Source of the DNA: Proteus vulgaris
GTDB taxonomy: Bacteria; Pseudomonadota; Gammaproteobacteria; Enterobacterales; Enterobacteriaceae
Direction of reading: 5' to 3'
Assembly: GCF_023100685.1 (NCBI RefSeq)
Contig: NZ_CP090064.1
Span: 3,782,001-3,846,000 of the forward strand
DNA length: 64,000 bases
Positions 1 to 64,000 of this stretch are shown one piece after another. The translations under genes and the position numbers were made by a program. The notes below the pieces were generated by a model. It was not told the origin of the DNA. It did no database searches and saw only the letters and a program-made list of their open reading frames with translations. How positions within the stretch are numbered: position 1 is the first letter of the stretch; each line of letters starts with the position of its first letter.

Positions 1-385
1 ATTTTCAAACTCAGAAAAAGCATCATTATTATATAAATATCGTGAAGAATGTCATGAATCATTCATTGACGAATTAGATATCACTAATGAAATATTAATA
101 TCATTAATTAAATTATCAAATAATGATAATTTTTCTATTAACCTAATAGTACGATTAATAAATAACAATTATAAGGATAGAGAAGAAATCGCTAACCTTG
201 TGGATAAGCTTCAAGAAAAAGAATTTAATAAAATATTTAATCAAAAAACTGCAACTTTGAATTTTAACAATAACCAAGATGCAGAGTTACTATTTTCCAC
301 CTTAGAAAAAGAAAAACTAATCAAGAAATGGATATCAAGGAATGAAGGGAAATATTATATTGAGTGTATTTATGAAGAAAAATAA
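1..385 (+). CDS. hypothetical protein, C-terminal part
   Basis: The reading frame is open from the window edge (first full codon at base 2) to a TAA at 383-385, so about 127 residues of the C-terminus are visible and the start lies outside. The protein is rich in Asn, Lys, Glu and Ile and very AT-rich, with no motif I recognise. It faces the minus-strand conjugation genes and ends just before a strong hairpin. Its orientation and composition suggest accessory cargo in the ICE rather than a transfer gene. A GTG at 200 is only an internal codon of this longer frame, not a likely start. Confidence 0.6.
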   Translation, partial: FSNSEKASLLYKYREECHESFIDELDITNEILISLIKLSNNDNFSINLIVRLINNNYKDREEIANLVDKLQEKEFNKIFNQKTATLNFNNNQDAELLFSTLEKEKLIKKWISRNEGKYYIECIYEEK

Positions 386-408
386 ATAATTTTTAATTAA
401 AAAATATA

Positions 409-437
409 AAAGGGTGAGTCAATATGATTCACCCTTT
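409..437. terminator. hairpin terminator between convergent genes
   Basis: A 12-bp stem (AAAGGGTGAGTC / GATTCACCCTTT, one G-T pair) with a 5-base loop lies 23 bases after the stop of the first gene. It is flanked by A-rich and T-rich sequence on both sides, so it could serve both that gene and the small minus-strand gene at 454-630. Confidence 0.75.
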
Positions 438-453
438 AATTATCATTTAAGTT

Positions 454-630
454 TTATAACTTAAATGCTTTATCTAACCAACTGGTTATTTTTCCTAGAT
501 TTTCAAACAAAATAGTTTGTCTAGAAATTTGAACCCTCGTTGGCTGATATAATGTTGCATGAGATGCTATTAAATCAACATAAAGCTGTTGAAGTTCCTT
601 CATGAATTCTATTTGCATTTCTTTGCACAT
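454..630 (-). CDS. small hypothetical protein, 58 aa
   Basis: The minus strand holds a 58-codon frame beginning ATG TGC AAA GAA ATG and ending with Leu-TAA at 454-456. An AAGGAG Shine-Dalgarno sequence lies 7 bases before the ATG, which is unusually good for this region. The predicted peptide is mostly helical and mildly amphipathic (MCKEMQIEFM at the start, WLDKAFKL at the end) with no signal peptide or membrane segment. It ends 17 bp from a hairpin that could terminate it. I do not recognise the family. It is too short for most gene callers but the ribosome site makes it credible. Confidence 0.5.
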   Translation of the reverse strand: MCKEMQIEFMKELQQLYVDLIASHATLYQPTRVQISRQTILFENLGKITSWLDKAFKL

Positions 631-988
631 ATGTATCTCCTTATTTTATTGTTCTTGCCCAAACGCTAACAGTATTTTTAATATGATTGATTATCTATTA
701 AATTCATAATTATAAAAATGAAAATTTACTGAGGGCTTTTTATGAAGTGATTAAATACTATATCTATGCAATAAATTTGCATAAAAATAGTATTTCTTTA
801 TAACTTTCAAAATTCAGATATATTTAAACTTTAATTATTGTAATTTTTATCTTCACATATAATAAGAAAACCTGAATAAATATTATTTTATTATTTATTC
901 AGAGTTATATTAGTTTACTAATGCAATCACTTCTGATATTTATATTATACCACATAATCATAATTTAATTCACATATTTGTACATTAT
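631..988. other. AT-rich intergenic region
   Basis: No gene is visible between the small gene at 454-630 and the VirB4-like gene. The stretch is strongly AT-rich and must hold the promoter of the small minus-strand gene. Its only clear structure is the hairpin at 872-902. Confidence 0.5.
872..902 (-). terminator. rho-independent terminator of the transfer operon
   Basis: An 11-bp perfect stem (CTGAATAAATA / TATTTATTCAG) has a 9-base loop. Read on the minus strand it is followed by GGTTTTCTT. It lies 87 bp past the VirB4-like stop and would end the minus-strand conjugation transcript. Confidence 0.6.
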
Positions 989-3688
989 TTAATAATACCC
1001 ACTATCAACAATCCCCCTCACCTCATCCAGCCTAACCGCTATCCGTTTAGCTGCTTCTAGTTCACTAATGCCATGCTCTACCATCAGTTCTTTTCGCTCT
1101 GCTTTTTCCTCTTTCTCAGTCATACCTAATGCAAGGTATAGACTTGGAGGAACGGCACGAAATAGCGCTTCAATACGACTGGCTAGGACAACGCCTTCTG
1201 TATAACAACGGGGGGTTTTGGTTGCTGATAACAACATGGCTTTTTGTTCTTGTGTAAGTTTTTTAAATCGGGCGATTTCTTCAACTTCTTCAGGTGGAAT
1301 CACTAAACACAACCACCACTCAATCATATTCAACATCTTCTTTGACGTAGACGGAAAATCCTCTAAATTTTGAGTCGCTAGCCATAACCATGCACCCAAT
1401 TTACGCCACATCTTAACGACTTTAACCACGTAAGGAGCAAGTAATGGGTTAGTGGTGATCATATGGGCTTCATCCGTAGCAAAGACAATTTCTCGTTCTA
1501 AAAACTGATCACGTTCTGCAATATTATTAATGGTGTTGACTAATGAGGTATAAGCAACGGCTAAAGGGGCTTCATAGCCTTCTCTGGCTAATGTACCAAG
1601 GTCAATTAATGTTACGTCAGCTTCTGACCAATGTTGTCCTTCTTGGTTAAATAACTCCCCCAAAAAACCTTGCATAAATACACTGAGCGATTCGCCCATA
1701 TTTTGGGCTCTTGCTCGTCGAATATCAGGGCGATCTTTATCTTTCGCAAAGGCATAAAATGTATTTTGCAAATCGGCGGTAATCATCTGCCTACCTTCAT
1801 TCCATGCATTGTTGGCACTCACTAAAATGGCTTCTCGCATCATGCCTCTATCTGCACGTTCTAGCTTTGCTTCTTCTTTGGCTTCACCACCGGTTATCAT
1901 TAATCGAGCAACAATTTCGAGTTCGCCTAAAATATCTCGCTCATCTATTTCGTCGGTTTCATCTGCATCAATAACCTCACTCAGCTCATCTTCATTAATA
2001 GGCTTAGTCGTGGATTCAATAAGCTTATAAGCGTCAGCAAAAGGCGCTAATGAAATCCCACAACCCGGTTTAATGCTAAGTTTATTCACACTCAAACCCA
2101 ACTCAGCACAATAATCAGCAAATAACCCAAATGAATTTCCTGCTTCTGCAATAAATAAGCGAGGTCTATGAACCGCCATAAGTTGAGTAAATAGACTATT
2201 GAGTGTTGCGGACTTGCCTGAACCCGTAGGACCGAAGAGTACCAAATGAGCATTTTTAGAACGATCAACACTATTTAAAGGATCAAAAGTCAGCGGTGCA
2301 CCACCACGATTAAAAAAGGTAAGTCCTGCATGACCAGTTCCTGTGTCACGACCAAAAACAGGTAACATATTGGCGATATGTTGCACAAAAGTCAGTCGGG
2401 TATACCAATGCTTTTTATCTAATTCAGGATCAAAGCACATAGGTAAAGCACGAAGATAGGCGTTTAATGGCGCAATATCATAGTCAGGTTTTATCGGTTG
2501 TAGCCCTGCATTTAGCAATACGGCAGTTAAATGGCGTTGATGACTGTTGAGCTCTTTTAGTGTCGAACCTGATAAATAAAACGTCATACTCGCACGGTAA
2601 AGTTTATGACGTTCACCAAGATAACTTTTTGCTGTTTGAGCATCAGCGCGCATTCGGGCTGATGCACTGTTTTCGCCTATTGCATTTTTCGCAAGATGGT
2701 TAAAACGCTCTTCCAGTTCATCCTGCGGTTGTACCACTAATGTCATTGATATCACGGTGCCTTGTGGTAACAAATCCATCAACGCATTGATATTATCCCC
2801 TTTGCGCGTTTCGCCTGTTAAATGCCCTACGGTAGGCGCTCGACGAAGCCTATCAATATTAATGGCTTTATGAGGGCGATTATCAAACCACCAAACGCCA
2901 TTTTCTACATCTGCTTTAGGCGGTGTAAACATCAATGTTTCGCTAAAATCATTGAGTATGGGAAGTTCACTGTTGACAGTGTCAACATGTGTTGCTGTGC
3001 GATAGAGCGTCTCTTTATCAACCCAATCAGGCTCAGGATTAAACCAACGTAACAACCATGCATGAATATGTTCACCATTTTGCCTGACCGTAGTGATCCC
3101 TGCACCTAACAGCGCGGAAGATAAACGCTCACAGACTTGATTGAGTTGTTCTTCAGGTGAGAAAGGCCCTATTGAATTCGGGTTAACATAACGATAAATC
3201 ACCATACGAGTGCGTCGTTGCTGACCTCGCCACGGTGCTCCTGTTACCGCCTTATCAACAAACAAGCCTTGAGGTACTGCAAGCCCGCGCATATGCCGTT
3301 CAATGACCTGTAAATATGCCGTTGTAAAAGCAGAATCTTGTGCCCACGGTTTAATGTAATGACGTAATTTATCGAGATATCCTGATGTATCGACTTCATC
3401 TTGGCAAAAAAATTGGATCACCCAAGGATGACTATCGCGCTCTTCAAAACTGTCTTGAAAAGCATCTTCCACAATATCGCGAATTTCTTCTAATCTTGCT
3501 TCAGTTCTGCCTTCTGTGCCCATAGGAATAACATCAAAAACCGCCCCTACAGAGACTCCATCATCCAACAATAAACATTGGCTATTGGGTAAATATTCAA
3601 CCCAAGGGAGAAAATCAATAAATGAGGCATAATTAGGGTAAAGTGACTTCACGGCTTGTTGTGTTAATTTACCACTCTTTTTCATCAA
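989..3688 (-). CDS. conjugative transfer ATPase, VirB4/TraC type (PFL_4706 family)
   Basis: This 899-residue protein is the VirB4-like ATPase of the ICE type IV secretion system, which works at the inner membrane to power pilus assembly and transfer. A Walker A motif (GPTGSGKS) is near residue 483 and a DEAH-like Walker B (ATDEAHMI) near 740. The length fits the ICE-specific PFL_4706 family. Its ATG overlaps the last codon of the upstream lipoprotein gene by 4 bp, so the two are translationally coupled. The gene contains one of four 17-bp palindromes (2971-2987). It is the last gene before a terminator. In related elements further mating-pair genes usually follow at this point, and none is seen here. 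Confidence 0.93.
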   Translation of the reverse strand: MMKKSGKLTQQAVKSLYPNYASFIDFLPWVEYLPNSQCLLLDDGVSVGAVFDVIPMGTEGRTEARLEEIRDIVEDAFQDSFEERDSHPWVIQFFCQDEVDTSGYLDKLRHYIKPWAQDSAFTTAYLQVIERHMRGLAVPQGLFVDKAVTGAPWRGQQRRTRMVIYRYVNPNSIGPFSPEEQLNQVCERLSSALLGAGITTVRQNGEHIHAWLLRWFNPEPDWVDKETLYRTATHVDTVNSELPILNDFSETLMFTPPKADVENGVWWFDNRPHKAINIDRLRRAPTVGHLTGETRKGDNINALMDLLPQGTVISMTLVVQPQDELEERFNHLAKNAIGENSASARMRADAQTAKSYLGERHKLYRASMTFYLSGSTLKELNSHQRHLTAVLLNAGLQPIKPDYDIAPLNAYLRALPMCFDPELDKKHWYTRLTFVQHIANMLPVFGRDTGTGHAGLTFFNRGGAPLTFDPLNSVDRSKNAHLVLFGPTGSGKSATLNSLFTQLMAVHRPRLFIAEAGNSFGLFADYCAELGLSVNKLSIKPGCGISLAPFADAYKLIESTTKPINEDELSEVIDADETDEIDERDILGELEIVARLMITGGEAKEEAKLERADRGMMREAILVSANNAWNEGRQMITADLQNTFYAFAKDKDRPDIRRARAQNMGESLSVFMQGFLGELFNQEGQHWSEADVTLIDLGTLAREGYEAPLAVAYTSLVNTINNIAERDQFLEREIVFATDEAHMITTNPLLAPYVVKVVKMWRKLGAWLWLATQNLEDFPSTSKKMLNMIEWWLCLVIPPEEVEEIARFKKLTQEQKAMLLSATKTPRCYTEGVVLASRIEALFRAVPPSLYLALGMTEKEEKAERKELMVEHGISELEAAKRIAVRLDEVRGIVDSGYY
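2971..2987. repeat. 17-bp odd palindrome, copy 1
   Basis: The site reads TGTTGACAGTGTCAACA, inside the VirB4-like gene, where it is read as Val-Asp-Thr-Val-Asn. This is a different frame from copies 2 and 3, so conservation is of the DNA rather than the protein. See the finding on the four palindromes. Confidence 0.75.
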
Positions 3689-4086
3689 TAAGCCTCCAAT
3701 CGTTCATTGGGTAAGGCATATTGCACTTTGCTATAAAAAGGAAAAACCGTGCTATAGCTGGGAATAGGCGTAGGCTCAGAACCCACAAAATGCGGATAAA
3801 TATAGATCACCATATCGGGATTAGGTAAACGAGGGAAGTGATGCTGGATATGCTTTTTAGCCTGTTGGATCTCACTCTTATTGATAAGATGATTAGGCGG
3901 ATTATCTGATCCTAGTAAGCCTCGCTGAATGGCTCTTTCTTGCCTTTTTTCTGTCTTTATTTCACCCACTTTGCTTTGCCAAATATCACGCATGGTATTG
4001 TTACCTGTGGGTAAAATCTCCTCTTTAGAAGTACTGCAACCTGTTAATAGTAATATCATTATTAACGATAAATGAGTTCCTTTCAT
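3685..4086 (-). CDS. ICE conjugative transfer region lipoprotein (TIGR03751 type)
   Basis: This is a 133-residue predicted lipoprotein. A short signal peptide ends in a lipobox (LLLTGC) with the lipidated Cys at about residue 17. The mature part is small and basic, with no catalytic motif. In this ICE class a lipoprotein of this size always sits between the PFL_4705 and VirB4-like genes and is thought to play a VirB7-like role, stabilising the outer-membrane core. Its 3' end overlaps the ATPase gene by 4 bp. The family call rests on position, lipobox and length. Confidence 0.8.
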   Translation of the reverse strand: MKGTHLSLIMILLLTGCSTSKEEILPTGNNTMRDIWQSKVGEIKTEKRQERAIQRGLLGSDNPPNHLINKSEIQQAKKHIQHHFPRLPNPDMVIYIYPHFVGSEPTPIPSYSTVFPFYSKVQYALPNERLEAY

Positions 4087-4095
4087 TAACCATCC

Positions 4096-5511
4096 TTAGT
4101 CCAATTCATTCTGCTGGCTTATATCGAAATCGTATTTAACTTTACGTCCTTGCGCTTCATAATCGATAGGAATGGCACGAGTAATATGTACCGCAACTCG
4201 TGCACCAGGAGGCACATAAATCGCATCAAACATTTGGCCATATCGCGCTTTGACCCACTCTGCAATTTCGTTAGTTCCTCCCGATAGCGCTTTACCTAAT
4301 ACTGCCTTCCCTGCATTCCCCGTTAATGAATTCATCACCGATAAACCGTCTGTTGCTTTTGTGGTTTGGCTTTCCGCCATCATCGACGATGCAGCACTAC
4401 TGGCAGAAAGCGCAAATAAAGTCGGTAAATAAGTGGAGGCATTACTTTTACGAGAACCTGAGAGGCAAGGTACGCCCTGTTCATCAGAGAGCCAACCGAT
4501 ACTTCCCCCTTGCGATTTATCATGGCGTCCATCTGTTGATGTTGCCGATTTAGGCACAGTACGAATTGAGCCATCTTTAAACACAAAGGTAATGGAATAA
4601 ATATCACCACGAACGCAAGATAATACCCAATCGCCTGTTGCAGTGCCTGAAACCACAGCACCTTCAACATCAGGTAATTCAATACCATTTGCAGTGAGAT
4701 TTTCTTTACCAATAAGGATTTTAAACGGGTAGGGATCGGTAACTTTACCGTCTATCGGCACTCGACCGAGTAATGCCGTCATCGCTTGGCTTCCCATCAG
4801 CGTGGTATTTTCAGGTAAGGTATAAACAGGATGTTCTGTAGCTGGAATGTGTTGTTGGTTTTTCGCAGTAAGATCAAGCTTTGCTTTTTGTCGGCTGATC
4901 TCATTATCTTCTAATTGACGAAACGCTGTAGGATACTGAAATGTACTTGTGCCATTTATCGGCTTTGCATTATTTTCATAAGCTATCCCCTCTAAGGGAT
5001 CAATCCAGAGTGTTGTTTGTTGATCAGTTTGCTCAAGCGCTAAACCAACGGGTAATTCAGTCTCCTTTGCCTTAATGTTTTGTTGTTCATTAATTAAAAT
5101 ATCCAATAAATCAGCCAATCGTTGCTGTTCATGATAAAGCGTTTGCTGGGCTAAATTACCTTCCTCTTGTGCTTTCGTCACTGCCTCATGAATTCGACTT
5201 TCTACATTATCACTTCTGTTTTTTAACTGTGTATTTTCAGTCAGTAACACCTTACTTTGTCTCTCTAATTTCTCCTGATTGATTTGTATGGCTTTAATTC
5301 GCCCTAGCAAGGTACGTAAAGTGTCTTGCGCTGTATCACCTTCAATACCCAGAATGCGTAATTCTTCTTGTGTTAAATCTGTTATAGAGGAATTGTGAAT
5401 TGTCTCTTGTGCTGATTGAGTGTGATCGCAAGACTTTACACTTATCACTATCACGACCAATAACACGACAGGAACAATTATCTTCAACAAGATATTTGAG
5501 CTTATTTGCAT
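4096..5511 (-). CDS. ICE conjugation protein, VirB10/TraB-like (PFL_4705 family)
   Basis: This is a 471-residue bitopic protein. One N-terminal membrane segment (about residues 8-24) is followed by a coiled-coil region rich in Gln, Glu and Leu (about 80-155), and then a C-terminal domain with a conserved GDWVLSC segment and an AVHITRAIPID stretch near the end. That layout is typical of VirB10/TraB proteins, which span the periplasm and link inner-membrane ATPases to the outer-membrane pore. It lies 9 bp upstream of the lipoprotein gene and 3 bp downstream of the PFL_4704 gene, in one operon. Confidence 0.88.
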   Translation of the reverse strand: MQISSNILLKIIVPVVLLVVIVISVKSCDHTQSAQETIHNSSITDLTQEELRILGIEGDTAQDTLRTLLGRIKAIQINQEKLERQSKVLLTENTQLKNRSDNVESRIHEAVTKAQEEGNLAQQTLYHEQQRLADLLDILINEQQNIKAKETELPVGLALEQTDQQTTLWIDPLEGIAYENNAKPINGTSTFQYPTAFRQLEDNEISRQKAKLDLTAKNQQHIPATEHPVYTLPENTTLMGSQAMTALLGRVPIDGKVTDPYPFKILIGKENLTANGIELPDVEGAVVSGTATGDWVLSCVRGDIYSITFVFKDGSIRTVPKSATSTDGRHDKSQGGSIGWLSDEQGVPCLSGSRKSNASTYLPTLFALSASSAASSMMAESQTTKATDGLSVMNSLTGNAGKAVLGKALSGGTNEIAEWVKARYGQMFDAIYVPPGARVAVHITRAIPIDYEAQGRKVKYDFDISQQNELD

Positions 5512-5514
5512 AAC

Positions 5515-6309
5515 TTAATCTTCCTTTATGGTTAATTCAGGAAGAAAAGCATTCTCTAAACGCCCTTTTGTCACCAAGTAAACAACCGTGGTATCTTCAG
5601 GTGTTCCCTTTGCACCTAACCAACTATGTTGAAAAGTTGCGCTATAAAAATCACCTTGTAGATCTTTAGGGTTAAGCAATACCTCTTGCGCTCGTTGATT
5701 ACGTAAACTGAGTGCCACTACGCTGTAACCTTGCAATCCCCATGCACCTAATGGTTTTATCTCAATACTTTCACTTGGCAGTAATGATGTCAGTTTTTCA
5801 GGTGATGGCATGGCAAGAGAATACACACCTATCAATGGCTCAAGGGTACGAAGAGGTGCATACAGACTTTGTGAAGCGTAACGGGTTAACGCAATAGGGA
5901 TCGGTGGTATTTTTGGGCGTTTATTCGTGGACGTATTTTGCTGTTTTGCTAACGTTTTCTCTTGTGGGTATGCCAATTTCACGGGCTCTAAGCCTTTTTT
6001 TCCTTGTTTGGCATTAATATCTAATAAAATCATCTCACCATTTTCAACATCTTGAAGCACTAAACGAGTATAAGAAAACGGTGCTTTCGCTAGTAAATAA
6101 ACTGCACCGCCAGCACTTTGTATTCTCAGTTTTCCTTTTAATTCAGGTGGAAAACCGACTCGCACATTGCGTTCAATAAATACAATACGCTCTTCATTTA
6201 CATGCAAAGTAACTTTTAGAGGAATGCGTTCCCACTTCATTAATTCAACAGCTTGAACGGGTAAGACAATAAAACAGAGCAGAAAAAATACATGTTGTTT
6301 CAAGCGCAT
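5515..6309 (-). CDS. ICE conjugation protein (PFL_4704 family, secreted)
   Basis: This 264-residue protein has a clear cleavable signal peptide (MRLKQHVFFLLCF..., predicted cut after VQA). Position and size match the PFL_4704/TIGR03749 family, the TraK/VirB9-like component of this T4SS class, expected in the periplasm or outer-membrane core. No cysteines or catalytic motifs stand out in the mature part. Its start codon overlaps the stop of the preceding gene at 6309, suggesting coupled translation. Confidence 0.85.
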   Translation of the reverse strand: MRLKQHVFFLLCFIVLPVQAVELMKWERIPLKVTLHVNEERIVFIERNVRVGFPPELKGKLRIQSAGGAVYLLAKAPFSYTRLVLQDVENGEMILLDINAKQGKKGLEPVKLAYPQEKTLAKQQNTSTNKRPKIPPIPIALTRYASQSLYAPLRTLEPLIGVYSLAMPSPEKLTSLLPSESIEIKPLGAWGLQGYSVVALSLRNQRAQEVLLNPKDLQGDFYSATFQHSWLGAKGTPEDTTVVYLVTKGRLENAFLPELTIKED

Positions 6310-6965
6310 TAATGAAGCACTCCTTTCTTTTCATCCTTGATGGTGGGAACAACTTCTAAACGTTGAGGAATATCGAAAAAGCAGTCTAATGCTAGACCAA
6401 AGGGATTGATTTCAGGGTTCTTATCCCAACGAACGACCTTTAAGGGATAGCGAACTAATGAGCGTTTAACCGGTTCTGCATTTACATACTCATCAGTGAC
6501 TAAATCAAGTCGAACACGCCAATTATCGCGATCAACAATCGTGACACTCTCTTCCTTATAGCCTCGTTCTGGGATTTCAGATACGCCACGAACGCGATCA
6601 CGAGATTCCCCCAGATCTTTACGTTGTTTCGCATCTTGCTGTAATAGCAGTTCACAATTTGGCGTTAAATATGCCGATAATGAATTGATCCGATAGGGAT
6701 AATCCACATCGCCATTTTTCTTCCAACTATTGAGTTGTTGGAAGATATAAAAGCTAAAAGCATAGACGGTTGGCGGAGGGATTTCCCACCAAGCTCGAGA
6801 GCTCCCTGAACGTAAATCAGGCGGATTATGAATAGTTAAATGCCGAGGTGATGTGAGCCAGCCAAATAAGGCGAGTGCGACAATAAAACAGAGAGCGCCA
6901 CATATTACTCTTAATGTTAGAACATGATGATCACGCGCATTGAGTGCATTCTTAAATCGACTCAT
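6309..6965 (-). CDS. ICE conjugation protein (PFL_4703 family)
   Basis: This 218-residue protein has one N-terminal membrane segment (about residues 17-40, VLTLRVICGALCF...) and a periplasmic domain, the layout of VirB8/TraE-type scaffold proteins. It fits the PFL_4703/TIGR03746 family by length and operon position. The start overlaps the upstream gene by 14 bp, and the stop overlaps the next start. The many charged residues and the absence of a signal cleavage site indicate an inner-membrane anchored protein. Confidence 0.86.
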   Translation of the reverse strand: MSRFKNALNARDHHVLTLRVICGALCFIVALALFGWLTSPRHLTIHNPPDLRSGSSRAWWEIPPPTVYAFSFYIFQQLNSWKKNGDVDYPYRINSLSAYLTPNCELLLQQDAKQRKDLGESRDRVRGVSEIPERGYKEESVTIVDRDNWRVRLDLVTDEYVNAEPVKRSLVRYPLKVVRWDKNPEINPFGLALDCFFDIPQRLEVVPTIKDEKKGVLH

Positions 6966-7338
6966 ATGACTCCTTACAATAAAAAGTCACCGAACGTAAA
7001 CGCCGTAGTGATAACACTTGGCTACGACAAATTAATCTGCTTGAACCCACACCACACAAGCTTAAAAACCACTCTATACGGCGATAAAGGTAGTTTTCAG
7101 GTTTGCCTCTTTTAAAACGCGCCAATAACCTTCCCCCTAAAATAATAGTGATTAATGGCATTAATAAAGATACGGTCGGCAAAGCTATCCAACCTAAAAA
7201 AGGCATGATAGGAATAGCAATAATCAAGCCACCCAAAACACTCAACAGCGCTGTTATTCCTAACTCTGGCGTTGTAAAACCGCGAAAAACAACAGGCTCG
7301 GCATTTAATCTATCAGGCATAAACTCAATTGTTGGCAT
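6952..7338 (-). CDS. ICE conjugative transfer region membrane protein (TIGR03750 type)
   Basis: I place the start at the ATG ending at 7338 (MPTIEFMPDRLNAEP). It is preceded by AAGGAAAG, and an upstream extension would run into the preceding gene. The 128-residue product has two closely spaced membrane segments (about residues 25-70) followed by a basic tail. This matches the small TraL/VirB3-like inner-membrane proteins found at this position in ICEs of this class. The gene overlaps the following PFL_4703 gene by 14 bp. Confidence 0.85.
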   Translation of the reverse strand: MPTIEFMPDRLNAEPVVFRGFTTPELGITALLSVLGGLIIAIPIMPFLGWIALPTVSLLMPLITIILGGRLLARFKRGKPENYLYRRIEWFLSLCGVGSSRLICRSQVLSLRRLRSVTFYCKESYESI

Positions 7339-7346
7339 ATCTTTCC

Positions 7347-7715
7347 TTAGAGCAACACGGTTGCTGCTTTTGAGGCTAACCAAATCACGACAACAATTAA
7401 AATCACACCGACAACACAAAGCATGCCAAACTTTGCCCACGTTGCTTTACCGTCACGCACTTCAGCAAAAGTGGCAATAATGGCATTACCAACCGCTAAC
7501 ATCGCCACAGCGGAAAGAATTAAACCACCAAGCACAATACCATCATTAAGGTAGCCCGAAATTTGCCCATAAAAGGTTTTATCTGTACTGCTTTTAGGGC
7601 CTTCTACCGTAGGCAAATCAGCCCAAGCCATAGAGCTACCTAATAATAAAAGCGAAACACTACGAATAAGAAAACGATAGAATAAACGTAGAGAAAACAA
7701 TCCCTTTTGATACAT
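7347..7715 (-). CDS. ICE integral membrane protein, pilin-like (PFL_4702 family)
   Basis: This 122-residue protein has a long basic leader and hydrophobic signal (cleavage plausible after MAWA), a short polar stretch, then two membrane segments (about 58-78 and 95-115). This is the architecture of TrbC/VirB2-type pilin precursors, and its length and place match PFL_4702/TIGR03745. An AAGGA ribosome site lies 8 bases before the ATG. It may be the major subunit of the conjugative pilus; that role is inferred from family and architecture. Confidence 0.86.
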   Translation of the reverse strand: MYQKGLFSLRLFYRFLIRSVSLLLLGSSMAWADLPTVEGPKSSTDKTFYGQISGYLNDGIVLGGLILSAVAMLAVGNAIIATFAEVRDGKATWAKFGMLCVVGVILIVVVIWLASKAATVLL

Positions 7716-7751
7716 CGAGATATCCTTATATAAAGTGAAAAATACCCAATA

Positions 7752-7988
7752 CTATTGGGCAAATAAAAAAAGGCTGATAACAATCAGCAATACAGTACGA
7801 ATAACAAAGCGGATCAGCCCTTGCTCTGTAATACGTTCCGAAGCATATCCTTGATAAACATGCAGTAATCCCCATCCAGACCATAACAAGAGTAATGCAA
7901 TCAAAATCCCAACAAATAAAGGATGTAGAGATGTCGGCGCAACATTGCCACTCGCAATATTGAATGCATTAATTTGTGCTTCACTCAT
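7752..7988 (-). CDS. ICE small membrane protein (PFL_4701 family)
   Basis: This 78-residue protein has two membrane segments (about residues 24-45 and 60-76), matching the small TIGR03758/PFL_4701 family. Its ATG overlaps the TGA of the RAQPRD gene (ATGA), so it is coupled to it. It is likely a minor inner-membrane part of the T4SS; no more specific role can be read from the sequence. Confidence 0.83.
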   Translation of the reverse strand: MSEAQINAFNIASGNVAPTSLHPLFVGILIALLLLWSGWGLLHVYQGYASERITEQGLIRFVIRTVLLIVISLFLFAQ

Positions 7989-8296
7989 GGATGATGCTCT
8001 TGCTGATATTGTGCTGAGAAAGGAATTAAAGCGTTTGGCTGGGCACGCGAAGGATTGAGATAGTGTTTAAGCCCTTGGCGTATTGCCTCAATATCCTGTT
8101 TGATTTGTTGGTAATCCAAGTAGAAACGCGTGGGTTGTTCTCGCTTAAGAACATCTACATGAGCGGAGGCTAATCTCGCATCAAGGTAATCGAGTTGTTT
8201 TATAGCTAAAACAAGTTCATCTGATTCAGAGGCATAAGCTAATGGTGTTATTAATATTCCCAATAAACACCACGTTCGCATTTGAACAATTCGCAT
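7985..8296 (-). CDS. ICE RAQPRD-family secreted protein
   Basis: This 103-residue protein has an N-terminal signal peptide (cut predicted after AYA). Near the C-terminus is SRAQPNAL, a variant of the RAQPRD signature for which the family is named. The mature part is helical. It is the first gene of the run of transfer genes down to the VirB4-like ATPase, with an AAGG ribosome site 8 bases before the ATG. In related elements it directly follows the PFL_4697 gene; here a phosphoribosyltransferase-like gene and an RNA-like region intervene. Confidence 0.85.
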   Translation of the reverse strand: MRIVQMRTWCLLGILITPLAYASESDELVLAIKQLDYLDARLASAHVDVLKREQPTRFYLDYQQIKQDIEAIRQGLKHYLNPSRAQPNALIPFSAQYQQEHHP

Positions 8297-8641
8297 AAGT
8301 AAACCTTCTTAGATACTGTCGTATAAAAGAAAGCAGAGTGGCAGGAAAAAACTGGCTAAGCAGTAGAAAAGCAGAAATGAGAGAGTGAGAATTTTATAGG
8401 AAGCTAACGCCTCACTACGTGAGTTGTTTAATCCCTTCCCCATAACGAATAAATTCATCATGGGGAAGAGATTTCAATTTTAATAATTATTATATTTTAA
8501 AATATATAAATTTATTTCCATTTAACTTAATCAATTAAACTTAAATTCTTTATATAAAAATATTACTCTAAATAATACATTGCCTTATTTGAATATAGCT
8601 CTGCTATTTTCTCTCTGTTATACTTTTCTTCTCTTCTAAAA
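8297..8641. promoter_or_regulatory. divergent intergenic region with two hairpins
   Basis: This 345-bp region must promote the minus-strand RAQPRD-to-VirB4 operon and the plus-strand phosphoribosyltransferase-like gene. It holds two inverted repeats: CTCAC-TAC-GTGAG (8411-8423) and CTTCCCCAT/ATGGGGAAG (8435-8443 and 8460-8468) with an inner GAAT/ATTC pair. These could be structured leader RNA, operators, or a terminator for a transcript crossing the region. No -35/-10 pair is convincing by eye. Confidence 0.45.
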
Positions 8642-9427
8642 ATGGTATATATATTTATGGGATTAATAATTAAAGAGCTATGTGTTATTGTCGATCATGA
8701 TTGCCCTGAATGGCTAATAACCCAGCCTGAAGGGAATCCAACTATTGATTATACCAGTGGCTTAAAAATTTATGCTATTTTTAAAAGACAATTCCTTTCA
8801 GGTAAAAGAAGACGTAATAGAAAACAACGTCAACTGGGAGATAACTGTCCTTTGATTTATGCTTTGAAAAAAAAGGATGATTTATATACAAACATTTCTA
8901 GCATAAAAAAACTCAATGATAGCTTCAAAGTTATTTGCAATAAATTTATGGAATTAGAACCTAAAGGCTATCAATTAATAATATCAATGCCTTCAGCCCA
9001 TAATATTAGCCATATTATCGCAAAACGTTTAGCAAAAAAATTTAATGCCATACATTTAACTGATATTTTAAGAAAAATAACAGTCGATAATGCTTTTCAA
9101 CTTCTCGATAGAGCGGATGTTAATATAGAGGAGACTAAAAGTCTTAGTTTCAAAATTAAATTACAAGCAAAAGAAGTTGGACTTAAAGGAGGATTTTCAC
9201 TAAAAAGTATCTCTACTGAATTTAGGAATATATTCCCACCATTTGTTTTAAGTACACAATCATCATCCAATACTGAAAAAATAAGAATATTACTTGTCGA
9301 TGATCTGATGGCTACAGGAACAACATTAACTACAGCTAGAGATATCATTGCACAACAGTATCCAAACGCTATTATACATGCTATTTGCCTATTCAGTTCA
9401 ATAAGACGACAAAACAAAAAAACTTGA
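8642..9427 (+). CDS. phosphoribosyltransferase-like protein
   Basis: This 261-residue protein has a C-terminal PRPP-binding signature, LLVDDLMATGTTL (about residues 217-229), as in ComF and other type I phosphoribosyltransferases. The N-terminal half is basic and unlike biosynthetic PRTases, with no Cys-rich zinc module of the ComF kind. It is transcribed against all neighbouring transfer genes and is AT-rich, so it looks inserted into the transfer operon. A second ATG at 8657 is an equally possible start; neither has a good ribosome site. A palindrome (CTTGATAATATCAAG, 9423-9437) covers the stop, and a candidate structured RNA follows at once. Its substrate cannot be deduced. Confidence 0.75.
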   Translation: MVYIFMGLIIKELCVIVDHDCPEWLITQPEGNPTIDYTSGLKIYAIFKRQFLSGKRRRNRKQRQLGDNCPLIYALKKKDDLYTNISSIKKLNDSFKVICNKFMELEPKGYQLIISMPSAHNISHIIAKRLAKKFNAIHLTDILRKITVDNAFQLLDRADVNIEETKSLSFKIKLQAKEVGLKGGFSLKSISTEFRNIFPPFVLSTQSSSNTEKIRILLVDDLMATGTTLTTARDIIAQQYPNAIIHAICLFSSIRRQNKKT

Positions 9428-9465
9428 TAATATCAAGATAAAAGGGTATAAAGGCGCTATAGAGT

Positions 9466-9636
9466 GTGCTTGAGTCTCCCCGCTCTTAAAATCCAGATGA
9501 GACCCGCGTAAGCACCTGACTGAGGTCAGCTTGTAAAGAGCAAGTATCAGTCGATTAGGCAGCGGCTAATCCTTCAACACTCATTGTTGTCGTAGAGAAA
9601 TATCAAAAGGAGAACTTAGGTTCTCCTTTTACTTTT
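9466..9636 (+). ncRNA. candidate structured RNA downstream of the PRTase-like gene
   Basis: This 170-bp non-coding stretch packs a series of compatible stems. GTGCTT (9466-9471) pairs with AAGCAC (9510-9515) and encloses GTCTC (9474-9478) with GAGAC (9499-9503). Then come hairpins CTGAC-TGAG-GTCAG (9516-9529), CTTG/CAAG (9530-9544) and GATTAG/CTAATC (9553-9571), and finally a strong terminator. It is more GC-rich than its surroundings and has no reading frame of note. I assign the plus strand because the terminator ends in a T-tract there, but the minus strand is also possible. I match it to no known RNA family. Confidence 0.45.
9605..9636. terminator. strong hairpin terminator
   Basis: A perfect 11-bp stem (AAAAGGAGAAC / GTTCTCCTTTT) with a 4-base loop is followed on the plus strand by ACTTTTT and on the minus strand by further T-rich sequence. 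It can end the PRTase/RNA transcript on the plus strand and the traD-PFL_4697 transcript on the minus strand. Confidence 0.85.
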
Positions 9637-9705
9637 TAATCTTATGTGAAAAATTAACAAAACATTCTTCCTTTCAAATTTCGTTACTACTATTTATCAC
9701 GTCCT

Positions 9706-10458
9706 TTATAAATACTTCTTAAAGCTCCCCACAGTCACAGAAATAGCCATCCCTATCAACAAGATAGAAGGTAACAACAAGATATTCGGATAAACTGCAA
9801 ATGGCAGTGATAAATATAATACACAGGGAATATAAATTGCAGGCTTGATTATTCGTTTTGCATGATGATAAAGAAAACTCGATTCATAAGCTGCACCATA
9901 TCGACGTAAATCACGTCTGACCAAACCATCAACAACGCTGACTATTATCACCAAAATAAACAATGGAATTGATAGCACGAGGATCGTGACTCGCATCATC
10001 ACGATTTGTAAAACAAAGAATGTCGCGAGTAGATATTGTTCTCCTGCTTGAATCGCTTTTATTACTTCTACATTAATCCCATCAGTAACACCATTACCCG
10101 TTCTTATGGAAGATAATGGTATTTTCAGCAAACTATCCTGCATCCATTGCGAAAAATCAGTGATCCAATAAATTACTGTTATTACTGGTGAGGATAAAAA
10201 TATACTTTGTGTAAAACTCTCAGCAAAATAAGTTCGTTCAATCAGCATGATTTGGTAACTATGTTGTGCTCCCTCTTCCGCCCAAAAGAAGAAAATACCG
10301 ATATATTCCAATATCAAACTAAACAAAAGTGAAGCCAACAAAACACCAATAATCTGCCAAGGTATATCCCACAATAATGTGGTAAAAAAACCACGTTTTT
10401 TTGGTGATGTTGGCGATAATGTAGATGATGTATTTATCTGCGACATATCATGTTTCAA
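9706..10458 (-). CDS. ICE integral membrane protein (PFL_4697 family)
   Basis: This 250-residue protein has about four membrane segments: around 35-58 and 80-100, a long one around 143-178, and a C-terminal pair around 212-245. The layout, the length and a position directly after traD match the PFL_4697/TIGR03747 family of conjugation-associated membrane proteins. It starts 2 bp after the traD stop, so the two are surely co-transcribed. No catalytic motif is visible. It is followed by the bidirectional terminator at 9605-9636, which breaks the usual continuation into the RAQPRD gene. Confidence 0.85.
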   Translation of the reverse strand: MKHDMSQINTSSTLSPTSPKKRGFFTTLLWDIPWQIIGVLLASLLFSLILEYIGIFFFWAEEGAQHSYQIMLIERTYFAESFTQSIFLSSPVITVIYWITDFSQWMQDSLLKIPLSSIRTGNGVTDGINVEVIKAIQAGEQYLLATFFVLQIVMMRVTILVLSIPLFILVIIVSVVDGLVRRDLRRYGAAYESSFLYHHAKRIIKPAIYIPCVLYLSLPFAVYPNILLLPSILLIGMAISVTVGSFKKYL

Positions 10459-10460
10459 AT

Positions 10461-12527
10461 TTACTGATTGGCGAGAATGCTATCAGACCACCAGGTATCA
10501 CTCGTTCTATAATGTTGTCGCATATAATCCACAATTTGATTCATGCTTTCAGGCATTAACGGATCTGCTTTATCTGAAGGTAATGGCATTCTTAATTTCC
10601 AAAGTTGCCCTCCATTTAATAATACAAAAGCTTGTCCTTTAGGTAGATTGATAATATTTGCTGGCGTGATTAAAGGTGTTCTAACGGTGCTGACCCTATC
10701 CTGTGTATTCGAAGTAAAATCACCCCCCATATCAGCATTAGAAATATCGGTTACTCCTGAAATCAGCATCTTGGTATACACTTCAACTTCGGGTAATTGC
10801 TTCGTCAATAGCTCTGCGGTTTCAGTATGTCGCACTCGCAACATCACCACACTATTAAAATTACCTACAACCTGTGCAGCCTTTGCCACACTCCCCACTC
10901 GCGCCTCAATATCAGGTAAAGTCTGCGTATAGGCTGTTACTTCAATTCCAGCACCACCACCTTTGTTGATCAACGGAATAAACTCATCCCCCATCAATTC
11001 ATTAAATTCATCACAATGTAGACTAATTGATACCTTTTTTTCATCTGCATTCGGTAAACCATCATTAATGCCAAACTTATAAATATGTCCAGCAACACTC
11101 ACTAAATCAGCAAACATGGCATTACCTACTGCCGTAGCGATTTCAGGATCAGATAAGGCATCTAATCCCACATACACAATGCCTTTTTTGCGTATTACCT
11201 GTAGCCAATCAAAAATAGGACGAGGATCAGAAATATCTGTGTAATCAGGGGAAATTAATTCAGCAATTTTTCCTGAAGTGAGCTTTTCTAATAACGGCAA
11301 TAAACTTGCCACAATCTTGTCGTAATACTTTCTGTCATAACGAACAGAAGAGCGTAAGCTCTCTAATATCGGATCGAATATCGATTTTCCTTCATTACCA
11401 TTTAGCACTTGTTCAATTGCAACAACACGCAAGGAACGCCCTTCCATATATCGAGGAATATCACGTTCATCTAATATTTTGGTGAGATTTTCGATGAGTT
11501 GCCATAACTCAGGCTTATGCTTTGTTAGCCAATATTCAGCATAGGTTTCAAATAATAATTCGATATTATTCACATAGCGCTGAATGATACTAAAGCTAGG
11601 TCGTTGTCCTAATGCAACCAATGCTCTGGCAATAATGTTCACAAAGCGCCATGCAAATTCTTTAAATGCCGCACTACTTCCTTCATGGCTTAATTGACCT
11701 GCAATACGCGAGGCGACTTCTGAAATCCGACTAAAACGTCCAACGGCATTATAACGAGCACTGATATCTGGCCATCCAAGGTGAAAAACATAAAACTCAT
11801 TATCTCGCCCAGCTCGATGCGCTTCGGCATACATTCGTTTTAATAAATCAGCATCACCTTTAGGATCGAAAACAATGGTGACATTACCTCGCTGAATATC
11901 TTGTGTGATCAGTAACTCAGCAAAACGTGTTTTACCCACTCGCGTAGTACCTAGCACCAACATATGCCCTACTCGTTCACTTAAGCTCATAGAGACATTT
12001 ATCTCTTTTAACTCAATCCCATGTATAGCAGGGTTTCCGCCAACGGGTGGTAATGGGCGAACGGAATTAAATATCGAATCGGATGCTAATAATGAACATA
12101 GTGACGGGAAATGATACTCATAGCGTTGTTCAAATTGACGAGCCACACGATACAGCTTAGGTGGACGAATATATTTAGCGACTTCAGGTCGTAACGTATC
12201 GAGTAATCGTTGTGTATGTTTTTGTTCCCATAAGAATCCTTTTCCTAAGAAGAGTTGATGGTGGCTTATAGGAATATTTTTACTCGACATCGCATAACGT
12301 TTTAAACGACGAATATTACGGCGATAACGTAAAACACGACTCCCTTGAATAACTCGCCTTATTGATAAAATAGCAAATCCTGATGCCGTGACATAACTAA
12401 CAGATGGAGCTAAAGCTACTGCCCAAGGTGCAGTAATACAAAGATAACTTGCACACGCTGTCACGACAGCGGTATTAAACTCAACCGCAGGACGTAATAA
12501 GGCTTCAATGACATAGCGATCACTCAT
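10461..12527 (-). CDS. traD: conjugative coupling factor TraD, SXT/TOL subfamily
   Basis: This is the type IV coupling protein (688 residues) that brings the relaxase-DNA complex to the secretion channel and pumps DNA. Two N-terminal membrane segments (about 20-55) precede the cytoplasmic motor. Walker A is GTTRVGKT near residue 196, followed by a VFDPKGDADL segment typical of coupling proteins, and the Walker B-like HCDEFNEL is near 507. The ATG overlaps the TGA of the upstream PFL_4695 gene (ATGA). The length is normal for the subfamily and there is no sign of damage. Confidence 0.93.
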   Translation of the reverse strand: MSDRYVIEALLRPAVEFNTAVVTACASYLCITAPWAVALAPSVSYVTASGFAILSIRRVIQGSRVLRYRRNIRRLKRYAMSSKNIPISHHQLFLGKGFLWEQKHTQRLLDTLRPEVAKYIRPPKLYRVARQFEQRYEYHFPSLCSLLASDSIFNSVRPLPPVGGNPAIHGIELKEINVSMSLSERVGHMLVLGTTRVGKTRFAELLITQDIQRGNVTIVFDPKGDADLLKRMYAEAHRAGRDNEFYVFHLGWPDISARYNAVGRFSRISEVASRIAGQLSHEGSSAAFKEFAWRFVNIIARALVALGQRPSFSIIQRYVNNIELLFETYAEYWLTKHKPELWQLIENLTKILDERDIPRYMEGRSLRVVAIEQVLNGNEGKSIFDPILESLRSSVRYDRKYYDKIVASLLPLLEKLTSGKIAELISPDYTDISDPRPIFDWLQVIRKKGIVYVGLDALSDPEIATAVGNAMFADLVSVAGHIYKFGINDGLPNADEKKVSISLHCDEFNELMGDEFIPLINKGGGAGIEVTAYTQTLPDIEARVGSVAKAAQVVGNFNSVVMLRVRHTETAELLTKQLPEVEVYTKMLISGVTDISNADMGGDFTSNTQDRVSTVRTPLITPANIINLPKGQAFVLLNGGQLWKLRMPLPSDKADPLMPESMNQIVDYMRQHYRTSDTWWSDSILANQ

Positions 12528-13069
12528 TGTTCTGATCCCTTATCAGTGATTAACACAGGATAGTGTGTAAGTGCTAATCTTAGGGCTAGATCACTTCCTG
12601 AAACGGGCAATAATGTCAGTCCTTGTGCTAATTCATTTAGCTCATTCCATGCCGTTTCAGTATCAATATTGACAACATAGCCCACTGCATTAAGCTCAAT
12701 CAGTTGTTCCCTTTTCTCTGTTAACCAACGTCGAGAAAAATCATCGTCACCAATTAAAAACAGCGGTGACATTCCGCTTAAATTTAGAGTTTGGTTAGGT
12801 TGATAGCCCGGTGTTAATTCTGGTGTACTCACAGGCAATAAGCTAACTAGGCTGGGTGTTGACAGTGTCAACACATCGGAAGGGGATGAAACTTTATATT
12901 CACCATCAGATGATGATATTGCTTGAAAATAGTTTTCGGTCGATTGCCCACCTAAATCAGCAACAACAATTAATTCGGTTTGTTCCGTATTGAGTGACGG
13001 TATTACTTCTGCAAAACTAGGAGATATTCCAACGGAAATAAATAGAAAAACTAATCGGCTCTTTGCCAT
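12524..13069 (-). CDS. ICE conjugation protein (PFL_4695 family, secreted)
   Basis: I start this gene at the ATG ending at 13069. That gives a proper signal peptide (MAKSRLVFLFISVGISPSFA) and puts AAGGAG about 9 bases upstream; a longer frame would overlap the preceding gene by 76 bp. The 181-residue product fits the PFL_4695/TIGR03765 family found directly before traD in these ICEs. It contains palindrome copy 2, read as Leu-Thr-Leu-Ser-Thr. In many relatives a lytic transglycosylase lies between this gene and the TIGR03759 gene; it is missing here. Confidence 0.84.
   Translation of the reverse strand: MAKSRLVFLFISVGISPSFAEVIPSLNTEQTELIVVADLGGQSTENYFQAISSSDGEYKVSSPSDVLTLSTPSLVSLLPVSTPELTPGYQPNQTLNLSGMSPLFLIGDDDFSRRWLTEKREQLIELNAVGYVVNIDTETAWNELNELAQGLTLLPVSGSDLALRLALTHYPVLITDKGSEQ
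12857..12873. repeat. 17-bp odd palindrome, copy 2
   Basis: TGTTGACAGTGTCAACA lies inside the PFL_4695-type gene, identical to copy 1 and 827 bp from copy 3. Confidence 0.75.
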
Positions 13070-13755
13070 CCCTGCACTCCTTGTTGTAAAACGACTGGCA
13101 TCATTCCATTGCCATGTTTTAGCCATATCCCATTATCATGGTTTAATGTGATATGCCGATTTCTTATCTTTTCGATAGGAATATGATGTTTTTTAGCCCA
13201 ATGTCGAATCACATTATCTTTCCCCGCACTTTCCACTAAATAGATATCAATAGGTTGATTTTGTTTGATAAGTTGAGTGAGCTTTACATCACAAACAGGG
13301 CAATTTTCTTTCACAAATAAAGCCTGACGATTTTCTCTTATTTCATGTTGAATCGGTAAGATTTCAGGATAAAGTCGAAGCCACGCTTGATTAACTTCTC
13401 GCTGAAAAGCCAATTCCGCTTCAACGCGCTGAAATTCTTGCTTCACCACTAATTCAGCGAAATAACGTCGCTCTTCATAATTACGCGCTTCAATGCCTAA
13501 TAAAGTTAAAGGATCTAAGTTCGGTGAAAACAGCCCTCGTTTCCCCTTTTTTAGCATTTCATAGCGTTGCCATTCTTTCCCTGTTAATTTCCATTCTTGA
13601 GCATTTTCAGCGATAAGCGATTGCTCTGATGTTTGTTGCTCTGTTTTTAAAACTTGATGCTGACTTTGATTTGCCATTCCTTCTGTTGACACTGTCAACA
13701 CACTAATACCCAATAAGACTAGAAATTGAGAATTCAATATAGACTGCATTTTCAT
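13051..13755 (-). CDS. ICE conjugation protein, TIGR03759 family, with CxxC motif
   Basis: This 234-residue protein begins with a signal peptide (cleavage plausible after GMA) and contains an ENCPVCDVKL motif (CxxC, about residues 149-152) followed by an alpha/beta stretch. This suggests a thioredoxin-like fold acting on disulfides in the periplasm. Position between pilL and the PFL_4695 gene, and length, match TIGR03759. The ATG overlaps the pilL TGA (ATGA). The signal-peptide region contains palindrome copy 3, read as Leu-Thr-Val-Ser-Thr. Confidence 0.85.
   Translation of the reverse strand: MKMQSILNSQFLVLLGISVLTVSTEGMANQSQHQVLKTEQQTSEQSLIAENAQEWKLTGKEWQRYEMLKKGKRGLFSPNLDPLTLLGIEARNYEERRYFAELVVKQEFQRVEAELAFQREVNQAWLRLYPEILPIQHEIRENRQALFVKENCPVCDVKLTQLIKQNQPIDIYLVESAGKDNVIRHWAKKHHIPIEKIRNRHITLNHDNGIWLKHGNGMMPVVLQQGVQGWQRAD
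13684..13700. repeat. 17-bp odd palindrome, copy 3
   Basis: TGTTGACACTGTCAACA lies in the 5' part of the TIGR03759-type gene; it is copy 1 read from the other strand. Confidence 0.75.
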
Positions 13756-14306
13756 TTCAACATCCTATTAGCCGATAGTGTTGAGTTTATGGGTGTTTCT
13801 GGTGGTAATTGATAGCCTTCACGTAATGAATGACAAACAATTCGTTGAACACCATCAATCTCAAGTTGCCATGCAACACCTGCTAATACTTGTAGAGCCT
13901 GTTTTAAACGCATAGGCCCTAATTGATGATGCACAACGGGGAGTTTTTGGTTATAGAGCACTTGATTAGACGGTGTTGTCTTACATAAAGAATATCCCGA
14001 TGGCTGTAAAATATAACGCATTGCATCACTAATAGAGGATTGTTGAGAAGTTGGAATATGAATATCAATCACTTGCTCTAGTGGTTCGCGTTGAGCCAAT
14101 GTTGGGGATGTATTTATTAATAAATAGCGATCATAACGCACAACTTTTGGTGTCGGTGCATAGAGATCGGGCGGTGCTATTTGAATATTTTTATTGAGAG
14201 TGATCGGACTCGGTTCCGTTGCAGGTTGTTGAAGTTTTTCTTTGGGGGTACAAGCCGTTACAAATAAGGTAGTGAAACAGATTATAAAGGTGATGGGTTT
14301 GTTCAT
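13752..14306 (-). CDS. pilL: PilL-like lipoprotein, PFGI-1 type
   Basis: This 184-residue lipoprotein has a signal peptide ending in FVTAC (lipidated Cys at about residue 19), a proline-rich linker, and a C-terminal domain of the PilL_N kind (YILQPSGYSL near residue 91). In this ICE family pilL-type genes encode outer-membrane proteins linked to the conjugative or type IVb pilus. It is the first gene of the minus-strand transfer run in the window; no pilM-V genes are seen, so it may be a leftover or T4SS-adapted PilL. Its stop overlaps the next start. Confidence 0.84.
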   Translation of the reverse strand: MNKPITFIICFTTLFVTACTPKEKLQQPATEPSPITLNKNIQIAPPDLYAPTPKVVRYDRYLLINTSPTLAQREPLEQVIDIHIPTSQQSSISDAMRYILQPSGYSLCKTTPSNQVLYNQKLPVVHHQLGPMRLKQALQVLAGVAWQLEIDGVQRIVCHSLREGYQLPPETPINSTLSANRMLK

Positions 14307-14639
14307 AAGGACTCTCTATTACAAAGAGTTCAACTTTGATGGATTGTTAGTTAGGGAGCAATGGGGAAGTGTTTTTGGGGAGTGATAATTAAATTTATTT
14401 ATTATTAGTTAATTTTCTTAATCTATTTGCGATATATAACCCTTTAGTTATAAATGACTATTTAATAGTAAATAACTTATTATTACCATATTCCTCTAAT
14501 TAGAAAACCATGAAATAAAAACACCTTGAATTATATAGATGCCACCACCAACTATGTGGCTATGTATTAATGAAAAACCTAATTTTTAGCTCAAGTTCAA
14601 AATAACAAGTGTCTGCTATAAGATGTGAGTTCAATTTAT
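14307..14639 (-). promoter_or_regulatory. upstream region of the pilL-traD operon
   Basis: This non-coding, AT-rich stretch must hold the promoter of the minus-strand pilL-TIGR03759-PFL_4695-traD run. I see no convincing hexamer pair and no other structure. It ends at the first copy of the 15-bp repeat that borders the cargo block. Confidence 0.4.
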
Positions 14640-14654
14640 TAAACCACTACAATC
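14640..14654. repeat. 15-bp direct repeat, left copy
   Basis: TAAACCACTACAATC is identical to 16200-16214, and the two copies bracket the HEPN-like gene. The core ACCACTACA also matches the end of the IS3-type remnant at 21914-21922, so both copies may be IS-end scars. Confidence 0.6.
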
Positions 14655-14962
14655 AATGCAACGCTATCCTAAAATAAGGAAGGCATTGCTATACTAACGG
14701 GTAATTTTTCCCACCTAATTTTGAGCATCCAGCAACATTCTTAACCCCAATGGTGATCAAGGTAATTGCTAGTATATATTGCTTCAATATTGAGCATTTA
14801 TTTTCTATAGTAAAGTGGTTGGTAAATTTTGGGTAGTACAGTTTTTCTTGGCACTTTCGGCTAGCACGGCCATTGTCCCCAAAGAACAATCGGGTGGTTT
14901 ATGAGGGTTATACGAACAAAACTATATTGTTCAAAACTTTTAGAAATTAGGATTAAAGTGAT

Positions 14963-16171
14963 ATGAAAGAATACCAAGATACCGAAACGGGGCAGATCTA
15001 TGAGTTTGAGGATGATTTCGACCCCTTCACTGGGGATAACCGAAATCTTCCTAAAACCCTCTCTGTAATAGTCAAATCGAAGCCCGATGATACTCATGTC
15101 TGGTATCAATGTGACTGGATAAAACAAGAGGATGCTCCAATTGGTTATACACCGCCAATATCAAGTGTTCCTTCATACAACCCAGCATGGATCGCTAATT
15201 TACGCCCATATAGTGCTGTTCATCGTAACACTAACTCTGGTTTGAACTTCACTCTAGACCAAATCAATTCAAATTATTATGAAGGAAGTAAACTTGCGGA
15301 GGTGGTCACTTTACTACCTCTTGGGAATTCAAGTGGAATTCCAGCTCTTGTTAGTTATGATGGAGCCATAGCTATTCCTCAGTGTAGTGACTACCCTAGC
15401 AGGATTGATGGGGTAAACAAGTTGAATGAGATACTTTGTAGCCTTCTTTTAGGGGGGATACATGTTGAGGTTCTTCGTGCCGAAGAACTAGTTATCGGAC
15501 AGTTGCAGAATAAGAACCGTCTCTTTGCATACACTCCATCTATCCACACAAGCCTTAGATTGAACTGGGCTTCTCTAGCTGATCGCTGTAACCCTTTGAA
15601 GTTACCTAGGATTCTCACCGTAAATGAGATGAAAAAAGCATTTAAGCAGGGACAACGTGTAATTAAATCGGTCAATTCCTTTTCTCCGATTTTTCTATTG
15701 AATGGCTATACTGCAATGGTGTACCGGAATAATAGCGATGCGCTAAACAATCTCTGGATAACCGTGGAGCAACTCACGGAATATATATGGAATGAGCTAT
15801 ACCTGAAGAAAAGTAGTAGCTTTCCTAAAAAGGTTACAAAAGCTCACAAGAAGGCAAAGGAGCAGAAAAAACTTAGCCTCATTTCCACAAAACATACACT
15901 TCTGAGTTTGTCAGATATTTTTAGTAAAGATTGTTACTATGTGCTTAAATGTGCGCGACAAAAACGGAATGCTCTTGCGCATGAAGGTGCCGTACCTGAT
16001 TCTGGTCTTATAGAGCAGTTGTGGAATGTAATGCCTGAATTAATTGAAGTAACTACTTCTAATTCAGGGGCTTTAGGGTTGAGGAAACTCAGTGGAGGAG
16101 CAGTGGCGAACTGGGATATTCCAGTAAGAACCGACTTTAGTGAGTGGGTAAACCTTGCGAAGACCCTTTAA
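14963..16171 (+). CDS. uncharacterised protein with HEPN-like motif
   Basis: This 402-residue protein is transcribed against the surrounding ICE genes. The N-terminal two thirds show no motif I can name. Near residue 330 is CARQKRNALAHEG, fitting the R-x4-H signature of HEPN-domain ribonucleases, which are common in phage-defence and toxin proteins. No membrane segment or signal is seen. AGGA lies about 12 bases before the ATG. The gene lies in the cargo block, bracketed by 15-bp repeats and next to a Gabija-like pair, so a defence role is a reasonable guess. The upstream 300 bp (14655-14962) contain no other gene and presumably its promoter. Confidence 0.7.
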   Translation: MKEYQDTETGQIYEFEDDFDPFTGDNRNLPKTLSVIVKSKPDDTHVWYQCDWIKQEDAPIGYTPPISSVPSYNPAWIANLRPYSAVHRNTNSGLNFTLDQINSNYYEGSKLAEVVTLLPLGNSSGIPALVSYDGAIAIPQCSDYPSRIDGVNKLNEILCSLLLGGIHVEVLRAEELVIGQLQNKNRLFAYTPSIHTSLRLNWASLADRCNPLKLPRILTVNEMKKAFKQGQRVIKSVNSFSPIFLLNGYTAMVYRNNSDALNNLWITVEQLTEYIWNELYLKKSSSFPKKVTKAHKKAKEQKKLSLISTKHTLLSLSDIFSKDCYYVLKCARQKRNALAHEGAVPDSGLIEQLWNVMPELIEVTTSNSGALGLRKLSGGAVANWDIPVRTDFSEWVNLAKTL

Positions 16172-16199
16172 CTGACTACTAGTCAGACCAGAGTAGTAG

Positions 16200-16214
16200 T
16201 AAACCACTACAATC
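16200..16214. repeat. 15-bp direct repeat, right copy
   Basis: TAAACCACTACAATC is the same as 14640-14654. The IS481-type remnant begins in mid-gene immediately after it, so this is a recombination or insertion junction. Confidence 0.6.
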
Positions 16215-16850
16215 GAACTTAATGATGCCCAAATTGTAGCGTTAGAAAAGAAAGCTCATGATGATGAGGCTTGTGGGGAAATTGAAACGTCACACCCAGG
16301 CTATTTAGATTCTCAGGACACTTTTTATGTGGGCAACTTAAAAGGGGTTGGTCGTATTTATCAACAGACTTTTATTGATACTTACTAAAAAATCGCGCAC
16401 TGCAAACTGTATGTGGGTAAGACTCCCACCACGGCGGCAGATTTACTAAATGACCGTGTATTGCCGTTCTATGAGTCTCATGGTTTGCCAATGCTGAGGA
16501 TATTAACTGACCGAAGTACTGAATTTTGTGGGCGCGTAAAACAACATGATTATCAGTTATATCTCGTAATAAATGATATCGATCATACAAAAACAAAAGC
16601 GATGTCACCGCAAACTAATGGTATCTGTGAGCGCTTTCACAAAACGATATTACAAGAATTTTACCAAATTACATTCCGCAAAAAGCTGTATAGTGACCTT
16701 GAAACATTACAATCAGATCTTGATGAATGATTGTATTACTATAATAATGCTCGCATTCACCAAGGAAAAATATGCTGTGGGCGAACACCAATAGAAACTT
16801 TATTGGATAGAAAATGTATTTGGGCTGAAAAGAATTTAACCCAGATATAA
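16215..16850 (+). pseudogene. IS481-type transposase remnant
   Basis: Translation in one frame from 16215 gives the integrase-core half of an IS481-type transposase, including LTDR-TEFCG and SPQTNGICERFHKT. The N-terminal helix-turn-helix part is missing. The frame is broken by TAA at 16386-16388 and by TGA at 16728-16730, the latter in place of a probable Trp in a DE-W-LYYYNN context; the natural stop is the TAA at 16848-16850. After it come TCTGACAG and ACTGTCAGATC, probably the IS right end, which reaches the last codons of the helicase gene. It is not functional. Confidence 0.85.
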
Positions 16851-16889
16851 TCTGACAGACACCTGTATAAATAACTGGTAACTGTCAGA

Positions 16890-18677
16890 TCAGGTCTGAG
16901 CTGGTACATATAAATCAACTATCTTGAATAAAGATGATAATTTTTCTTTATCTTTTTTCTTTAGAGTAGGAACTGATATAAACAATCCATCCTTTGCTCG
17001 ACTTACGGCCACGTAATAAATCCTATGTTCTTCATTATTTTCTAGGTCTGGATTTATTAAAAAATCGAGTTTTTCTTCATCTGGTAAGTGGACTAACACA
17101 TTATCAAAATCATCGCCTTTAGTTTTATGTATGGTTTTTATGTCCCCTATCTCTCCGCCAGTACATAATTGATTTATAATATCTTTGTACAAAATGCGTT
17201 CATATAAAGGTTTTTGCTTTCCTTTGTCTGTGAGTTTTGAAATGGAATTGTGTATATTTTCCTTAATGAAAACAAAAAAATCGTAAATGCTTTTTTCTTC
17301 AAATTCACTTCGATTCGCTGTAAGTACAAAAAGACTATCTAACGCTTTTTTTCTTCTTATATCTTCATCTAAAATTTCACGGAAATTTTTTTCAATTTCA
17401 GCAATTGCTTCTTTAAATCTAAAATTATTAGCGAAAAATAGCGCTGTAATACAGTTTATTATTTTATTTTTCCGTTCTGTATTTGAGTCGATATTTCTAA
17501 TCTCATCTATCGGATTTACATCTGATACTCCACCGTTAAAAACTTTGTTTAAATAGTATACATAGATGTTACTCCTTGAAATTATTTTAATTTCCCCGTC
17601 AACAATACTTTCCTTTAAATACACATAAGCGTCGTAAATACTTCCCACTAGTAACTGTGGTAATACCCCTTTTTCTTGCCTATATGGGGTTTGCTCAATA
17701 TCTTTTCTTATATGATTTAAAACATCAATAATTGAATTTGTACTACGTCTGTTTTGAGAAATAGTGTATTGGGTTGTCCTAGGTGAAATAAAGCTATCAA
17801 AATCGTTTGGTGTAGCACCTTGAAAACCATAAATTGACTGTGCTTTATCTCCAATAACACCAACTATAACACCTAATTCTTTAATTTTACTTATTATTTT
17901 AGACTGAATAGGGTTTGTGTCTTGAAATTCGTCGATGAATATATAGGGAAATTTAGATTTTATTACAGTTAAAATAAATGGATTTTCTTCTATTAGCTTA
18001 TAGCTAAAGTAAAGTATATCATCATGGTGTAATATCCCTTTTCTCCAGAAAATCTTTTTGTATGTAATTAAGTCTTCTGATAAAGCACCTATGATTTTTT
18101 TTGATATATACTTACGTTTCCCTGACTCATCATAATATGCTTCTTTGTTTTTGCACTTTAGTTCAAGGTTTGATTCCTGATCCATCGACCAATAAATTGT
18201 TCTTATCAAATTACTTAAGGCATCTTGATTGTTCTTTAGTCTTTGGAGCTGATTTATTGTATAAGGGTGTTTAAACTTAGCCTTACTTTTATGATTACTT
18301 AACCAATCATTGATTCTTTTAAGGCTAACGTAATGATCATCGTGGCCATCTATTTTTTCGAAGCTAAGTTCATACTCAGATGGCAAGAAGGATGCATAGG
18401 GCTTAATTATGTGTCTGTATAAGAAGCTATGAAGAGTACTTACTTCCGTATGTTGTGATGAGTTACCTAATCTACTATTGATTGTGTCAGCGGCAATGTT
18501 TGTATAAGTAATACATGCAACTTTACCAAATTTACCTAAACGAGTTGAGTTGGTTACTACATTACTAATATGACTTATTAACCAATGAGTTTTTCCAGCT
18601 CCTGGACCTGCTGAAATCCTAAATTCATCATCAATGGCTTTAATGACTGATTCAGATGTTATCGTATTTATGCACAT
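16890..18677 (-). CDS. gajB: UvrD/Rep-like helicase, Gabija GajB-like
   Basis: This 595-residue superfamily 1 helicase has Walker A GPGAGKTH near residue 25, a Walker B IFIDEFQDTNP near 247, motif III GDKAQSIYGFQG near 272 and motif VI YYVAVSRAKDG near 557. It overlaps the OLD-family ATPase gene by 10 bp, and that pairing defines Gabija: GajB is thought to sense or process DNA ends and license the GajA nuclease. The protein is about 100 residues longer than the Bacillus reference as I recall it. The last codons (PAQT, stop) run into what looks like the IS481 end, so the original C-terminus may have been slightly altered. Cytoplasmic. Confidence 0.83.
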   Translation of the reverse strand: MCINTITSESVIKAIDDEFRISAGPGAGKTHWLISHISNVVTNSTRLGKFGKVACITYTNIAADTINSRLGNSSQHTEVSTLHSFLYRHIIKPYASFLPSEYELSFEKIDGHDDHYVSLKRINDWLSNHKSKAKFKHPYTINQLQRLKNNQDALSNLIRTIYWSMDQESNLELKCKNKEAYYDESGKRKYISKKIIGALSEDLITYKKIFWRKGILHHDDILYFSYKLIEENPFILTVIKSKFPYIFIDEFQDTNPIQSKIISKIKELGVIVGVIGDKAQSIYGFQGATPNDFDSFISPRTTQYTISQNRRSTNSIIDVLNHIRKDIEQTPYRQEKGVLPQLLVGSIYDAYVYLKESIVDGEIKIISRSNIYVYYLNKVFNGGVSDVNPIDEIRNIDSNTERKNKIINCITALFFANNFRFKEAIAEIEKNFREILDEDIRRKKALDSLFVLTANRSEFEEKSIYDFFVFIKENIHNSISKLTDKGKQKPLYERILYKDIINQLCTGGEIGDIKTIHKTKGDDFDNVLVHLPDEEKLDFLINPDLENNEEHRIYYVAVSRAKDGLFISVPTLKKKDKEKLSSLFKIVDLYVPAQT

Positions 18678-20761
18678 AGAAAGTCAATCCCATCCTTAAT
18701 ATATTGAGGCACTACAAATTCTTGGTATTCATCTGTACCTATTTTCTCAAGGTTTCTTTCTAATACGTCAGATAGTAATAGTGCATTTTCACCTTTACCC
18801 ACGGAGTTCAAGTATCTGGATGCTAATATAGCTTTCTTTTTACTATATTCATCCCATGAACAGTGCTGAATGGACTCGATGATTCGATTGTTTTCTTCGT
18901 GTGGTTTTTTCTCAGTTCCTTTATTCAATAGCTCAATGAATTCTTCAATTGGTAGTTCGTCAATTGAATCCATTAATTTTTCCAGTTCTTTTTTATTACT
19001 AATGGAATCAGTTAATAGAAGTTTAAGTTTTGGGTTTTCTAAAACAAGCTCATATTCAAAGGTTTTACTCTTCTCTCCTTGGCTAAAATATCTTATATTT
19101 TTATGATTTTTATATTTATCAATCAATTGTGATGAGTTGTTAGAATAATCATAAGTTTCTTTATCAATTCCTATCTCAAAGGGATAACACTTTTCATAAT
19201 TACCGCTTTCTATTTTTCTTACCGGATCTCTATCAGTTAGACATACAACCTTTTTAGGAATAGCATTTTCATTATTTGTATCGAAAATTTTCAAGAAATG
19301 CTCGAAGTACCGACCACCAACATTAATTACAGAAATATGGTTGTCTTCTAAGCATCTGGAAAGATCTGGCTGTATCTTTTTGACTTCATTGTCATAATAT
19401 TTTGCAAAAGTTGATATTAGTAACTGTTCAGCAATTCCTTCAACAAAGATAACTTTTTGAGCAAACAGCATATCAGATTTAGTTGCATCTAAGAATCGCT
19501 GAACATACCTTTTACTATCATCGTTATCTAATGCTCTTGAAGGGTAGGAAACTGTATATTCCTCATCATCGGAATACAGATTTATTATATTGTCCAATTT
19601 ACATAATGACGTTATGTGTGTTGAATGAGTCGTGATAAAAACTTGTCTAGCTTTATTATTCTTGTCACTTAAGAACTTCAATAGTTTGTGTTGCATCGAT
19701 GGATGAAGGTGTGCCTCTGGTTCTTCGATTGCTAACATGGGGAATATCTTAGCGTTACTTCCCATATAGCTACCATCAGAATTAACTTGCATTTTTGCCA
19801 AGAGAAGAGACATGTATATTAAGTTATTGTATCCTAAACCGTTATGAGTTGCGGGTAACGTTATTCCCGTTTTCTTTTTTATTATAAGTTGCAAAGCAAA
19901 CAGCATATCTTTTTCAGAAACGCTACCATCAAAGTCAGGATACGAATCATTAAAATCCGCACCAGTTTTGTTAGCATAGCCTAGTATTTCACTCTTTCCC
20001 TCTGACATTCTTTCATGCAGTTGCAGTAATACGTTTTCAGAGGATGTCTTAAACATATCTTCTCTAGTCCTGATTTCTTGTACTTTTTTTTCTATTTCAT
20101 CTGATTCAAGAGTATTGATATTTTTCTTAAGGTCATAGTCTATAAAAAACTGAAATACATCTTTGAGTAAGTTATTTTTTCCGCTGAGCATGTCTCTTTC
20201 AACATCTCTAATTGCATCCAAAAACTGAAAATCAAACTTACTGATGATTTCGCTACTAACAGGATCTTTATTTTCAACTTTACCAGCCCAAATTTTATAC
20301 TTATATTTTCTTAAAAACTTAGACTCAATGATCCTCCATATATCTTCTTTTGAAATAGTATTTTTTACTTTATCTAGCTCTTGTAAATAGTTGGGTTGTT
20401 CTTTTTCTGGCAAAAATAGTTCATAGGTCAGTTTAGCTTCATAATCCTCCTCAAGCTTAGTCAGGCAGTTCGCAATCGTAACTAAATCATCTGGAGTGTG
20501 GTCGTTCCCTTTTTTAAAGGTAACAGCTATCGAGACCTTTGGTGCAGCAATCTTTAACTCGTCCAAAGGAATATTTTTGTTAAAATCATCAATAGATAGG
20601 CTCTTTGAAGATGAGTTATCCAGTACAATAGCTAATGCACGTAAAAGATTTGTTTTACCTGCATTGTTATGCCCTACGATAACGTTAATATCATTTTTAA
20701 ATTGTACGTTTTGACTTCTGAAGCTTCTGTAATTTGAGATATCGATACTAGAAATGTACAC
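18668..20761 (-). CDS. gajA: OLD-family ATPase/TOPRIM endonuclease, Gabija GajA-like
   Basis: This 697-residue protein has an N-terminal ABC-type ATPase with Walker A GHNNAGKT (residues 30-37) and Walker B AIEEPEAHLHP near 345. A C-terminal TOPRIM domain follows, with VIFVEGIAEQ near 440 and CLTDRDP near 505, the acidic residues that bind metal. GajA proteins nick DNA in a nucleotide-regulated way and cut phage DNA when nucleotides are depleted. It starts with GTG (GGGTGG upstream), and a TATAAT is seen on the minus strand at 20782-20787. It is translationally coupled to the helicase downstream. A class 2 OLD protein outside Gabija is the main alternative, but the helicase partner argues against that. 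Confidence 0.85.
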   Translation of the reverse strand: MYISSIDISNYRSFRSQNVQFKNDINVIVGHNNAGKTNLLRALAIVLDNSSSKSLSIDDFNKNIPLDELKIAAPKVSIAVTFKKGNDHTPDDLVTIANCLTKLEEDYEAKLTYELFLPEKEQPNYLQELDKVKNTISKEDIWRIIESKFLRKYKYKIWAGKVENKDPVSSEIISKFDFQFLDAIRDVERDMLSGKNNLLKDVFQFFIDYDLKKNINTLESDEIEKKVQEIRTREDMFKTSSENVLLQLHERMSEGKSEILGYANKTGADFNDSYPDFDGSVSEKDMLFALQLIIKKKTGITLPATHNGLGYNNLIYMSLLLAKMQVNSDGSYMGSNAKIFPMLAIEEPEAHLHPSMQHKLLKFLSDKNNKARQVFITTHSTHITSLCKLDNIINLYSDDEEYTVSYPSRALDNDDSKRYVQRFLDATKSDMLFAQKVIFVEGIAEQLLISTFAKYYDNEVKKIQPDLSRCLEDNHISVINVGGRYFEHFLKIFDTNNENAIPKKVVCLTDRDPVRKIESGNYEKCYPFEIGIDKETYDYSNNSSQLIDKYKNHKNIRYFSQGEKSKTFEYELVLENPKLKLLLTDSISNKKELEKLMDSIDELPIEEFIELLNKGTEKKPHEENNRIIESIQHCSWDEYSKKKAILASRYLNSVGKGENALLLSDVLERNLEKIGTDEYQEFVVPQYIKDGIDFLCA

Positions 20762-21910
<1,149 letters not shown>

Positions 21911-21921
21911 TTGACCACTAC

Positions 21922-22056
21922 AATTCTCAAGGATTTAGTTTAATGGTTGTTGATCATCCTAGATCGGAAAACAAAGTTACTATAACATTTGAAAGAACTG
22001 CCACTCAGGACCTTTTTAACTCAAAAAAAGAGAACAATTACAATTCACTGGTGTAA
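21922..22056 (+). pseudogene. 3' remnant of an unknown gene cut by the IS
   Basis: Immediately beyond the IS3-type right end the sequence stays open for 44 codons to TAA at 22054-22056. The peptide looks protein-like (VVDHPRSENKVTITFERTA) with no good start codon and no ribosome site before its internal ATG. It reads like the C-terminus of a gene truncated when the IS inserted. Family unknown. Confidence 0.4.
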
Positions 22057-22433
22057 CTTAGAATTAGATTATAAAAAATCAATTTACCATGCTAAGCATT
22101 AAGCATATAAAAGGCCCGAAATAATATATGTACGGTATAGAATAGGCCATACTGCATTATTGTTATAGGCATCAATAAAAAGCGGTGGTTATTATTATTT
22201 TTCTCTATACAAAATAAAACTAGCATTCTGGATTCACATGCTGTTAGCGTCACGACAGACCCACAATCCAGCCAGGCGTTTGTCTGACTTTATGAATACC
22301 GACCAACACGGTGAGCTCCTCAAGAAGCATATAGCTGTTCAATTTGAAGGGAAATGAGCATATGCCCATTGCTGCGGTCACTATAAACATGACTTAATAT
22401 TTTTATTTTATATTTCAAGATACACATATTCTC
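22057..22433. other. non-coding region upstream of the third cargo junction
   Basis: No supported gene. A short open stretch around 22255-22357 (…DFMNTDQHGELLKKH…) looks like a coding scrap on the plus strand, but it lacks a start and a partner. The region separates the replication genes from the cargo block and ends with palindrome copy 4. Confidence 0.35.
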
Positions 22434-22450
22434 TGTTGACACTGTCAACA
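22434..22450. repeat. 17-bp odd palindrome, copy 4 (intergenic)
   Basis: TGTTGACACTGTCAACA starts 9 bp beyond the stop of the STY4528-like gene. This is the only intergenic copy, and it confirms that the repeat is not a by-product of a shared peptide. Confidence 0.75.
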
Positions 22451-22459
22451 CTCCTTTCC

Positions 22460-23662
22460 TTACCTAAAATAGGCCTCCCTAAGCTCTGCCATAACTCCTG
22501 ACACATATTCTCTTCTTGCACGTTTAATCACTCTTTTTTCTGCCACTAACACGGTTTCAGGTGTCTTTGAGTGTGGTTTTTCCAATGGCTTATCGGTAGC
22601 GCTGTTGCCCAAATTAAATCGTCCTTCTCGAGCGCGTTTGAGGTTGGCTAACAGGTACGCAGTGGGGTTTCTGACTGTTGTTTTTTTTATTCTATCGGCT
22701 AAATCATCAAGGAGCTGTTGCCCTAATCCATCAGGTAATGCCTTGAGTTGTCTCTCTAGCATCATTTTGTCCTCTGGATTGAGTCGTTCAGTGACTTGAG
22801 TTGACCAAAACAGCTCTGAGTTTGTTGCTGTATACGTATCTTTTACACTTTGTGTAAAACTACGTACGTAACGGTTCGATTTTCGAACTGGGTCGCAATC
22901 CCTTGATTTACGGCTTAGTTCGGAAATCGAACTCGGTATTTGAGTGGTGTTTTCATTGCTGAGTTCGTTTTCCGAACTAGGGATTTTTGAACTAAGTTCG
23001 ATTTTAGAAGAGGTTATTTTCTTTTGTTTTGCTGACACCATTTGTTGTGGTGTTTGTGGTGATGATATACGCGCTTCAATAAGGGCCACTCGAGCATGTC
23101 GGTGACGCATTCGTTTCTCGGTTTTGATATCTTGTAAAATGGCAATTGCTGTTAAGCGTACTGTTTTATTGCTATGGCTACATGCTTGAGCAACGGTATC
23201 AAGCCAACTGGGATCAAAATATTCACATTCAAATACACTCAATGGTTCATCATGCTGAGCATAAATATTACCTCGAATGCGTCCTGATTTATCTCTGACT
23301 CTTTTGCATAAGCTTAGCCAACCAGTTAATCGTAACATCAACAAGGCTCTACTGATTGTCTCTCGGGATGCTTTATCAGAATGGGGCAATGCTAGTTGGC
23401 TTTGTAACTCGTCATAGGTTGGAAAAATAGCGCCCTCATTCTGTTGAGCATAAAGTCTGATCATGACCCAAGCCATTTTATCTAATGGCGATAATCGGCT
23501 ATCTAAAAATAGCCGACGAGGAATAGCATCATGTACATTACCTAAAAACAGCAATCCACTTTGCTCATTACTCATATCACCAGATTGCGCCTTTTGCTCA
23601 ATCCGATCCTGCATCTTTGTTAGTGTTTGTTGAATAATATTATCGACCGGCATAGTTGCCAT
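22460..23662 (-). CDS. STY4528-like ICE replication-associated protein
   Basis: I choose the ATG at 23662 (MATMPVDNI), which overlaps the TAA of the upstream gene (TAATG) and has GGAG about 10 bases before it; a GTG 15 bp further up is weaker. The 400-residue protein matches the size and place of STY4528-type proteins, annotated as pathogenicity-island replication proteins, which follow parB in this ICE class. The first half (about residues 25-180) resembles a winged-helix replication-initiator module (ETISRALLMLRLTGWL). The middle is a low-complexity Ser/Glu-rich linker with repeated SSENELS-like units, and the tail is basic. A role in replication of the excised ICE is inferred. Confidence 0.75.
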   Translation of the reverse strand: MATMPVDNIIQQTLTKMQDRIEQKAQSGDMSNEQSGLLFLGNVHDAIPRRLFLDSRLSPLDKMAWVMIRLYAQQNEGAIFPTYDELQSQLALPHSDKASRETISRALLMLRLTGWLSLCKRVRDKSGRIRGNIYAQHDEPLSVFECEYFDPSWLDTVAQACSHSNKTVRLTAIAILQDIKTEKRMRHRHARVALIEARISSPQTPQQMVSAKQKKITSSKIELSSKIPSSENELSNENTTQIPSSISELSRKSRDCDPVRKSNRYVRSFTQSVKDTYTATNSELFWSTQVTERLNPEDKMMLERQLKALPDGLGQQLLDDLADRIKKTTVRNPTAYLLANLKRAREGRFNLGNSATDKPLEKPHSKTPETVLVAEKRVIKRARREYVSGVMAELREAYFR

Positions 23663-24186
23663 TAAATAGCACTCCACTCTTTAGTTAATGACCATACGAC
23701 CGCAAGTGGAATTTTTTGTTGCTCAGCAATATCCATCATCACTTCTAAAGCCTCTAATGAATCAATATTCTGGATTTGTGCTATTTTCCATTGTTGCCAG
23801 ATCAATAATTCTTGTTCTTCCGTTGGATTAATATTGCGCCCTTGTTTGGCCACAATACCTACCAATCGACGTCGAGAACTTACCTCAATCGCAGTAAGCC
23901 CAAAAAAGTGCTGCATTAACTCAATAGAACCCTGTAATGCTAATGCTCGATTCATATACTTGATCCGTTTTTGCTCTTGCTGAGCTTGTTTCAACATCAT
24001 GTTAAAATTGCAATGATTGATATTTAACGTCAGAAATGGCACAGGAGTATTCACAAGATAATAGAGATCTTCTACCGTCAATTTATCGAGCGCTTGGATC
24101 TCATCCAGTGTTAATCCCATTGATTCAATGTGACGAATTTTTCCTGCTTTTAGTTTCATCACAATTTCCGTTAATAGTGCATTCAT
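23662..24186 (-). CDS. DUF2857-type ICE protein
   Basis: I start at the ATG ending at 24186 (MNALLTEIVM) because GGAGGAA lies 9 bases upstream, one of the best ribosome sites in the region. A longer frame from 24282 would overlap parB and carry an odd Cys-rich extension. The 174-residue, largely helical protein fits the DUF2857 family, which sits between parB and the STY4528-like gene in PFGI-1-type islands. No catalytic motif is visible; function unknown. Its stop overlaps the next start, so the two are translated together. Confidence 0.72.
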   Translation of the reverse strand: MNALLTEIVMKLKAGKIRHIESMGLTLDEIQALDKLTVEDLYYLVNTPVPFLTLNINHCNFNMMLKQAQQEQKRIKYMNRALALQGSIELMQHFFGLTAIEVSSRRRLVGIVAKQGRNINPTEEQELLIWQQWKIAQIQNIDSLEALEVMMDIAEQQKIPLAVVWSLTKEWSAI

Positions 24187-24274
24187 TGTGTTATTCCTCC
24201 ATAAATCATCACAATATTGATCGCCCAAACAACAAAACATAACAACACAATCAGCCTTGATACTATTGGTTGGT

Positions 24275-25687
24275 TCATTCATTTATCTCAGCAGAATTTT
24301 TTCGTTGTAATTCGCGTAATCGTCGAATAATCCTAATTAATCGCAGAAATTTCATCGTGTAAGCATCATCAAACAACGGCTCATCAAGTAAATTCTCATT
24401 TCCTATTAATGCGTCCATAAATGGCACTAAAGTTGTGTTCGATTCATCGCCACTTAAAGCGACAAAAAGTCCATTTTTGGCATTGTGTGAAAGCGAAAAA
24501 CCGGCACTTAAGGCTGACTTATTTTCTTGAATAGTCGATTCAACACCCATCACTTCAGCAAGCTCAAACGCTAAACGAAAGGCAATATCTTGAAGATGCT
24601 CAATATCATCGTGTAATGCAGAGATATGCCAGATATCTGTGACAGACTCTAATTCGTTTACAGTAGGCATAGCTTGAGATTGAGGCTCTTGTTTTATCTC
24701 TCGCTTTTTTGTTCTCGATTTTTCAGGTTGCTTAATAGGCTGGTTTTCTTGGTGATAATCATCTCTAATTGACGTAGTGATAATCTCTGAAGAAGAGCTT
24801 TGAGTTTTAGATGATAACTCGATCAACCAATTCTCATAAGTAATAGAAGGATCAGGAATAACCTCTAATAATGAGTTAATCAAATCATCTTTTAGAAGTT
24901 CTATTGAGTAATATTCAGCATTATCAAAAGAGTGGCAAACTTGCCCAAAAACATCATTAAAGCTTTGCTCTGGTGATATTTTTGTTTTTTGAGTAAAGGT
25001 TTTCCATGCTTTTTCAGCCAATGTCCGTAATGCTATTAACTGCGTAATTTGAGGCCTTCCCATCCCTGAGTTCAGTAAATTGGGGATCCAAGGATAAAGA
25101 TATTCAATTGTTGCAAACATTCGACTGATATTGGAGTGATGAACAGGATATCCCGTATTTTTGAGAAGTTCGGATAGCTCTCGCTGACTTACTTCACGAC
25201 CTAGCTGTTCTTCATAAATTGTGTGCGTATTCTTTATGCCAAATGCTTTATCAATAAAAGATAACTCTCCACGCATATCATTTTCAGCAAGGTGTCCAAT
25301 CATACATTGCAATCGACCCTGCCACGGTTTCACAATACATTGAAGTGAATGAAAACGTTCATCCCCTGTTTCAGCATAGAGTTCTGTTAAAATGGCATAA
25401 CGTGTATTGCCCCCATCACTAAAAATATAAATATCGTCGGTACAATCAGGATCTTTGGTGACTTTAGGAACAGAATCTAAACCACGAGCACGAATTGAGG
25501 CTTTAATATCATCATATTTAGGATTACGTGAAGTGCGTGGATTATCTGGATTAGGACGAAGTTGCTCTAAGGTCAACACCATCGGTATTTCACTTATCGT
25601 TAATACACTTTTTGATGCCAACTGTTTAGGTGATCTACCTCGTTGAAGCATTTTTTCATCTAAAGAAATTACTCTTTCAGCTTGCAT
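24275..25687 (-). CDS. parB: ParB-family partition protein, PFGI-1 class
   Basis: This 470-residue protein has an N-terminal ParB/Sulfiredoxin-like domain: LRPNPDNPRTSRN around residue 45, followed by SDGGNTRYAIL near 92, the ParB box positions used for CTP binding. A helix-turn-helix-like stretch (REVSQRELSELLKNTGYPVHHSNISRMF) lies around 165-190. The middle is a charged linker, and the C-terminal part is specific to the ICE family. The ATG at 25687 overlaps the dnaB stop; a GTG 9 bp upstream is an alternative. With ParA it is expected to stabilise the excised ICE and may bind the 17-bp palindromes. Confidence 0.85.
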   Translation of the reverse strand: MQAERVISLDEKMLQRGRSPKQLASKSVLTISEIPMVLTLEQLRPNPDNPRTSRNPKYDDIKASIRARGLDSVPKVTKDPDCTDDIYIFSDGGNTRYAILTELYAETGDERFHSLQCIVKPWQGRLQCMIGHLAENDMRGELSFIDKAFGIKNTHTIYEEQLGREVSQRELSELLKNTGYPVHHSNISRMFATIEYLYPWIPNLLNSGMGRPQITQLIALRTLAEKAWKTFTQKTKISPEQSFNDVFGQVCHSFDNAEYYSIELLKDDLINSLLEVIPDPSITYENWLIELSSKTQSSSSEIITTSIRDDYHQENQPIKQPEKSRTKKREIKQEPQSQAMPTVNELESVTDIWHISALHDDIEHLQDIAFRLAFELAEVMGVESTIQENKSALSAGFSLSHNAKNGLFVALSGDESNTTLVPFMDALIGNENLLDEPLFDDAYTMKFLRLIRIIRRLRELQRKNSAEINE

Positions 25688-27029
25688 AATGCCCACTCAA
25701 TCTATCTTCAAACCGTGTGATATTTGCCTGATATTGCACTTTTACCGTACCGATAGGGCCATTACGTTGCTTCCCTAAAATAATTTCAGCGATCCCTTTT
25801 TCTGTGCTATCAGGGTGATAAATTTCATCTCGATAAATAAACATGATCAAATCAGCATCTTGCTCTAATGCGCCTGAATCCCGTAAATCACCATTGTTAG
25901 GGCGTTTATCTACTCGACTTTCTAATGAGCGATTAAGTTGAGAAAGGGCAACAACAGGACATCCCATTTCTTTGGCTAATGCTTTAAGGGAACGAGAAAT
26001 TTCAGCGATTTCTTGAGTGCGGTTTTCTTGATTTGGGCATCGCATAAGCTGTAAATAATCAATTAAAATAAGTGAGGGATAACCGTATTTTCGAATATTT
26101 TTTCTAACTCTAGAGCGCAATATTGTTGGTGTCATATAACTTGAATCATCAATAATTAATCGCCCTTTCCATTCATCAAGCAATACATTCATTGCGTTGC
26201 TGGTTCTTGCCCAATCTTCATCTTGCATATTGCCGTTACGCAAATGCTGTAAAGGTATTCGCCCTAACATGGATGTAAAGCGCATTAATAACTGCGTGGT
26301 TGGCATTTCTAAACTATAAATTTGTACAGTTTTATCAACACATTCATTCAATGCACTTTCACAGAAAGTAAGACCTAATGCAGTTTTCCCCATTGATGGA
26401 CGACCAGCCAATAAAATTAGATCGCTAGGCTGGAAACCACAGGTCATATCATTTAATTCTTCAAATCCCGTAGGTGTTCCCGTAATCAGGTTTTCATTGC
26501 TACAACGTTGCTCTAGTTCATTGAGAAAGGTTTCAATTGATGAAGGGAGATCCACATTGCCATCTAAATGTTGTTGCTCAGTGATATTAAAAATACGTTT
26601 TTCTGCTTGTTCTAACAGTCCAGATAAATCACTACTCACATCACTCGCTTGAGTGACAAGTTCATATCCTAATGCCAGCAATTGACGCTTTTGACTGTAA
26701 TTGGCGACATGTTCTGCATACGCCACAATGTTGGCTGAGCTAGGTGTATTTTTAGAAAGTTCCGCAAGGTAACCAAAACCGCCACACTGATTTAGAATAG
26801 ATTGCTGTTCCATTGATTCAGTTAATGTAATCAAATCAACGGGCTTATTTTGTTGAAATAATGACTGTATTGCAGAGAAAATCATTTTATGAGGCCGAGA
26901 GTAAAAATAGTCCGCAGAAATGATCGATGAAATATCATCCCAACGTTCATTATCAAGAATGAGTCCACCTAATATAGCTTGCTCGGCATGAATAGAATGA
27001 GGAGGTAATTTCTGTTTTTGATTACTCAT
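25677..27029 (-). CDS. dnaB: DnaB-type replicative helicase of the ICE
   Basis: This 450-residue hexameric helicase has the usual two domains: an N-terminal collar domain (SIHAEQAILGG near residue 12) and a RecA-like motor with Walker A GRPSMGKTA near 213 and Walker B LILIDYLQLM near 325, plus an SLEMP segment and a C-terminal KQRNGPIGTV segment. The length is that of chromosomal DnaB. I start at the ATG ending at 27029, preceded by GGGAG. In this ICE class dnaB lies between parA and parB and supports autonomous replication of the excised circle. Confidence 0.93.
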   Translation of the reverse strand: MSNQKQKLPPHSIHAEQAILGGLILDNERWDDISSIISADYFYSRPHKMIFSAIQSLFQQNKPVDLITLTESMEQQSILNQCGGFGYLAELSKNTPSSANIVAYAEHVANYSQKRQLLALGYELVTQASDVSSDLSGLLEQAEKRIFNITEQQHLDGNVDLPSSIETFLNELEQRCSNENLITGTPTGFEELNDMTCGFQPSDLILLAGRPSMGKTALGLTFCESALNECVDKTVQIYSLEMPTTQLLMRFTSMLGRIPLQHLRNGNMQDEDWARTSNAMNVLLDEWKGRLIIDDSSYMTPTILRSRVRKNIRKYGYPSLILIDYLQLMRCPNQENRTQEIAEISRSLKALAKEMGCPVVALSQLNRSLESRVDKRPNNGDLRDSGALEQDADLIMFIYRDEIYHPDSTEKGIAEIILGKQRNGPIGTVKVQYQANITRFEDRLSGHYAS

Positions 27030-27125
27030 TATTATCTCCCATTTCATTGAATATATGTGATGAATTAAATAAATCATCACCTCGACACAGGGAGTTCAGC
27101 ATCTTCAGTATTACACAATAAAATT

Positions 27126-28004
27126 TCACAGTGCATTCCCCTTTGGTTGATGCTTTAAAACCAAATCGAAACGCGCTTCCCATTGAGGGAATAATTCACA
27201 AGCTAAGTTATGCATTGTTTGTGCAGCAGGTAAACTTTTGCGATCTGTTTGATACTCTAGACGATGTGCCGGCTGTCCTTTGCTATGACCTAATTTGTAA
27301 ATATCGAGATCATAAACTTGGGTTTGCAGTAATGAGATAGGTGGGATTTTTTCTTGACTGTATGAGCTGTTATGAATAATTTCAGTTAGTGCTTTAAGGA
27401 CTTTTCTTGCTAAGACTGTATAATCCATACAATTAATCAGAATTTTTATCGGTGGCAATTCAATACCAAAACCTTGATACGGTAACAGTTCTTCCATTAG
27501 TGTTACCGTTCCCCGCAAAAACTCTCGAACATCGGGTAATACAGGCTTAACCATCGCAACAGCAATATGGTTAGTTGCGAGTAGTATCAATTCCAACATA
27601 ATAGAACGAGCACCTTGTGAGTCGATGATAATCACATCATAAGCAGTAAAAAGTGGGTGTTGTAATAGATTACGCAGACGAATTCGACCATCAGGAGCAT
27701 GCATCATGGCCGTTTTTAATTGTTCATGAGGATCATTAGAGATAATAAGGTCGAGATTACGAATACAAGTGTGAGAAATTAATCGCTCTGGATGATTAAG
27801 ATCTACTGTTTGCATTAGTAACTCATAGAGACCACTAGGAGCCTCATAAAGTAAGGAGTAATAACTAGAAGCTTTTGGCTGTGCATAATCCGCGTCGATA
27901 AGTAGTGTTTTTAACCCTGCATCAGCACATATTCCTGCAAGATTCGCAGAATGAGTAGATTTACCTTCTCCACCTTTTGTAGAAATAACTGAAATTACAT
28001 GCAT
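27126..28004 (-). CDS. parA: ParA-family partition ATPase of the ICE
   Basis: This 292-residue protein carries the deviant Walker A motif KGGEGKST at residues 10-17, LLIDADYAQPKAS near 38 and VIIIDSQGA near 130, diagnostic of ParA/Soj ATPases. I use the ATG ending at 28004 with AGGTGA just upstream. It is the gene closest to the attachment site (60 bp away), as in PFGI-1-type elements, and heads a run parA-dnaB-parB-DUF2857-rep with short gaps. Predicted to act with ParB in ICE maintenance; Soj-like proteins of such islands are needed for stability. Confidence 0.9.
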   Translation of the reverse strand: MHVISVISTKGGEGKSTHSANLAGICADAGLKTLLIDADYAQPKASSYYSLLYEAPSGLYELLMQTVDLNHPERLISHTCIRNLDLIISNDPHEQLKTAMMHAPDGRIRLRNLLQHPLFTAYDVIIIDSQGARSIMLELILLATNHIAVAMVKPVLPDVREFLRGTVTLMEELLPYQGFGIELPPIKILINCMDYTVLARKVLKALTEIIHNSSYSQEKIPPISLLQTQVYDLDIYKLGHSKGQPAHRLEYQTDRKSLPAAQTMHNLACELFPQWEARFDLVLKHQPKGNAL

Positions 28005-28013
28005 ATAAGTCAC

Positions 28014-28031
28014 CTGATAAAGTATTATCAG
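28014..28031 (-). promoter_or_regulatory. inverted repeat over the parA leader
   Basis: CTGATAA-AGTA-TTATCAG is a perfect 7-bp inverted repeat that touches the parA ribosome site. It could be an operator for self-repression or an RNA hairpin limiting translation. Confidence 0.4.
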
Positions 28032-28063
28032 TGACAGATGCCAAATATATTTTTCTCATAACT

Positions 28064-28110
28064 GATTGAAAATCCCCGTGTCCTTGGTTCGATTCCGAGT
28101 TCGGGCACCA
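28064..28110 (+). other. ICE attachment site: 3' end of tRNA-Phe
   Basis: The 47 bp correspond to the 3' part of enterobacterial tRNA-Phe, from the anticodon arm (GATTGAAAATCCCC, GAA anticodon) through the T arm (GGTTCGATTCC) to the CCA end. The 5' half of the tRNA is absent; ICE sequence precedes it. This is the pattern left when an ICE integrates into the 3' end of a tRNA gene, with the intact tRNA at the other end (outside the window). It marks the ICE/chromosome boundary. The fragment is not a working tRNA. Confidence 0.9.
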
Positions 28111-28117
28111 TCTTTAG

Positions 28118-28144
28118 AAAAACCAGCCTTAGGGCTGGTTTTTT
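28118..28144 (+). terminator. tRNA-Phe terminator, displaced with the att site
   Basis: The stem AACCAGCC/GGCTGGTT with a short loop is followed by TTTT. It lies 10 bp after the CCA end, exactly where the terminator of the original tRNA-Phe gene belongs. Confidence 0.85.
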
Positions 28145-28716
28145 GCTTTCATAGACTAAACTAATTGTTATTCTTACTAAATATCACTTCTCTTTTCTAC
28201 CTACCTCATTCCTATCTATTAGAAAGTAGATCAAAATAAATACAACACTATTAGTAATATGCTAGTTCAGATATATTTGTATCATATGAGGATCAGGAAG
28301 ATAGATTATGAAAAATGGAATTGAAGGCTTAATGTTAAAAAAATGGCATTTTTAATTGCCATCGCTATCGTTCTTTTCTCTTCCACACCAATATTAAGAT
28401 ATAAATCTTTGTATTTATAAAAAACACAAAGGAAAATAATTAGCTACCATTATTATCTCTTAAATATCATAGGTTGAACACGTTGAGTGTTTATTAATCA
28501 CCTCATTAAAAGAGTGAAATACGACTGACTCATCGATAACTAAAAGCATAATTGAAAACGATAGAGCAACTCCTACATAAACCAAACATCTAAGTATTTT
28601 CTTATATCCTAATAATTCAAATATTCCTTCATACTCTTTTCTTACAAAGCCTTTATAATTTGGAACATGATAAAAATAGAACTACCTCATCGGTATAACT
28701 TCAAGGATCAACAAAA
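28145..28716. other. chromosomal intergenic region with decayed small frames
   Basis: No solid gene. Two weak traces are present. A 25-codon hydrophobic frame on the plus strand (28343-28420, MAFLIAIAIVLFSS…) follows an A7 run that separates it from an upstream ATG frame, so it may be a frameshifted small membrane protein. A 70-codon open stretch on the minus strand (28460-28681) encodes one membrane segment but has no usable start. AGGAT at about 28703 is the ribosome site of the next gene. Confidence 0.4.
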
Positions 28717-29364
28717 ATGGAATTTCCCAAAGACCGAATTTATCACTCCTTTATTTGCGTACTTGCCTTTATAGGTTATTTTTTCTCATCTTTTAGTCTA
28801 TTACTGACTCCCTCTCCTGTTGCACTATTTCAATCACCTTATATCATCTCATTGATCAGTTTTTTTATTTATCTCCCCTACTGTCTAATTATTTGGTTTG
28901 CCTATCAAAAACATATTAAATTAATGCCGTTAGGTCGCCTTCAATGGAGTACACTAAAAGCCCCCTTTTTGGCCTTAGTGGGATTATATTTTATTAGTCT
29001 ATTTTTAGGCTCTGAAGATGATTCATGGGTTACAGAAATTGAATCCATTACAGGTTTTGCCTTCTTCTTATTTGCACTCTCAGTTATTTTTATTGCTCCA
29101 ATTACTGAAGAAGTCATTTTTAGAGGTTTTCTACTAAATGCGGGTATGTGGTATGGCAATATCGGAAAATGGATTGCCATTATTATCTCTTCACTTTTAT
29201 TTGCCGCTATGCATACTCAATATGAGTCAATGACTACGTTTATCCTTATTTTTGTTGTGGGTGTTGTGTTTTGCCAAATCAGAATAGGAACTCGTTCATT
29301 AATCGCACCGATAGTACTGCATGGAATGCACAACACTATTAGTGTCATTTTTTTAATGTTATAG
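28717..29364 (+). CDS. CPBP-family intramembrane metalloprotease
   Basis: This 215-residue protein has about six to seven membrane segments and the CPBP/Abi (CAAX-protease and bacteriocin-processing) motifs: EEVIFRG (EExxxR, around residue 131), AAMHTQ (FxxxH-like, around 165) and a final LHGMHN. These residues form the intramembrane active site of Rce1-type glutamate proteases. In bacteria such proteins process peptides or protect against bacteriocins; the substrate here is unknown. It is the first intact chromosomal gene beyond the ICE, and an AGGAT ribosome site precedes it. Confidence 0.88.
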   Translation: MEFPKDRIYHSFICVLAFIGYFFSSFSLLLTPSPVALFQSPYIISLISFFIYLPYCLIIWFAYQKHIKLMPLGRLQWSTLKAPFLALVGLYFISLFLGSEDDSWVTEIESITGFAFFLFALSVIFIAPITEEVIFRGFLLNAGMWYGNIGKWIAIIISSLLFAAMHTQYESMTTFILIFVVGVVFCQIRIGTRSLIAPIVLHGMHNTISVIFLML

Positions 29365-29669
29365 AGTTTTTATTTAATAAATTTCTATTTTTTATAACAA
29401 AACACTTATTCAGTTAATAAGAAATGATATGTAATAGATAAAAATATTTTTATTATTACTTTAGAGAATGATCTGATTTTATACGCAATAATACCGAATA
29501 TTATTCATCATTATCTAAATAAGTTATATTAACTTCCATAAAAAAATAAAATGAAAAAATAAATATAGAATGTGATTATAACTACATGCTTTTTCAGCGT
29601 ATTAAAGTATGATAAGAGATATTAATATGACAAGGATATTACCTTCTTCTTAAATTAAGAGAACTCTTT
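29365..29669. promoter_or_regulatory. intergenic region upstream of yqiJ
   Basis: This 305-bp, very AT-rich non-coding region probably contains the promoter of the yqiJ-yqiK transcript. I see no distinct operator or terminator in it. Confidence 0.35.
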
Positions 29670-30299
29670 ATGAATTTGTTTTTCCAAAATAGCCTAGCTT
29701 TTCCTAGCATTATTTTTAGTGCATTACTTATTATTATCTCTTTTTATTGGCTTTGTGCTGCTTTTGGATTATTAGATATTGATTTATTTAATATTGATAG
29801 TGAATTGGATGTTGATGCAACAGGTTTCGCAGGTTGGTTAACAAAATTAGGATTAGCCGGTATCCCAGTTACGATTATTGTAACCTTTTTTACCCTTATT
29901 GCCTGGTTTATCAGTTACTTTACTAACTATTGGATTATCAGCGCTATTGAAACCAATTTTATTCATTATTTAGTTGGCTTTGTTGCTTTAATCATTATCT
30001 CTTTTATTTCTCTTAATCTTACTGCGGTATGTTTAAAACCTATTCGCAAAAAACTCATGTCGCGTAATAAGCCTAAATCAGTACACCAATTAATAGGTAA
30101 ATTAGCCATAGTACGATCAGCGAATGTAGCGGAAAACAAAGGTGAAGCCGTTTTAGAGGATGGAGGTGCAGGTTTAATTTTACAAGTTAGAGCACCAGAA
30201 CAAGAAAATATTAAACGAGGAGACAACGTTATTATTATTAGCTATGACGCGTCTACTCACAGTTATCAAGTCGTAACGGAAGATGAATTTCATCGCTGA
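29670..30299 (+). CDS. yqiJ: YqiJ-like inner-membrane protein with OB-fold tail
   Basis: This 209-residue protein has membrane segments around residues 12-35, 63-87 and 100-120, then a soluble C-terminal domain of about 80 residues (LIGKLAIVRSANV…GDNVIIISY) of the NfeD/YqiJ OB-fold kind. NfeD-like and flotillin proteins work together in membrane microdomains. It lies 87 bp upstream of a flotillin gene in the same direction, the E. coli yqiJ-yqiK arrangement. It has about the usual length. Confidence 0.88.
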   Translation: MNLFFQNSLAFPSIIFSALLIIISFYWLCAAFGLLDIDLFNIDSELDVDATGFAGWLTKLGLAGIPVTIIVTFFTLIAWFISYFTNYWIISAIETNFIHYLVGFVALIIISFISLNLTAVCLKPIRKKLMSRNKPKSVHQLIGKLAIVRSANVAENKGEAVLEDGGAGLILQVRAPEQENIKRGDNVIIISYDASTHSYQVVTEDEFHR

Positions 30300-30386
30300 T
30301 ATTCGCATTCGATGAAATGCAATTAAGTTAACAGACAAATACGATTAAAAAATGACGGCATCGTCTGAACCTATGGAGAAAAAAGT

Positions 30387-32582
30387 ATGGATTTGGCTTT
30401 CGTTATGCCTTTCTTAACTATTGTTGGCTTCGCAATTCTAATTATTTTAGGGTTATTTGGATTATTTAAAGCTTTTTATATTAAAGTGCCACAGGGTACA
30501 GCCTTAATTGTCAACGACATGAGCTCACAACCTAAAGTCCATTTTACAGGTGCTTTAGTTTATCCTGTTATCTACAAAAAAGAGTTTATGCGTATTTCTC
30601 TTTTAACGTTAGAGGTTGATCGTCGTGGTAAAGATGGTTTGATTTGCCAAGATAACTTACGTGCTGATATTACCGTTGCATTTTATTTACGTGTAAATGA
30701 AACCACTGAAGACGTATTAAAAGTCGCAAAAGCCATTGGTGTTGATAGAGCATCAGATCACCAAGCAGTCAGTACCCTATTTAGTGCTAAATTCTCAGAA
30801 GCATTAAAAACAGTAGGTAAACAGTTTGAACTGTCTAAACTTTTTGAAGATAGACAAAATTTCCGTGATCGCATTGTTGATGTCATCGGTAAAGATCTTA
30901 ATGGTTATGCATTAGAAGACGTTGCTATCGACTATTTAGAACAAACCCCGAAATCAGCACTTGATCCTAATAATATTTTTGACTCTGAAGGTATCCGTAA
31001 AATCACGGAAATTACCGCCATTCATAATATTGAAACCAACCAAAAAGAGCGCGACCAAGAACTTGCTATTCAAAAGAAAAACGTGGAAACCCGAGAAGCA
31101 AGTCTGGCCTTAGAACGCCAACAAGCCGATGCAGAAGCACGCCAAAAACGTGAAATCGATAATATTCGTGCTCGTGAAACATCTGAAACCTTGCGTGTAC
31201 AAGAAGAAGAGCGCTTAAAAGCAGAACAAGCCCGTATTCAAACGCAGCAAGAAATTGAAATTCGTGAAGAAAACCGCATGCGTGAAGTGGAAGTTGCACA
31301 ACAAAATCGTACTCGTGCAGTCACCATTGAACAAGAGCGAGTTAATCGTGCTCGTGAATTAGAAATTGTTGCTCGCGAACGCGAAGTTGAGTTGCAACGG
31401 ATTGAGAAAGAAAAAGCGTTAGAAGAAGAACGTAAAAACATCTCAAATGTTATCCGCGAACGCGTGGTTGTAGAAAAAACGGTAGCACAAGAAGAAGAGC
31501 GCATTAAAGAAGTCCGTGAAATATCTGAAGCGGATCGTATGAAACAAGTCACAATCATTAATGCACAAGCTGAAGCAGAAGAATCATTAGTGCGCCAAGT
31601 GAAAAAAGCAGAAGCAGATGAAGCCAGTGCAAAGCATAAAGCGGAAGAAATCAGTACGATGGCAAAAGCAGAACTCGAAGCCTCTGTTAAACAAGCAGAA
31701 GCCAAGAAACGCTTAGCAGAAGGTATTGAAGCAGAGCATGCTGCATTAGGTCTTGCCGAAGCACGAGTGCGTCAAGCCACAGCCGAGGCTGAAGAGAAAG
31801 AAGGTCTTGTACTGGCAAACATCACTGCTGAAAAACTATTAGCTGAAGCACGAGGCATGAAAGAAAAAGGCTTAACGGAAGCGCAAGTGATGGAGGCAAA
31901 AGCACAAGCCCAGCAACAACAAGGTCTTGCTGAAGCCAAGATTTTAGAAGAAAAACTTACTGCACAAGCGCGTGGTGAAGAACAACAAGCCAATGCAAAA
32001 GAGAAATTAGGTCTTGCTGATGCGAAAATTCTTGAAGAGAAACTCGCAGCACAAGCGCGTGGTGAAGGCCAATTAGGATCAGCACAAGCTGAAGTTATTC
32101 GCCAACGCTTGAAAGCAGAAGCCGATGGTTTAACAGATAAATTCAAATCTATGGATCACCTTAGCGATACGGCTCGTTCACATGAAGAGTTCCGTATGCA
32201 ACTTGAAAAACAATTTGAACAGGCTATGGCGTCTATCGAAGCCAACAAAGAAATTGCACGCGAACAAGCCGATGTATTGGCCGCTGCACTGAGCAAAACC
32301 AATATTGAAATTGTAGGCGGTGATGGCAGCTTCTTTAACACCTTCTCTAAAGCATTAAGCTTAGGTAAAGCGGTAGATGGTTTTATGGATAAAAGCAGTT
32401 TTGCCAAAGAGAACGTTGAAAAACTGATTAACCGTACTCAACAAGATAAAAAGCTCGATATCGCTTCTTTATTAAAAAATCCTGAAGTTCAAGATTTAAT
32501 TAATGGATTTATGGCAACAAAAGGTGCCAGTCAGCTGATTAAAGATGTGACAACTAAATCAGACTCCTCTAAAGAAGAATAA
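30387..32582 (+). CDS. yqiK: flotillin-family protein YqiK
   Basis: This 731-residue protein has an N-terminal membrane segment (about residues 8-32), an SPFH/PHB domain (about 35-215) and a very long Glu/Ala/Arg/Gln-rich coiled coil (about 220-590) with near-repeats such as LGLADAKILEEKL and AQARGE. The C-terminal tail (600-731) carries an NIEIVGGDGSFF segment as in other flotillins. It is longer than E. coli YqiK (about 550 residues as I recall), the extension being mostly coiled coil. It is expected to form membrane-attached oligomers with YqiJ. GGAG precedes the start, and a hairpin separates it from the giant ATPase gene. Confidence 0.9.
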   Translation: MDLAFVMPFLTIVGFAILIILGLFGLFKAFYIKVPQGTALIVNDMSSQPKVHFTGALVYPVIYKKEFMRISLLTLEVDRRGKDGLICQDNLRADITVAFYLRVNETTEDVLKVAKAIGVDRASDHQAVSTLFSAKFSEALKTVGKQFELSKLFEDRQNFRDRIVDVIGKDLNGYALEDVAIDYLEQTPKSALDPNNIFDSEGIRKITEITAIHNIETNQKERDQELAIQKKNVETREASLALERQQADAEARQKREIDNIRARETSETLRVQEEERLKAEQARIQTQQEIEIREENRMREVEVAQQNRTRAVTIEQERVNRARELEIVAREREVELQRIEKEKALEEERKNISNVIRERVVVEKTVAQEEERIKEVREISEADRMKQVTIINAQAEAEESLVRQVKKAEADEASAKHKAEEISTMAKAELEASVKQAEAKKRLAEGIEAEHAALGLAEARVRQATAEAEEKEGLVLANITAEKLLAEARGMKEKGLTEAQVMEAKAQAQQQQGLAEAKILEEKLTAQARGEEQQANAKEKLGLADAKILEEKLAAQARGEGQLGSAQAEVIRQRLKAEADGLTDKFKSMDHLSDTARSHEEFRMQLEKQFEQAMASIEANKEIAREQADVLAAALSKTNIEIVGGDGSFFNTFSKALSLGKAVDGFMDKSSFAKENVEKLINRTQQDKKLDIASLLKNPEVQDLINGFMATKGASQLIKDVTTKSDSSKEE

Positions 32583-32601
32583 TGCTATTTAGGAGGCGAA
32601 A

Positions 32602-32627
32602 GGCATAGAGACATCTCTATGTCTTTT
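32602..32627 (+). terminator. hairpin with T-tract between yqiK and the ATPase gene
   Basis: A 10-bp stem (GGCATAGAGA / TCTCTATGTC) with a 2-base loop is followed by TTTTATCTTG. It could terminate or attenuate transcription into the downstream ATPase gene, which begins 41 bp later. Confidence 0.6.
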
Positions 32628-32668
32628 ATCTTGTTTTTATCGTTTAAGCCAAGGAAATCCGTTATACC

Positions 32669-35600
32669 ATGTCTGAAATTCTGGATACGAATCGCGAGCA
32701 GGAAATACTCGATAGCGCCGTTGCACAAGGTGGCGCGTATGAAATCTTACGCAAACGCCTCACTGAGCAAGGCCAACAACTTCATCAAAAAGCCACTGAG
32801 TTAAATCAACATCGCTTAGATGAATTTGGTCAAAGCCAAATGGATATTATTGGCCGTATCCGTATTCGTACTGAAAATAACTGCCAAGCCAGAGATATTG
32901 TTCGTGTTGGTGAATGGCTACTGTTTGGTTATAACGTTTTCCTTGGATTAAAACGTGAAATTCATCTTGAAGATGTCTTTTCACTTTATTGTTTAACTGA
33001 AAGCGAGGGAGAGTTTGACGTTGAGGCAGTCCCTTATGAAGAGACTTTTTTAAACGATAATCGTTTTATTCAGGATTTTACTGAGCTTTATACTTATTAC
33101 AAAAATACGCAATTACTACAACTTGTTGAGCGTGATGGGAAACTGCTTGCCAGTTTTCAAATTGGTGCGCGAATTACTGATGTGCGTGTTTTCCGCTGGG
33201 CTATCTCAAGTGATAAAAAGCGTATCGACTATATTGATAATCGTGGTGAACGCGATATTGCCCTCCCTCCTGCTTACGATTTCGAATGGACAAAAACCCA
33301 ACGTGAAGATACGGTTAATGGCCGTTTTCCCCATATCAATATTCTTGATACCGTTTTTGTCGAAACGACTGGTGGTGATCTAACCGTTAAATGTGAAAAT
33401 AATACCGAAGATGGTTTAGGGATTTATCGTGAAGCCGTCTTAGATAAAAACCAATCTCTCGATGATGCACAAATTGAATATGCTCAAACAGGCAGTTTAA
33501 TTCTGTTAAAAATCTTACCGTATCGCGAAGAAAACTGGCGTTATTTGGTCTACAACATTTTGACGCAAACTGTACAACGCATTGATGCAATTGGACAAGC
33601 TTGTGTTCAATTACCTGAAGATCACGGCATTATTTTCCCGGGTGGCTATTACCTGCAAAATGGCGAATATAAAACCTTTGATCAACCAATGGAAGGAATG
33701 TATTTCCGCCGTCTACGCCGTTCGCCTAATGGCGAAGATGTGTTATATGTTTTCTACTCTCCTTCACAAGGTCGCCTTGCGCTTTTCAATTACAATATGA
33801 TTGAGCGTAAACTTGCTGTGCCGTTAGTTGGTCATGGCTATGCGATGCTTGAAGATGGGAAAATGGTGCTGTTTGAAGGTGAAGGCGAAGAAGCCACGCG
33901 TGTTCATCCTATGCAAGTTTGGCAAACTCCCTTCTATTCTGAAGAATTTGCCGATAAACAACCGCCTCGTAATGGTTTTTATGGCCGTATTGGTAATGCT
34001 GATTTAGTACGAGGTATTTCTGAAATTTTGCATGTTGCAAAAGAAATTGAAGGTAATCAAATCTCTATTGCTCGTTATGAGCAACTCAGCTTACAACCTA
34101 AAAACTTATTAGATCTCTATTATTGGTTTAATGATGAACACTGTTTAGGAATTGGTAAATTATTAAAAGATATCGCTCAAACCAGTGAATTAGTACTTGA
34201 TGAATATGAAAAAGTGGAAAGTATTCGTCAACAATCTGCGAAATCAATGCTTGAAGCGGTTAATCGCCAAAAATCACTACTGGCCTTAACACTCCCCGAT
34301 AGTTGGACTGATATTCAACAATTTGTTGATAGCTTGAATTTATTAAATGCCCATCGAGGGCATCTGATTTCATTGCGTGAATTCCGTTATATGGATTTAA
34401 CCAAGCTTAGCGCCATGGAAACAGAAATTACCGAAACACAGCAGCGTGTTTCACAAGCAACCGCACTTTTCCTTGCCAGTGATAAAGCATTACAACCATT
34501 CAAAGCTCAACTTGTTACCTTTGAAAACCTCATTGAAAAAGCCCAGAACAGCGCACAACTAGATGCACCAATGAATGACATGGAAAAAATGTCTGCTGAT
34601 TTGGATATGCTTTCTAACTTAATGGCATCTTTGACGTTCCAAGACGTTACCCAACAAACGCATATTATTGATGCAATCTCACAAATCTATGCTCAGCTCA
34701 ATCAATCTCGCGCTCGACTACAACAAAAACGCAAATCACAAAGTAGCGTCGAAAGCGTGGCACAATTTGGTGCTCAATTTCGCTTATTTAGCCAAGGGAT
34801 CACCAATGCTTTATCCCTTGCAACCGATCCTGAACGTTGTGACGATCAGCTTTCGCGTCTTTTAGTTCAATTAGAAGAGCTAGAAAGTCAGTTTAGCCAT
34901 CATGATGAATTTCTTGATGATATTATGGCTAAACGTGAAGAGTTAGTAGAAACTTTTGAGTCACACAAACAAGTGTTGCTTGATGATCGCCAACGTCGCT
35001 CACAAAGCCTATTAACCGCAGCCAATCGCTTACTGGAAAATCTGCAACGTCGAACATCTCGATTACAGTCACAAGATGAGTTAAATGCCTTTTTCGCATC
35101 AGATCCTTTATCACTAAAAACACGAGAGATCATTGAAAAATTAAGAGAAATCAATGATAACGTCAAAGCTGATGATATTGATGCACGCTTAAAATCCTCT
35201 CGCGACCAGGCTATTCGTATTCTGCGGGATAAAACTGATATTTTTGAAGACGGTGGCAATGTTATTAAATTAGGGCCTCGCCATCGCTTTAGCGTTAATA
35301 CGCAAGAACTTGATCTCACTATCTTACCTAAAGAAGATAAGCTTTGGTTATATCTGACAGGAACGGATTACCAAGAACCGATTGAAAATACAGAACTTGC
35401 TCAATTACAGCCTTATTGGAATGCCTCACTTGAATCTGAATCGGACACTGTTTATCGTGCAGAGTACCTTGCTTATTCCATTATTTATGCAGCGGCAAAA
35501 CGTCAAGATGGTCTTGATTACGAAACGCTAAAAGAAGCACTCACTCTTCCAGAAAAGCTGGAAAAACTCGTGCGTGATTTTGCAACCCCACGTTATAAAG

Positions 35601-37603
35601 AAGGCTATGAAAAAGGGATCCACGATCACGATGCGATCGCCATATTGAAAAAGCTGATCCCTATTGGCGAAAGTGCTGATCTTCTACGCTACAACCCAAC
35701 GGCACGCGCAATAGCTGCTCTCTTTTGGGAAACAAAACAAAATGAGCAATATCCCGCTTTATGGCCTGAACGCGCAAGAACCGCACTGAATATTCAGCAA
35801 TTATTCCATACTGACGATGCGTTAACCGATCTGCAAGCAGAAATCGAAGCAGATATACGCCTCTTCCTTCATGATAATCCGATTGAGTGCGAACACTATG
35901 TACCGATGCAGGCCTCTGAATATTTAAGTTTTGCGTTGGCGAGAACACCTATTGAATTAGTTTATAGCAAATATGCTAAAGAGTTAGTGATTGCATTACA
36001 AAGTCGATTAGAAGAAGCCCATATGTGGATAGACTTTAATCGTTCACAACAGAATTTAGGTACGCGATACGCACAGCGTTGGGCGCTGATCCAAAATTGG
36101 CTACAAGGGTTGTGCTCTCTGCCTGATTATGCCGAACTCTCACCTTATATTCCGGGTGCTATCGCTATCATTATATTAGATAAAGTCGCATCAGCTCGTT
36201 ATAGTGAAGCTGATTTATACTTCACTGTAACGGGTTTATTAGGCTCTCACTCCACCATTGAAAACCAAGCATTATCACTCAGTTTAGATGACTATTTCAG
36301 CCGAATGCGCGGGCAAAGAAAGAACTTTATTCCTGCATTCCGACAGTATCTCACACTGCGTCAAAAAATAGTCAGCGATGAACGTGAACGCTTAAAACTG
36401 CATGAATTTAAAGCCAAACCATTAAGCTCTTTTGTCCGTAATAAGCTGATTAACGATGTCTATTTACCGATTATTGGCGACAATATGGCAAAACAAATTG
36501 GTGCATTAGGCGAAGGTAAACGCACCGACTTAATGGGATTATTATTAATGATCTCCCCTCCGGGTTATGGCAAAACCACATTAATGGAATATGCAGCCGC
36601 ACGTTTAGGTCTTATTTTTATGAAGATCAATGGCCCTGCATTAGGACATAACGTGCTATCACTCGATCCCGAACAAGCGCCCAACGCAACAGCGAGACAA
36701 GAGCTTGAAAAACTCAACTTAGCATTAGAAATGGGTAATAACGTTATGCTGTATGTGGATGATATTCAGCATACTCACCCTGAATTCTTACAAAAGTTCA
36801 TTTCGCTCTGTGATGGAACAAGACGTATTGAAGGGGTATGGAAAGGAAAAACCAAAACCTATGATATGCGGGGTAAAAAATTCTGTGTCGTCATGGCAGG
36901 TAACCCTTACACCGAATCAGGTGAAGTCTTCCGTATTCCTGATATGTTGGCTAACCGAGCTGATATTTATAACTTAGGTGAAGTATTAGGTGGTATGGAC
37001 GATGCTTTTGCCCTGAGTTATATCGAAAATAGCTTAACGTCGAATGCGGTATTGGCACCGCTTGCACTACGTGATCTTAACGATCTCTATATTTTAGTTG
37101 ATAAGGCGATGGGGAAATCTGTCTCTACCAATACATTAAGTTATCCTTATTCTGATGCTGAAATTAATGAAATTGTAATGGTGCTTAAACACTTAATTAC
37201 GCTACGCAATGTCATTTTAAAAGTAAATCAGCAATATATCGCCAGTGCGGCACAATCAGATAAATATCGCACAGAGCCAGCATTCCGTTTGCAAGGTAGC
37301 TACCGCAATATGAATAAATTAAGTGAAAAAGTCTCTGCGGTAATGAATGATGAAGAGATTGAACGCTTACTCGACGATCATTATCTTGGCGAAGCACAAT
37401 TGCTGACAACTGGAGCCGAAGAAAATTTATTAAAACTCGCTGAATTACGTGGAAAACTAACTGAAAAAGACGCTATTCGTTGGCAACAAATCAAGAAAGA
37501 CTTTATGCGCAATAAAGCATTGGGTGGTGATAATGCCGATATTGGCGACCGCGTAGTATCACAGTTAGCCAATTTAGTGGAAAGTGTGCAAGGTCTACGT
37601 TAA
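32669..37603 (+). CDS. giant AAA ATPase, 'DNA repair ATPase' (DUF3686) type
   Basis: This 1644-residue protein has no membrane segment. The N-terminal half (about 1-480) looks like a beta-rich domain ('DNA repair ATPase' family, DUF3686). Residues about 490-860 are predicted coiled coil (QQRVSQATALF, QDELNAFF and similar). Near the C-terminus is an AAA core with Walker A SPPGYGKTT near 1297, Walker B VMLYVDDIQH near 1358 and an arginine-bearing segment DMLANRADIYNLG near 1430. Family members are often encoded next to yqiJ-yqiK-type flotillins, suggesting a membrane-linked function. The 'DNA repair' label is historical, and I know of no firm biochemical evidence for it. Ribosome site AAGGA about 13 bases upstream. 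Confidence 0.85.
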   Translation: MSEILDTNREQEILDSAVAQGGAYEILRKRLTEQGQQLHQKATELNQHRLDEFGQSQMDIIGRIRIRTENNCQARDIVRVGEWLLFGYNVFLGLKREIHLEDVFSLYCLTESEGEFDVEAVPYEETFLNDNRFIQDFTELYTYYKNTQLLQLVERDGKLLASFQIGARITDVRVFRWAISSDKKRIDYIDNRGERDIALPPAYDFEWTKTQREDTVNGRFPHINILDTVFVETTGGDLTVKCENNTEDGLGIYREAVLDKNQSLDDAQIEYAQTGSLILLKILPYREENWRYLVYNILTQTVQRIDAIGQACVQLPEDHGIIFPGGYYLQNGEYKTFDQPMEGMYFRRLRRSPNGEDVLYVFYSPSQGRLALFNYNMIERKLAVPLVGHGYAMLEDGKMVLFEGEGEEATRVHPMQVWQTPFYSEEFADKQPPRNGFYGRIGNADLVRGISEILHVAKEIEGNQISIARYEQLSLQPKNLLDLYYWFNDEHCLGIGKLLKDIAQTSELVLDEYEKVESIRQQSAKSMLEAVNRQKSLLALTLPDSWTDIQQFVDSLNLLNAHRGHLISLREFRYMDLTKLSAMETEITETQQRVSQATALFLASDKALQPFKAQLVTFENLIEKAQNSAQLDAPMNDMEKMSADLDMLSNLMASLTFQDVTQQTHIIDAISQIYAQLNQSRARLQQKRKSQSSVESVAQFGAQFRLFSQGITNALSLATDPERCDDQLSRLLVQLEELESQFSHHDEFLDDIMAKREELVETFESHKQVLLDDRQRRSQSLLTAANRLLENLQRRTSRLQSQDELNAFFASDPLSLKTREIIEKLREINDNVKADDIDARLKSSRDQAIRILRDKTDIFEDGGNVIKLGPRHRFSVNTQELDLTILPKEDKLWLYLTGTDYQEPIENTELAQLQPYWNASLESESDTVYRAEYLAYSIIYAAAKRQDGLDYETLKEALTLPEKLEKLVRDFATPRYKEGYEKGIHDHDAIAILKKLIPIGESADLLRYNPTARAIAALFWETKQNEQYPALWPERARTALNIQQLFHTDDALTDLQAEIEADIRLFLHDNPIECEHYVPMQASEYLSFALARTPIELVYSKYAKELVIALQSRLEEAHMWIDFNRSQQNLGTRYAQRWALIQNWLQGLCSLPDYAELSPYIPGAIAIIILDKVASARYSEADLYFTVTGLLGSHSTIENQALSLSLDDYFSRMRGQRKNFIPAFRQYLTLRQKIVSDERERLKLHEFKAKPLSSFVRNKLINDVYLPIIGDNMAKQIGALGEGKRTDLMGLLLMISPPGYGKTTLMEYAAARLGLIFMKINGPALGHNVLSLDPEQAPNATARQELEKLNLALEMGNNVMLYVDDIQHTHPEFLQKFISLCDGTRRIEGVWKGKTKTYDMRGKKFCVVMAGNPYTESGEVFRIPDMLANRADIYNLGEVLGGMDDAFALSYIENSLTSNAVLAPLALRDLNDLYILVDKAMGKSVSTNTLSYPYSDAEINEIVMVLKHLITLRNVILKVNQQYIASAAQSDKYRTEPAFRLQGSYRNMNKLSEKVSAVMNDEEIERLLDDHYLGEAQLLTTGAEENLLKLAELRGKLTEKDAIRWQQIKKDFMRNKALGGDNADIGDRVVSQLANLVESVQGLR

Positions 37604-37624
37604 AGATAGAAAATATTCATTTTC

Positions 37625-37646
37625 AGCCCACTAATTTTAGTGGGCT
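37625..37646 (+). terminator. hairpin after the giant ATPase gene
   Basis: A perfect 9-bp stem (AGCCCACTA / TAGTGGGCT) with a 4-base loop lies 21 bp after the stop. No T-tract follows, so it may be a weak terminator or an mRNA-stabilising stem. Confidence 0.5.
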
Positions 37647-38252
37647 AAATACTACATAAATAATGTTTATAAATCGAGAAACCTATTTCACGCTCACAAT
37701 ATTGATTTTTTCAAAACAAGTGAAAACGTGAACGTCATTAAGATTAAATATATTTACTGTTAATACTTAAATTTATAAAAAATTAATTTAATTTTATATA
37801 ATTAATAATTATATGATTAACAATAAAAAAACAAAATTATTTAACAACCAATTCTATTATGTACATAAAATCCATATTAACTCACACTCTGAAAAGAATG
37901 AAATAAATAAGACATTAATAATAATCACTCTTAATCCATTTATGAGATCTCTCTCTAAAGATAGGAAATTAACTTAGGATTAATAGCATAGAAATGATAG
38001 CATCAAAAATGCTATAAATTAATTATATTATTTATATGGCTTTAATTTAAAAAATTAAAAATTTTTAAATATATTACCTTCAATTTATTAACAAAAAAGA
38101 TAATAACTATCTTCGCTAATAATTATTTAAATGTACTATTTTAAGTTTAAAGTTATAAAAAATATTATTCTATTTCCGTCTAGTTTAAGTTGTTTTTTAT
38201 ACTAGATTGATGGCAACACAACAAAAATACTTTCAATAAAAGTGGGCGTACT
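37647..38252. promoter_or_regulatory. AT-rich region upstream of the AraC-type regulator
   Basis: About 600 bp without a gene on either strand. A TATACT -10-like element at 38198-38203 lies about 50 bp before the regulator start. The -35 region is poor, as would fit an activated or weak promoter. Confidence 0.4.
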
Positions 38253-39218
38253 ATGAAAAGCATGTTTACGACTCGGGAACTCCCTGACGTAGATCGGTTT
38301 TCCGTATTCAGGGATACAATAAAAGACCGCTTTTTATCGTCTTATGAATGCAATGAAGTCGAATTGCCTCCTCATTCTCGATTTTATGCCAATATTGTCG
38401 AGCAGCAGGTGACAAATATGCGCTTTATTCAGTTAGAGTCTAATGGACACTGGGCAAGTAGCCGTCCTTTGAGCCATAAACTGAGCTTAGAAGAACATTT
38501 TCAAATTGAGATACAGCGTTCAGGAACCAGCCATCTAACTCAAGATGGAAGAACGGCATTTCTGCGACAAGGCGACTTTTGTATTTTTGATATGGCAAGA
38601 CCCGTATCCTGGTCTTTTGATAACGACTACTCGTTATTTAAGATCCTTATCCCAAGGGAGAAACTAGCATCACGTTTAGGTAATACCCAAAATCTTACAG
38701 CAAGAGCAATACGCGGTAATAGCATTACCGGCTCTCTCGTTTATAGTTTTGTGATGCGTTATATTCCATTTTTGGATTCAATGCCACCACAACATGCACA
38801 ACAACTTGCTGATATTTTATTGAATTTAATTACTTCAGCCTTTAGCGAATTTAGTATTGCGACACCACCGCAAAGCTTAGGAAGATCAACACTGTTTTAT
38901 TTTGCTCAGCACTATCTTGAGCAACATCTTTCCGATCCCGATTTAAGTGTTAATGAATGTGCTAATGCGTGTGGGATCTCAGTCCGCTATTTACAGATGC
39001 TATTTAAAGAACAAAATACATCTGTACTTCGTTGGATCTACCAAAAGCGTCTTGAGAATTATAAAACAGCGTTAGTTAACCCGCTTTTAGCAGAGAAAAA
39101 TATTACACAACTGGCTTATGAATGTGGGTTTAGTGATATTTCTAATTTAAGCCGAAAATTTAAATCTGAATTTTTTATGACACCTTCAGAGTATCGAAAA
39201 ATACACTCGTTGAGATAA
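38253..39218 (+). CDS. AraC-family transcriptional regulator
   Basis: This 321-residue protein has an N-terminal cupin-like sensing domain of the AraC_binding_2 type (about residues 20-190) and a C-terminal pair of helix-turn-helix motifs: LSVNECANACGISVRYLQMLF around 232-252 and ITQLAYECGFSDISNLSRKF around 285-304. The architecture resembles FeaR-type activators of aromatic or amine catabolism. It is convergent with the 2-hydroxyacyl-CoA dehydratase/Fix operon and is the only regulator near it, so it is the best candidate to control that operon; this is inferred from position only. GTGGG precedes the start. Confidence 0.85.
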   Translation: MKSMFTTRELPDVDRFSVFRDTIKDRFLSSYECNEVELPPHSRFYANIVEQQVTNMRFIQLESNGHWASSRPLSHKLSLEEHFQIEIQRSGTSHLTQDGRTAFLRQGDFCIFDMARPVSWSFDNDYSLFKILIPREKLASRLGNTQNLTARAIRGNSITGSLVYSFVMRYIPFLDSMPPQHAQQLADILLNLITSAFSEFSIATPPQSLGRSTLFYFAQHYLEQHLSDPDLSVNECANACGISVRYLQMLFKEQNTSVLRWIYQKRLENYKTALVNPLLAEKNITQLAYECGFSDISNLSRKFKSEFFMTPSEYRKIHSLR

Positions 39219-39305
39219 GTTATAAAACAAAATTATGGGTTATATAAGTATCATTACAAGCATTATGGTTCGTATATGAATCAATATGTACCCAGAATAC
39301 TTATC

Positions 39306-39343
39306 CCCCTCTAGTTTAAATTTTGGAGGTTACACTAGAGGGG
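39306..39343. terminator. inverted repeat between convergent genes
   Basis: The 10-bp arms CCCCTCTAGT and ACTAGAGGGG are separated by 18 bases, and lie between the regulator gene and fixX of the dehydratase operon. Probably a bidirectional transcription end, though without a clean T-tract on either strand. Confidence 0.5.
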
Positions 39344-39359
39344 AAAAAGATCTATTTCA

Positions 39360-39644
39360 TTAGCCGTAACGAAATTCAATGCCTAGTGTGCCACACGGAT
39401 ATTCCCATTTCTTTAAAATCGTCTCACCACATAACACACGGCAAGTACCACACTCTAAACACCCCGCATAATCAAAAAGATATTGCCCTTTCTCATCTTT
39501 TTTATATAGCCCTGCGGGACAAGCTTTCATTAAGATTTCAAATTGCGCAGGATCGATATCATCCTTTAAGACAATATGCGGATTTTCTTCATCCACATTA
39601 AATTTATTGACGCCTAATTTAACGTCTACGTTTACTTGACTCAT
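39360..39644 (-). CDS. fixX: FixX-like ferredoxin (dehydratase operon copy)
   Basis: This 94-residue ferredoxin-like protein has CPAGLY and CLECGTC, the four Cys that bind one [4Fe-4S] cluster in FixX proteins. It has two further Cys, in RVLCGE and YPCGT, that the carnitine-linked copy (53465-53752) lacks. FixX works with FixC as the quinone-facing arm of the electron-transfer-flavoprotein system. Its ATG overlaps the fixC TGA (ATGA). It is the last gene of the 11-gene dehydratase operon. Confidence 0.88.
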   Translation of the reverse strand: MSQVNVDVKLGVNKFNVDEENPHIVLKDDIDPAQFEILMKACPAGLYKKDEKGQYLFDYAGCLECGTCRVLCGETILKKWEYPCGTLGIEFRYG

Positions 39645-40927
39645 AAAGAACGTACTCCTTTAAAGCCATCTTTAATTAAGTTCATCACACCAACTTTCTT
39701 CACCTGAGACAGTATTTTCTTACGTACTGGTTTTTCTGGGCCATTAATCACGAATAAATCATGCATAACATTGGCCGCCATTTGCGGATAATCCGTAAAG
39801 AATCTGGTGTTATCAAGGAAAGCAGGCAGATCTTTATATAGCTTCATATCTTTCATCACAAAGCTGTCATTTAATAAAGATTGATAACAACTTAATTCTT
39901 TTTGGCTGTAGCTGTTTTGTTCTTTCGCCATTAATACCGCTTTTGCGGCCGCTTCACCTGAAGCAATCGCCAGATCCATCCCTCTTACGGTATAACCCAC
40001 ATTGAGGCAAAAACCAGCTGCATCACCCGCCACTAATACACCATCTCTCACTAATTCAGACACCATATTCATGCCACCTTCTGGCACCATATGGGCTGAA
40101 TATTCTAATAATTTTCCGTCTTTGATAAGCGGTGCAACAACAGGATGTTGTTTAAAATCTTCTAATAATTGAGGAACCGTTTTTTCGAACTTATCGACGT
40201 TATGTAGCCCTAAAACTAGGCCTAAAGAAACGGTATTTTTATTGGTATATAAAAAACCACCACCTAAGTATCCCCCTGATGGTGCGCCCGCAAAAAGCCA
40301 AGCTAACCCTTCATCATTGGTGCAACCAAATCGGTCTTCCATTTGTTGAGGAGTAAATTCAAGTAACTCTTTAACACCAACAGCAACAGTATGAGGATTT
40401 ACTTTTTGCGTCATACCTAATTGCTTCGCTAACAATGAATTAACACCATCAGCTAAAATCACGACATGGGCTTCAATTTCATCATCACCCGCTTTAACGC
40501 CGCATACTTTGCCCTCTTTTACTAATACTTCATCGACACGAACGCCTGTGATCACTTGTGCGCCAACATCTTCCGCTTTTTCCATTAACCACTGATCAAA
40601 TGAAGAACGCAATACAGTATAAGAGCGCGCCGCTTCCTCTTCTTGCTGTGTATGCTGATAATCTAACGTCACGCCATCTGTCGGCGTTAACATTGAGATC
40701 TTTTCACGCGTCACAAGGCGTTCAACTGGGGCTTCTTCGGCAAAGTTAGGAATGATTTTTTCAAGACTATGTGCGTATAAACGCCCACCCGTCATATTTT
40801 TACTGCCAGCGAAATTACCTCGCTCAACCACTAAAACATCACATCCTGCTTGCGCTAAAACATAGGCAGCAGTACCACCAGCAAGTCCACCACCCACAAT
40901 AATGGCGTCAAAAATATCGTCTGACAT
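39641..40927 (-). CDS. fixC: FixC-like flavoprotein, ETF:quinone oxidoreductase type (dehydratase operon copy)
   Basis: This 428-residue flavoprotein begins with an FAD-binding Rossmann motif (VGGGLAGGTAAYVLA, about 10-24, followed by VVERG). Another FAD-binding segment, VLVAGDAAGF, is near residue 300. FixC transfers electrons between FixAB and the quinone pool or ferredoxin. It is paralogous to the FixC at 53749-55041, sharing length, domain order and many motifs such as GGRMYAHTLE-like and TDGL/SGGYLGGGF stretches. It starts 63 bp after fixB, with a 10-bp stem-loop in the gap. Confidence 0.9.
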   Translation of the reverse strand: MSDDIFDAIIVGGGLAGGTAAYVLAQAGCDVLVVERGNFAGSKNMTGGRLYAHSLEKIIPNFAEEAPVERLVTREKISMLTPTDGVTLDYQHTQQEEEAARSYTVLRSSFDQWLMEKAEDVGAQVITGVRVDEVLVKEGKVCGVKAGDDEIEAHVVILADGVNSLLAKQLGMTQKVNPHTVAVGVKELLEFTPQQMEDRFGCTNDEGLAWLFAGAPSGGYLGGGFLYTNKNTVSLGLVLGLHNVDKFEKTVPQLLEDFKQHPVVAPLIKDGKLLEYSAHMVPEGGMNMVSELVRDGVLVAGDAAGFCLNVGYTVRGMDLAIASGEAAAKAVLMAKEQNSYSQKELSCYQSLLNDSFVMKDMKLYKDLPAFLDNTRFFTDYPQMAANVMHDLFVINGPEKPVRKKILSQVKKVGVMNLIKDGFKGVRSL

Positions 40928-40952
40928 ACTTTTCTATCCTTTTATTATGTGT

Positions 40953-40982
40953 GGTCGCTTAGCACACTTTCACTAAGCGACC
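40953..40982 (-). repeat. intercistronic stem-loop between fixB and fixC
   Basis: GGTCGCTTAG and CTAAGCGACC form a perfect 10-bp stem with a 10-base loop and no T-tract. A stem-loop also sits between fixB and fixC in the second fix operon (55067-55088), with a different sequence, suggesting a conserved role in mRNA processing or stoichiometry. Confidence 0.65.
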
Positions 40983-40990
40983 GACGGGGA

Positions 40991-41932
40991 TTAGCCGCCA
41001 AGTTTTGCTGTTAATGCAGGTAACACTTTGTAGAGGTCGCCGACAATCCCGTAATCCACCATATTAAAGATAGGTGCATTTTTATCTTTGTTGATACCAA
41101 CAATAATTTTTGCTCTATCTACACCGACCATATGTTGAATTTGCCCTGAAATACCGACAGCAACATAAACATCAGCACCTAAGGTCACGCCTGAAACACC
41201 AATGTAGCGATCGTGTTCCATCCAGCCTTCACCTTCAGCAATTGGACGTGAGCAACCCACTTCACCTTGAAGGGCTTTTGCTAATGCTGACGCTAACGCA
41301 ATATCATCTGCCTTACCAAAGCCACGTCCAACACCAACAACACAATGCGCTTTACCTAAATCAACGCTACTACCTTGTTTTGGCTTACGTGTTAACACTT
41401 TTAATGTATGCGCAGGGGCGACAAAGGTGCCTTGTACCACTGATGCATTGGGAGCATCTGTAATAACTTCCACATCTAATGCACCACCAACAGTAGCAAT
41501 AGCATAAGGTGAGCGAATTTCTGCTTTAGCATGTGCTAAACCACCATAAACTTGGTGTGTTGCGATCACGGTATTGTTTTCAACAGTCAGACTTAATGCA
41601 TCACTGACAACACCCGCTTTTAACGTAACACCTAGGCGGGCCGCAATGGCTTTTGCTCGTTTTGATGATGCTAATAAAACCAATGCATTAGCACCTGCTT
41701 CTTTAATAATTTCAGCAAAAGAGGCCGCATAATCTTCAGCAATCACACCTTCTTGTGGCGCAAAGCAATAGACACAATCAGCACCAAGGCTGACACATTC
41801 ACGCGTGCTTTCGTCATCACCGATAAATAACACATTCACTTTTTCACCAAGACCACGAGCAAACGCTATCAGCTTTGCTAAATCATCCGCTTTCTCGGCA
41901 TAAACAAAGGTAGTAGGTAGTAAACTAGCCAT
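40991..41932 (-). CDS. fixB: FixB-like ETF alpha subunit (dehydratase operon copy)
   Basis: This 313-residue protein has the C-terminal FAD-binding signature of ETF alpha: [24 protein letters not shown] around 240 and [16 protein letters not shown] [12 protein letters not shown] near 280. With FixA it forms an electron-transfer flavoprotein. In clostridial reductive amino-acid modules the same position (acdB-etfB-etfA) is held by ETF alpha. It lies 11 bp downstream of fixA. Confidence 0.9.
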   Translation of the reverse strand: MASLLPTTFVYAEKADDLAKLIAFARGLGEKVNVLFIGDDESTRECVSLGADCVYCFAPQEGVIAEDYAASFAEIIKEAGANALVLLASSKRAKAIAARLGVTLKAGVVSDALSLTVENNTVIATHQVYGGLAHAKAEIRSPYAIATVGGALDVEVITDAPNASVVQGTFVAPAHTLKVLTRKPKQGSSVDLGKAHCVVGVGRGFGKADDIALASALAKALQGEVGCSRPIAEGEGWMEHDRYIGVSGVTLGADVYVAVGISGQIQHMVGVDRAKIIVGINKDKNAPIFNMVDYGIVGDLYKVLPALTAKLGG

Positions 41933-41943
41933 TTTTAATCTCC

Positions 41944-42720
41944 TTATTGATTAACCGCTTGGCGTAAATGCTCAGCAAATGTGGCAATATTTTCATCTGA
42001 ATCACCTTCTAAAATAATGCCAAGGCGATCAGTCTGTTCTGGTGCGCACACTTGTGTTTGCACGACAGTCAGTGCTGAAATATCAACACCAATATCACCT
42101 AAACCAAGTTTCTCAACAGGTTTTTTATTCGCAGCTAAAATGGCTTTCATTGACGGTAATTTGGGAGTGTTAATGCTTGATGTCACGCAGACAACGGCAG
42201 GTAATGTCAGCTCTAGCTCTTCAGTGATATTTTCTAAATCACGCTCAACAATGATTTTGTCACCATCAACGGTGATTTTGTTAACGGCATTAACACAAGG
42301 TAAGCCTAAGTATTCACCTACTGCTAAACCTGTTTGTTGAGCGTATAAGTCACCAGATCCTTCACCGAAAACTAATAAATCAAAACCCACCTTTTGTGCT
42401 GCTTGCGCAATAATATTGGCGGTATCTGTTGAATAAAGAGCATTGCACGCATCATCAGCAACAAGTGTTAATGCATCAGGGCCACGCGATAAAATATCTT
42501 TTTTAATTTTCGCGTTTTCTACCATTGCACTAGTGCCTACACTAAGCGCAGTTACGGTACTATCACCCAGAGCAGAGGCAATTTCTACTGCGGTTTCAAT
42601 TGCATTTAAATCATATAAACTAATTTTTAAACCCGCATTATCAGTTGCGAGTGTACGATCAGGCCGCGTTGTGATGTCTTGTTCGTCATGAACAACCTTA
42701 CAGCAGGCAATAAGTTTCAT
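41944..42720 (-). CDS. fixA: FixA-like ETF beta subunit (dehydratase operon copy)
   Basis: This 258-residue ETF beta subunit has KVVHDEQDITTRPD at the N-terminus, DLNAIETAVEIA near 37 and the AMP/FAD-binding DLLVFGEGSGD-type loop around 115. It ends within the size range of Fix/ETF beta. It follows the acyl-CoA dehydrogenase gene by 54 bp, and so is the likely redox partner of that enzyme. It is clearly paralogous to FixA at 56048-56821 but diverged over its whole length. Confidence 0.9.
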   Translation of the reverse strand: MKLIACCKVVHDEQDITTRPDRTLATDNAGLKISLYDLNAIETAVEIASALGDSTVTALSVGTSAMVENAKIKKDILSRGPDALTLVADDACNALYSTDTANIIAQAAQKVGFDLLVFGEGSGDLYAQQTGLAVGEYLGLPCVNAVNKITVDGDKIIVERDLENITEELELTLPAVVCVTSSINTPKLPSMKAILAANKKPVEKLGLGDIGVDISALTVVQTQVCAPEQTDRLGIILEGDSDENIATFAEHLRQAVNQ

Positions 42721-42774
42721 AATTCACATTCTCCGTTTTGCTCAAGGGAGCAAATTAATAAAATCCCAATGTCA

Positions 42775-43914
42775 TTACGCTAAAATATGTTTAGCGATCA
42801 CCATGCGTTGCACTTCGCTTGTGCCTTCAAAAATTTCAGTGAGTTTTGCTTCACGCATTAGGCGTTCAACAGGATAAGATTTGGTGTAGCCCATACCACC
42901 GTGGAGTTGAACAGCTTTTTGAGTGACATAGGTTGCTGTTTCAGAAGCGTATAATTTGGCTTGCGCTGATTCGCGGGTATAAGGAAGCCCAGCAATTTTT
43001 GCCGCCGCTGCGCGATACACCAACATACGAGCACAATCTACGCGGGTAGCCATATCCACTAGCATCCATTGCACACCTTGGTTAGCTGCAATAGGTTTTC
43101 CAAATTGAATACGCTCTTTGGTGTAATCAATCGTGGCATCTAATGCACTTTGTGCGATACCTAACGCAATAGCTGAACAGCTTAAACGGCCACCATCTAA
43201 GGTTTCCATGGCAATGCTAAAGCCTTTACCTTCCGCGCCTAAACGTGCACTAACAGGTACAACACAGTCACTAAAACTGACAGAACAAGTTTCAGAGCCA
43301 TTCATACCCATTTTTTCTTCTGGTAAACCAATGCTGATCCCTGGGTTATCACGCTCAACTAAGAATGCGGTGATCCCTTTAACACCCGCACTTTTATCAG
43401 TCATGGCAAATACGATAAAGAATGCACCTTGAGGTGCTGCAGTGATCCACAATTTAGAGCCATTGATCACATAATTATCACCTTGACGAACAGCGGTTGT
43501 TTGTTGAGCAGCAGCATCACAACCCGCACTTGGTTCGGATAAACAGAAGCAACCAATTTGTTCACCTGAAACCACTCCCGGTAAAATACGTGCTTTGGTT
43601 TCTTCATCAGCATATTTTTGAATAACAGGGCCAGTTAATGAACACTGTGATCCCATGATCATCGCGTGTGCAGCGCTGACTTTTGCCATTTCTTCTGTTG
43701 CTAATACATAGCTAATTGCATCCGCTTCTGTTCCACCATAATTTTCATCAATATTGAAACCAAAGAGTCCTAATTCAGCCATAGGTGCAATGCTTTCACT
43801 TGGAAAACGGTGTTCTTTATCAATTTCGCCAGCAATAGGCTTAATATCATTTTCAACAAACTCTCTGACCATATCGCGGATCAGGACTTGTTCTTCTGTT
43901 AGCTGAAAATCCAT
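42775..43914 (-). CDS. acyl-CoA dehydrogenase (enoyl-CoA reductase of the dehydratase pathway)
   Basis: This 379-residue acyl-CoA dehydrogenase has CFCLSEPSAGCDA (about 130) and KLWITAAPQ (about 152) for FAD and substrate binding, and IFEGTSEVQ near residue 366, whose Glu sits at the usual catalytic-base position of short-chain acyl-CoA dehydrogenases. By context it would work as a reductase: the dehydratase makes a 2-enoyl-CoA, and this enzyme with FixAB reduces it, as AcdA/AcdB do with EtfAB in Clostridium. CaiA at 58978-60120 lacks that Glu context (SGGSDEMQ). It starts 54 bp before fixA. Confidence 0.88.
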   Translation of the reverse strand: MDFQLTEEQVLIRDMVREFVENDIKPIAGEIDKEHRFPSESIAPMAELGLFGFNIDENYGGTEADAISYVLATEEMAKVSAAHAMIMGSQCSLTGPVIQKYADEETKARILPGVVSGEQIGCFCLSEPSAGCDAAAQQTTAVRQGDNYVINGSKLWITAAPQGAFFIVFAMTDKSAGVKGITAFLVERDNPGISIGLPEEKMGMNGSETCSVSFSDCVVPVSARLGAEGKGFSIAMETLDGGRLSCSAIALGIAQSALDATIDYTKERIQFGKPIAANQGVQWMLVDMATRVDCARMLVYRAAAAKIAGLPYTRESAQAKLYASETATYVTQKAVQLHGGMGYTKSYPVERLMREAKLTEIFEGTSEVQRMVIAKHILA

Positions 43915-43953
43915 GTTTATTTTCCTCTGTGAATATATAGGGTTATCTCTATG

Positions 43954-43988
43954 GCGTGCGATTTCACGTTTGTCGTCTTATCGCACGC
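43954..43988 (-). repeat. intercistronic stem-loop between permease and dehydrogenase genes
   Basis: GCGTGCGAT and ATCGCACGC form a perfect 9-bp stem with a 17-base loop and no T-tract. It may mark an mRNA processing or stability point in the long operon. Confidence 0.55.
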
Positions 43989-44009
43989 ATTAATGGGTTA
44001 ACGTTATTT

Positions 44010-45329
44010 CTACATCGTCGCTATGGATGCAGGTAAGAAGGTGTACAGCAGCAACATAAACATCATGGCTAACAGTGGAATAGCGAGAGTTAACGTTCCT
44101 ACAGGGCCATAGCCCTCTTTATGGCTGACACCACAAACGCTAAAGACAGTAATAATCAATCCGTTAAATGGTGGAGTTGTACTCATTGATGCCATTGTTG
44201 CCACACGGTGTAAGGAGCCTTGATCAACCACAGTTGCAGGGAACATTGCAGCAATCATTGGCATGGCAATACTTAGCGCACCAGAGCCAGAACCACTGAT
44301 AAACACCAAGGCACCGACTGAAATTGCAGTAACAACAAGTGGATTAAGACCCGATTGAGCAATCGCTTGGAATGATTCTTTGAACGCAGGTAAGGTCATC
44401 ACTAATGCCCCAAACCCAACAATAACCGCCGTATTAAAGAGGGAGGTCACCCCTTCCATTGTTCCTGCGGCTAAATTAGGTACGAGCTTTTTCCAATCGA
44501 GATAGCGTAAATACACAATCAAGGCGGCGATAATGGCGCAGAATAGTGCGATAGCTGGGTCCCATTTCAGGATATTCAGCACGACCAGCAAAATAAGCAT
44601 AGGGAGTAATGCAACGAGCACATTAGGTAATTGACGATCTTTTTTACCTTCTTCGGCTTTTGCTGTTTTTTCGTCTTCAACCCAGCCTTCACCTTTCGCT
44701 TTTACACGCTTAAATAACCAAGTGAGATAAATAATCACTAAGGTGACTTGGAATAATGCTGTCAACATACCCGGTACTAAACCGGCCGTAGCTGACGTAC
44801 CTAAGAACTTCATTGGGATAAGGTTTTGGATTTGTGGTGATCCAGGCATTATCATCACAAACGTACCTGCACCGGCAAAATAGACAGCAGGAATAAGTCT
44901 GCGAGGAAGATTCGCTTTGCGGAATAAACTCACCATCATCGAATAAACGGTAAACAGTGCAACAAACACTGAAACACCGCCGTAGGCTAAAATGGCACAA
45001 GCCGCAACTAATGAAGGAATAACGGCTCTTTCACCAAATTTACCAATAATAAAAGAGGCAACACTATCAGCAGCGCCACTGATAGCGGTTAATTTGCCAA
45101 AAATCGCACCAAGTACGAAAATGAAGAAGAAGCTACCAAAATAACCACCTAATCCACCGGTATACACTTGTAACAGTGCATCGACAGGATTAAGCATATC
45201 TGGTGATACAAGCCATGCAGTCACAGCAAGAAATAGGCTGGTGGTAAAGACAGAAATGAAGATATGTATGCCTTTCATACACATGATCATTAATATCGCT
45301 AGCCCAATGATTAAACAAATAATACCCAT
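44010..45329 (-). CDS. GntP-like proton symporter for hydroxy/carboxylic acids
   Basis: This 439-residue polytopic protein has about 12 membrane segments and a hydrophilic loop (about 207-232, KAKGEGWVEDEKTAKAEEGK). The YGGVSVFVALFTVY and GSGSGALSIAMP segments are typical of the GntP/CitMHS superfamily. GntP-type carriers import gluconate, hydroxybutyrate and related acids with protons. Embedded in an operon for 2-hydroxyacyl-CoA dehydration, it most likely imports the 2-hydroxy- or keto-acid substrate. The real substrate is not readable from sequence. Confidence 0.85.
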   Translation of the reverse strand: MGIICLIIGLAILMIMCMKGIHIFISVFTTSLFLAVTAWLVSPDMLNPVDALLQVYTGGLGGYFGSFFFIFVLGAIFGKLTAISGAADSVASFIIGKFGERAVIPSLVAACAILAYGGVSVFVALFTVYSMMVSLFRKANLPRRLIPAVYFAGAGTFVMIMPGSPQIQNLIPMKFLGTSATAGLVPGMLTALFQVTLVIIYLTWLFKRVKAKGEGWVEDEKTAKAEEGKKDRQLPNVLVALLPMLILLVVLNILKWDPAIALFCAIIAALIVYLRYLDWKKLVPNLAAGTMEGVTSLFNTAVIVGFGALVMTLPAFKESFQAIAQSGLNPLVVTAISVGALVFISGSGSGALSIAMPMIAAMFPATVVDQGSLHRVATMASMSTTPPFNGLIITVFSVCGVSHKEGYGPVGTLTLAIPLLAMMFMLLLYTFLPASIATM

Positions 45330-45409
45330 GATTGCCCCACTTATATGTGTTAGGGTTCAATTGACCTGTGCTATCCACACAGGTCTTTTGTGACTATTGA
45401 TTAATGTTG

Positions 45410-46543
45410 TTAAGCAGAAAGCACATCAGCAAAAGTTTGCAGTGCCGTTCTAGCTTGTTCATACGTTTTAGTTTGCTGATCGATTTCGATAATGATGGAA
45501 GGAATGCCTTCTCTATCGAGGAATTTCTTCACTATCGGGGCATCGAACTCTTCTGGATCACAGAATTTTGTTAGCAAATAGACAACACCATCAGCGCCTG
45601 TGTTTTTCACCATATCGGCAATTAAACGGCCACGTTTTTTCTCTGGATCATATAAAAGTGAACACCCTTCAAGCTGGGCGATTTGCTCTGCCATTGCTTC
45701 ATAAGGTGCGTTATTTTCTGGGATATCTTGACGGAACTGACGAGACTCATGTGCCACTTCATCTGCCACAATCGCTATCTTGTTATCAGCCAAAATTTGT
45801 AGAATAGAAGGGCTATCCGCAATAATGCCTGTCACAACAACTTTGTGCCCTTTCCAAGGTTCTGGAGATAAGGTTTTGCATTGTGCAACAATGGCTTCAA
45901 CGGCTTTTGTATGTTCAACGACATCCATAAAGTAACCACTTTTGATCACAGTATTACGACGTTGTGGTGTGATTAAGTTTGGATGAAGCGCGGCCATCTC
46001 TGAAAATTCGCGTAACGCGGCGCGTCGCTGATTAAACAAATGGATTGCACTTTTTAGTGCATCATCTGTCACAGGCTGACCTGAAATTTCCCCTAATTGC
46101 AGTGCGATTTTTTTGTATTGTTCGGTTAAGAAAGCAATACCCGCTGGGGTTTTACGATTTTGTGGATGCACCAGTTGGATAAAAGGCACTTGTGGCACAC
46201 CGGCTTTCCAGTTTTGCCCTAAGCATTTTAAGGTGTCACACAAAGAAGGAATTATGGCTGCTGACAGTTTATTCAGCGCACCATCCAATCCCATCTCAAG
46301 AGAAGAAAGCACTAGCGCACAATAGAAAGGAGGAAAATATTTCTTCGCTTCTGAGATCTCACGTCCTTCCGCGCCCCAAATGCCAAAAGGCACCATGCCT
46401 GCTGCATAGACAATTTCATTCGGAGTATATTCAGGAAAACAACCAATCACCTTTTTGCCACTACGAATAAAACCCTCTAATTGCGCAACGGGGTTATCCA
46501 CCACGGCTTGCAGCTCATCAAATCTATCCGTTAATGCTTTCAT
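45410..46543 (-). CDS. 2-hydroxyacyl-CoA dehydratase, HadC/FldC-like subunit
   Basis: This 377-residue subunit of a radical 2-hydroxyacyl-CoA dehydratase has IGCFPEYTP (Cys35), PSLCDTLKC (about Cys103 and Cys108) and TKFCDPEEF (about Cys326), the Cys pattern used to bind a [4Fe-4S] cluster. The length agrees with HadC/FldC of clostridia (about 375). Its ATG overlaps the stop of the preceding subunit gene (TAATG), ensuring equal synthesis. The enzyme removes water from an (R)-2-hydroxyacyl-CoA via a ketyl radical and is oxygen-sensitive, so the pathway must be anaerobic. Confidence 0.87.
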   Translation of the reverse strand: MKALTDRFDELQAVVDNPVAQLEGFIRSGKKVIGCFPEYTPNEIVYAAGMVPFGIWGAEGREISEAKKYFPPFYCALVLSSLEMGLDGALNKLSAAIIPSLCDTLKCLGQNWKAGVPQVPFIQLVHPQNRKTPAGIAFLTEQYKKIALQLGEISGQPVTDDALKSAIHLFNQRRAALREFSEMAALHPNLITPQRRNTVIKSGYFMDVVEHTKAVEAIVAQCKTLSPEPWKGHKVVVTGIIADSPSILQILADNKIAIVADEVAHESRQFRQDIPENNAPYEAMAEQIAQLEGCSLLYDPEKKRGRLIADMVKNTGADGVVYLLTKFCDPEEFDAPIVKKFLDREGIPSIIIEIDQQTKTYEQARTALQTFADVLSA

Positions 46544-47784
46544 TAGATGTCTCCCTTTTTCATATCTGCTTTATTCGCAGCCATAATTTCTGTTAATGCT
46601 TCAACACGGGTGACATACTGCGCTTCAGAGAAAACTCGGGGATCTGCTTGGTCGCCATCAAAAGTCACTGTTGGGATCTTAAGTTCATGGCGAATCCGGC
46701 GCTCAATTTCGGGCATAATGCCACTCCAGAGCTTACAACTGCGGTTAACGTGAATAATCGCGCCATCCACTTTATTCTGACGACTAACGTCAATACGCAT
46801 ATCAGCAGCACGCTCAACAGAGACACAGTTAGGAACATAAGAGTAAGCACGCATCATCTCGTCACTGTTTTGATAAATCACACCAAATGCAGTGGCGTAA
46901 ACAGTAGCGGTAACGTTAATACCTTGCTCTTTTAACGGGGTAGATGTGGCACGCAAATAAGGCCAGCAAGCAATACCTTCAAAGAGAACACGGTATTTTT
47001 CTTCACCGCGGTAAGTCGATTTTTTCTCTTTGATATTTTGTTCCATCTCTTCACACAGTTGCTCAAAAGCCAGTGCAGCTTCTAATTTACCGCGAGCACA
47101 AACAGCAACCGCCATGTGATTAAACAGATCAAAACCATTCATTGGAGACGGCTCAAATTGGCAATATTCTGCCGCTTTTAACCATGCACGCCCTGTACGT
47201 TGTGAGATTTCACAGACTTCTTTAAACTTCTCTTCGGAGAAGACTTTGCCAGTGACTTTTTCAAGTTGTTTAATCGCATCATCAAATTGTGCTTGAACAT
47301 ACTTCACTGTCACATCATCAGTGTCATAATCATTTTTATAAGGAATATCGATAAGGATCATCGGGATATTCAATTCGTATGCGATATTTTCATACCACTT
47401 GATCATGCAGTTACAGATATTGTTACAGCACAGCAAGAAATCAGGCTGAGGCATATCCATCTCTTCACACTGCTTAATATCCATGTAAGAGAGGCTGATT
47501 CGAGCATAAGCACAGATATCATTGGAATATCCCATGCTTTCTGCATGCTCACACATTTTTAAACCTGCACCTTTTGCCGCAATGGCTGCGGCTTGGTTTT
47601 CAGGATAAACCACGCATAAACCTAATGTTTCAGCAATTTCTTGTGGGAAGTTAGAGGCACACCAGCCTATTTTTTCACCGCTATTTTTAGCATCCCACGC
47701 ACGCTGATAAGCATCAGCAGCGATTTTTTGCAGTCGTTTTTTCGCAGGAATATAATCCGGCGCATTCATATCTACATTGCTCAT
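46543..47784 (-). CDS. 2-hydroxyacyl-CoA dehydratase, HadB/FldB-like subunit
   Basis: This 413-residue partner subunit of the dehydratase has Cys42 in IGWCASNFPQ, a dense cluster CCNNICNC around residues 118-124, and NRSCKLWSG near 347, matching the family pattern for [4Fe-4S] binding. The length agrees with HadB/FldB (about 410). It overlaps the activator gene upstream (ATGA) and the second subunit downstream (TAATG), so the three proteins are translationally coupled. E. coli YjiM is a distant orphan relative; here the complete pathway context is present. Confidence 0.88.
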   Translation of the reverse strand: MSNVDMNAPDYIPAKKRLQKIAADAYQRAWDAKNSGEKIGWCASNFPQEIAETLGLCVVYPENQAAAIAAKGAGLKMCEHAESMGYSNDICAYARISLSYMDIKQCEEMDMPQPDFLLCCNNICNCMIKWYENIAYELNIPMILIDIPYKNDYDTDDVTVKYVQAQFDDAIKQLEKVTGKVFSEEKFKEVCEISQRTGRAWLKAAEYCQFEPSPMNGFDLFNHMAVAVCARGKLEAALAFEQLCEEMEQNIKEKKSTYRGEEKYRVLFEGIACWPYLRATSTPLKEQGINVTATVYATAFGVIYQNSDEMMRAYSYVPNCVSVERAADMRIDVSRQNKVDGAIIHVNRSCKLWSGIMPEIERRIRHELKIPTVTFDGDQADPRVFSEAQYVTRVEALTEIMAANKADMKKGDI

Positions 47785-48608
47785 TTTGATGTTCCTATTG
47801 TTAACGCATCGTCTTCCAGTTGATGGCGGTACGCTTCAAAGGCATAAATGGCGGCACCTATCGCCCCGTTGTATTGTGATAAAGGTGAAGTGGCGATAGA
47901 GGCGTTCAACTCTTCGCTAACATAACGAACAACTTCAAAATTACTGGCAACACCGCCTGTCATCACGACAGGGGCTTCAACCCCCACTCGTTTTGCAAGA
48001 CCAGCAATACGGCTAGCCACAGAACGGTGAATGCCATTAATAACGTCGGGTATTGTTTCGTTATTCGCGAGATGAGAAATCACTTCTGATTCAGAGAACA
48101 CGGTACAGGTTGAGCTAATCGTGACTTTCTTAGTGGACTTAGCGCCCTCTTGAGCGAGGTCAGAAATCTTGGTTTCTAATACTCTCGACATTACATCTAA
48201 AAAGCGTCCTGTACCGGCGGCGCATTTGTCATTCATCACAAAGTTTAATAAACGGCCTGCACCATCCATATGAAGTGCTTTAACGTCTTGACCGCCGATA
48301 TCAATCACTGTTTTTACGCCCGGAAAAAGAAAGTGCGCGCCTTTGGCGTGACAGCTCAGTTCGCTCACTTCTTTATTGGCTTCTTTCAGAGAATTACGGC
48401 CATAACCGGTTGCACAGATCCAACTGATCTGACTGAGATCGCCACCAAACTGGCTTAATACTTCAGCGATCGCTTTTTCAGGCCCAGAAGTTCCTGCACC
48501 CACAGATGCCAGTGATTTAGCGACAATGGCGTCACCATTTTTCATGATGATGCATTTTGATGCAGACGATCCGATATCAACGCCCATTGTGAAAATGTCT
48601 TGTTGCAT
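47781..48608 (-). CDS. 2-hydroxyacyl-CoA dehydratase activator (HadI/FldI/HgdC-like ATPase)
   Basis: This 275-residue member of the BcrA/BadF activator family has an actin-like ATPase fold with GVDIGSSASKC at the N-terminus and VIDIGGQDVK near 106. Two cluster-binding Cys lie in NDKCAAGTGR (about 130) and SSTCTVFSESE (about 165). The homodimer holds one [4Fe-4S] cluster and uses ATP to inject a high-energy electron into the dehydratase. Its own electron donor must be a low-potential ferredoxin or flavodoxin. AGGAGAG lies 8 bases before the ATG, and the stop overlaps the next gene. Confidence 0.92.
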   Translation of the reverse strand: MQQDIFTMGVDIGSSASKCIIMKNGDAIVAKSLASVGAGTSGPEKAIAEVLSQFGGDLSQISWICATGYGRNSLKEANKEVSELSCHAKGAHFLFPGVKTVIDIGGQDVKALHMDGAGRLLNFVMNDKCAAGTGRFLDVMSRVLETKISDLAQEGAKSTKKVTISSTCTVFSESEVISHLANNETIPDVINGIHRSVASRIAGLAKRVGVEAPVVMTGGVASNFEVVRYVSEELNASIATSPLSQYNGAIGAAIYAFEAYRHQLEDDALTIGTSK

Positions 48609-48644
48609 GCCTTTGCTCTCCTGAAAATTAAAAAAATAAGTGGA

Positions 48645-49880
48645 TTATTCTTTCCACGTCATCACGTCTTTATTGGCTTCAAGGCTGGCAATTTCTTCTG
48701 CGCTATACCCTAATTCAGCTAATACAGACGGTGTGTCTTCACCTAACAAAGGACCACGACGATATTCAGGTAAACCACTCTCTAAGAAATCAATAGGTGG
48801 GCGAACTAAGGCTTTTTCACTGCCATTTTTGTACTTCATGTTGTAGAAGGTGTTGATTGCCCAAGCCTGTTTGTCTTCCAACACTTCTTCCCATGTTTGC
48901 GCAATACTGAATGGGATATCGTTTTTGGTGAAAATATCTGCCCATTCTGATGCTGTTTTTTGCTCAACTTGTTGCCAAATCAGATCATATAATTCAGGGG
49001 AGCGATTATTTTTCGCTACTTCTTGTAGACGTGTATAACGAGCGTCTTCCGCTAAATCTGGACGACCAATACAAGAAATAAAGGTTGGATAGTAGGCGTC
49101 ATAAACAGGCATACAGACTTGAATAAAACGGTCATCTTTTGTTTTATAAGCCAGAATAAATGGGCTAGTAGTATTACGACGATCGATTGGATACGGCTGA
49201 CCATAATCTGGGTATTGTGCCGCTTGGATCATGATTGCTTGGGTATAAATTGAGGTATGCAGTAAGTTAGTTGAAACATACTCACCTTGCCCAATATCTT
49301 TAGCGCGAATATAAGCAGCTAACACACCAGACACTAAACCTAATGCACATTGGTGATCACCAAGGCCAGGGATCACATTCATCGGTACTGTGCCTTTTTG
49401 GTACAGCGAACCTAAAATGCCACCACGAGCAAAGAATGCCGTGTAGTCAAATCCAGGTAGATCTTTATCTGGGCCTTCATCACCATAGCCGGTCACGCTG
49501 GCGTAAACTAATTTTGGAAAACGTTGTTTTAACGTTTCATAATCCAACCCTGCACGTTCTCTTGCACCAGGACGCCAGTTAGTTAAGAAAATGTCGGCTT
49601 TTTCTAGCAGTTCAAACAGAATTTTTTTACCTGCTTCTGTTTTCGTATTTAACACGATGCCACGTTTATTGGCATTTTCTAAATCAAAACTGGTGTTTTC
49701 ATGTTGATCTAACGGACGGCCTTCAGTCGGTGCGGTATAACGTAAGTTATCACCACTTGGGGATTCAATTTTGATTACGTTCGCCCCCATATCAGCTAAA
49801 ATACGGCCCGCTGCGGGTACGGCAATAAAGGTCGCCAACTCAACTACAGTGACGCCTTCCAGTGCTTTACGACTTGTCAT
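48645..49880 (-). CDS. type III (CaiB/BaiF) CoA-transferase, HadA/FldA-like
   Basis: This 411-residue family III CoA-transferase has ELATFIAVPAAGRILADMGA near residue 14 and VKI-type NVIKIE near 35, and probably carries its catalytic Asp in GLGDHQ near 175. In clostridia the homologue at this place (HadA, FldA) moves CoA from the final acyl-CoA or enoyl-CoA product to the incoming 2-hydroxyacid, so CoA is recycled without further ATP. It lies 36 bp upstream of the activator gene. It is clearly different from CaiB (60188-61408), so it has its own substrate. Confidence 0.88.
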   Translation of the reverse strand: MTSRKALEGVTVVELATFIAVPAAGRILADMGANVIKIESPSGDNLRYTAPTEGRPLDQHENTSFDLENANKRGIVLNTKTEAGKKILFELLEKADIFLTNWRPGARERAGLDYETLKQRFPKLVYASVTGYGDEGPDKDLPGFDYTAFFARGGILGSLYQKGTVPMNVIPGLGDHQCALGLVSGVLAAYIRAKDIGQGEYVSTNLLHTSIYTQAIMIQAAQYPDYGQPYPIDRRNTTSPFILAYKTKDDRFIQVCMPVYDAYYPTFISCIGRPDLAEDARYTRLQEVAKNNRSPELYDLIWQQVEQKTASEWADIFTKNDIPFSIAQTWEEVLEDKQAWAINTFYNMKYKNGSEKALVRPPIDFLESGLPEYRRGPLLGEDTPSVLAELGYSAEEIASLEANKDVMTWKE

Positions 49881-49946
49881 TTTTTCTCCTAATTATTTTT
49901 AGACTTCATACTGCTGTTGTCAGAATGTGGATAAATCCGTTGTCAC

Positions 49947-51584
49947 TTAACCCGCTACTTTGGTTTCTTCATCCTTGATTGAAACGCCATAACCCAATTG
50001 CAATTTCAGGGCTTGCACATCAATTTTTCCGCAAGGGGTATGAGGAAACTGCGTAAAGAAATGGAGTTCTTTGGGGATTTTGTAGCGAGCTAGTCGCTCT
50101 TGTAGAAATACACGTAATTCGCTTTCATTTAGGGTGCAATCTTTTTGCACACAAATAGTGGCAATGACTTCCTCACCTAAATCGACAGAAGGAATGCCGA
50201 ACGCTTTCGTTGCGTCAACACCGGGATATTCCGCAATAGCCTCTTCTATTTCACAAAGGCTGATATTTTCACCACCACGAACGACAATCTCTTTCATGCG
50301 ATAGGCGTAGTGATAATTTCCTTGTTCATCGACATAACCAATATCCCCTGTATGTAACCAACCTTCCTCGTCTAGAGCTTCCTTGGTTTTATCAGGGGCA
50401 TTGTCATAACCCATCATCACATGAAAACCACGAGTACAAATTTCACCCAAAACGCCCACTGGCACAGGTTTACCCGTTTTCGGACTAATGATTTGCATTT
50501 CAACAAAAGGTAATGGTTTACCGATAGAACTGCGTTTTATGGGTAAAGTATCGTTTGGTAATGTTTGAGTACAACAAGGCGAGGCTTCTGTTTGTCCATA
50601 AGAGACGGTGATCCCTTTCATTCCTAACGTATTTTCAATGTCATCAATTAACACAGGAGGAAAACTTGCCCCGGCAATAATGCCTTTATCAAGGCTAGAT
50701 AAATCGTAGTGAGAAAACTGCTCGTGCTTCATTAAACGGCTAAAAATCGTTGGTACGCCATGCATAACGGTGCAACGATAGTCTTGGACGACTTTCAAAA
50801 CATCTTCTGCACAATAGTTATCAAGAAGAACTAATTGGCATCCGGTTGTTAACGCAAAAAAGAGACAAGAAGAGAGCCCAAAACAGTGGAATAAAGGAAC
50901 AGCAAGACAAATGACATCGTTATGCGTTACGCCTAATCGCTGTGCTGACAGCATGGCATTATTAATCACATTATATTGGCTTAACATGACACCTTTAGGC
51001 ATAGCAGTACTGCCTGAGGTCATTTGAATAGTCAGTAAATCTTTTACACTAACTTGTGAAATAGCATGTTGATATTCTTTATCTGATATTTTTTGGCTAA
51101 TTGCTTTTAATTGAGATAATGAGACACTTTTTTCTGCCGATTTATTTCCCATACTAATAAATAACTGAGGTAATACATCCTTATTTTCAGTTACTTTTTT
51201 AGCAAGGCAATTAATCACTTCAATAAAGTCATTACTTTTAAACCCATCAGAAAAACATAATGCTTTAATACCGGTTAATCGACATAAATCTAATAACTCT
51301 CTTTTTTTAAAATGAAAGTTAATACAAACAACAGGAACACCAATTTGAGCAGCCGCAAGAAAACAAATTATCCACTCTTTACTATTAGCAGACCAAATAC
51401 CTAAACGATCACCTTTTTTTAAACCAATCGCTAAAAAACCACGCGCAACACTTTCTACTTCTTGTTGTAATTGTTGCCAAGAAAGTGTCTTTTTACTTTG
51501 GTTTTCAATCAAGGCTGTTTGTGAAGCATATTGCTTTACAATATTGTTTAGACATTCTTTAACTGTCATTTCTAATAAGGTCAT
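49947..51584 (-). CDS. AMP-forming acyl-CoA ligase
   Basis: This 545-residue adenylate-forming enzyme has P-loop TSGSTAMPKGV near residue 190, YGQTEASP near 345, the GEICTRGFHVMMGY segment near 395, GWLHTGDIGYVDEQGN near 418 and a C-terminal PCGKIDVQAL with the catalytic Lys. It is the first gene of the dehydratase operon (AGGT 7 bases before the ATG). By analogy with CaiC it would prime the cycle by making the first CoA thioester, after which the CoA-transferase keeps it going. Acid specificity cannot be read. Confidence 0.88.
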   Translation of the reverse strand: MTLLEMTVKECLNNIVKQYASQTALIENQSKKTLSWQQLQQEVESVARGFLAIGLKKGDRLGIWSANSKEWIICFLAAAQIGVPVVCINFHFKKRELLDLCRLTGIKALCFSDGFKSNDFIEVINCLAKKVTENKDVLPQLFISMGNKSAEKSVSLSQLKAISQKISDKEYQHAISQVSVKDLLTIQMTSGSTAMPKGVMLSQYNVINNAMLSAQRLGVTHNDVICLAVPLFHCFGLSSCLFFALTTGCQLVLLDNYCAEDVLKVVQDYRCTVMHGVPTIFSRLMKHEQFSHYDLSSLDKGIIAGASFPPVLIDDIENTLGMKGITVSYGQTEASPCCTQTLPNDTLPIKRSSIGKPLPFVEMQIISPKTGKPVPVGVLGEICTRGFHVMMGYDNAPDKTKEALDEEGWLHTGDIGYVDEQGNYHYAYRMKEIVVRGGENISLCEIEEAIAEYPGVDATKAFGIPSVDLGEEVIATICVQKDCTLNESELRVFLQERLARYKIPKELHFFTQFPHTPCGKIDVQALKLQLGYGVSIKDEETKVAG

Positions 51585-51825
51585 AAATACCTACTCAACC
51601 GCTTTTTTGCTGGTGTTTGCGTCTGTAATGACCTTATTCTGGGTAGGGGGAATTATTCATTCTTGGTAAATAACGAACTGTTTTTCGTCATTTGAATAGT
51701 ATGAGAGAGATCTGTGATTGGGGTCTAGATTTGATGAGTTAAATATAATTTGTAATTGAAGATGAATTAATAACAATGAAATAAATTTGAAACCAAGGCG
51801 TTATAAAGGTGTTATTTTTAAAAAT
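51585..51825 (-). promoter_or_regulatory. promoter region of the dehydratase/Fix operon
   Basis: These 240 bp, between the yaaU terminator and the ligase gene, must carry the promoter of the 11-gene operon. I find no perfect FNR box; a short CGAA…TTCG inverted motif near 51669-51682 is the only symmetry. An AraC-type regulator would be expected to bind here. Confidence 0.4.
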
Positions 51826-51877
51826 AAAAAGGAGAGTCATTTTATTTAAATAATAAAAATAAAATCACTCTCTCTTT
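51826..51877 (-). terminator. terminator of the fixABCX-yaaU operon
   Basis: A long imperfect stem (AAAGGAGAGTCATTTTATTT against AAATAAAATCACTCTCTCTTT) is followed on the minus strand by TTTTTATTTTT. It lies about 180 bp beyond the yaaU-like stop and separates the two minus-strand operons. Confidence 0.75.
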
Positions 51878-52055
51878 AATATAAATAGTCTCATCTCTCT
51901 TTAAGGTATAAATAAATCTTATCAATAATCATTGGTGTGATAATTTAAATTAAAATAATATAAAAATAAATACAATAATGATTAAAATTTATAACATCTA
52001 AATAAAAAACGTTTTAAATTACTTAACTTATTTTCTTGCTTATCAATTAAAGATG

Positions 52056-53378
52056 TTATTTACCTCGTCTCATTGGCATGGTTGAAGTCTGATTAAGCGT
52101 TAATCCTTTGGTTTCTGGCGCAAACAACACAGAAACTATCATGCCGAATAAAGAAATTGCGGCCCCCACTAACATCGTCGTATTAATCCCGTAAGTGGCA
52201 ATAAAGGCAGGAAGCGCACAAGTTGAAATAACCGTACCAATACGGCTTATTGACATAATGACACCAACTGCCGATGCACGAATATCGGTTGGGAACAATT
52301 CATTAGGATAAAGCCATTGTAAAATTCCGGGGCCACCAGAAAAGAAGGCATAAGTCGCAAAGGCTAAGATAACAAATAAGATAGGTAAATCTGGGAAAAC
52401 CCCTAGCACTAATAATGCCAATGTCATCATGGCAAAACTACCAATCAATAACGGACGTCGCCCTGTTTGATTTAACCAAAACATAGCAGGAATACATCCA
52501 AACATGAAGAATAGGCTAATCACCACATTACCCAGTGCCGCACTCCTTCCCGCATCCCATCCTAATAAACCGACAATCTGAGGTCCAAAGGTATAAATGG
52601 CAAACATCGGAATAACTTGGCAAGTCCAAATGACCGCAACAAAAAGCACGAAAGAAAAATGACGTTTATTAAATAGCTCGATAAAACGCGTTGTTTTGGC
52701 ATTTTCAGCTTCAAAAACGACAGGTTCACCAAAAAGCTTTATCATCATTTCATTACACTCTTGAATACGCCCTTTGCGTATTAGCCAAAGCGGGGATTCA
52801 GGTAAATCAAAGCGACCAATTAAAATAATAACGCAAGGAATAAAAGCACTGCCCAACATCCAGCGCCAGCCATCTGCAACATCATATAAAAGATAACCGA
52901 CTAAGTTGGCACATGTTGCCCCGATATACCACATTGCGGCAATAAAACCGACAGCAAAAGCACGTTGTTTTTTATTGGAAAACTCCGTGATCATTGACGT
53001 CGCAATGGGGTAATCAGCACCAATCACAATTCCAATAAGGAATCGCATCACCAATAGACCCACTGGTGTTGACACAAACATCGTTGCAATCGAAATAAGC
53101 CCAATAGCCACAATATCAACGAGGAACATTTTGCGACGACCCACTTTGTCACAAATATAACCAAAAAGTGATGTGCCAATAAAAAGCCCTGCTAATGTTG
53201 CCGCACCAAGCAGCCCAATCCATCGTGTATCAAGCTGTAATAACGGTGTGAGTTGCTCTAATGCCACACCGATGATCACTAATACATAGCCATCAAGAAA
53301 AGGGCCACCACTCCCCCATAACATCACCCGACGATGTACAGAGGTAAAACGAATATCATCAAAGTTTCTGGGTTGCAT
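52056..53378 (-). CDS. yaaU: MFS transporter YaaU-like
   Basis: This 440-residue major facilitator has about 12 membrane segments. The sugar-porter style motif GYICDKVGRRKMF lies between helices 2 and 3 (about 70-82), and DLPESPLWLIRKGR follows helix 6. It lies downstream of fixX, as yaaU does after fixABCX in E. coli, and has the same length. The substrate is not established. A strong terminator between it and fixX (53424-53449) suggests reduced or independent expression. Confidence 0.88.
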   Translation of the reverse strand: MQPRNFDDIRFTSVHRRVMLWGSGGPFLDGYVLVIIGVALEQLTPLLQLDTRWIGLLGAATLAGLFIGTSLFGYICDKVGRRKMFLVDIVAIGLISIATMFVSTPVGLLVMRFLIGIVIGADYPIATSMITEFSNKKQRAFAVGFIAAMWYIGATCANLVGYLLYDVADGWRWMLGSAFIPCVIILIGRFDLPESPLWLIRKGRIQECNEMMIKLFGEPVVFEAENAKTTRFIELFNKRHFSFVLFVAVIWTCQVIPMFAIYTFGPQIVGLLGWDAGRSAALGNVVISLFFMFGCIPAMFWLNQTGRRPLLIGSFAMMTLALLVLGVFPDLPILFVILAFATYAFFSGGPGILQWLYPNELFPTDIRASAVGVIMSISRIGTVISTCALPAFIATYGINTTMLVGAAISLFGMIVSVLFAPETKGLTLNQTSTMPMRRGK

Positions 53379-53423
53379 GACTGCGTCCTGGTATTTTTTC
53401 TAAATAAAGCAAAAAAAGAAAAG

Positions 53424-53449
53424 CTCCCAGGCCGGAGCAGCGCTGGGAG
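53424..53449 (-). terminator. terminator after fixX (carnitine-linked copy)
   Basis: The stem CTCCCAG/CTGGGAG has a GC-rich 12-base loop and is followed on the minus strand by CTTTTCTTTTTTTG. This is a textbook intrinsic terminator between fixX and the yaaU-like gene. Confidence 0.88.
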
Positions 53450-53464
53450 AAAAGTAGCGATACA

Positions 53465-53752
53465 TCATCCGTAACGATATTCCACGCCAAAAGTTCCGCG
53501 TGGGTATTCCCATTTTTCAAGCGCACTATCTAAACCAAGAATTCGACACGTTCCACACTCTAAGCACCCTGCATAATCAAAACTGATAGTGCCATCTTCT
53601 TGTTTTTTATATAGACCTGCAGGACAAGCTTTGACTAAGGTTTCCAATACCTGCATATCAGGTTGCTCTTTAACGACGATATGTGGATTTTCTTCATCGA
53701 CATTAAATTTATTGATGCCTAGTTTGACATCGACATTTACGGGAGAACTCAT
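53465..53752 (-). CDS. fixX: FixX ferredoxin-like protein (carnitine-linked copy)
   Basis: I start at the ATG ending at 53752 (MSSPVNVDVKLG), which overlaps the fixC TGA (ATGA); a longer frame upstream would run into fixC. The 95-residue protein is nearly the E. coli FixX, with CPAGLYKK and CLECGTC giving four cluster Cys. It works with FixC in electron supply to carnitine reduction, where crotonobetainyl-CoA is reduced by CaiA. It has no extra Cys, unlike the copy at 39360. Confidence 0.92.
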   Translation of the reverse strand: MSSPVNVDVKLGINKFNVDEENPHIVVKEQPDMQVLETLVKACPAGLYKKQEDGTISFDYAGCLECGTCRILGLDSALEKWEYPRGTFGVEYRYG

Positions 53753-55041
53753 ATTGCTTTTACTCCTTTGATCCCATCTTTGATCAGATTCATCCAACCG
53801 ACTTTTTTGGTATGACGCATCATGGTTTTACGCATTGGTACGGGGGCTTCACCCGTAACGGTAAAGAGATCTTTCGCGATACCAACGACCATTTCAGGAT
53901 AAGCAGTGAACATACGAGGATTATCAAGTAGATCAGGCATACGCTGATACGCTTTCATATCGCGCAACGGGCCATCTTCTAAATGTTTGAGATATTCATT
54001 AAGTGATTGTTTACTAAAATCATTTTTTGCCATAGCAGAAAGCATCGTTTTTGCAGCCGCTTCACCAGATGCCATCGCTAAATCCATTCCTCGGATAGTA
54101 AAGCCAAGGTTCATACACATCCCTGCTGCATCACCAGCAATTAATACGCCATCGCGTACTAATTCGTTTTGCATTCTTAAGCCCGCTTCTGGAACGACAT
54201 GCGCACCGTATTCCACCATTTTTCCGCCCTCAATTAGCGGAGCAACAACGGGATGCTGTTTAAAATCTTCCAGCATTTGTGGTACTGATTTTTTCGCATC
54301 TTTAATATGGTGCAACCCACAAACAAGACCTAAAGAGAGCGTGGTTTTATTGGTATATAAAAAACCACCGCCCATCAATCCATCGGTAGGTGATCCTGCA
54401 AATAACCAAGCCGCGCCTTCGTTATCTTTTAGGTTAAAGCGATCTTTAATCACACTTTCAGGCAATTCGATGATCTCTTTTACACCTACTGCTACATTTT
54501 CAGCGGCAACACGTTTTGTCATCCCTAACTGTTCAGCTAAGATAGAATTCACACCATCAGCTAAAATAACGGCTTTGGCTTCTAACACATCACCATCAGC
54601 TTCCACACCAACAATCTTGCCATCACGTTCGACGAGCTTATCAACGCGAATACCTGTAATACATTGCGCACCGGCATTTTCGGCTTGTTCCATTAGCCAT
54701 TGATCAAACTCACCACGTAATACAGACCAAGAAGCCGTTTTGGGGTTATTCCCTTCGGCATTTTGGTAATCAATTGTCATTGCACCGGCTTCAGTCATAA
54801 ACGACAATTTTTCGTGAGTAATAACGCGTTCAACAGGTGCTTCTTGCGCAAACTCAGGAATGATGCGTTCAAGAGTATGTGCATACATACGACCACCGGT
54901 TACATTTTTCCCGCCAGCGTAGTTACCTCTTTCTATTAGCAATACTTGTGCGCCTTCCCTTGCCAAAACAAGTGCAGCCACAGATCCTGCTAATCCTGCG
55001 CCAACAATAATGGCATCGAAAATATCTTCGGAATCGGACAT
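53749..55041 (-). CDS. fixC: FixC flavoprotein, ETF:quinone oxidoreductase type (carnitine-linked copy)
   Basis: This 430-residue FixC has an N-terminal FAD motif VGAGLAGSVAALVLA (about 12-26) and LIAGDAAGMCMN near 300. It is very like E. coli FixC and paralogous to 39641-40927. It stands in the order fixA-fixB-fixC-fixX, divergent from cai. In E. coli this set is needed for anaerobic carnitine reduction and is co-regulated with cai. A stem-loop separates it from fixB. Confidence 0.93.
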   Translation of the reverse strand: MSDSEDIFDAIIVGAGLAGSVAALVLAREGAQVLLIERGNYAGGKNVTGGRMYAHTLERIIPEFAQEAPVERVITHEKLSFMTEAGAMTIDYQNAEGNNPKTASWSVLRGEFDQWLMEQAENAGAQCITGIRVDKLVERDGKIVGVEADGDVLEAKAVILADGVNSILAEQLGMTKRVAAENVAVGVKEIIELPESVIKDRFNLKDNEGAAWLFAGSPTDGLMGGGFLYTNKTTLSLGLVCGLHHIKDAKKSVPQMLEDFKQHPVVAPLIEGGKMVEYGAHVVPEAGLRMQNELVRDGVLIAGDAAGMCMNLGFTIRGMDLAMASGEAAAKTMLSAMAKNDFSKQSLNEYLKHLEDGPLRDMKAYQRMPDLLDNPRMFTAYPEMVVGIAKDLFTVTGEAPVPMRKTMMRHTKKVGWMNLIKDGIKGVKAI

Positions 55042-55066
55042 AACATCTCCAGAATTTGCGATAAAT

Positions 55067-55088
55067 GCAGAGAAGTCACCTTCTCTGC
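55067..55088 (-). repeat. intercistronic stem-loop between fixB and fixC (carnitine-linked copy)
   Basis: GCAGAGAAG and CTTCTCTGC form a perfect 9-bp stem with a 4-base loop in the 56-bp fixB-fixC gap, without a T-tract. It mirrors the stem-loop at 40953-40982 in position but not in sequence. Confidence 0.65.
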
Positions 55089-55097
55089 TTAAATAAA

Positions 55098-56036
55098 TCA
55101 GTTAGATAATTGACGAGTTAATGCAGGTAAAATCTTCATTAAATCACCGACAATGCCGTAGTCAGCAAATTGGAAGATAGGGGCATTTTTGTCTTTATTA
55201 ATAGCAACAATAGTTTGTGCGCCATTAGCGCCGACCATATGTTGAATTTGTCCTGAAATACCCGCAGCTAGGTAGAGTTCAGGTTTCAGCATCAGGTTAG
55301 AAATACCGACATAGCGTTCGTGCTCCATCCATTTCTCATTTTCAGCAACAGGACGAGAACACGCGATTTCAGCACCAATGGCTTTCGCTAGCTCTTCTGC
55401 AATAGCGATATTTTCTTTACTGCCAATACCGCGACCTACACTGACAACAAAACGCGCTTTATCTAAATCAACCGCATTGATTGCGCGCGGTTGAACTGAA
55501 TTACGAACGATGGTTTGAGCGGGAGCAATCCATGCCACTTTTTGTGCATTACCTGCCGCACTTGTTTCTGGTGCAACATCAAAAGCACCGACACTTGCAG
55601 TCACTACGCAATAAGGGGTTTTCAGGGTTTCATCACCAAAGGCAAGACCCCCGTAAACCATGTGTTTTGTTACTAATGCATCACCGTCTACTTTTAAAGA
55701 TTGTGCGTCATTAGAAACAACCGCCGCTAAACGATGACCCAAACGTGCTGCGAGTAATTTTCCGCGACGTGTATTAGGTAATAGCACTAAACCTGCATCA
55801 CCTTTTTGTTTGATGGTTTCAACCATGCTTTGTGCATAGTCTTCAATCATACGATCGTCAGGTTTACCTTCTAATTGGAAAACCTCAGTTGCCCCTAATT
55901 TAAAAGCAGCCACGCTTTGTTCATCATTCAATGTAAATACATTGATAGATTGTCCTAATGAAGAAGCGCCACCCACTAACTCTGGTAAACGGGAAAGTGC
56001 ATCACTAAATACCCAAACAGTTGAAAACTGGCTCAT
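55098..56036 (-). CDS. fixB: FixB, ETF alpha subunit (carnitine-linked copy)
   Basis: This 312-residue ETF alpha has [29 protein letters not shown] near the C-terminus (about 255-285), the FAD-binding signature. Length and motifs are those of E. coli FixB. It pairs with FixA, 11 bp upstream, to carry electrons to CaiA. Confidence 0.93.
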
Positions 56037-56047
56037 AACTCCCCCTA

Positions 56048-56821
56048 TTACTTAAGAATTTTACGTAAATGTTCTGCCAACTCAGCAATCTGATCGTCAC
56101 CATCACCTTCAATAATGATGCGTTGACGCACTTTCTGTTTTGGTGCCGCAATTTTTTGCTCTGAACGCGCAGTAATCACATCCAGACCAAGATCGGCAAC
56201 ACTCCATTGCTGAACAGGTTTTTTGGCAGCGCCAAGAATGGCTTTCATCGAAGGAATTTGAGGTGTGTTAATATCAGTAGATACCGCAATTACAGCAGGT
56301 AATGGAATGGTCAGTGTTTCAATTTCATTTTCTAATTCACGCTCAACCGTAATTGAATCATTAGAGAGCGAAACAATTTTGTTAATACCATTGATTGCAG
56401 GGATATTTAAAATTTCCCCCACCAGCAAGCTAACTTGTTGTGAGCTGAGATCTGCAGAGCCATCACCACAAAGAATTAAGTCATAACCTTTTTTAGTGGC
56501 TGCAGCCGCCAGCGCAACCGCCGTTTGATAGGGTAAAGAGGCTTCAAATTGGTCATCAACCACAACCACTAAATCGTCAGCACCACGAGAAAGAACGTCT
56601 TTACGTGCTTTCGCATTTGTCAGTGCTTTACCACCAACACTCATTGCCGTGATTTGAATACCATCAAGTTGCGTCTTAAGCTGATTAGCGGCTTCAATCG
56701 CATTTAAATCATATTGGCTGATTTTGGTATTAGCGCGAGAAAAATCTAGCGAACTATCTGCGCTATTTACCGTAATATCCTGCTCATCGGGAACACTTTT
56801 GTAACATGTAATAATATTCAT
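56048..56821 (-). CDS. fixA: FixA, ETF beta subunit (carnitine-linked copy)
   Basis: This 257-residue ETF beta, the first gene of the second fix operon, has [13 protein letters not shown] at the N-terminus and a [16 protein letters not shown] loop near 115. It is transcribed divergently from caiT across a 600-bp region containing a regular operator array, exactly the E. coli cai/fix layout. Expected to be induced anaerobically with carnitine. Confidence 0.93.
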
Positions 56822-56916
56822 TACATCTCCTGAAATTAATAAATAATGTCATTTACTCTGGCAATGTAATATAGAATTAACATAATTAAGTGATTAAAAA
56901 ATTAAACCTAGGTCAC

Positions 56917-57103
56917 CAATATTGAACATTATTAAATAAAGAAGAGATAGCGTTCAATATTGCTTAATACATCACCAATATTGAAATTAGTTTTAATTGA
57001 AGGGTTCAACTTTCAATATTGCTACTTTGATCAACAATATTGAACATAATAAATATAATGGTATTTAACATTCAATATTGCCACTCAGATCAACAATATT
57101 GAA
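56917..57103. promoter_or_regulatory. 59-bp-period array of inverted half-sites, probable CaiF region
   Basis: Seven perfect copies of a 10-mer occur. TTCAATATTG is at 56953, 57012 and 57071; its reverse complement CAATATTGAA is at 56917, 56976, 57035 and 57094. Each left/right pair is separated by exactly 13 bp, and the pairs repeat every 59 bp. From memory, E. coli CaiF binds inverted repeats with a 13-bp spacer in the same intergenic region, so this is probably its binding array, enlarged by tandem duplication. Confidence 0.8.
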
Positions 57104-57141
57104 AGACGGAATATAACAAGCCGATTACATACAATTCAATA

Positions 57142-57155
57142 TCAATAATTATCAA
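57142..57155. promoter_or_regulatory. FNR-like box
   Basis: TCAAT-AATT-ATCAA matches TTGAT-N4-ATCAA at 8 of 10 positions, between the CaiF-like array and caiT. cai and fix are FNR-dependent in E. coli. The distance to the visible -10 elements is not canonical, so this is tentative. Confidence 0.3.
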
Positions 57156-57214
57156 CAAGTTATAATGAAAATAAAACGTTATAAAACGTAACATAAAATC
57201 GACAAAAAGAATAG

Positions 57215-57230
57215 TGTGAAGTGAATAACA
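57215..57230. promoter_or_regulatory. CRP-like site upstream of caiT
   Basis: TGTGA-AGTGAA-TAACA differs from the CRP consensus TGTGA-N6-TCACA at one core base. It lies just before a TATAAT at 57243-57248. CRP is a known activator of cai in E. coli. Confidence 0.45.
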
Positions 57231-57421
57231 GAATAGATTTCTTATAATATCCATCATTCTTCATCATTAATGGATTTGTAGATTAGCCAATGACTTTATT
57301 TTTCTATTATGATGAATCACCAATAGACAAAATATTCATAAATAAACTTAATTGTTTTATTAGTTATTAGGAATTAACACCACTTAAACTTCTGCGCTAA
57401 ATATATTTGGAAAATTTACCT

Positions 57422-58936
57422 ATGAGCAAAGATAATAAAAAGGCAGGAATAGAACCGAAGGTTTTTTTTCCGCCATTGATCATTGTTGGTATTTTATGTT
57501 GGTTAACGGTACGTGATCTTGATGCTTCAAATGAAGTGATTAATGCCGTATTCAGCTATGTTACCAATGTCTGGGGTTGGGCCTTTGAATGGTACATGGT
57601 TATCATGTTCGGAGGTTGGTTTTGGTTAGTCTTCGGTCGTTATGCCAATAAACGTCTTGGGGAAGACAAACCTGAGTTTAGTACCGCAAGCTGGATCTTT
57701 ATGATGTTTGCGTCTTGTACATCAGCCGCCGTCCTTTTCTGGGGTTCGATTGAAATATACTACTACATTTCAAGCCCGCCTTTTGGAATGGAAGGTTATT
57801 CGACTCAAGCTAAAGAAATTGGTCTTGCTTACAGCTTGTTCCACTGGGGTCCTCTACCTTGGGCAACTTACAGCTTCCTTTCTGTTGCGTTCGCTTATTT
57901 CTTCTTTGTTCGCAAAATGGAAGTTATCCGCCCAAGTAGCACCTTAACCCCATTAATTGGTGAAAAACACGTTAATGGCATTGTTGGGACGATTATTGAT
58001 AACTTCTATCTTGTTGCTTTAATTCTGGCAATGGGGACTAGCCTTGGTTTAGCAACACCGTTAGTCACTGAATGTATTCAATACTTATTTGGTATTCCTC
58101 ATACTCTGCAATTAGATGCCATCATTATCTCTTGCTGGATCTTATTAAACGCGATTTGCGTGGCATTTGGTCTGCAAAAAGGGGTAAAAATCGCCAGTGA
58201 TATTCGTACTTACCTGAGCTTCTTAATACTGGGTTGGGTATTTATCGTCGGTGGTGCGAGCTTTATCGTCAATTACTTCACAGACTCTGTTGGTACATTG
58301 ATGATGTATATGCCTCGTATGCTGTTCTATACAGACCCAATCGGTAAAGGTGGATTCCCTCAAGGTTGGACGGTCTTCTATTGGGCATGGTGGGTTATTT
58401 ACGCCATCCAAATGAGCATATTCTTAGCCCGTATCTCTAAAGGCCGTACTGTTCGTGAACTGTGTTTAGGTATGGTTACAGGCTTAACCGCAGGCACATG
58501 GTTAATTTGGACAATTCTTGGTGGTAACACCTTACAACTGATTGACCAAAATATTCTCAACATTCCACAACTAATTGAACAATACGGTGTACCTCGCGCC
58601 ATTATCGAAACATGGGCGGCATTACCGTTCAGCACAGCGACAATGTGGGGCTTCTTTATCCTCTGCTTTATTGCCACTGTCACTTTAATCAATGCCTGTT
58701 CTTACACACTAGCAATGTCCACTTGTCGCTCTATGAAAGAAGGCTCTGAGCCACCTTTATTAGTGCGTATCGGCTGGTCTGTGCTGGTCGGTGTTATCGG
58801 CATCATTCTTCTAGCACTTGGAGGTTTAAAACCAATTCAAACCGCCATTATCGCCGGAGGATGCCCACTATTTTTCGTCAATATCATGGTCACCTTGTCC
58901 TTTATTAAAGATGCCAAAGTACATTGGAAAGACTGA
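57422..58936 (+). CDS. caiT: L-carnitine/gamma-butyrobetaine antiporter CaiT
   Basis: I use the ATG at 57422 ([13 protein letters not shown]), as in E. coli CaiT; a TTG 15 bp upstream is not needed. The 504-residue BCCT-family antiporter has 12 membrane segments. The Trp-rich [14 protein letters not shown] segment (about residues 319-332) forms the substrate-binding site of this family. It exchanges incoming carnitine for outgoing gamma-butyrobetaine and needs no sodium. The P. mirabilis protein is one of the CaiTs whose crystal structure is known, as I recall. First gene of caiTABCDE. Confidence 0.97.
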
Positions 58937-58977
58937 TCCGCTATACGCAAAGAATGACATATTAAGAGGTTATTAAC

Positions 58978-60120
58978 ATGGATTTTAGATTGAATGATGA
59001 GCAGGAACTGTTTGTTGACGGTGTCCGCGAATTAATGGCCAGTGAAAACTGGGAAGCTTATTTCGCACAGTGTGATCGCGAAAGCAAATACCCAGAACGT
59101 TTTGTCAAAGCCTTAGCGGATATGGAAATTGACAATCTGCTTATCCCTGAAGAGCACGGTGGCTTAAATGCAGGTTTTGTTACTGTTGCTGCCATCTGGA
59201 TGGAATTAGGTCGTTTAGGTGCGCCAACTTACGTGCTTTACCAATTACCTGGTGGCTTTAACACCGTATTGCGTGAAGGGACTCAAGAGCAAATTGATAA
59301 AATCATGGCGTTCCGTGGTACAGGTAAACAGATGTGGAACTCTGCTATCACTGAACCGGGTGCAGGCTCCGACGTTGGTAGCTTACAAACCACTTATACC
59401 CGTAAAGATGGCAAAGTTTACCTTAACGGTAGCAAATGCTTTATCACCAGTAGTGCCTATACCCCTTATGTTGTTGTGATGAGCCGTGACTCAGCATCTC
59501 CAGATAAACCAATTTTTACTGAATGGTTTGTGGATATGAGTAAACCGGGTATTAAAGTCAACAAGTTAGAAAAACTGGGTTTACGCATGGATAGCTGCTG
59601 TGAAATCACTTTCGATAACGTTGAACTTGAAGAAAAAGACATGTTTGGCCGTGAAGGCAACGGCTTTAACCGTGTGAAAGAAGAGTTCGATCACGAACGT
59701 TTCTTAGTGGCTCTCACTAACTACGGTACCGCAATGTGTGCATTCGAAGATGCGGCTCGTTATGCCAACCAACGTGTGCAATTTGGCGAAGCTATCGGCC
59801 GTTTCCAACTTATTCAAGAAAAATTCGCTCATATGGCGATCAAACTCAATTCAATGCGCAACATGTTATATGAAACTGCATGGAAGAGTGACAACAACTT
59901 AATCACTTCTGGTGATGCAGCTATGTGTAAATACTTCTGTGCGAATGCGGCATTTGAAGTAGTTGATAGTGCAATGCAAGTGCTTGGTGGTGTTGGTATT
60001 GCTGGCGAGCACCGTATTTCTCGTTTCTGGCGTGACCTTCGTGTTGATCGTGTCTCTGGTGGTTCTGATGAAATGCAGATCCTGACATTAGGACGTTCAG
60101 TACTTAAACAGTATCGCTAA
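58978..60120 (+). CDS. caiA: crotonobetainyl-CoA reductase CaiA
   Basis: This 380-residue acyl-CoA-dehydrogenase family enzyme is nearly collinear with E. coli CaiA. The FAD/substrate segments [13 protein letters not shown] and [11 protein letters not shown] are present, and the C-terminal VSGGSDEMQ replaces the usual EGTSE. It reduces crotonobetainyl-CoA to gamma-butyrobetainyl-CoA with electrons from FixAB. It lies 41 bp after caiT. A stem-loop (CTCTCTCA/TGAGAGAG, 60134-60158) lies between it and caiB. Confidence 0.96.
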
Positions 60121-60187
60121 TTAATCACGAAAACTCTCTCATCATTAGGTGAGAGAGTATTCATTAAACCACTTACGAGGTGACGCT

Positions 60188-61408
60188 ATGACAGAACATT
60201 TACCAATGCCACAATTCGGCCCACTTTCAGGGGTTCGTGTTGTGTTTTCAGGAATTGAAATTGCAGGGCCATTTGCAGGACAAATGTTTGCAGAATGGGG
60301 TGCTGAAGTGATTTGGATTGAAAACGTTGCATGGGCTGACACCATTCGCGTTCAACCTCACTACCCTCAACTTTCTCGCCGTAATCTTCATGCACTATCG
60401 TTAAATATCTTTAAAGACGAAGGTCGTGATGCGTTCTTAAAATTAATGGAAACCACTGATATCTTTATCGAAGCCAGTAAGGGCCCAGCCTTTGCACGTC
60501 GCGGTATTACAGATGAAGTATTATGGGAACATAACCCTAAATTAGTTATCGCCCATTTATCGGGTTTTGGTCAATATGGCGATCCGCAATATACCAACCT
60601 ACCCGCTTATAACACCATCGCTCAGGCTTTCAGTGGTTACCTTATTCAAAACGGTGACAAAGATCAGCCAATGCCAGCCTTCCCTTATACCGCAGACTAT
60701 TTCTCAGGGATGACCGCAACCACTTCGGCGTTAGCGGCACTGTATAAAGTTCAACAAACAGGTAAAGGCGAAAGTATTGATATTGCTATGTATGAAGTGA
60801 TGTTGCGCATGGGGCAATACTTCATGATGGATTATTTCAATGGTGGAGAAATCTGCCCTCGAATGACCAAAGGGAAAGATCCGTACTATGCAGGCTGTGG
60901 GCTTTATCGTTGCCAAGATGGTTATATCGTGATGGAAGTTGTCGGTATCACTCAAATTCAAGAAATTTTCAAAGATATCGGACTTGCTCATCTGCTTGGT
61001 ACACCTGAAGTACCAGAAGGCACTCAACTTATTCACCGTATTAACTGCCCTCATGGCCAATTATTTGAAGACAAGTTAGATGAATGGTTAGCCAAACAAC
61101 CCATCACTGAAGTACTTAAACGTCTTTCAGAACTTAATATTGCCAGCGCCAAAGTGCTGACTATTCCTGAGCTTGAAGACAATCCGCAATATGTCGCGCG
61201 TGAATCGATCACCGAATGGCAAACCATGAATGGAGAAACCTGCAAAGGACCAAACGTGATGCCGAAATTCAAAAATAATCCGGGAAAGATCTGGCGTGGA
61301 ATGCCATCTCACGGCATGGACACTGACGCGATTTTGAAAAACATCGGTTATAACGACGAACAAATCAGGGGGCTAGTCGATAAGGGGCTGGCTAAAATCG
61401 AAAAGTAA
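60188..61408 (+). CDS. caiB: gamma-butyrobetainyl-CoA:carnitine CoA-transferase CaiB
   Basis: I start at the ATG at 60188 ([15 protein letters not shown]), preceded by GAGGTGA; this matches E. coli CaiB in length (406 versus 405). The type III CoA-transferase motifs are present ([18 protein letters not shown] near residue 20, ENVAWAD near 43). The catalytic Asp lies in TADYFSG near 169. It transfers CoA from gamma-butyrobetainyl-CoA to carnitine, so the pathway recycles CoA. Confidence 0.96.
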
Positions 61409-61482
61409 TACCGTTAAATTCAGATAGCACATAGGTAGAAAATGCATCTGAACTCACGGCAAAAGAATAGGGTAACAGTTTA

Positions 61483-63039
61483 ATGGATGTGATTGGCAAA
61501 CAAAACTTACGTCAAATGTGGGATGATTTAGCAGAGGTTTTTGGCAAAAAAACAGCGCTAATTTTCGTATCCGCACAAGGACAAGAGAGACAATTTAGCT
61601 ACAGTGAATTAAATGAAGAGATCAACCGAACCGCAAATCTTTTCCATGCTGGTGGCATAAAAAAAGGCGACCATGTTGCCTTGCATCTTGATAACTGCCC
61701 TGAGTTTTTCTTTTGCTGGTTTGGCTTGGCAAAAATTGGTGCTGTCATGGTGCCCATTAATGCGCGCTTTATGTATGAAGAGAGCGCATGGATAATCAAT
61801 CACTGCCAAGCTCATTACGTGGTAACTCGCGATAATTTCTATCCTATTTACCAACCTATGTTGCAGGATGAACAATGCCCTTTAACGCAACTGTTTTTAA
61901 TAACAGAAAACAGTCCGCCTGCTGAAAAAGGGGTTATCGACTTTTTAAAAGAGAAAGCCAAGCATCCTGTTACGCTTAATCATCACACACCATTAAGTGT
62001 AGATGACACTGCTGAAATTCTTTTTACCTCAGGAACAACTTCTCAACCCAAAGGCGTTGTTATTACACACTATAACTTACGCTTTGCGGGTTATTACTCA
62101 TCATGGCAAAACGCATTACGTGAAGACGATGTTTATCTCACCGTTATGCCTGCCTTTCATATTGATTGCCAATGCACCGCATCTCTCGCGGCATTTTCTG
62201 TAGGTGCGACATTTGTCCTACTCGAAAAATACAGTGCTAGAGCTTTTTGGAAACAAATCCTTAAGTATCAAGCGACGGTGACGGAATGCATTCCCATGAT
62301 GATGAGAACCTTAATGGCACAACCAGTTTCATCCGAAGAAAAGCAACACAAATTACGCGAAGTAATGTTCTACCTCAATCTCGCAGATGAAGAAAAAGAC
62401 GCTTTTATTGAGCGCTTTAACGTGCGATTGCTCACCTCTTATGGCATGACAGAAACTATCGTTGGTTTAATTGGTGATAGACCCGGAGATAAACGCCGTT
62501 GGCCATCAATTGGTAGACCGGGTTTTTGTTATCAAGCTCAAATCAGAGACAAACAAAACCACGAAGTGCCTGATGGCGTTGTGGGTGAAATCTGCGTAAA
62601 AGGCGAGCCTGGAAAAACCTTATTCAAAGAGTATTACAACCGACCCGATGCCACAGCAAAAGCGCTAGAGCCAGAAGGTTGGTTACATACTGGTGATTAT
62701 GGTTATCGTGACGATGAAGGCTTTTTCTATTTCGTTGATCGCAGTTGCAATATGATCAAACGTGGTGGCGAGAATGTCTCTTGCGTTGAGATTGAAAATA
62801 TCATTTCTTCACATCCTAAAATTCAAGATGTCGCCGTAATTGGAGTGCCTGACAACATTCGTGATGAAGCAATTAAAGCCTTTGTGGTACTGGTTGAAAA
62901 TGAAACCTTGAGTGAAGAAGAATTCTTCCATTTCTGTGAGCAAAATATGGCGAAGTTTAAAGTTCCCAGCGCAGTTGAATTTAGAGAGGGCTTACCACGT
63001 AATTGCTCCGGAAAAGTGATTAAAAAGCATTTGAAATAA
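61483..63039 (+). CDS. caiC: carnitine-CoA ligase CaiC
   Basis: This 518-residue AMP-forming ligase has P-loop [13 protein letters not shown] near residue 180, [10 protein letters not shown] near 325, [15 protein letters not shown] near 405 and the C-terminal [11 protein letters not shown] with its catalytic Lys. In E. coli CaiC forms the first betainyl-CoA that primes the cycle. The gap to caiB is 74 bp, and no terminator is seen. The length equals that of the enterobacterial CaiC. Confidence 0.95.
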
Positions 63040-63115
63040 GGCATAGGTAGGTTCAACCACAACTTAATAACCTCAATCATAAATGCTTATTTTTGATGAT
63101 GAAAAGGAATACAAC

Positions 63116-63901
63116 ATGAGCCAATCATTACACCTAACAACGCGTGGTTCAGTACTTGAAATTGTATTAGATAGGCCAAAAGCCAATGCTATTGATGCGA
63201 AAACCAGTCATGAAATGGGCGAAGTTTTCCTACGTTTTCGTGATGATCCCAACCTACGTGTCGCGATTATTACAGGTGCAGGCGAACGCTTTTTCTCGGC
63301 AGGATGGGATTTAAAAGCAGCGGCTGAAGGTGAAGCCCCTGATGCTGATTTCGGTGCAGGCGGTTTTGCTGGTTTAACTGAGCTTTTCAATCTAGATAAA
63401 CCTGTTATTGCCGCCGTTAACGGCTATGCTTTTGGTGGTGGATTTGAATTAGCACTCGCTGCCGACATGATAGTGTGTTCAGACAACGCTTCTTTTGCGT
63501 TACCTGAAGCACAACTAGGCATTGTGCCAGATAGTGGTGGCGTATTGCGTTTACCTAAACGTTTACCTCCGGCTATCGTCAATGAAATGCTAATGACCGG
63601 CCGTCGTATGAATGCGGACGAAGCATTGCGTTGGGGCATTGCAAACCGTGTTGTTAGTTCTGCTGAATTAATGGATAGCGCTCGTGAACTCGCAGATCAA
63701 ATCGCCAATAGTGCCCCACTGGCTGTTGCAGCATTAAAAGAGATTTATCGTGCCACTAGCGAACTTTCTATTGAAGAAGGCTATAAATTAATGCGCAGTG
63801 GTGTATTAAAACATTATCCAAGTGTTCTCCATTCAGAAGATGCCACAGAAGGGCCACTTGCCTTTGCTGAGAAACGAGCACCTGAATGGAAAGGTCGATA
63901 A
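63116..63901 (+). CDS. caiD: crotonobetainyl-CoA hydratase CaiD
   Basis: I start at the ATG at 63116 ([11 protein letters not shown]) with AAGGA 9 bases upstream; this gives 261 residues, as in E. coli, whereas a frame from 63083 adds an unrelated leader. It is an enoyl-CoA hydratase/isomerase fold protein: [16 protein letters not shown] near residue 63, [16 protein letters not shown] near 103 for the oxyanion hole, and a Glu in [14 protein letters not shown] near 129. It interconverts L-carnitinyl-CoA and crotonobetainyl-CoA. Confidence 0.97.
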
Positions 63902-63940
63902 TTATTTAGTGTTTCGATAATACAACAAAGAGGAAAACAG

Positions 63941-64000
63941 ATGAATATCTACGCGTTTGAAGGCCTTGTCCCTGTGGTTCATCCAACAGCTTATGTTCAT
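63941..64000 (+). CDS. caiE: CaiE, N-terminal part (cut by window end)
   Basis: Twenty codons are visible, beginning MNIYAFEGLVPVVHPTAYVH, which is the start of CaiE, a hexapeptide-repeat (gamma-carbonic-anhydrase-like) protein that follows caiD in E. coli. AGAGGAAAA provides the ribosome site. The rest, and probably the regulator gene caiF, lie beyond the window. Confidence 0.9.
   Translation, partial: MNIYAFEGLVPVVHPTAYVH

Follow-up and report, generated by a model that had tools for sequence, protein, structure and literature searches.

The closest described relative of the locus characterized here is the C. difficile operon that converts leucine to isocaproate, for which the gene order hadAIBC-acdB-etfBA has been published (PMC6384274). 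Radical 2-hydroxyacyl-CoA dehydratases, enzymes of extreme oxygen sensitivity, have been reported in strict anaerobes (PMC8473912). In E. coli and Proteus, caiTABCDE together with fixABCX (carnitine to gamma-butyrobetaine) combines a transporter, a ligase, a type III CoA-transferase, an acyl-CoA dehydrogenase and FixABCX. This system serves an external electron acceptor. The E. coli genes ydiF-ydiO-ydiQRST-fadK with ydiP include ETF and FixCX paralogues, a ligase, an acyl-CoA dehydrogenase and a nearby AraC-type gene, but no dehydratase or activator. Further, Fusobacterium vincentii carries HgdCAB (locus L026), named 2-hydroxyglutaryl-CoA dehydratase by its context, where genes for a CoA-transferase subunit and for a decarboxylase-like protein occur.

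Results and discussion

Organization, boundaries and distribution of the unit

We analyzed a 64,000-nt stretch of Proteus vulgaris, referred to as the window (GCF_023100685.1, NZ_CP090064.1, positions 3,782,001-3,846,000, forward strand). Its ORF list places 11 ORFs in a minus-strand operon at 39360-51584, in the order ligase, type III CoA-transferase, activator, dehydratase subunits 1 and 2, permease, acyl-CoA dehydrogenase (Acd), ETF beta, ETF alpha, FixC and FixX (Table 1). Each ORF matched, via Pfam or NCBIfam, the family given in a first-pass annotation, and the operon and gene order described there were confirmed by ORF positions and family matches. The likeness to the C. difficile operon claimed in the same annotation agrees with the published order (PMC6384274): CoA-transferase, activator, both subunits, Acd and ETF occur in the same relative order. 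In contrast to that operon, the Proteus operon adds a ligase, a permease and FixCX, contains an enteric ETF without known bifurcation motifs and HadB- and HadC-like subunits scoring under NCBIfam cut-offs, and has no ldhA in the block.

Table 1. Features of the module and its surroundings, in window coordinates.
Feature	Position	Strand	Evidence or remark
Acyl-CoA ligase (AMP-forming), 545 aa	49947..51584	-	PF00501 284.7 bits; proposed primer of first acyl-CoA
Type III CoA-transferase (HadA/FldA/CaiB kind), 411 aa	48645..49880	-	PF02515 295.4 bits
Acyl-CoA dehydratase activator (HadI/HgdC kind), 275 aa	47781..48608	-	TIGR00241 258.3 bits, cut-off 125.4
2-Hydroxyacyl-CoA dehydratase subunit 1 (HadB-like), 413 aa	46543..47784	-	PF06050 249.1 bits
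2-Hydroxyacyl-CoA dehydratase subunit 2 (HadC-like), 377 aa	45410..46543	-	PF06050 285.9 bits
GntP-family permease, 439 aa	44010..45329	-	PF02447 49.5 bits, cut-off 22.5; proposed hydroxyacid uptake/exchange
Acyl-CoA dehydrogenase (Acd), proposed enoyl-CoA reductase, 379 aa	42775..43914	-	Best solved structure 5ol2_C, 417.5 bits
ETF beta (FixA/YdiQ-like), 258 aa	41944..42720	-	PRK03359 291 bits, cut-off 219
ETF alpha (FixB/YdiR-like), 313 aa	40991..41932	-	45-46% to FixB and YdiR
FixC/YdiS-like ETF:quinone oxidoreductase flavoprotein, 428 aa	39641..40927	-	PRK10015 635 bits, cut-off 466
FixX/YdiT-like ferredoxin, one [4Fe-4S] Cys set, 94 aa	39360..39644	-	PRK15449 155 bits, cut-off 166
AraC/FeaR-like regulator of module, 321 aa	38253..39218	+	PF14525 and PF12833
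Window part without counterpart in G397 empty site, ~14.4 kb	37684..52039	.	Flanks align to 37683 and from 52040
Neighbours outside module: yaaU + fixXCBA (-), caiTABCD (+)	52056..63901		

The AraC-family gene beside the operon, absent from the operon as first annotated, belongs to the unit as its 12th gene and accompanies the block at 14 of 15 loci; the one exception is an 8.2-kb contig. Translational coupling, previously proposed for the whole operon, applies to part of it only, since just three of the 10 junctions overlap by coordinates (hadI/hadB, hadB/hadC and fixC/fixX); one further gap measures 11 bp. A terminator scan returned 26 candidates versus 13.7 expected, none of them between fixX and araC, and an Rfam search gave no match. 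FNR-like sites (91 found vs 77 expected) and CRP-like sites (19 vs 34) did not exceed chance, so that anaerobic control is unsupported.

The block was also found in Proteus, Leminorella, Brenneria and Symbiopectobacterium-type genomes and, in part, on one Escherichia albertii contig. At each of the 14 loci whose length allows a judgement, gene order was unchanged. The genome G397 lacks exactly these 12 genes: 14,207 bp present in P. mirabilis H110 are missing, with the junction at a 7-bp repeat. Because the H110 flanks match this empty site at 99.5-99.7% identity as far as the junction itself, the idea that H110 acquired the module by flank-mediated exchange was not borne out. Among 20,395 E. 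coli records, neither blastn with subunit 1 nor megablast with the operon returned a match, the latter being blind to copies below about 85% identity. In 398 Pseudomonadota genomes the HadB profile scored 505 bits in the source genome and 171 bits in the next best, with no intermediates found, and among 394 genomes of the order sample it gave a good match in the source genome only (two others at ~20 bits). A search for clostridial references via viral contigs yielded 195 pattern matches, 0 of them confirmed.

Dehydratase and activator

The cysteine motifs NDKCAAGTG and STCTVF of the activator, D[IL]CAYAR and NRSCK of subunit 1, and CDTLKCLGQN and KFCDPEE of subunit 2 were retained in 16/16 proteins each. 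The NNICN cysteine of subunit 1 is kept in all six aligned sequences; the longer motif LLCCNNICN was exact in 14 of 16 proteins, the other two carrying serine at the second cysteine, which is not an expected ligand. Taking the cluster ligands to be those known from the HadBC structure, we found three cluster cysteines in each of the two HGD-D subunits, and the activator combines a TIGR00241 score over the cut-off for this ATP-binding family with two cluster cysteine motifs. The cluster cysteines initially noted in all three proteins are thus present, and the genes are predicted to encode an (R)-2-hydroxyacyl-CoA dehydratase system of the activator plus two-cluster HadBC type with radical activity.

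Subunit 1 (NF052455, 505 bits) and subunit 2 (NF052456, 483 bits) fall under the cut-offs of 750 and 700 that mark 2-hydroxyisocaproyl-CoA dehydratase proper. Their best solved structures are 3o3m_A and 3o3m_B, respectively, and with HadB and HadC of C. difficile they share 50% identity. The F. vincentii L026 system resembles the module in its activator (58%) and subunit 1 (53-54% to HgdA) but differs in genomic context and in HgdB, which is 39% identical to subunit 2 and lacks three cysteines kept in the Proteus protein; this is not the pattern of an HgdAB enzyme, as judged from a reference set of one HadBC and one HgdAB named by context. An orphan YjiM-type protein, YjiM presumably being the E. 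coli PF06050 protein, was rejected: the HadB profile matched 0/14 control genomes, including E. coli where PF06050 does match, and the dehydratase sits in a conserved block. The conserved block and motifs support, on sequence grounds, the complete reductive 2-hydroxyacid pathway of HadAIBC-Acd type that the first-pass annotation had put forward.

Accessory proteins and substrate

In case of the ligase, the best NCBIfam model was PRK12583 (488 bits, under the cut-off of 832), and identities were 28% to E. coli CaiC and 27% to FadK. The type III CoA-transferase is 25% identical to CaiB, and Acd is 31% identical to YdiO and 25% to CaiA. These low values (25-28%) argue against orthology to CaiA, CaiB and CaiC, whose true counterparts lie nearby and are 73-92% identical to the E. 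coli proteins. The module further differs from the cai system in using a radical 2-hydroxyacyl dehydratase where that system has the CaiD hydratase, and in having a FixABCX of separate lineage (45-61%, short FixX 70%). Compared with the E. coli ydi genes, ETF and FixCX are 46-68% identical to their paralogues, whereas YdiP matches the regulator at 23% over 109 residues. In the five best non-Proteus records of a plasmid collection, all from Fusobacteriota or Firmicutes, Acd was 50-53% identical. As read from sequence relationships, the operon is a mosaic of a clostridial dehydratase half and an enteric FixABCX.

Sequence favors none of the branched, aromatic or short hydroxyacids as substrate. 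A short or polar hydroxyacid such as lactate or 2-hydroxybutyrate, handled in an acrylate-type pathway rather than derived from leucine or phenylalanine, is a possible though doubtful choice that would be compatible with the pathway we favor below. The permease points in this direction, as GntP family substrates are small polar hydroxyacids, although its resemblance is weak (TIGR00791, 34.4 bits, far under the cut-off of 292.75). The model with the best match to Acd is that of acryloyl-CoA reductase (NF042972 AcrC, 476 bits, under the cut-off of 640), and subunit 1 is no nearer to HadB than to HgdA. On the other hand, model scores do not give specificity, the CoA-transferase is of the HadA/FldA kind while lactate pathways use another class, and the regulator, a similarly weak match to the FeaR model (138.7 bits, cut-off 199), hints at aromatics. 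Amino-acid deamination by Proteus might provide a link to the substrate. (R)-Hydroxyacids could be supplied by the 2-hydroxycarboxylate-viologen oxidoreductase of Proteus, possibly YdhV; our searches found neither this role nor the identity with YdhV. A YdhV-type gene is present in this genome and in seven of eight others, and it gives no specific link to the module because one of these seven lacks the module.

Proposed pathway and direction of flux

We consider it probable that the 12 genes form a self-contained, quinol-linked module that reduces (R)-2-hydroxyacids anaerobically to saturated acids. The GntP-like permease would mediate hydroxyacid entry or exchange, the ligase would make one acyl-CoA to prime the cycle, and the type III CoA-transferase would then move CoA from product to substrate. 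With ATP, HadI would fire one electron into HadBC, which would remove water by a ketyl-radical mechanism, and Acd would reduce the resulting enoyl-CoA. Electrons may pass from the menaquinol pool via EtfBA-FixCX to Acd without bifurcation, as may also be the case in carnitine reduction by the cai system, and the FeaR-like AraC protein may respond to the substrate itself or to a related compound. Such a transfer is energetically allowed given potentials of -74 mV for menaquinone (PMC10734219) and -10 mV for crotonyl-CoA/butyryl-CoA (PMC5861303). Flux direction, quinol as donor and the roles of permease and regulator are the parts of this scheme that we infer.

Flux could also run oxidatively, with an imported acid being activated, Acd passing its electrons to quinone via EtfBA-FixCX, HadBC hydrating the enoyl-CoA and the 2-hydroxyacid being exported. 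FixCX resembles a split ETF:quinone oxidoreductase, an enzyme that works oxidatively in other organisms, the dehydratase reaction can in principle be reversed, and an ATP-dependent ligase suits assimilation. We nevertheless regard this direction as unlikely: the module contains no further catabolic gene for a hydroxyacid, the clostridial operons and pathways described in PMC8473912 and PMC6384274 are reductive, and an oxygen-sensitive radical enzyme limits the module to anoxic conditions (PMC8473912).

FixABCX and electron supply

By closest homology and the identical order etfB-etfA-fixC-fixX, the operon FixABCX belongs to the enteric FixABCX/YdiQRST family. It is 44-70% identical to both E. 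coli sets, cai-FixABCX and YdiQRST (ETF beta 51-52% to YdiQ and FixA; FixX highest at 68-70%), and represents a third lineage among the enteric sets, roughly as far from one as from the other. Local tandem duplication of the neighboring cai fixABCX was rejected because identity to both sets is 44-61% outside FixX and because, in the other genera, the available flanks contain no cai genes. To our knowledge, the electron donor of enteric FixABCX is not settled.

None of four sequence features of bifurcating group-2 ETFs was found at its place. In ETF alpha, histidine replaces the arginine of RPxFGG, which lies beside the bifurcating FAD, in 15/15 proteins, and the motif was seen in 0/15; in ETF beta, GxxSPTxV was seen in 0/15 and RxGV at its place in 0/15, one copy (L019) lying off place near the C-terminus. 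FixX has one cysteine set, the N-terminal set of T. maritima EtfX being absent in an alignment with 7koe_D. Bifurcation by T. maritima EtfABCX requires the RPxFGG arginine, a residue that each of the five ETF groups has in part of its sequences (PMC10734219). This arginine was present in 5/5 aligned large subunits, all from bifurcating complexes, a comparison set that does not establish it as a discriminator. Among solved structures, the large subunit best matched CarE of a bifurcating complex (118 bits vs 103 for human ETF) and the small subunit best matched human ETF (77.6 bits). FixC matches the ETF-QO ubiquinone-binding domain (PF21162, 33.6 bits, cut-off 27.7). The missing arginine, the single FixX cysteine set and this quinone-binding match leave the suggestion that FixABCX supplies the low-potential electron for the activator unsupported, and a quinol-linked sink fits better.

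The operon carries no gene for a HadI electron donor, and the pyruvate:ferredoxin/flavodoxin oxidoreductase model TIGR02176 had no match in the genome, so that a low-potential source is needed. One reading makes the module a clostridial-style reductive Stickland operon, in which a bifurcating EtfBA-FixCX would use NADH to reduce enoyl-CoA or quinone while also yielding reduced ferredoxin or flavodoxin for HadI. This need, the bifurcating acyl-CoA dehydrogenase of the C. difficile operon (PMC6384274), the bifurcating FixABCX of A. vinelandii (PMC5861303) and the CarE match speak for this reading, but we consider it unlikely, given the missing motifs, the single cysteine set of FixX, the enteric Fix/Ydi kind of the ETF (45-52%), the presence of RnfC in the genome (591 bits, over cut-off), and a HadI electron need that is only catalytic at no less than 1000 dehydratase turnovers per ATP (PMC8473912).

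Conclusion

In mostly open-access literature, including PMC5897657, PMC10224187, PMC8473912, PMC4683695 and PMC6384274, we found no description of such an operon in Proteus. We tentatively propose that facultative Enterobacterales carry out a quinol-driven anaerobic 2-hydroxyacid respiration. In this view a third, dedicated enteric FixABCX lineage has taken the place of the bifurcating ETF in a clostridial radical dehydratase pathway, and species exchange the 12 genes as one unit; energy would therefore be conserved in the respiratory chain and not via ferredoxin. Since near-identical genomes with and without the unit exist, its function is testable. The module would offer a natural contrast between a bifurcating and a quinone-linked supply of electrons for one and the same enoyl-CoA reduction. 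As a complete, conserved operon in a facultative gut and urinary genus, it would, if our reading is true, mean that a reductive metabolism attributed to clostridia also exists in some Enterobacterales.

Operon content and conservation

All eleven open reading frames and the gene order proposed in the first-pass annotation were confirmed in the window, and family scans confirmed each protein family (ligase, type III CoA-transferase, activator, two HGD-D subunits, GntP permease, acyl-CoA dehydrogenase, ETF beta, ETF alpha, FixC and FixX). The window spans positions 3782001-3846000 of the host genome, a single 4.39-Mb contig of the genus Proteus. A whole-genome profile search for PF06050 returned two matches, both being the operon's dehydratase subunits. 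Using tblastn of the window genes, the block was found in the same order at 14 loci: nine named Proteus contigs, P. mirabilis H110, Leminorella grimontii, Symbiopectobacterium, Brenneria roseae and a contig labelled Serratia marcescens. The stretch from ligase to acyl-CoA dehydrogenase (Acd) also lies on an 8.2-kb contig of E. albertii. Subunit 1 is 98-100% identical between the window and the named Proteus loci. Orthologues found for 11 of the 12 genes had no internal stops; hadI of one Proteus locus (L014) has a single one, followed by 12 residues. The operon is real and conserved, its motifs are intact, and it is present or absent as a single unit. Within it, hadC and the permease gene are separated by a region with an 8-pair stem that has T after it on the plus strand and is a possible processing or attenuation site.

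The module was present in 18 of 20 Proteus genomes and, in the family sample, in 9 of 392 genomes (4 of 154 genera). A FeaR-like AraC gene is linked to the block at all 14 loci (the E. albertii contig lies outside this count), being convergent at the operon 3' end in Proteus and Leminorella and divergent, upstream of the ligase, in Symbiopectobacterium, Brenneria roseae and the Serratia-labelled contig. Cai or fix genes were seen next to the block in Proteus only, the available flanks of the four non-Proteus loci (up to about 6 kb upstream) containing none. The Serratia label looks wrong, as this contig groups in the same genus as Symbiopectobacterium NZEC151 (records concerned: L023, L009/G022 and L011/G251). 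Further, the PLSDB 'plasmids' NZ_CP084075.1 (2.1 Mb) and NZ_OL790811.1/NZ_OL790812.1 (4.1 Mb), concerning L026 and L027, look like chromosomes filed as plasmids.

Coordinates of features at the module and related loci
Feature	Record	Position
7-bp direct repeat, both ends of unit	L027 (P. mirabilis H110)	7741-7747, 21955-21961
7-bp repeat, single copy	L050 (empty site)	16307-16313
DUF3686 ATPase gene	window	32669-37603
Stem between hadC and permease gene	window	45363-45385
ATPase and partner gene pair	L012	3800-5701
ATPase and partner gene pair	L014	3803-5711
ydhYVWXUT-like operon	L041 (G000:C1 730-749 kb)	5396-11440

Unit boundaries and possible exchange

The module-free genome G397 aligns to the window up to 37683 and resumes from 52040. 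Its flanks are 99.5-99.7% identical to those of H110, and on G397 the two alignments of these flanks share 7 bases. In H110 these 7 bp occur as a direct repeat that borders a unit of 14,207 bp on either side, whereas G397 has a single copy. As the flanks abut at this repeat, the unit comprises the 11 genes together with the AraC gene. Either clean insertion or deletion between short repeats would produce such a junction; loss is tentatively favoured because the unit has a like position in the other Proteus species. The second Proteus genome lacking the module, G082, also lacks the AraC gene, and its best yaaU relative is just 23% identical. The empty site's outer border is conserved, being formed by a gene for a 1644-aa DUF3686 ATPase.

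Nucleotide identities suggest that the module may have been exchanged between Proteus species. H110 module genes show median identities of 92-93% to L014, L016 and L018, with 79-87% for flanking yaaU, fixC1 and fixB1; short flanking fixX1 (89-92%) falls inside the module's range. With the window and with the remaining six loci, the medians were 85-92%. For L012 and L019 against the window, the two pairs compared without P. mirabilis, divergence is about the same in the module as in the flanks. The P. mirabilis sample is small (two records with the module, one without), and the H110/G397 junction comparison weakens the case for transfer. Two Proteus species (loci L012 and L014) carry an AAA ATPase and partner gene between yaaU and ligase; the L012 pair scores 510 and 260 bits against PDC-M25A/B, a candidate defence pair in PADLOC.

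Proposed electron path

According to PMC10734219, bifurcation by T. maritima EtfABCX requires the Arg of RPxFGG, group 2 shows conservation of RxGV and GxxSPTxV, and the Arg also occurs in some members of all ETF groups. Among 14 orthologues plus the window, RPxFGG and GxxSPTxV were found in 0 of 15, and RxGV in one, away from its expected place. The Arg is present in 5/5 aligned large subunits, all from bifurcating complexes, while the window protein has His, as do E. coli FixB and YdiR. In the alignment, the N-terminal Cys set of 7koe_D has no counterpart in FixX, which keeps CPAG and CxxCxxCxxxC in 15/15. FixC, like cai FixC, scores above the ETF-QO quinone-binding cut-off. Electrons would run from menaquinol via FixCX and ETF to Acd, a route that the potentials permit. 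We consider this path somewhat probable, with confidence slightly lowered since the Arg alignment holds only bifurcating complexes and CarE is the best match. HadI needs low-potential electrons in catalytic amounts only (PMC8473912). A profile search of the genome gave no TIGR02176 match; RnfC is present and might serve as the source of these electrons.

Relationships and substrate

C. difficile HadB and HadC are each 50% identical to subunits 1 and 2, respectively, and Fusobacterium vincentii HgdAB (named by context) is 53% identical to subunit 1 and 39% to subunit 2. Scores of the subunits were insufficient for the HadBC equivalog, and an HgdAB identity is not supported. Acd is 50-53% identical to its best five non-Proteus records, from Fusobacteriota and Firmicutes, compared with 31% for E. 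coli YdiO and 25% for CaiA. Unlike these dehydratase and Acd relationships, both enteric Fix/Ydi sets are 44-70% identical to the module's ETF/FixCX. The GntP and FeaR resemblances are weak hints to the substrate, pointing different ways. Elsewhere, L041 holds an uncharacterised YdhV-type (class V WOR) molybdoenzyme in a ydhYVWXUT-like operon; this enzyme is conceivably the old Proteus 2-hydroxycarboxylate-viologen oxidoreductase. Judged by its sequence, the operon is a new combination of known parts with a predicted function.
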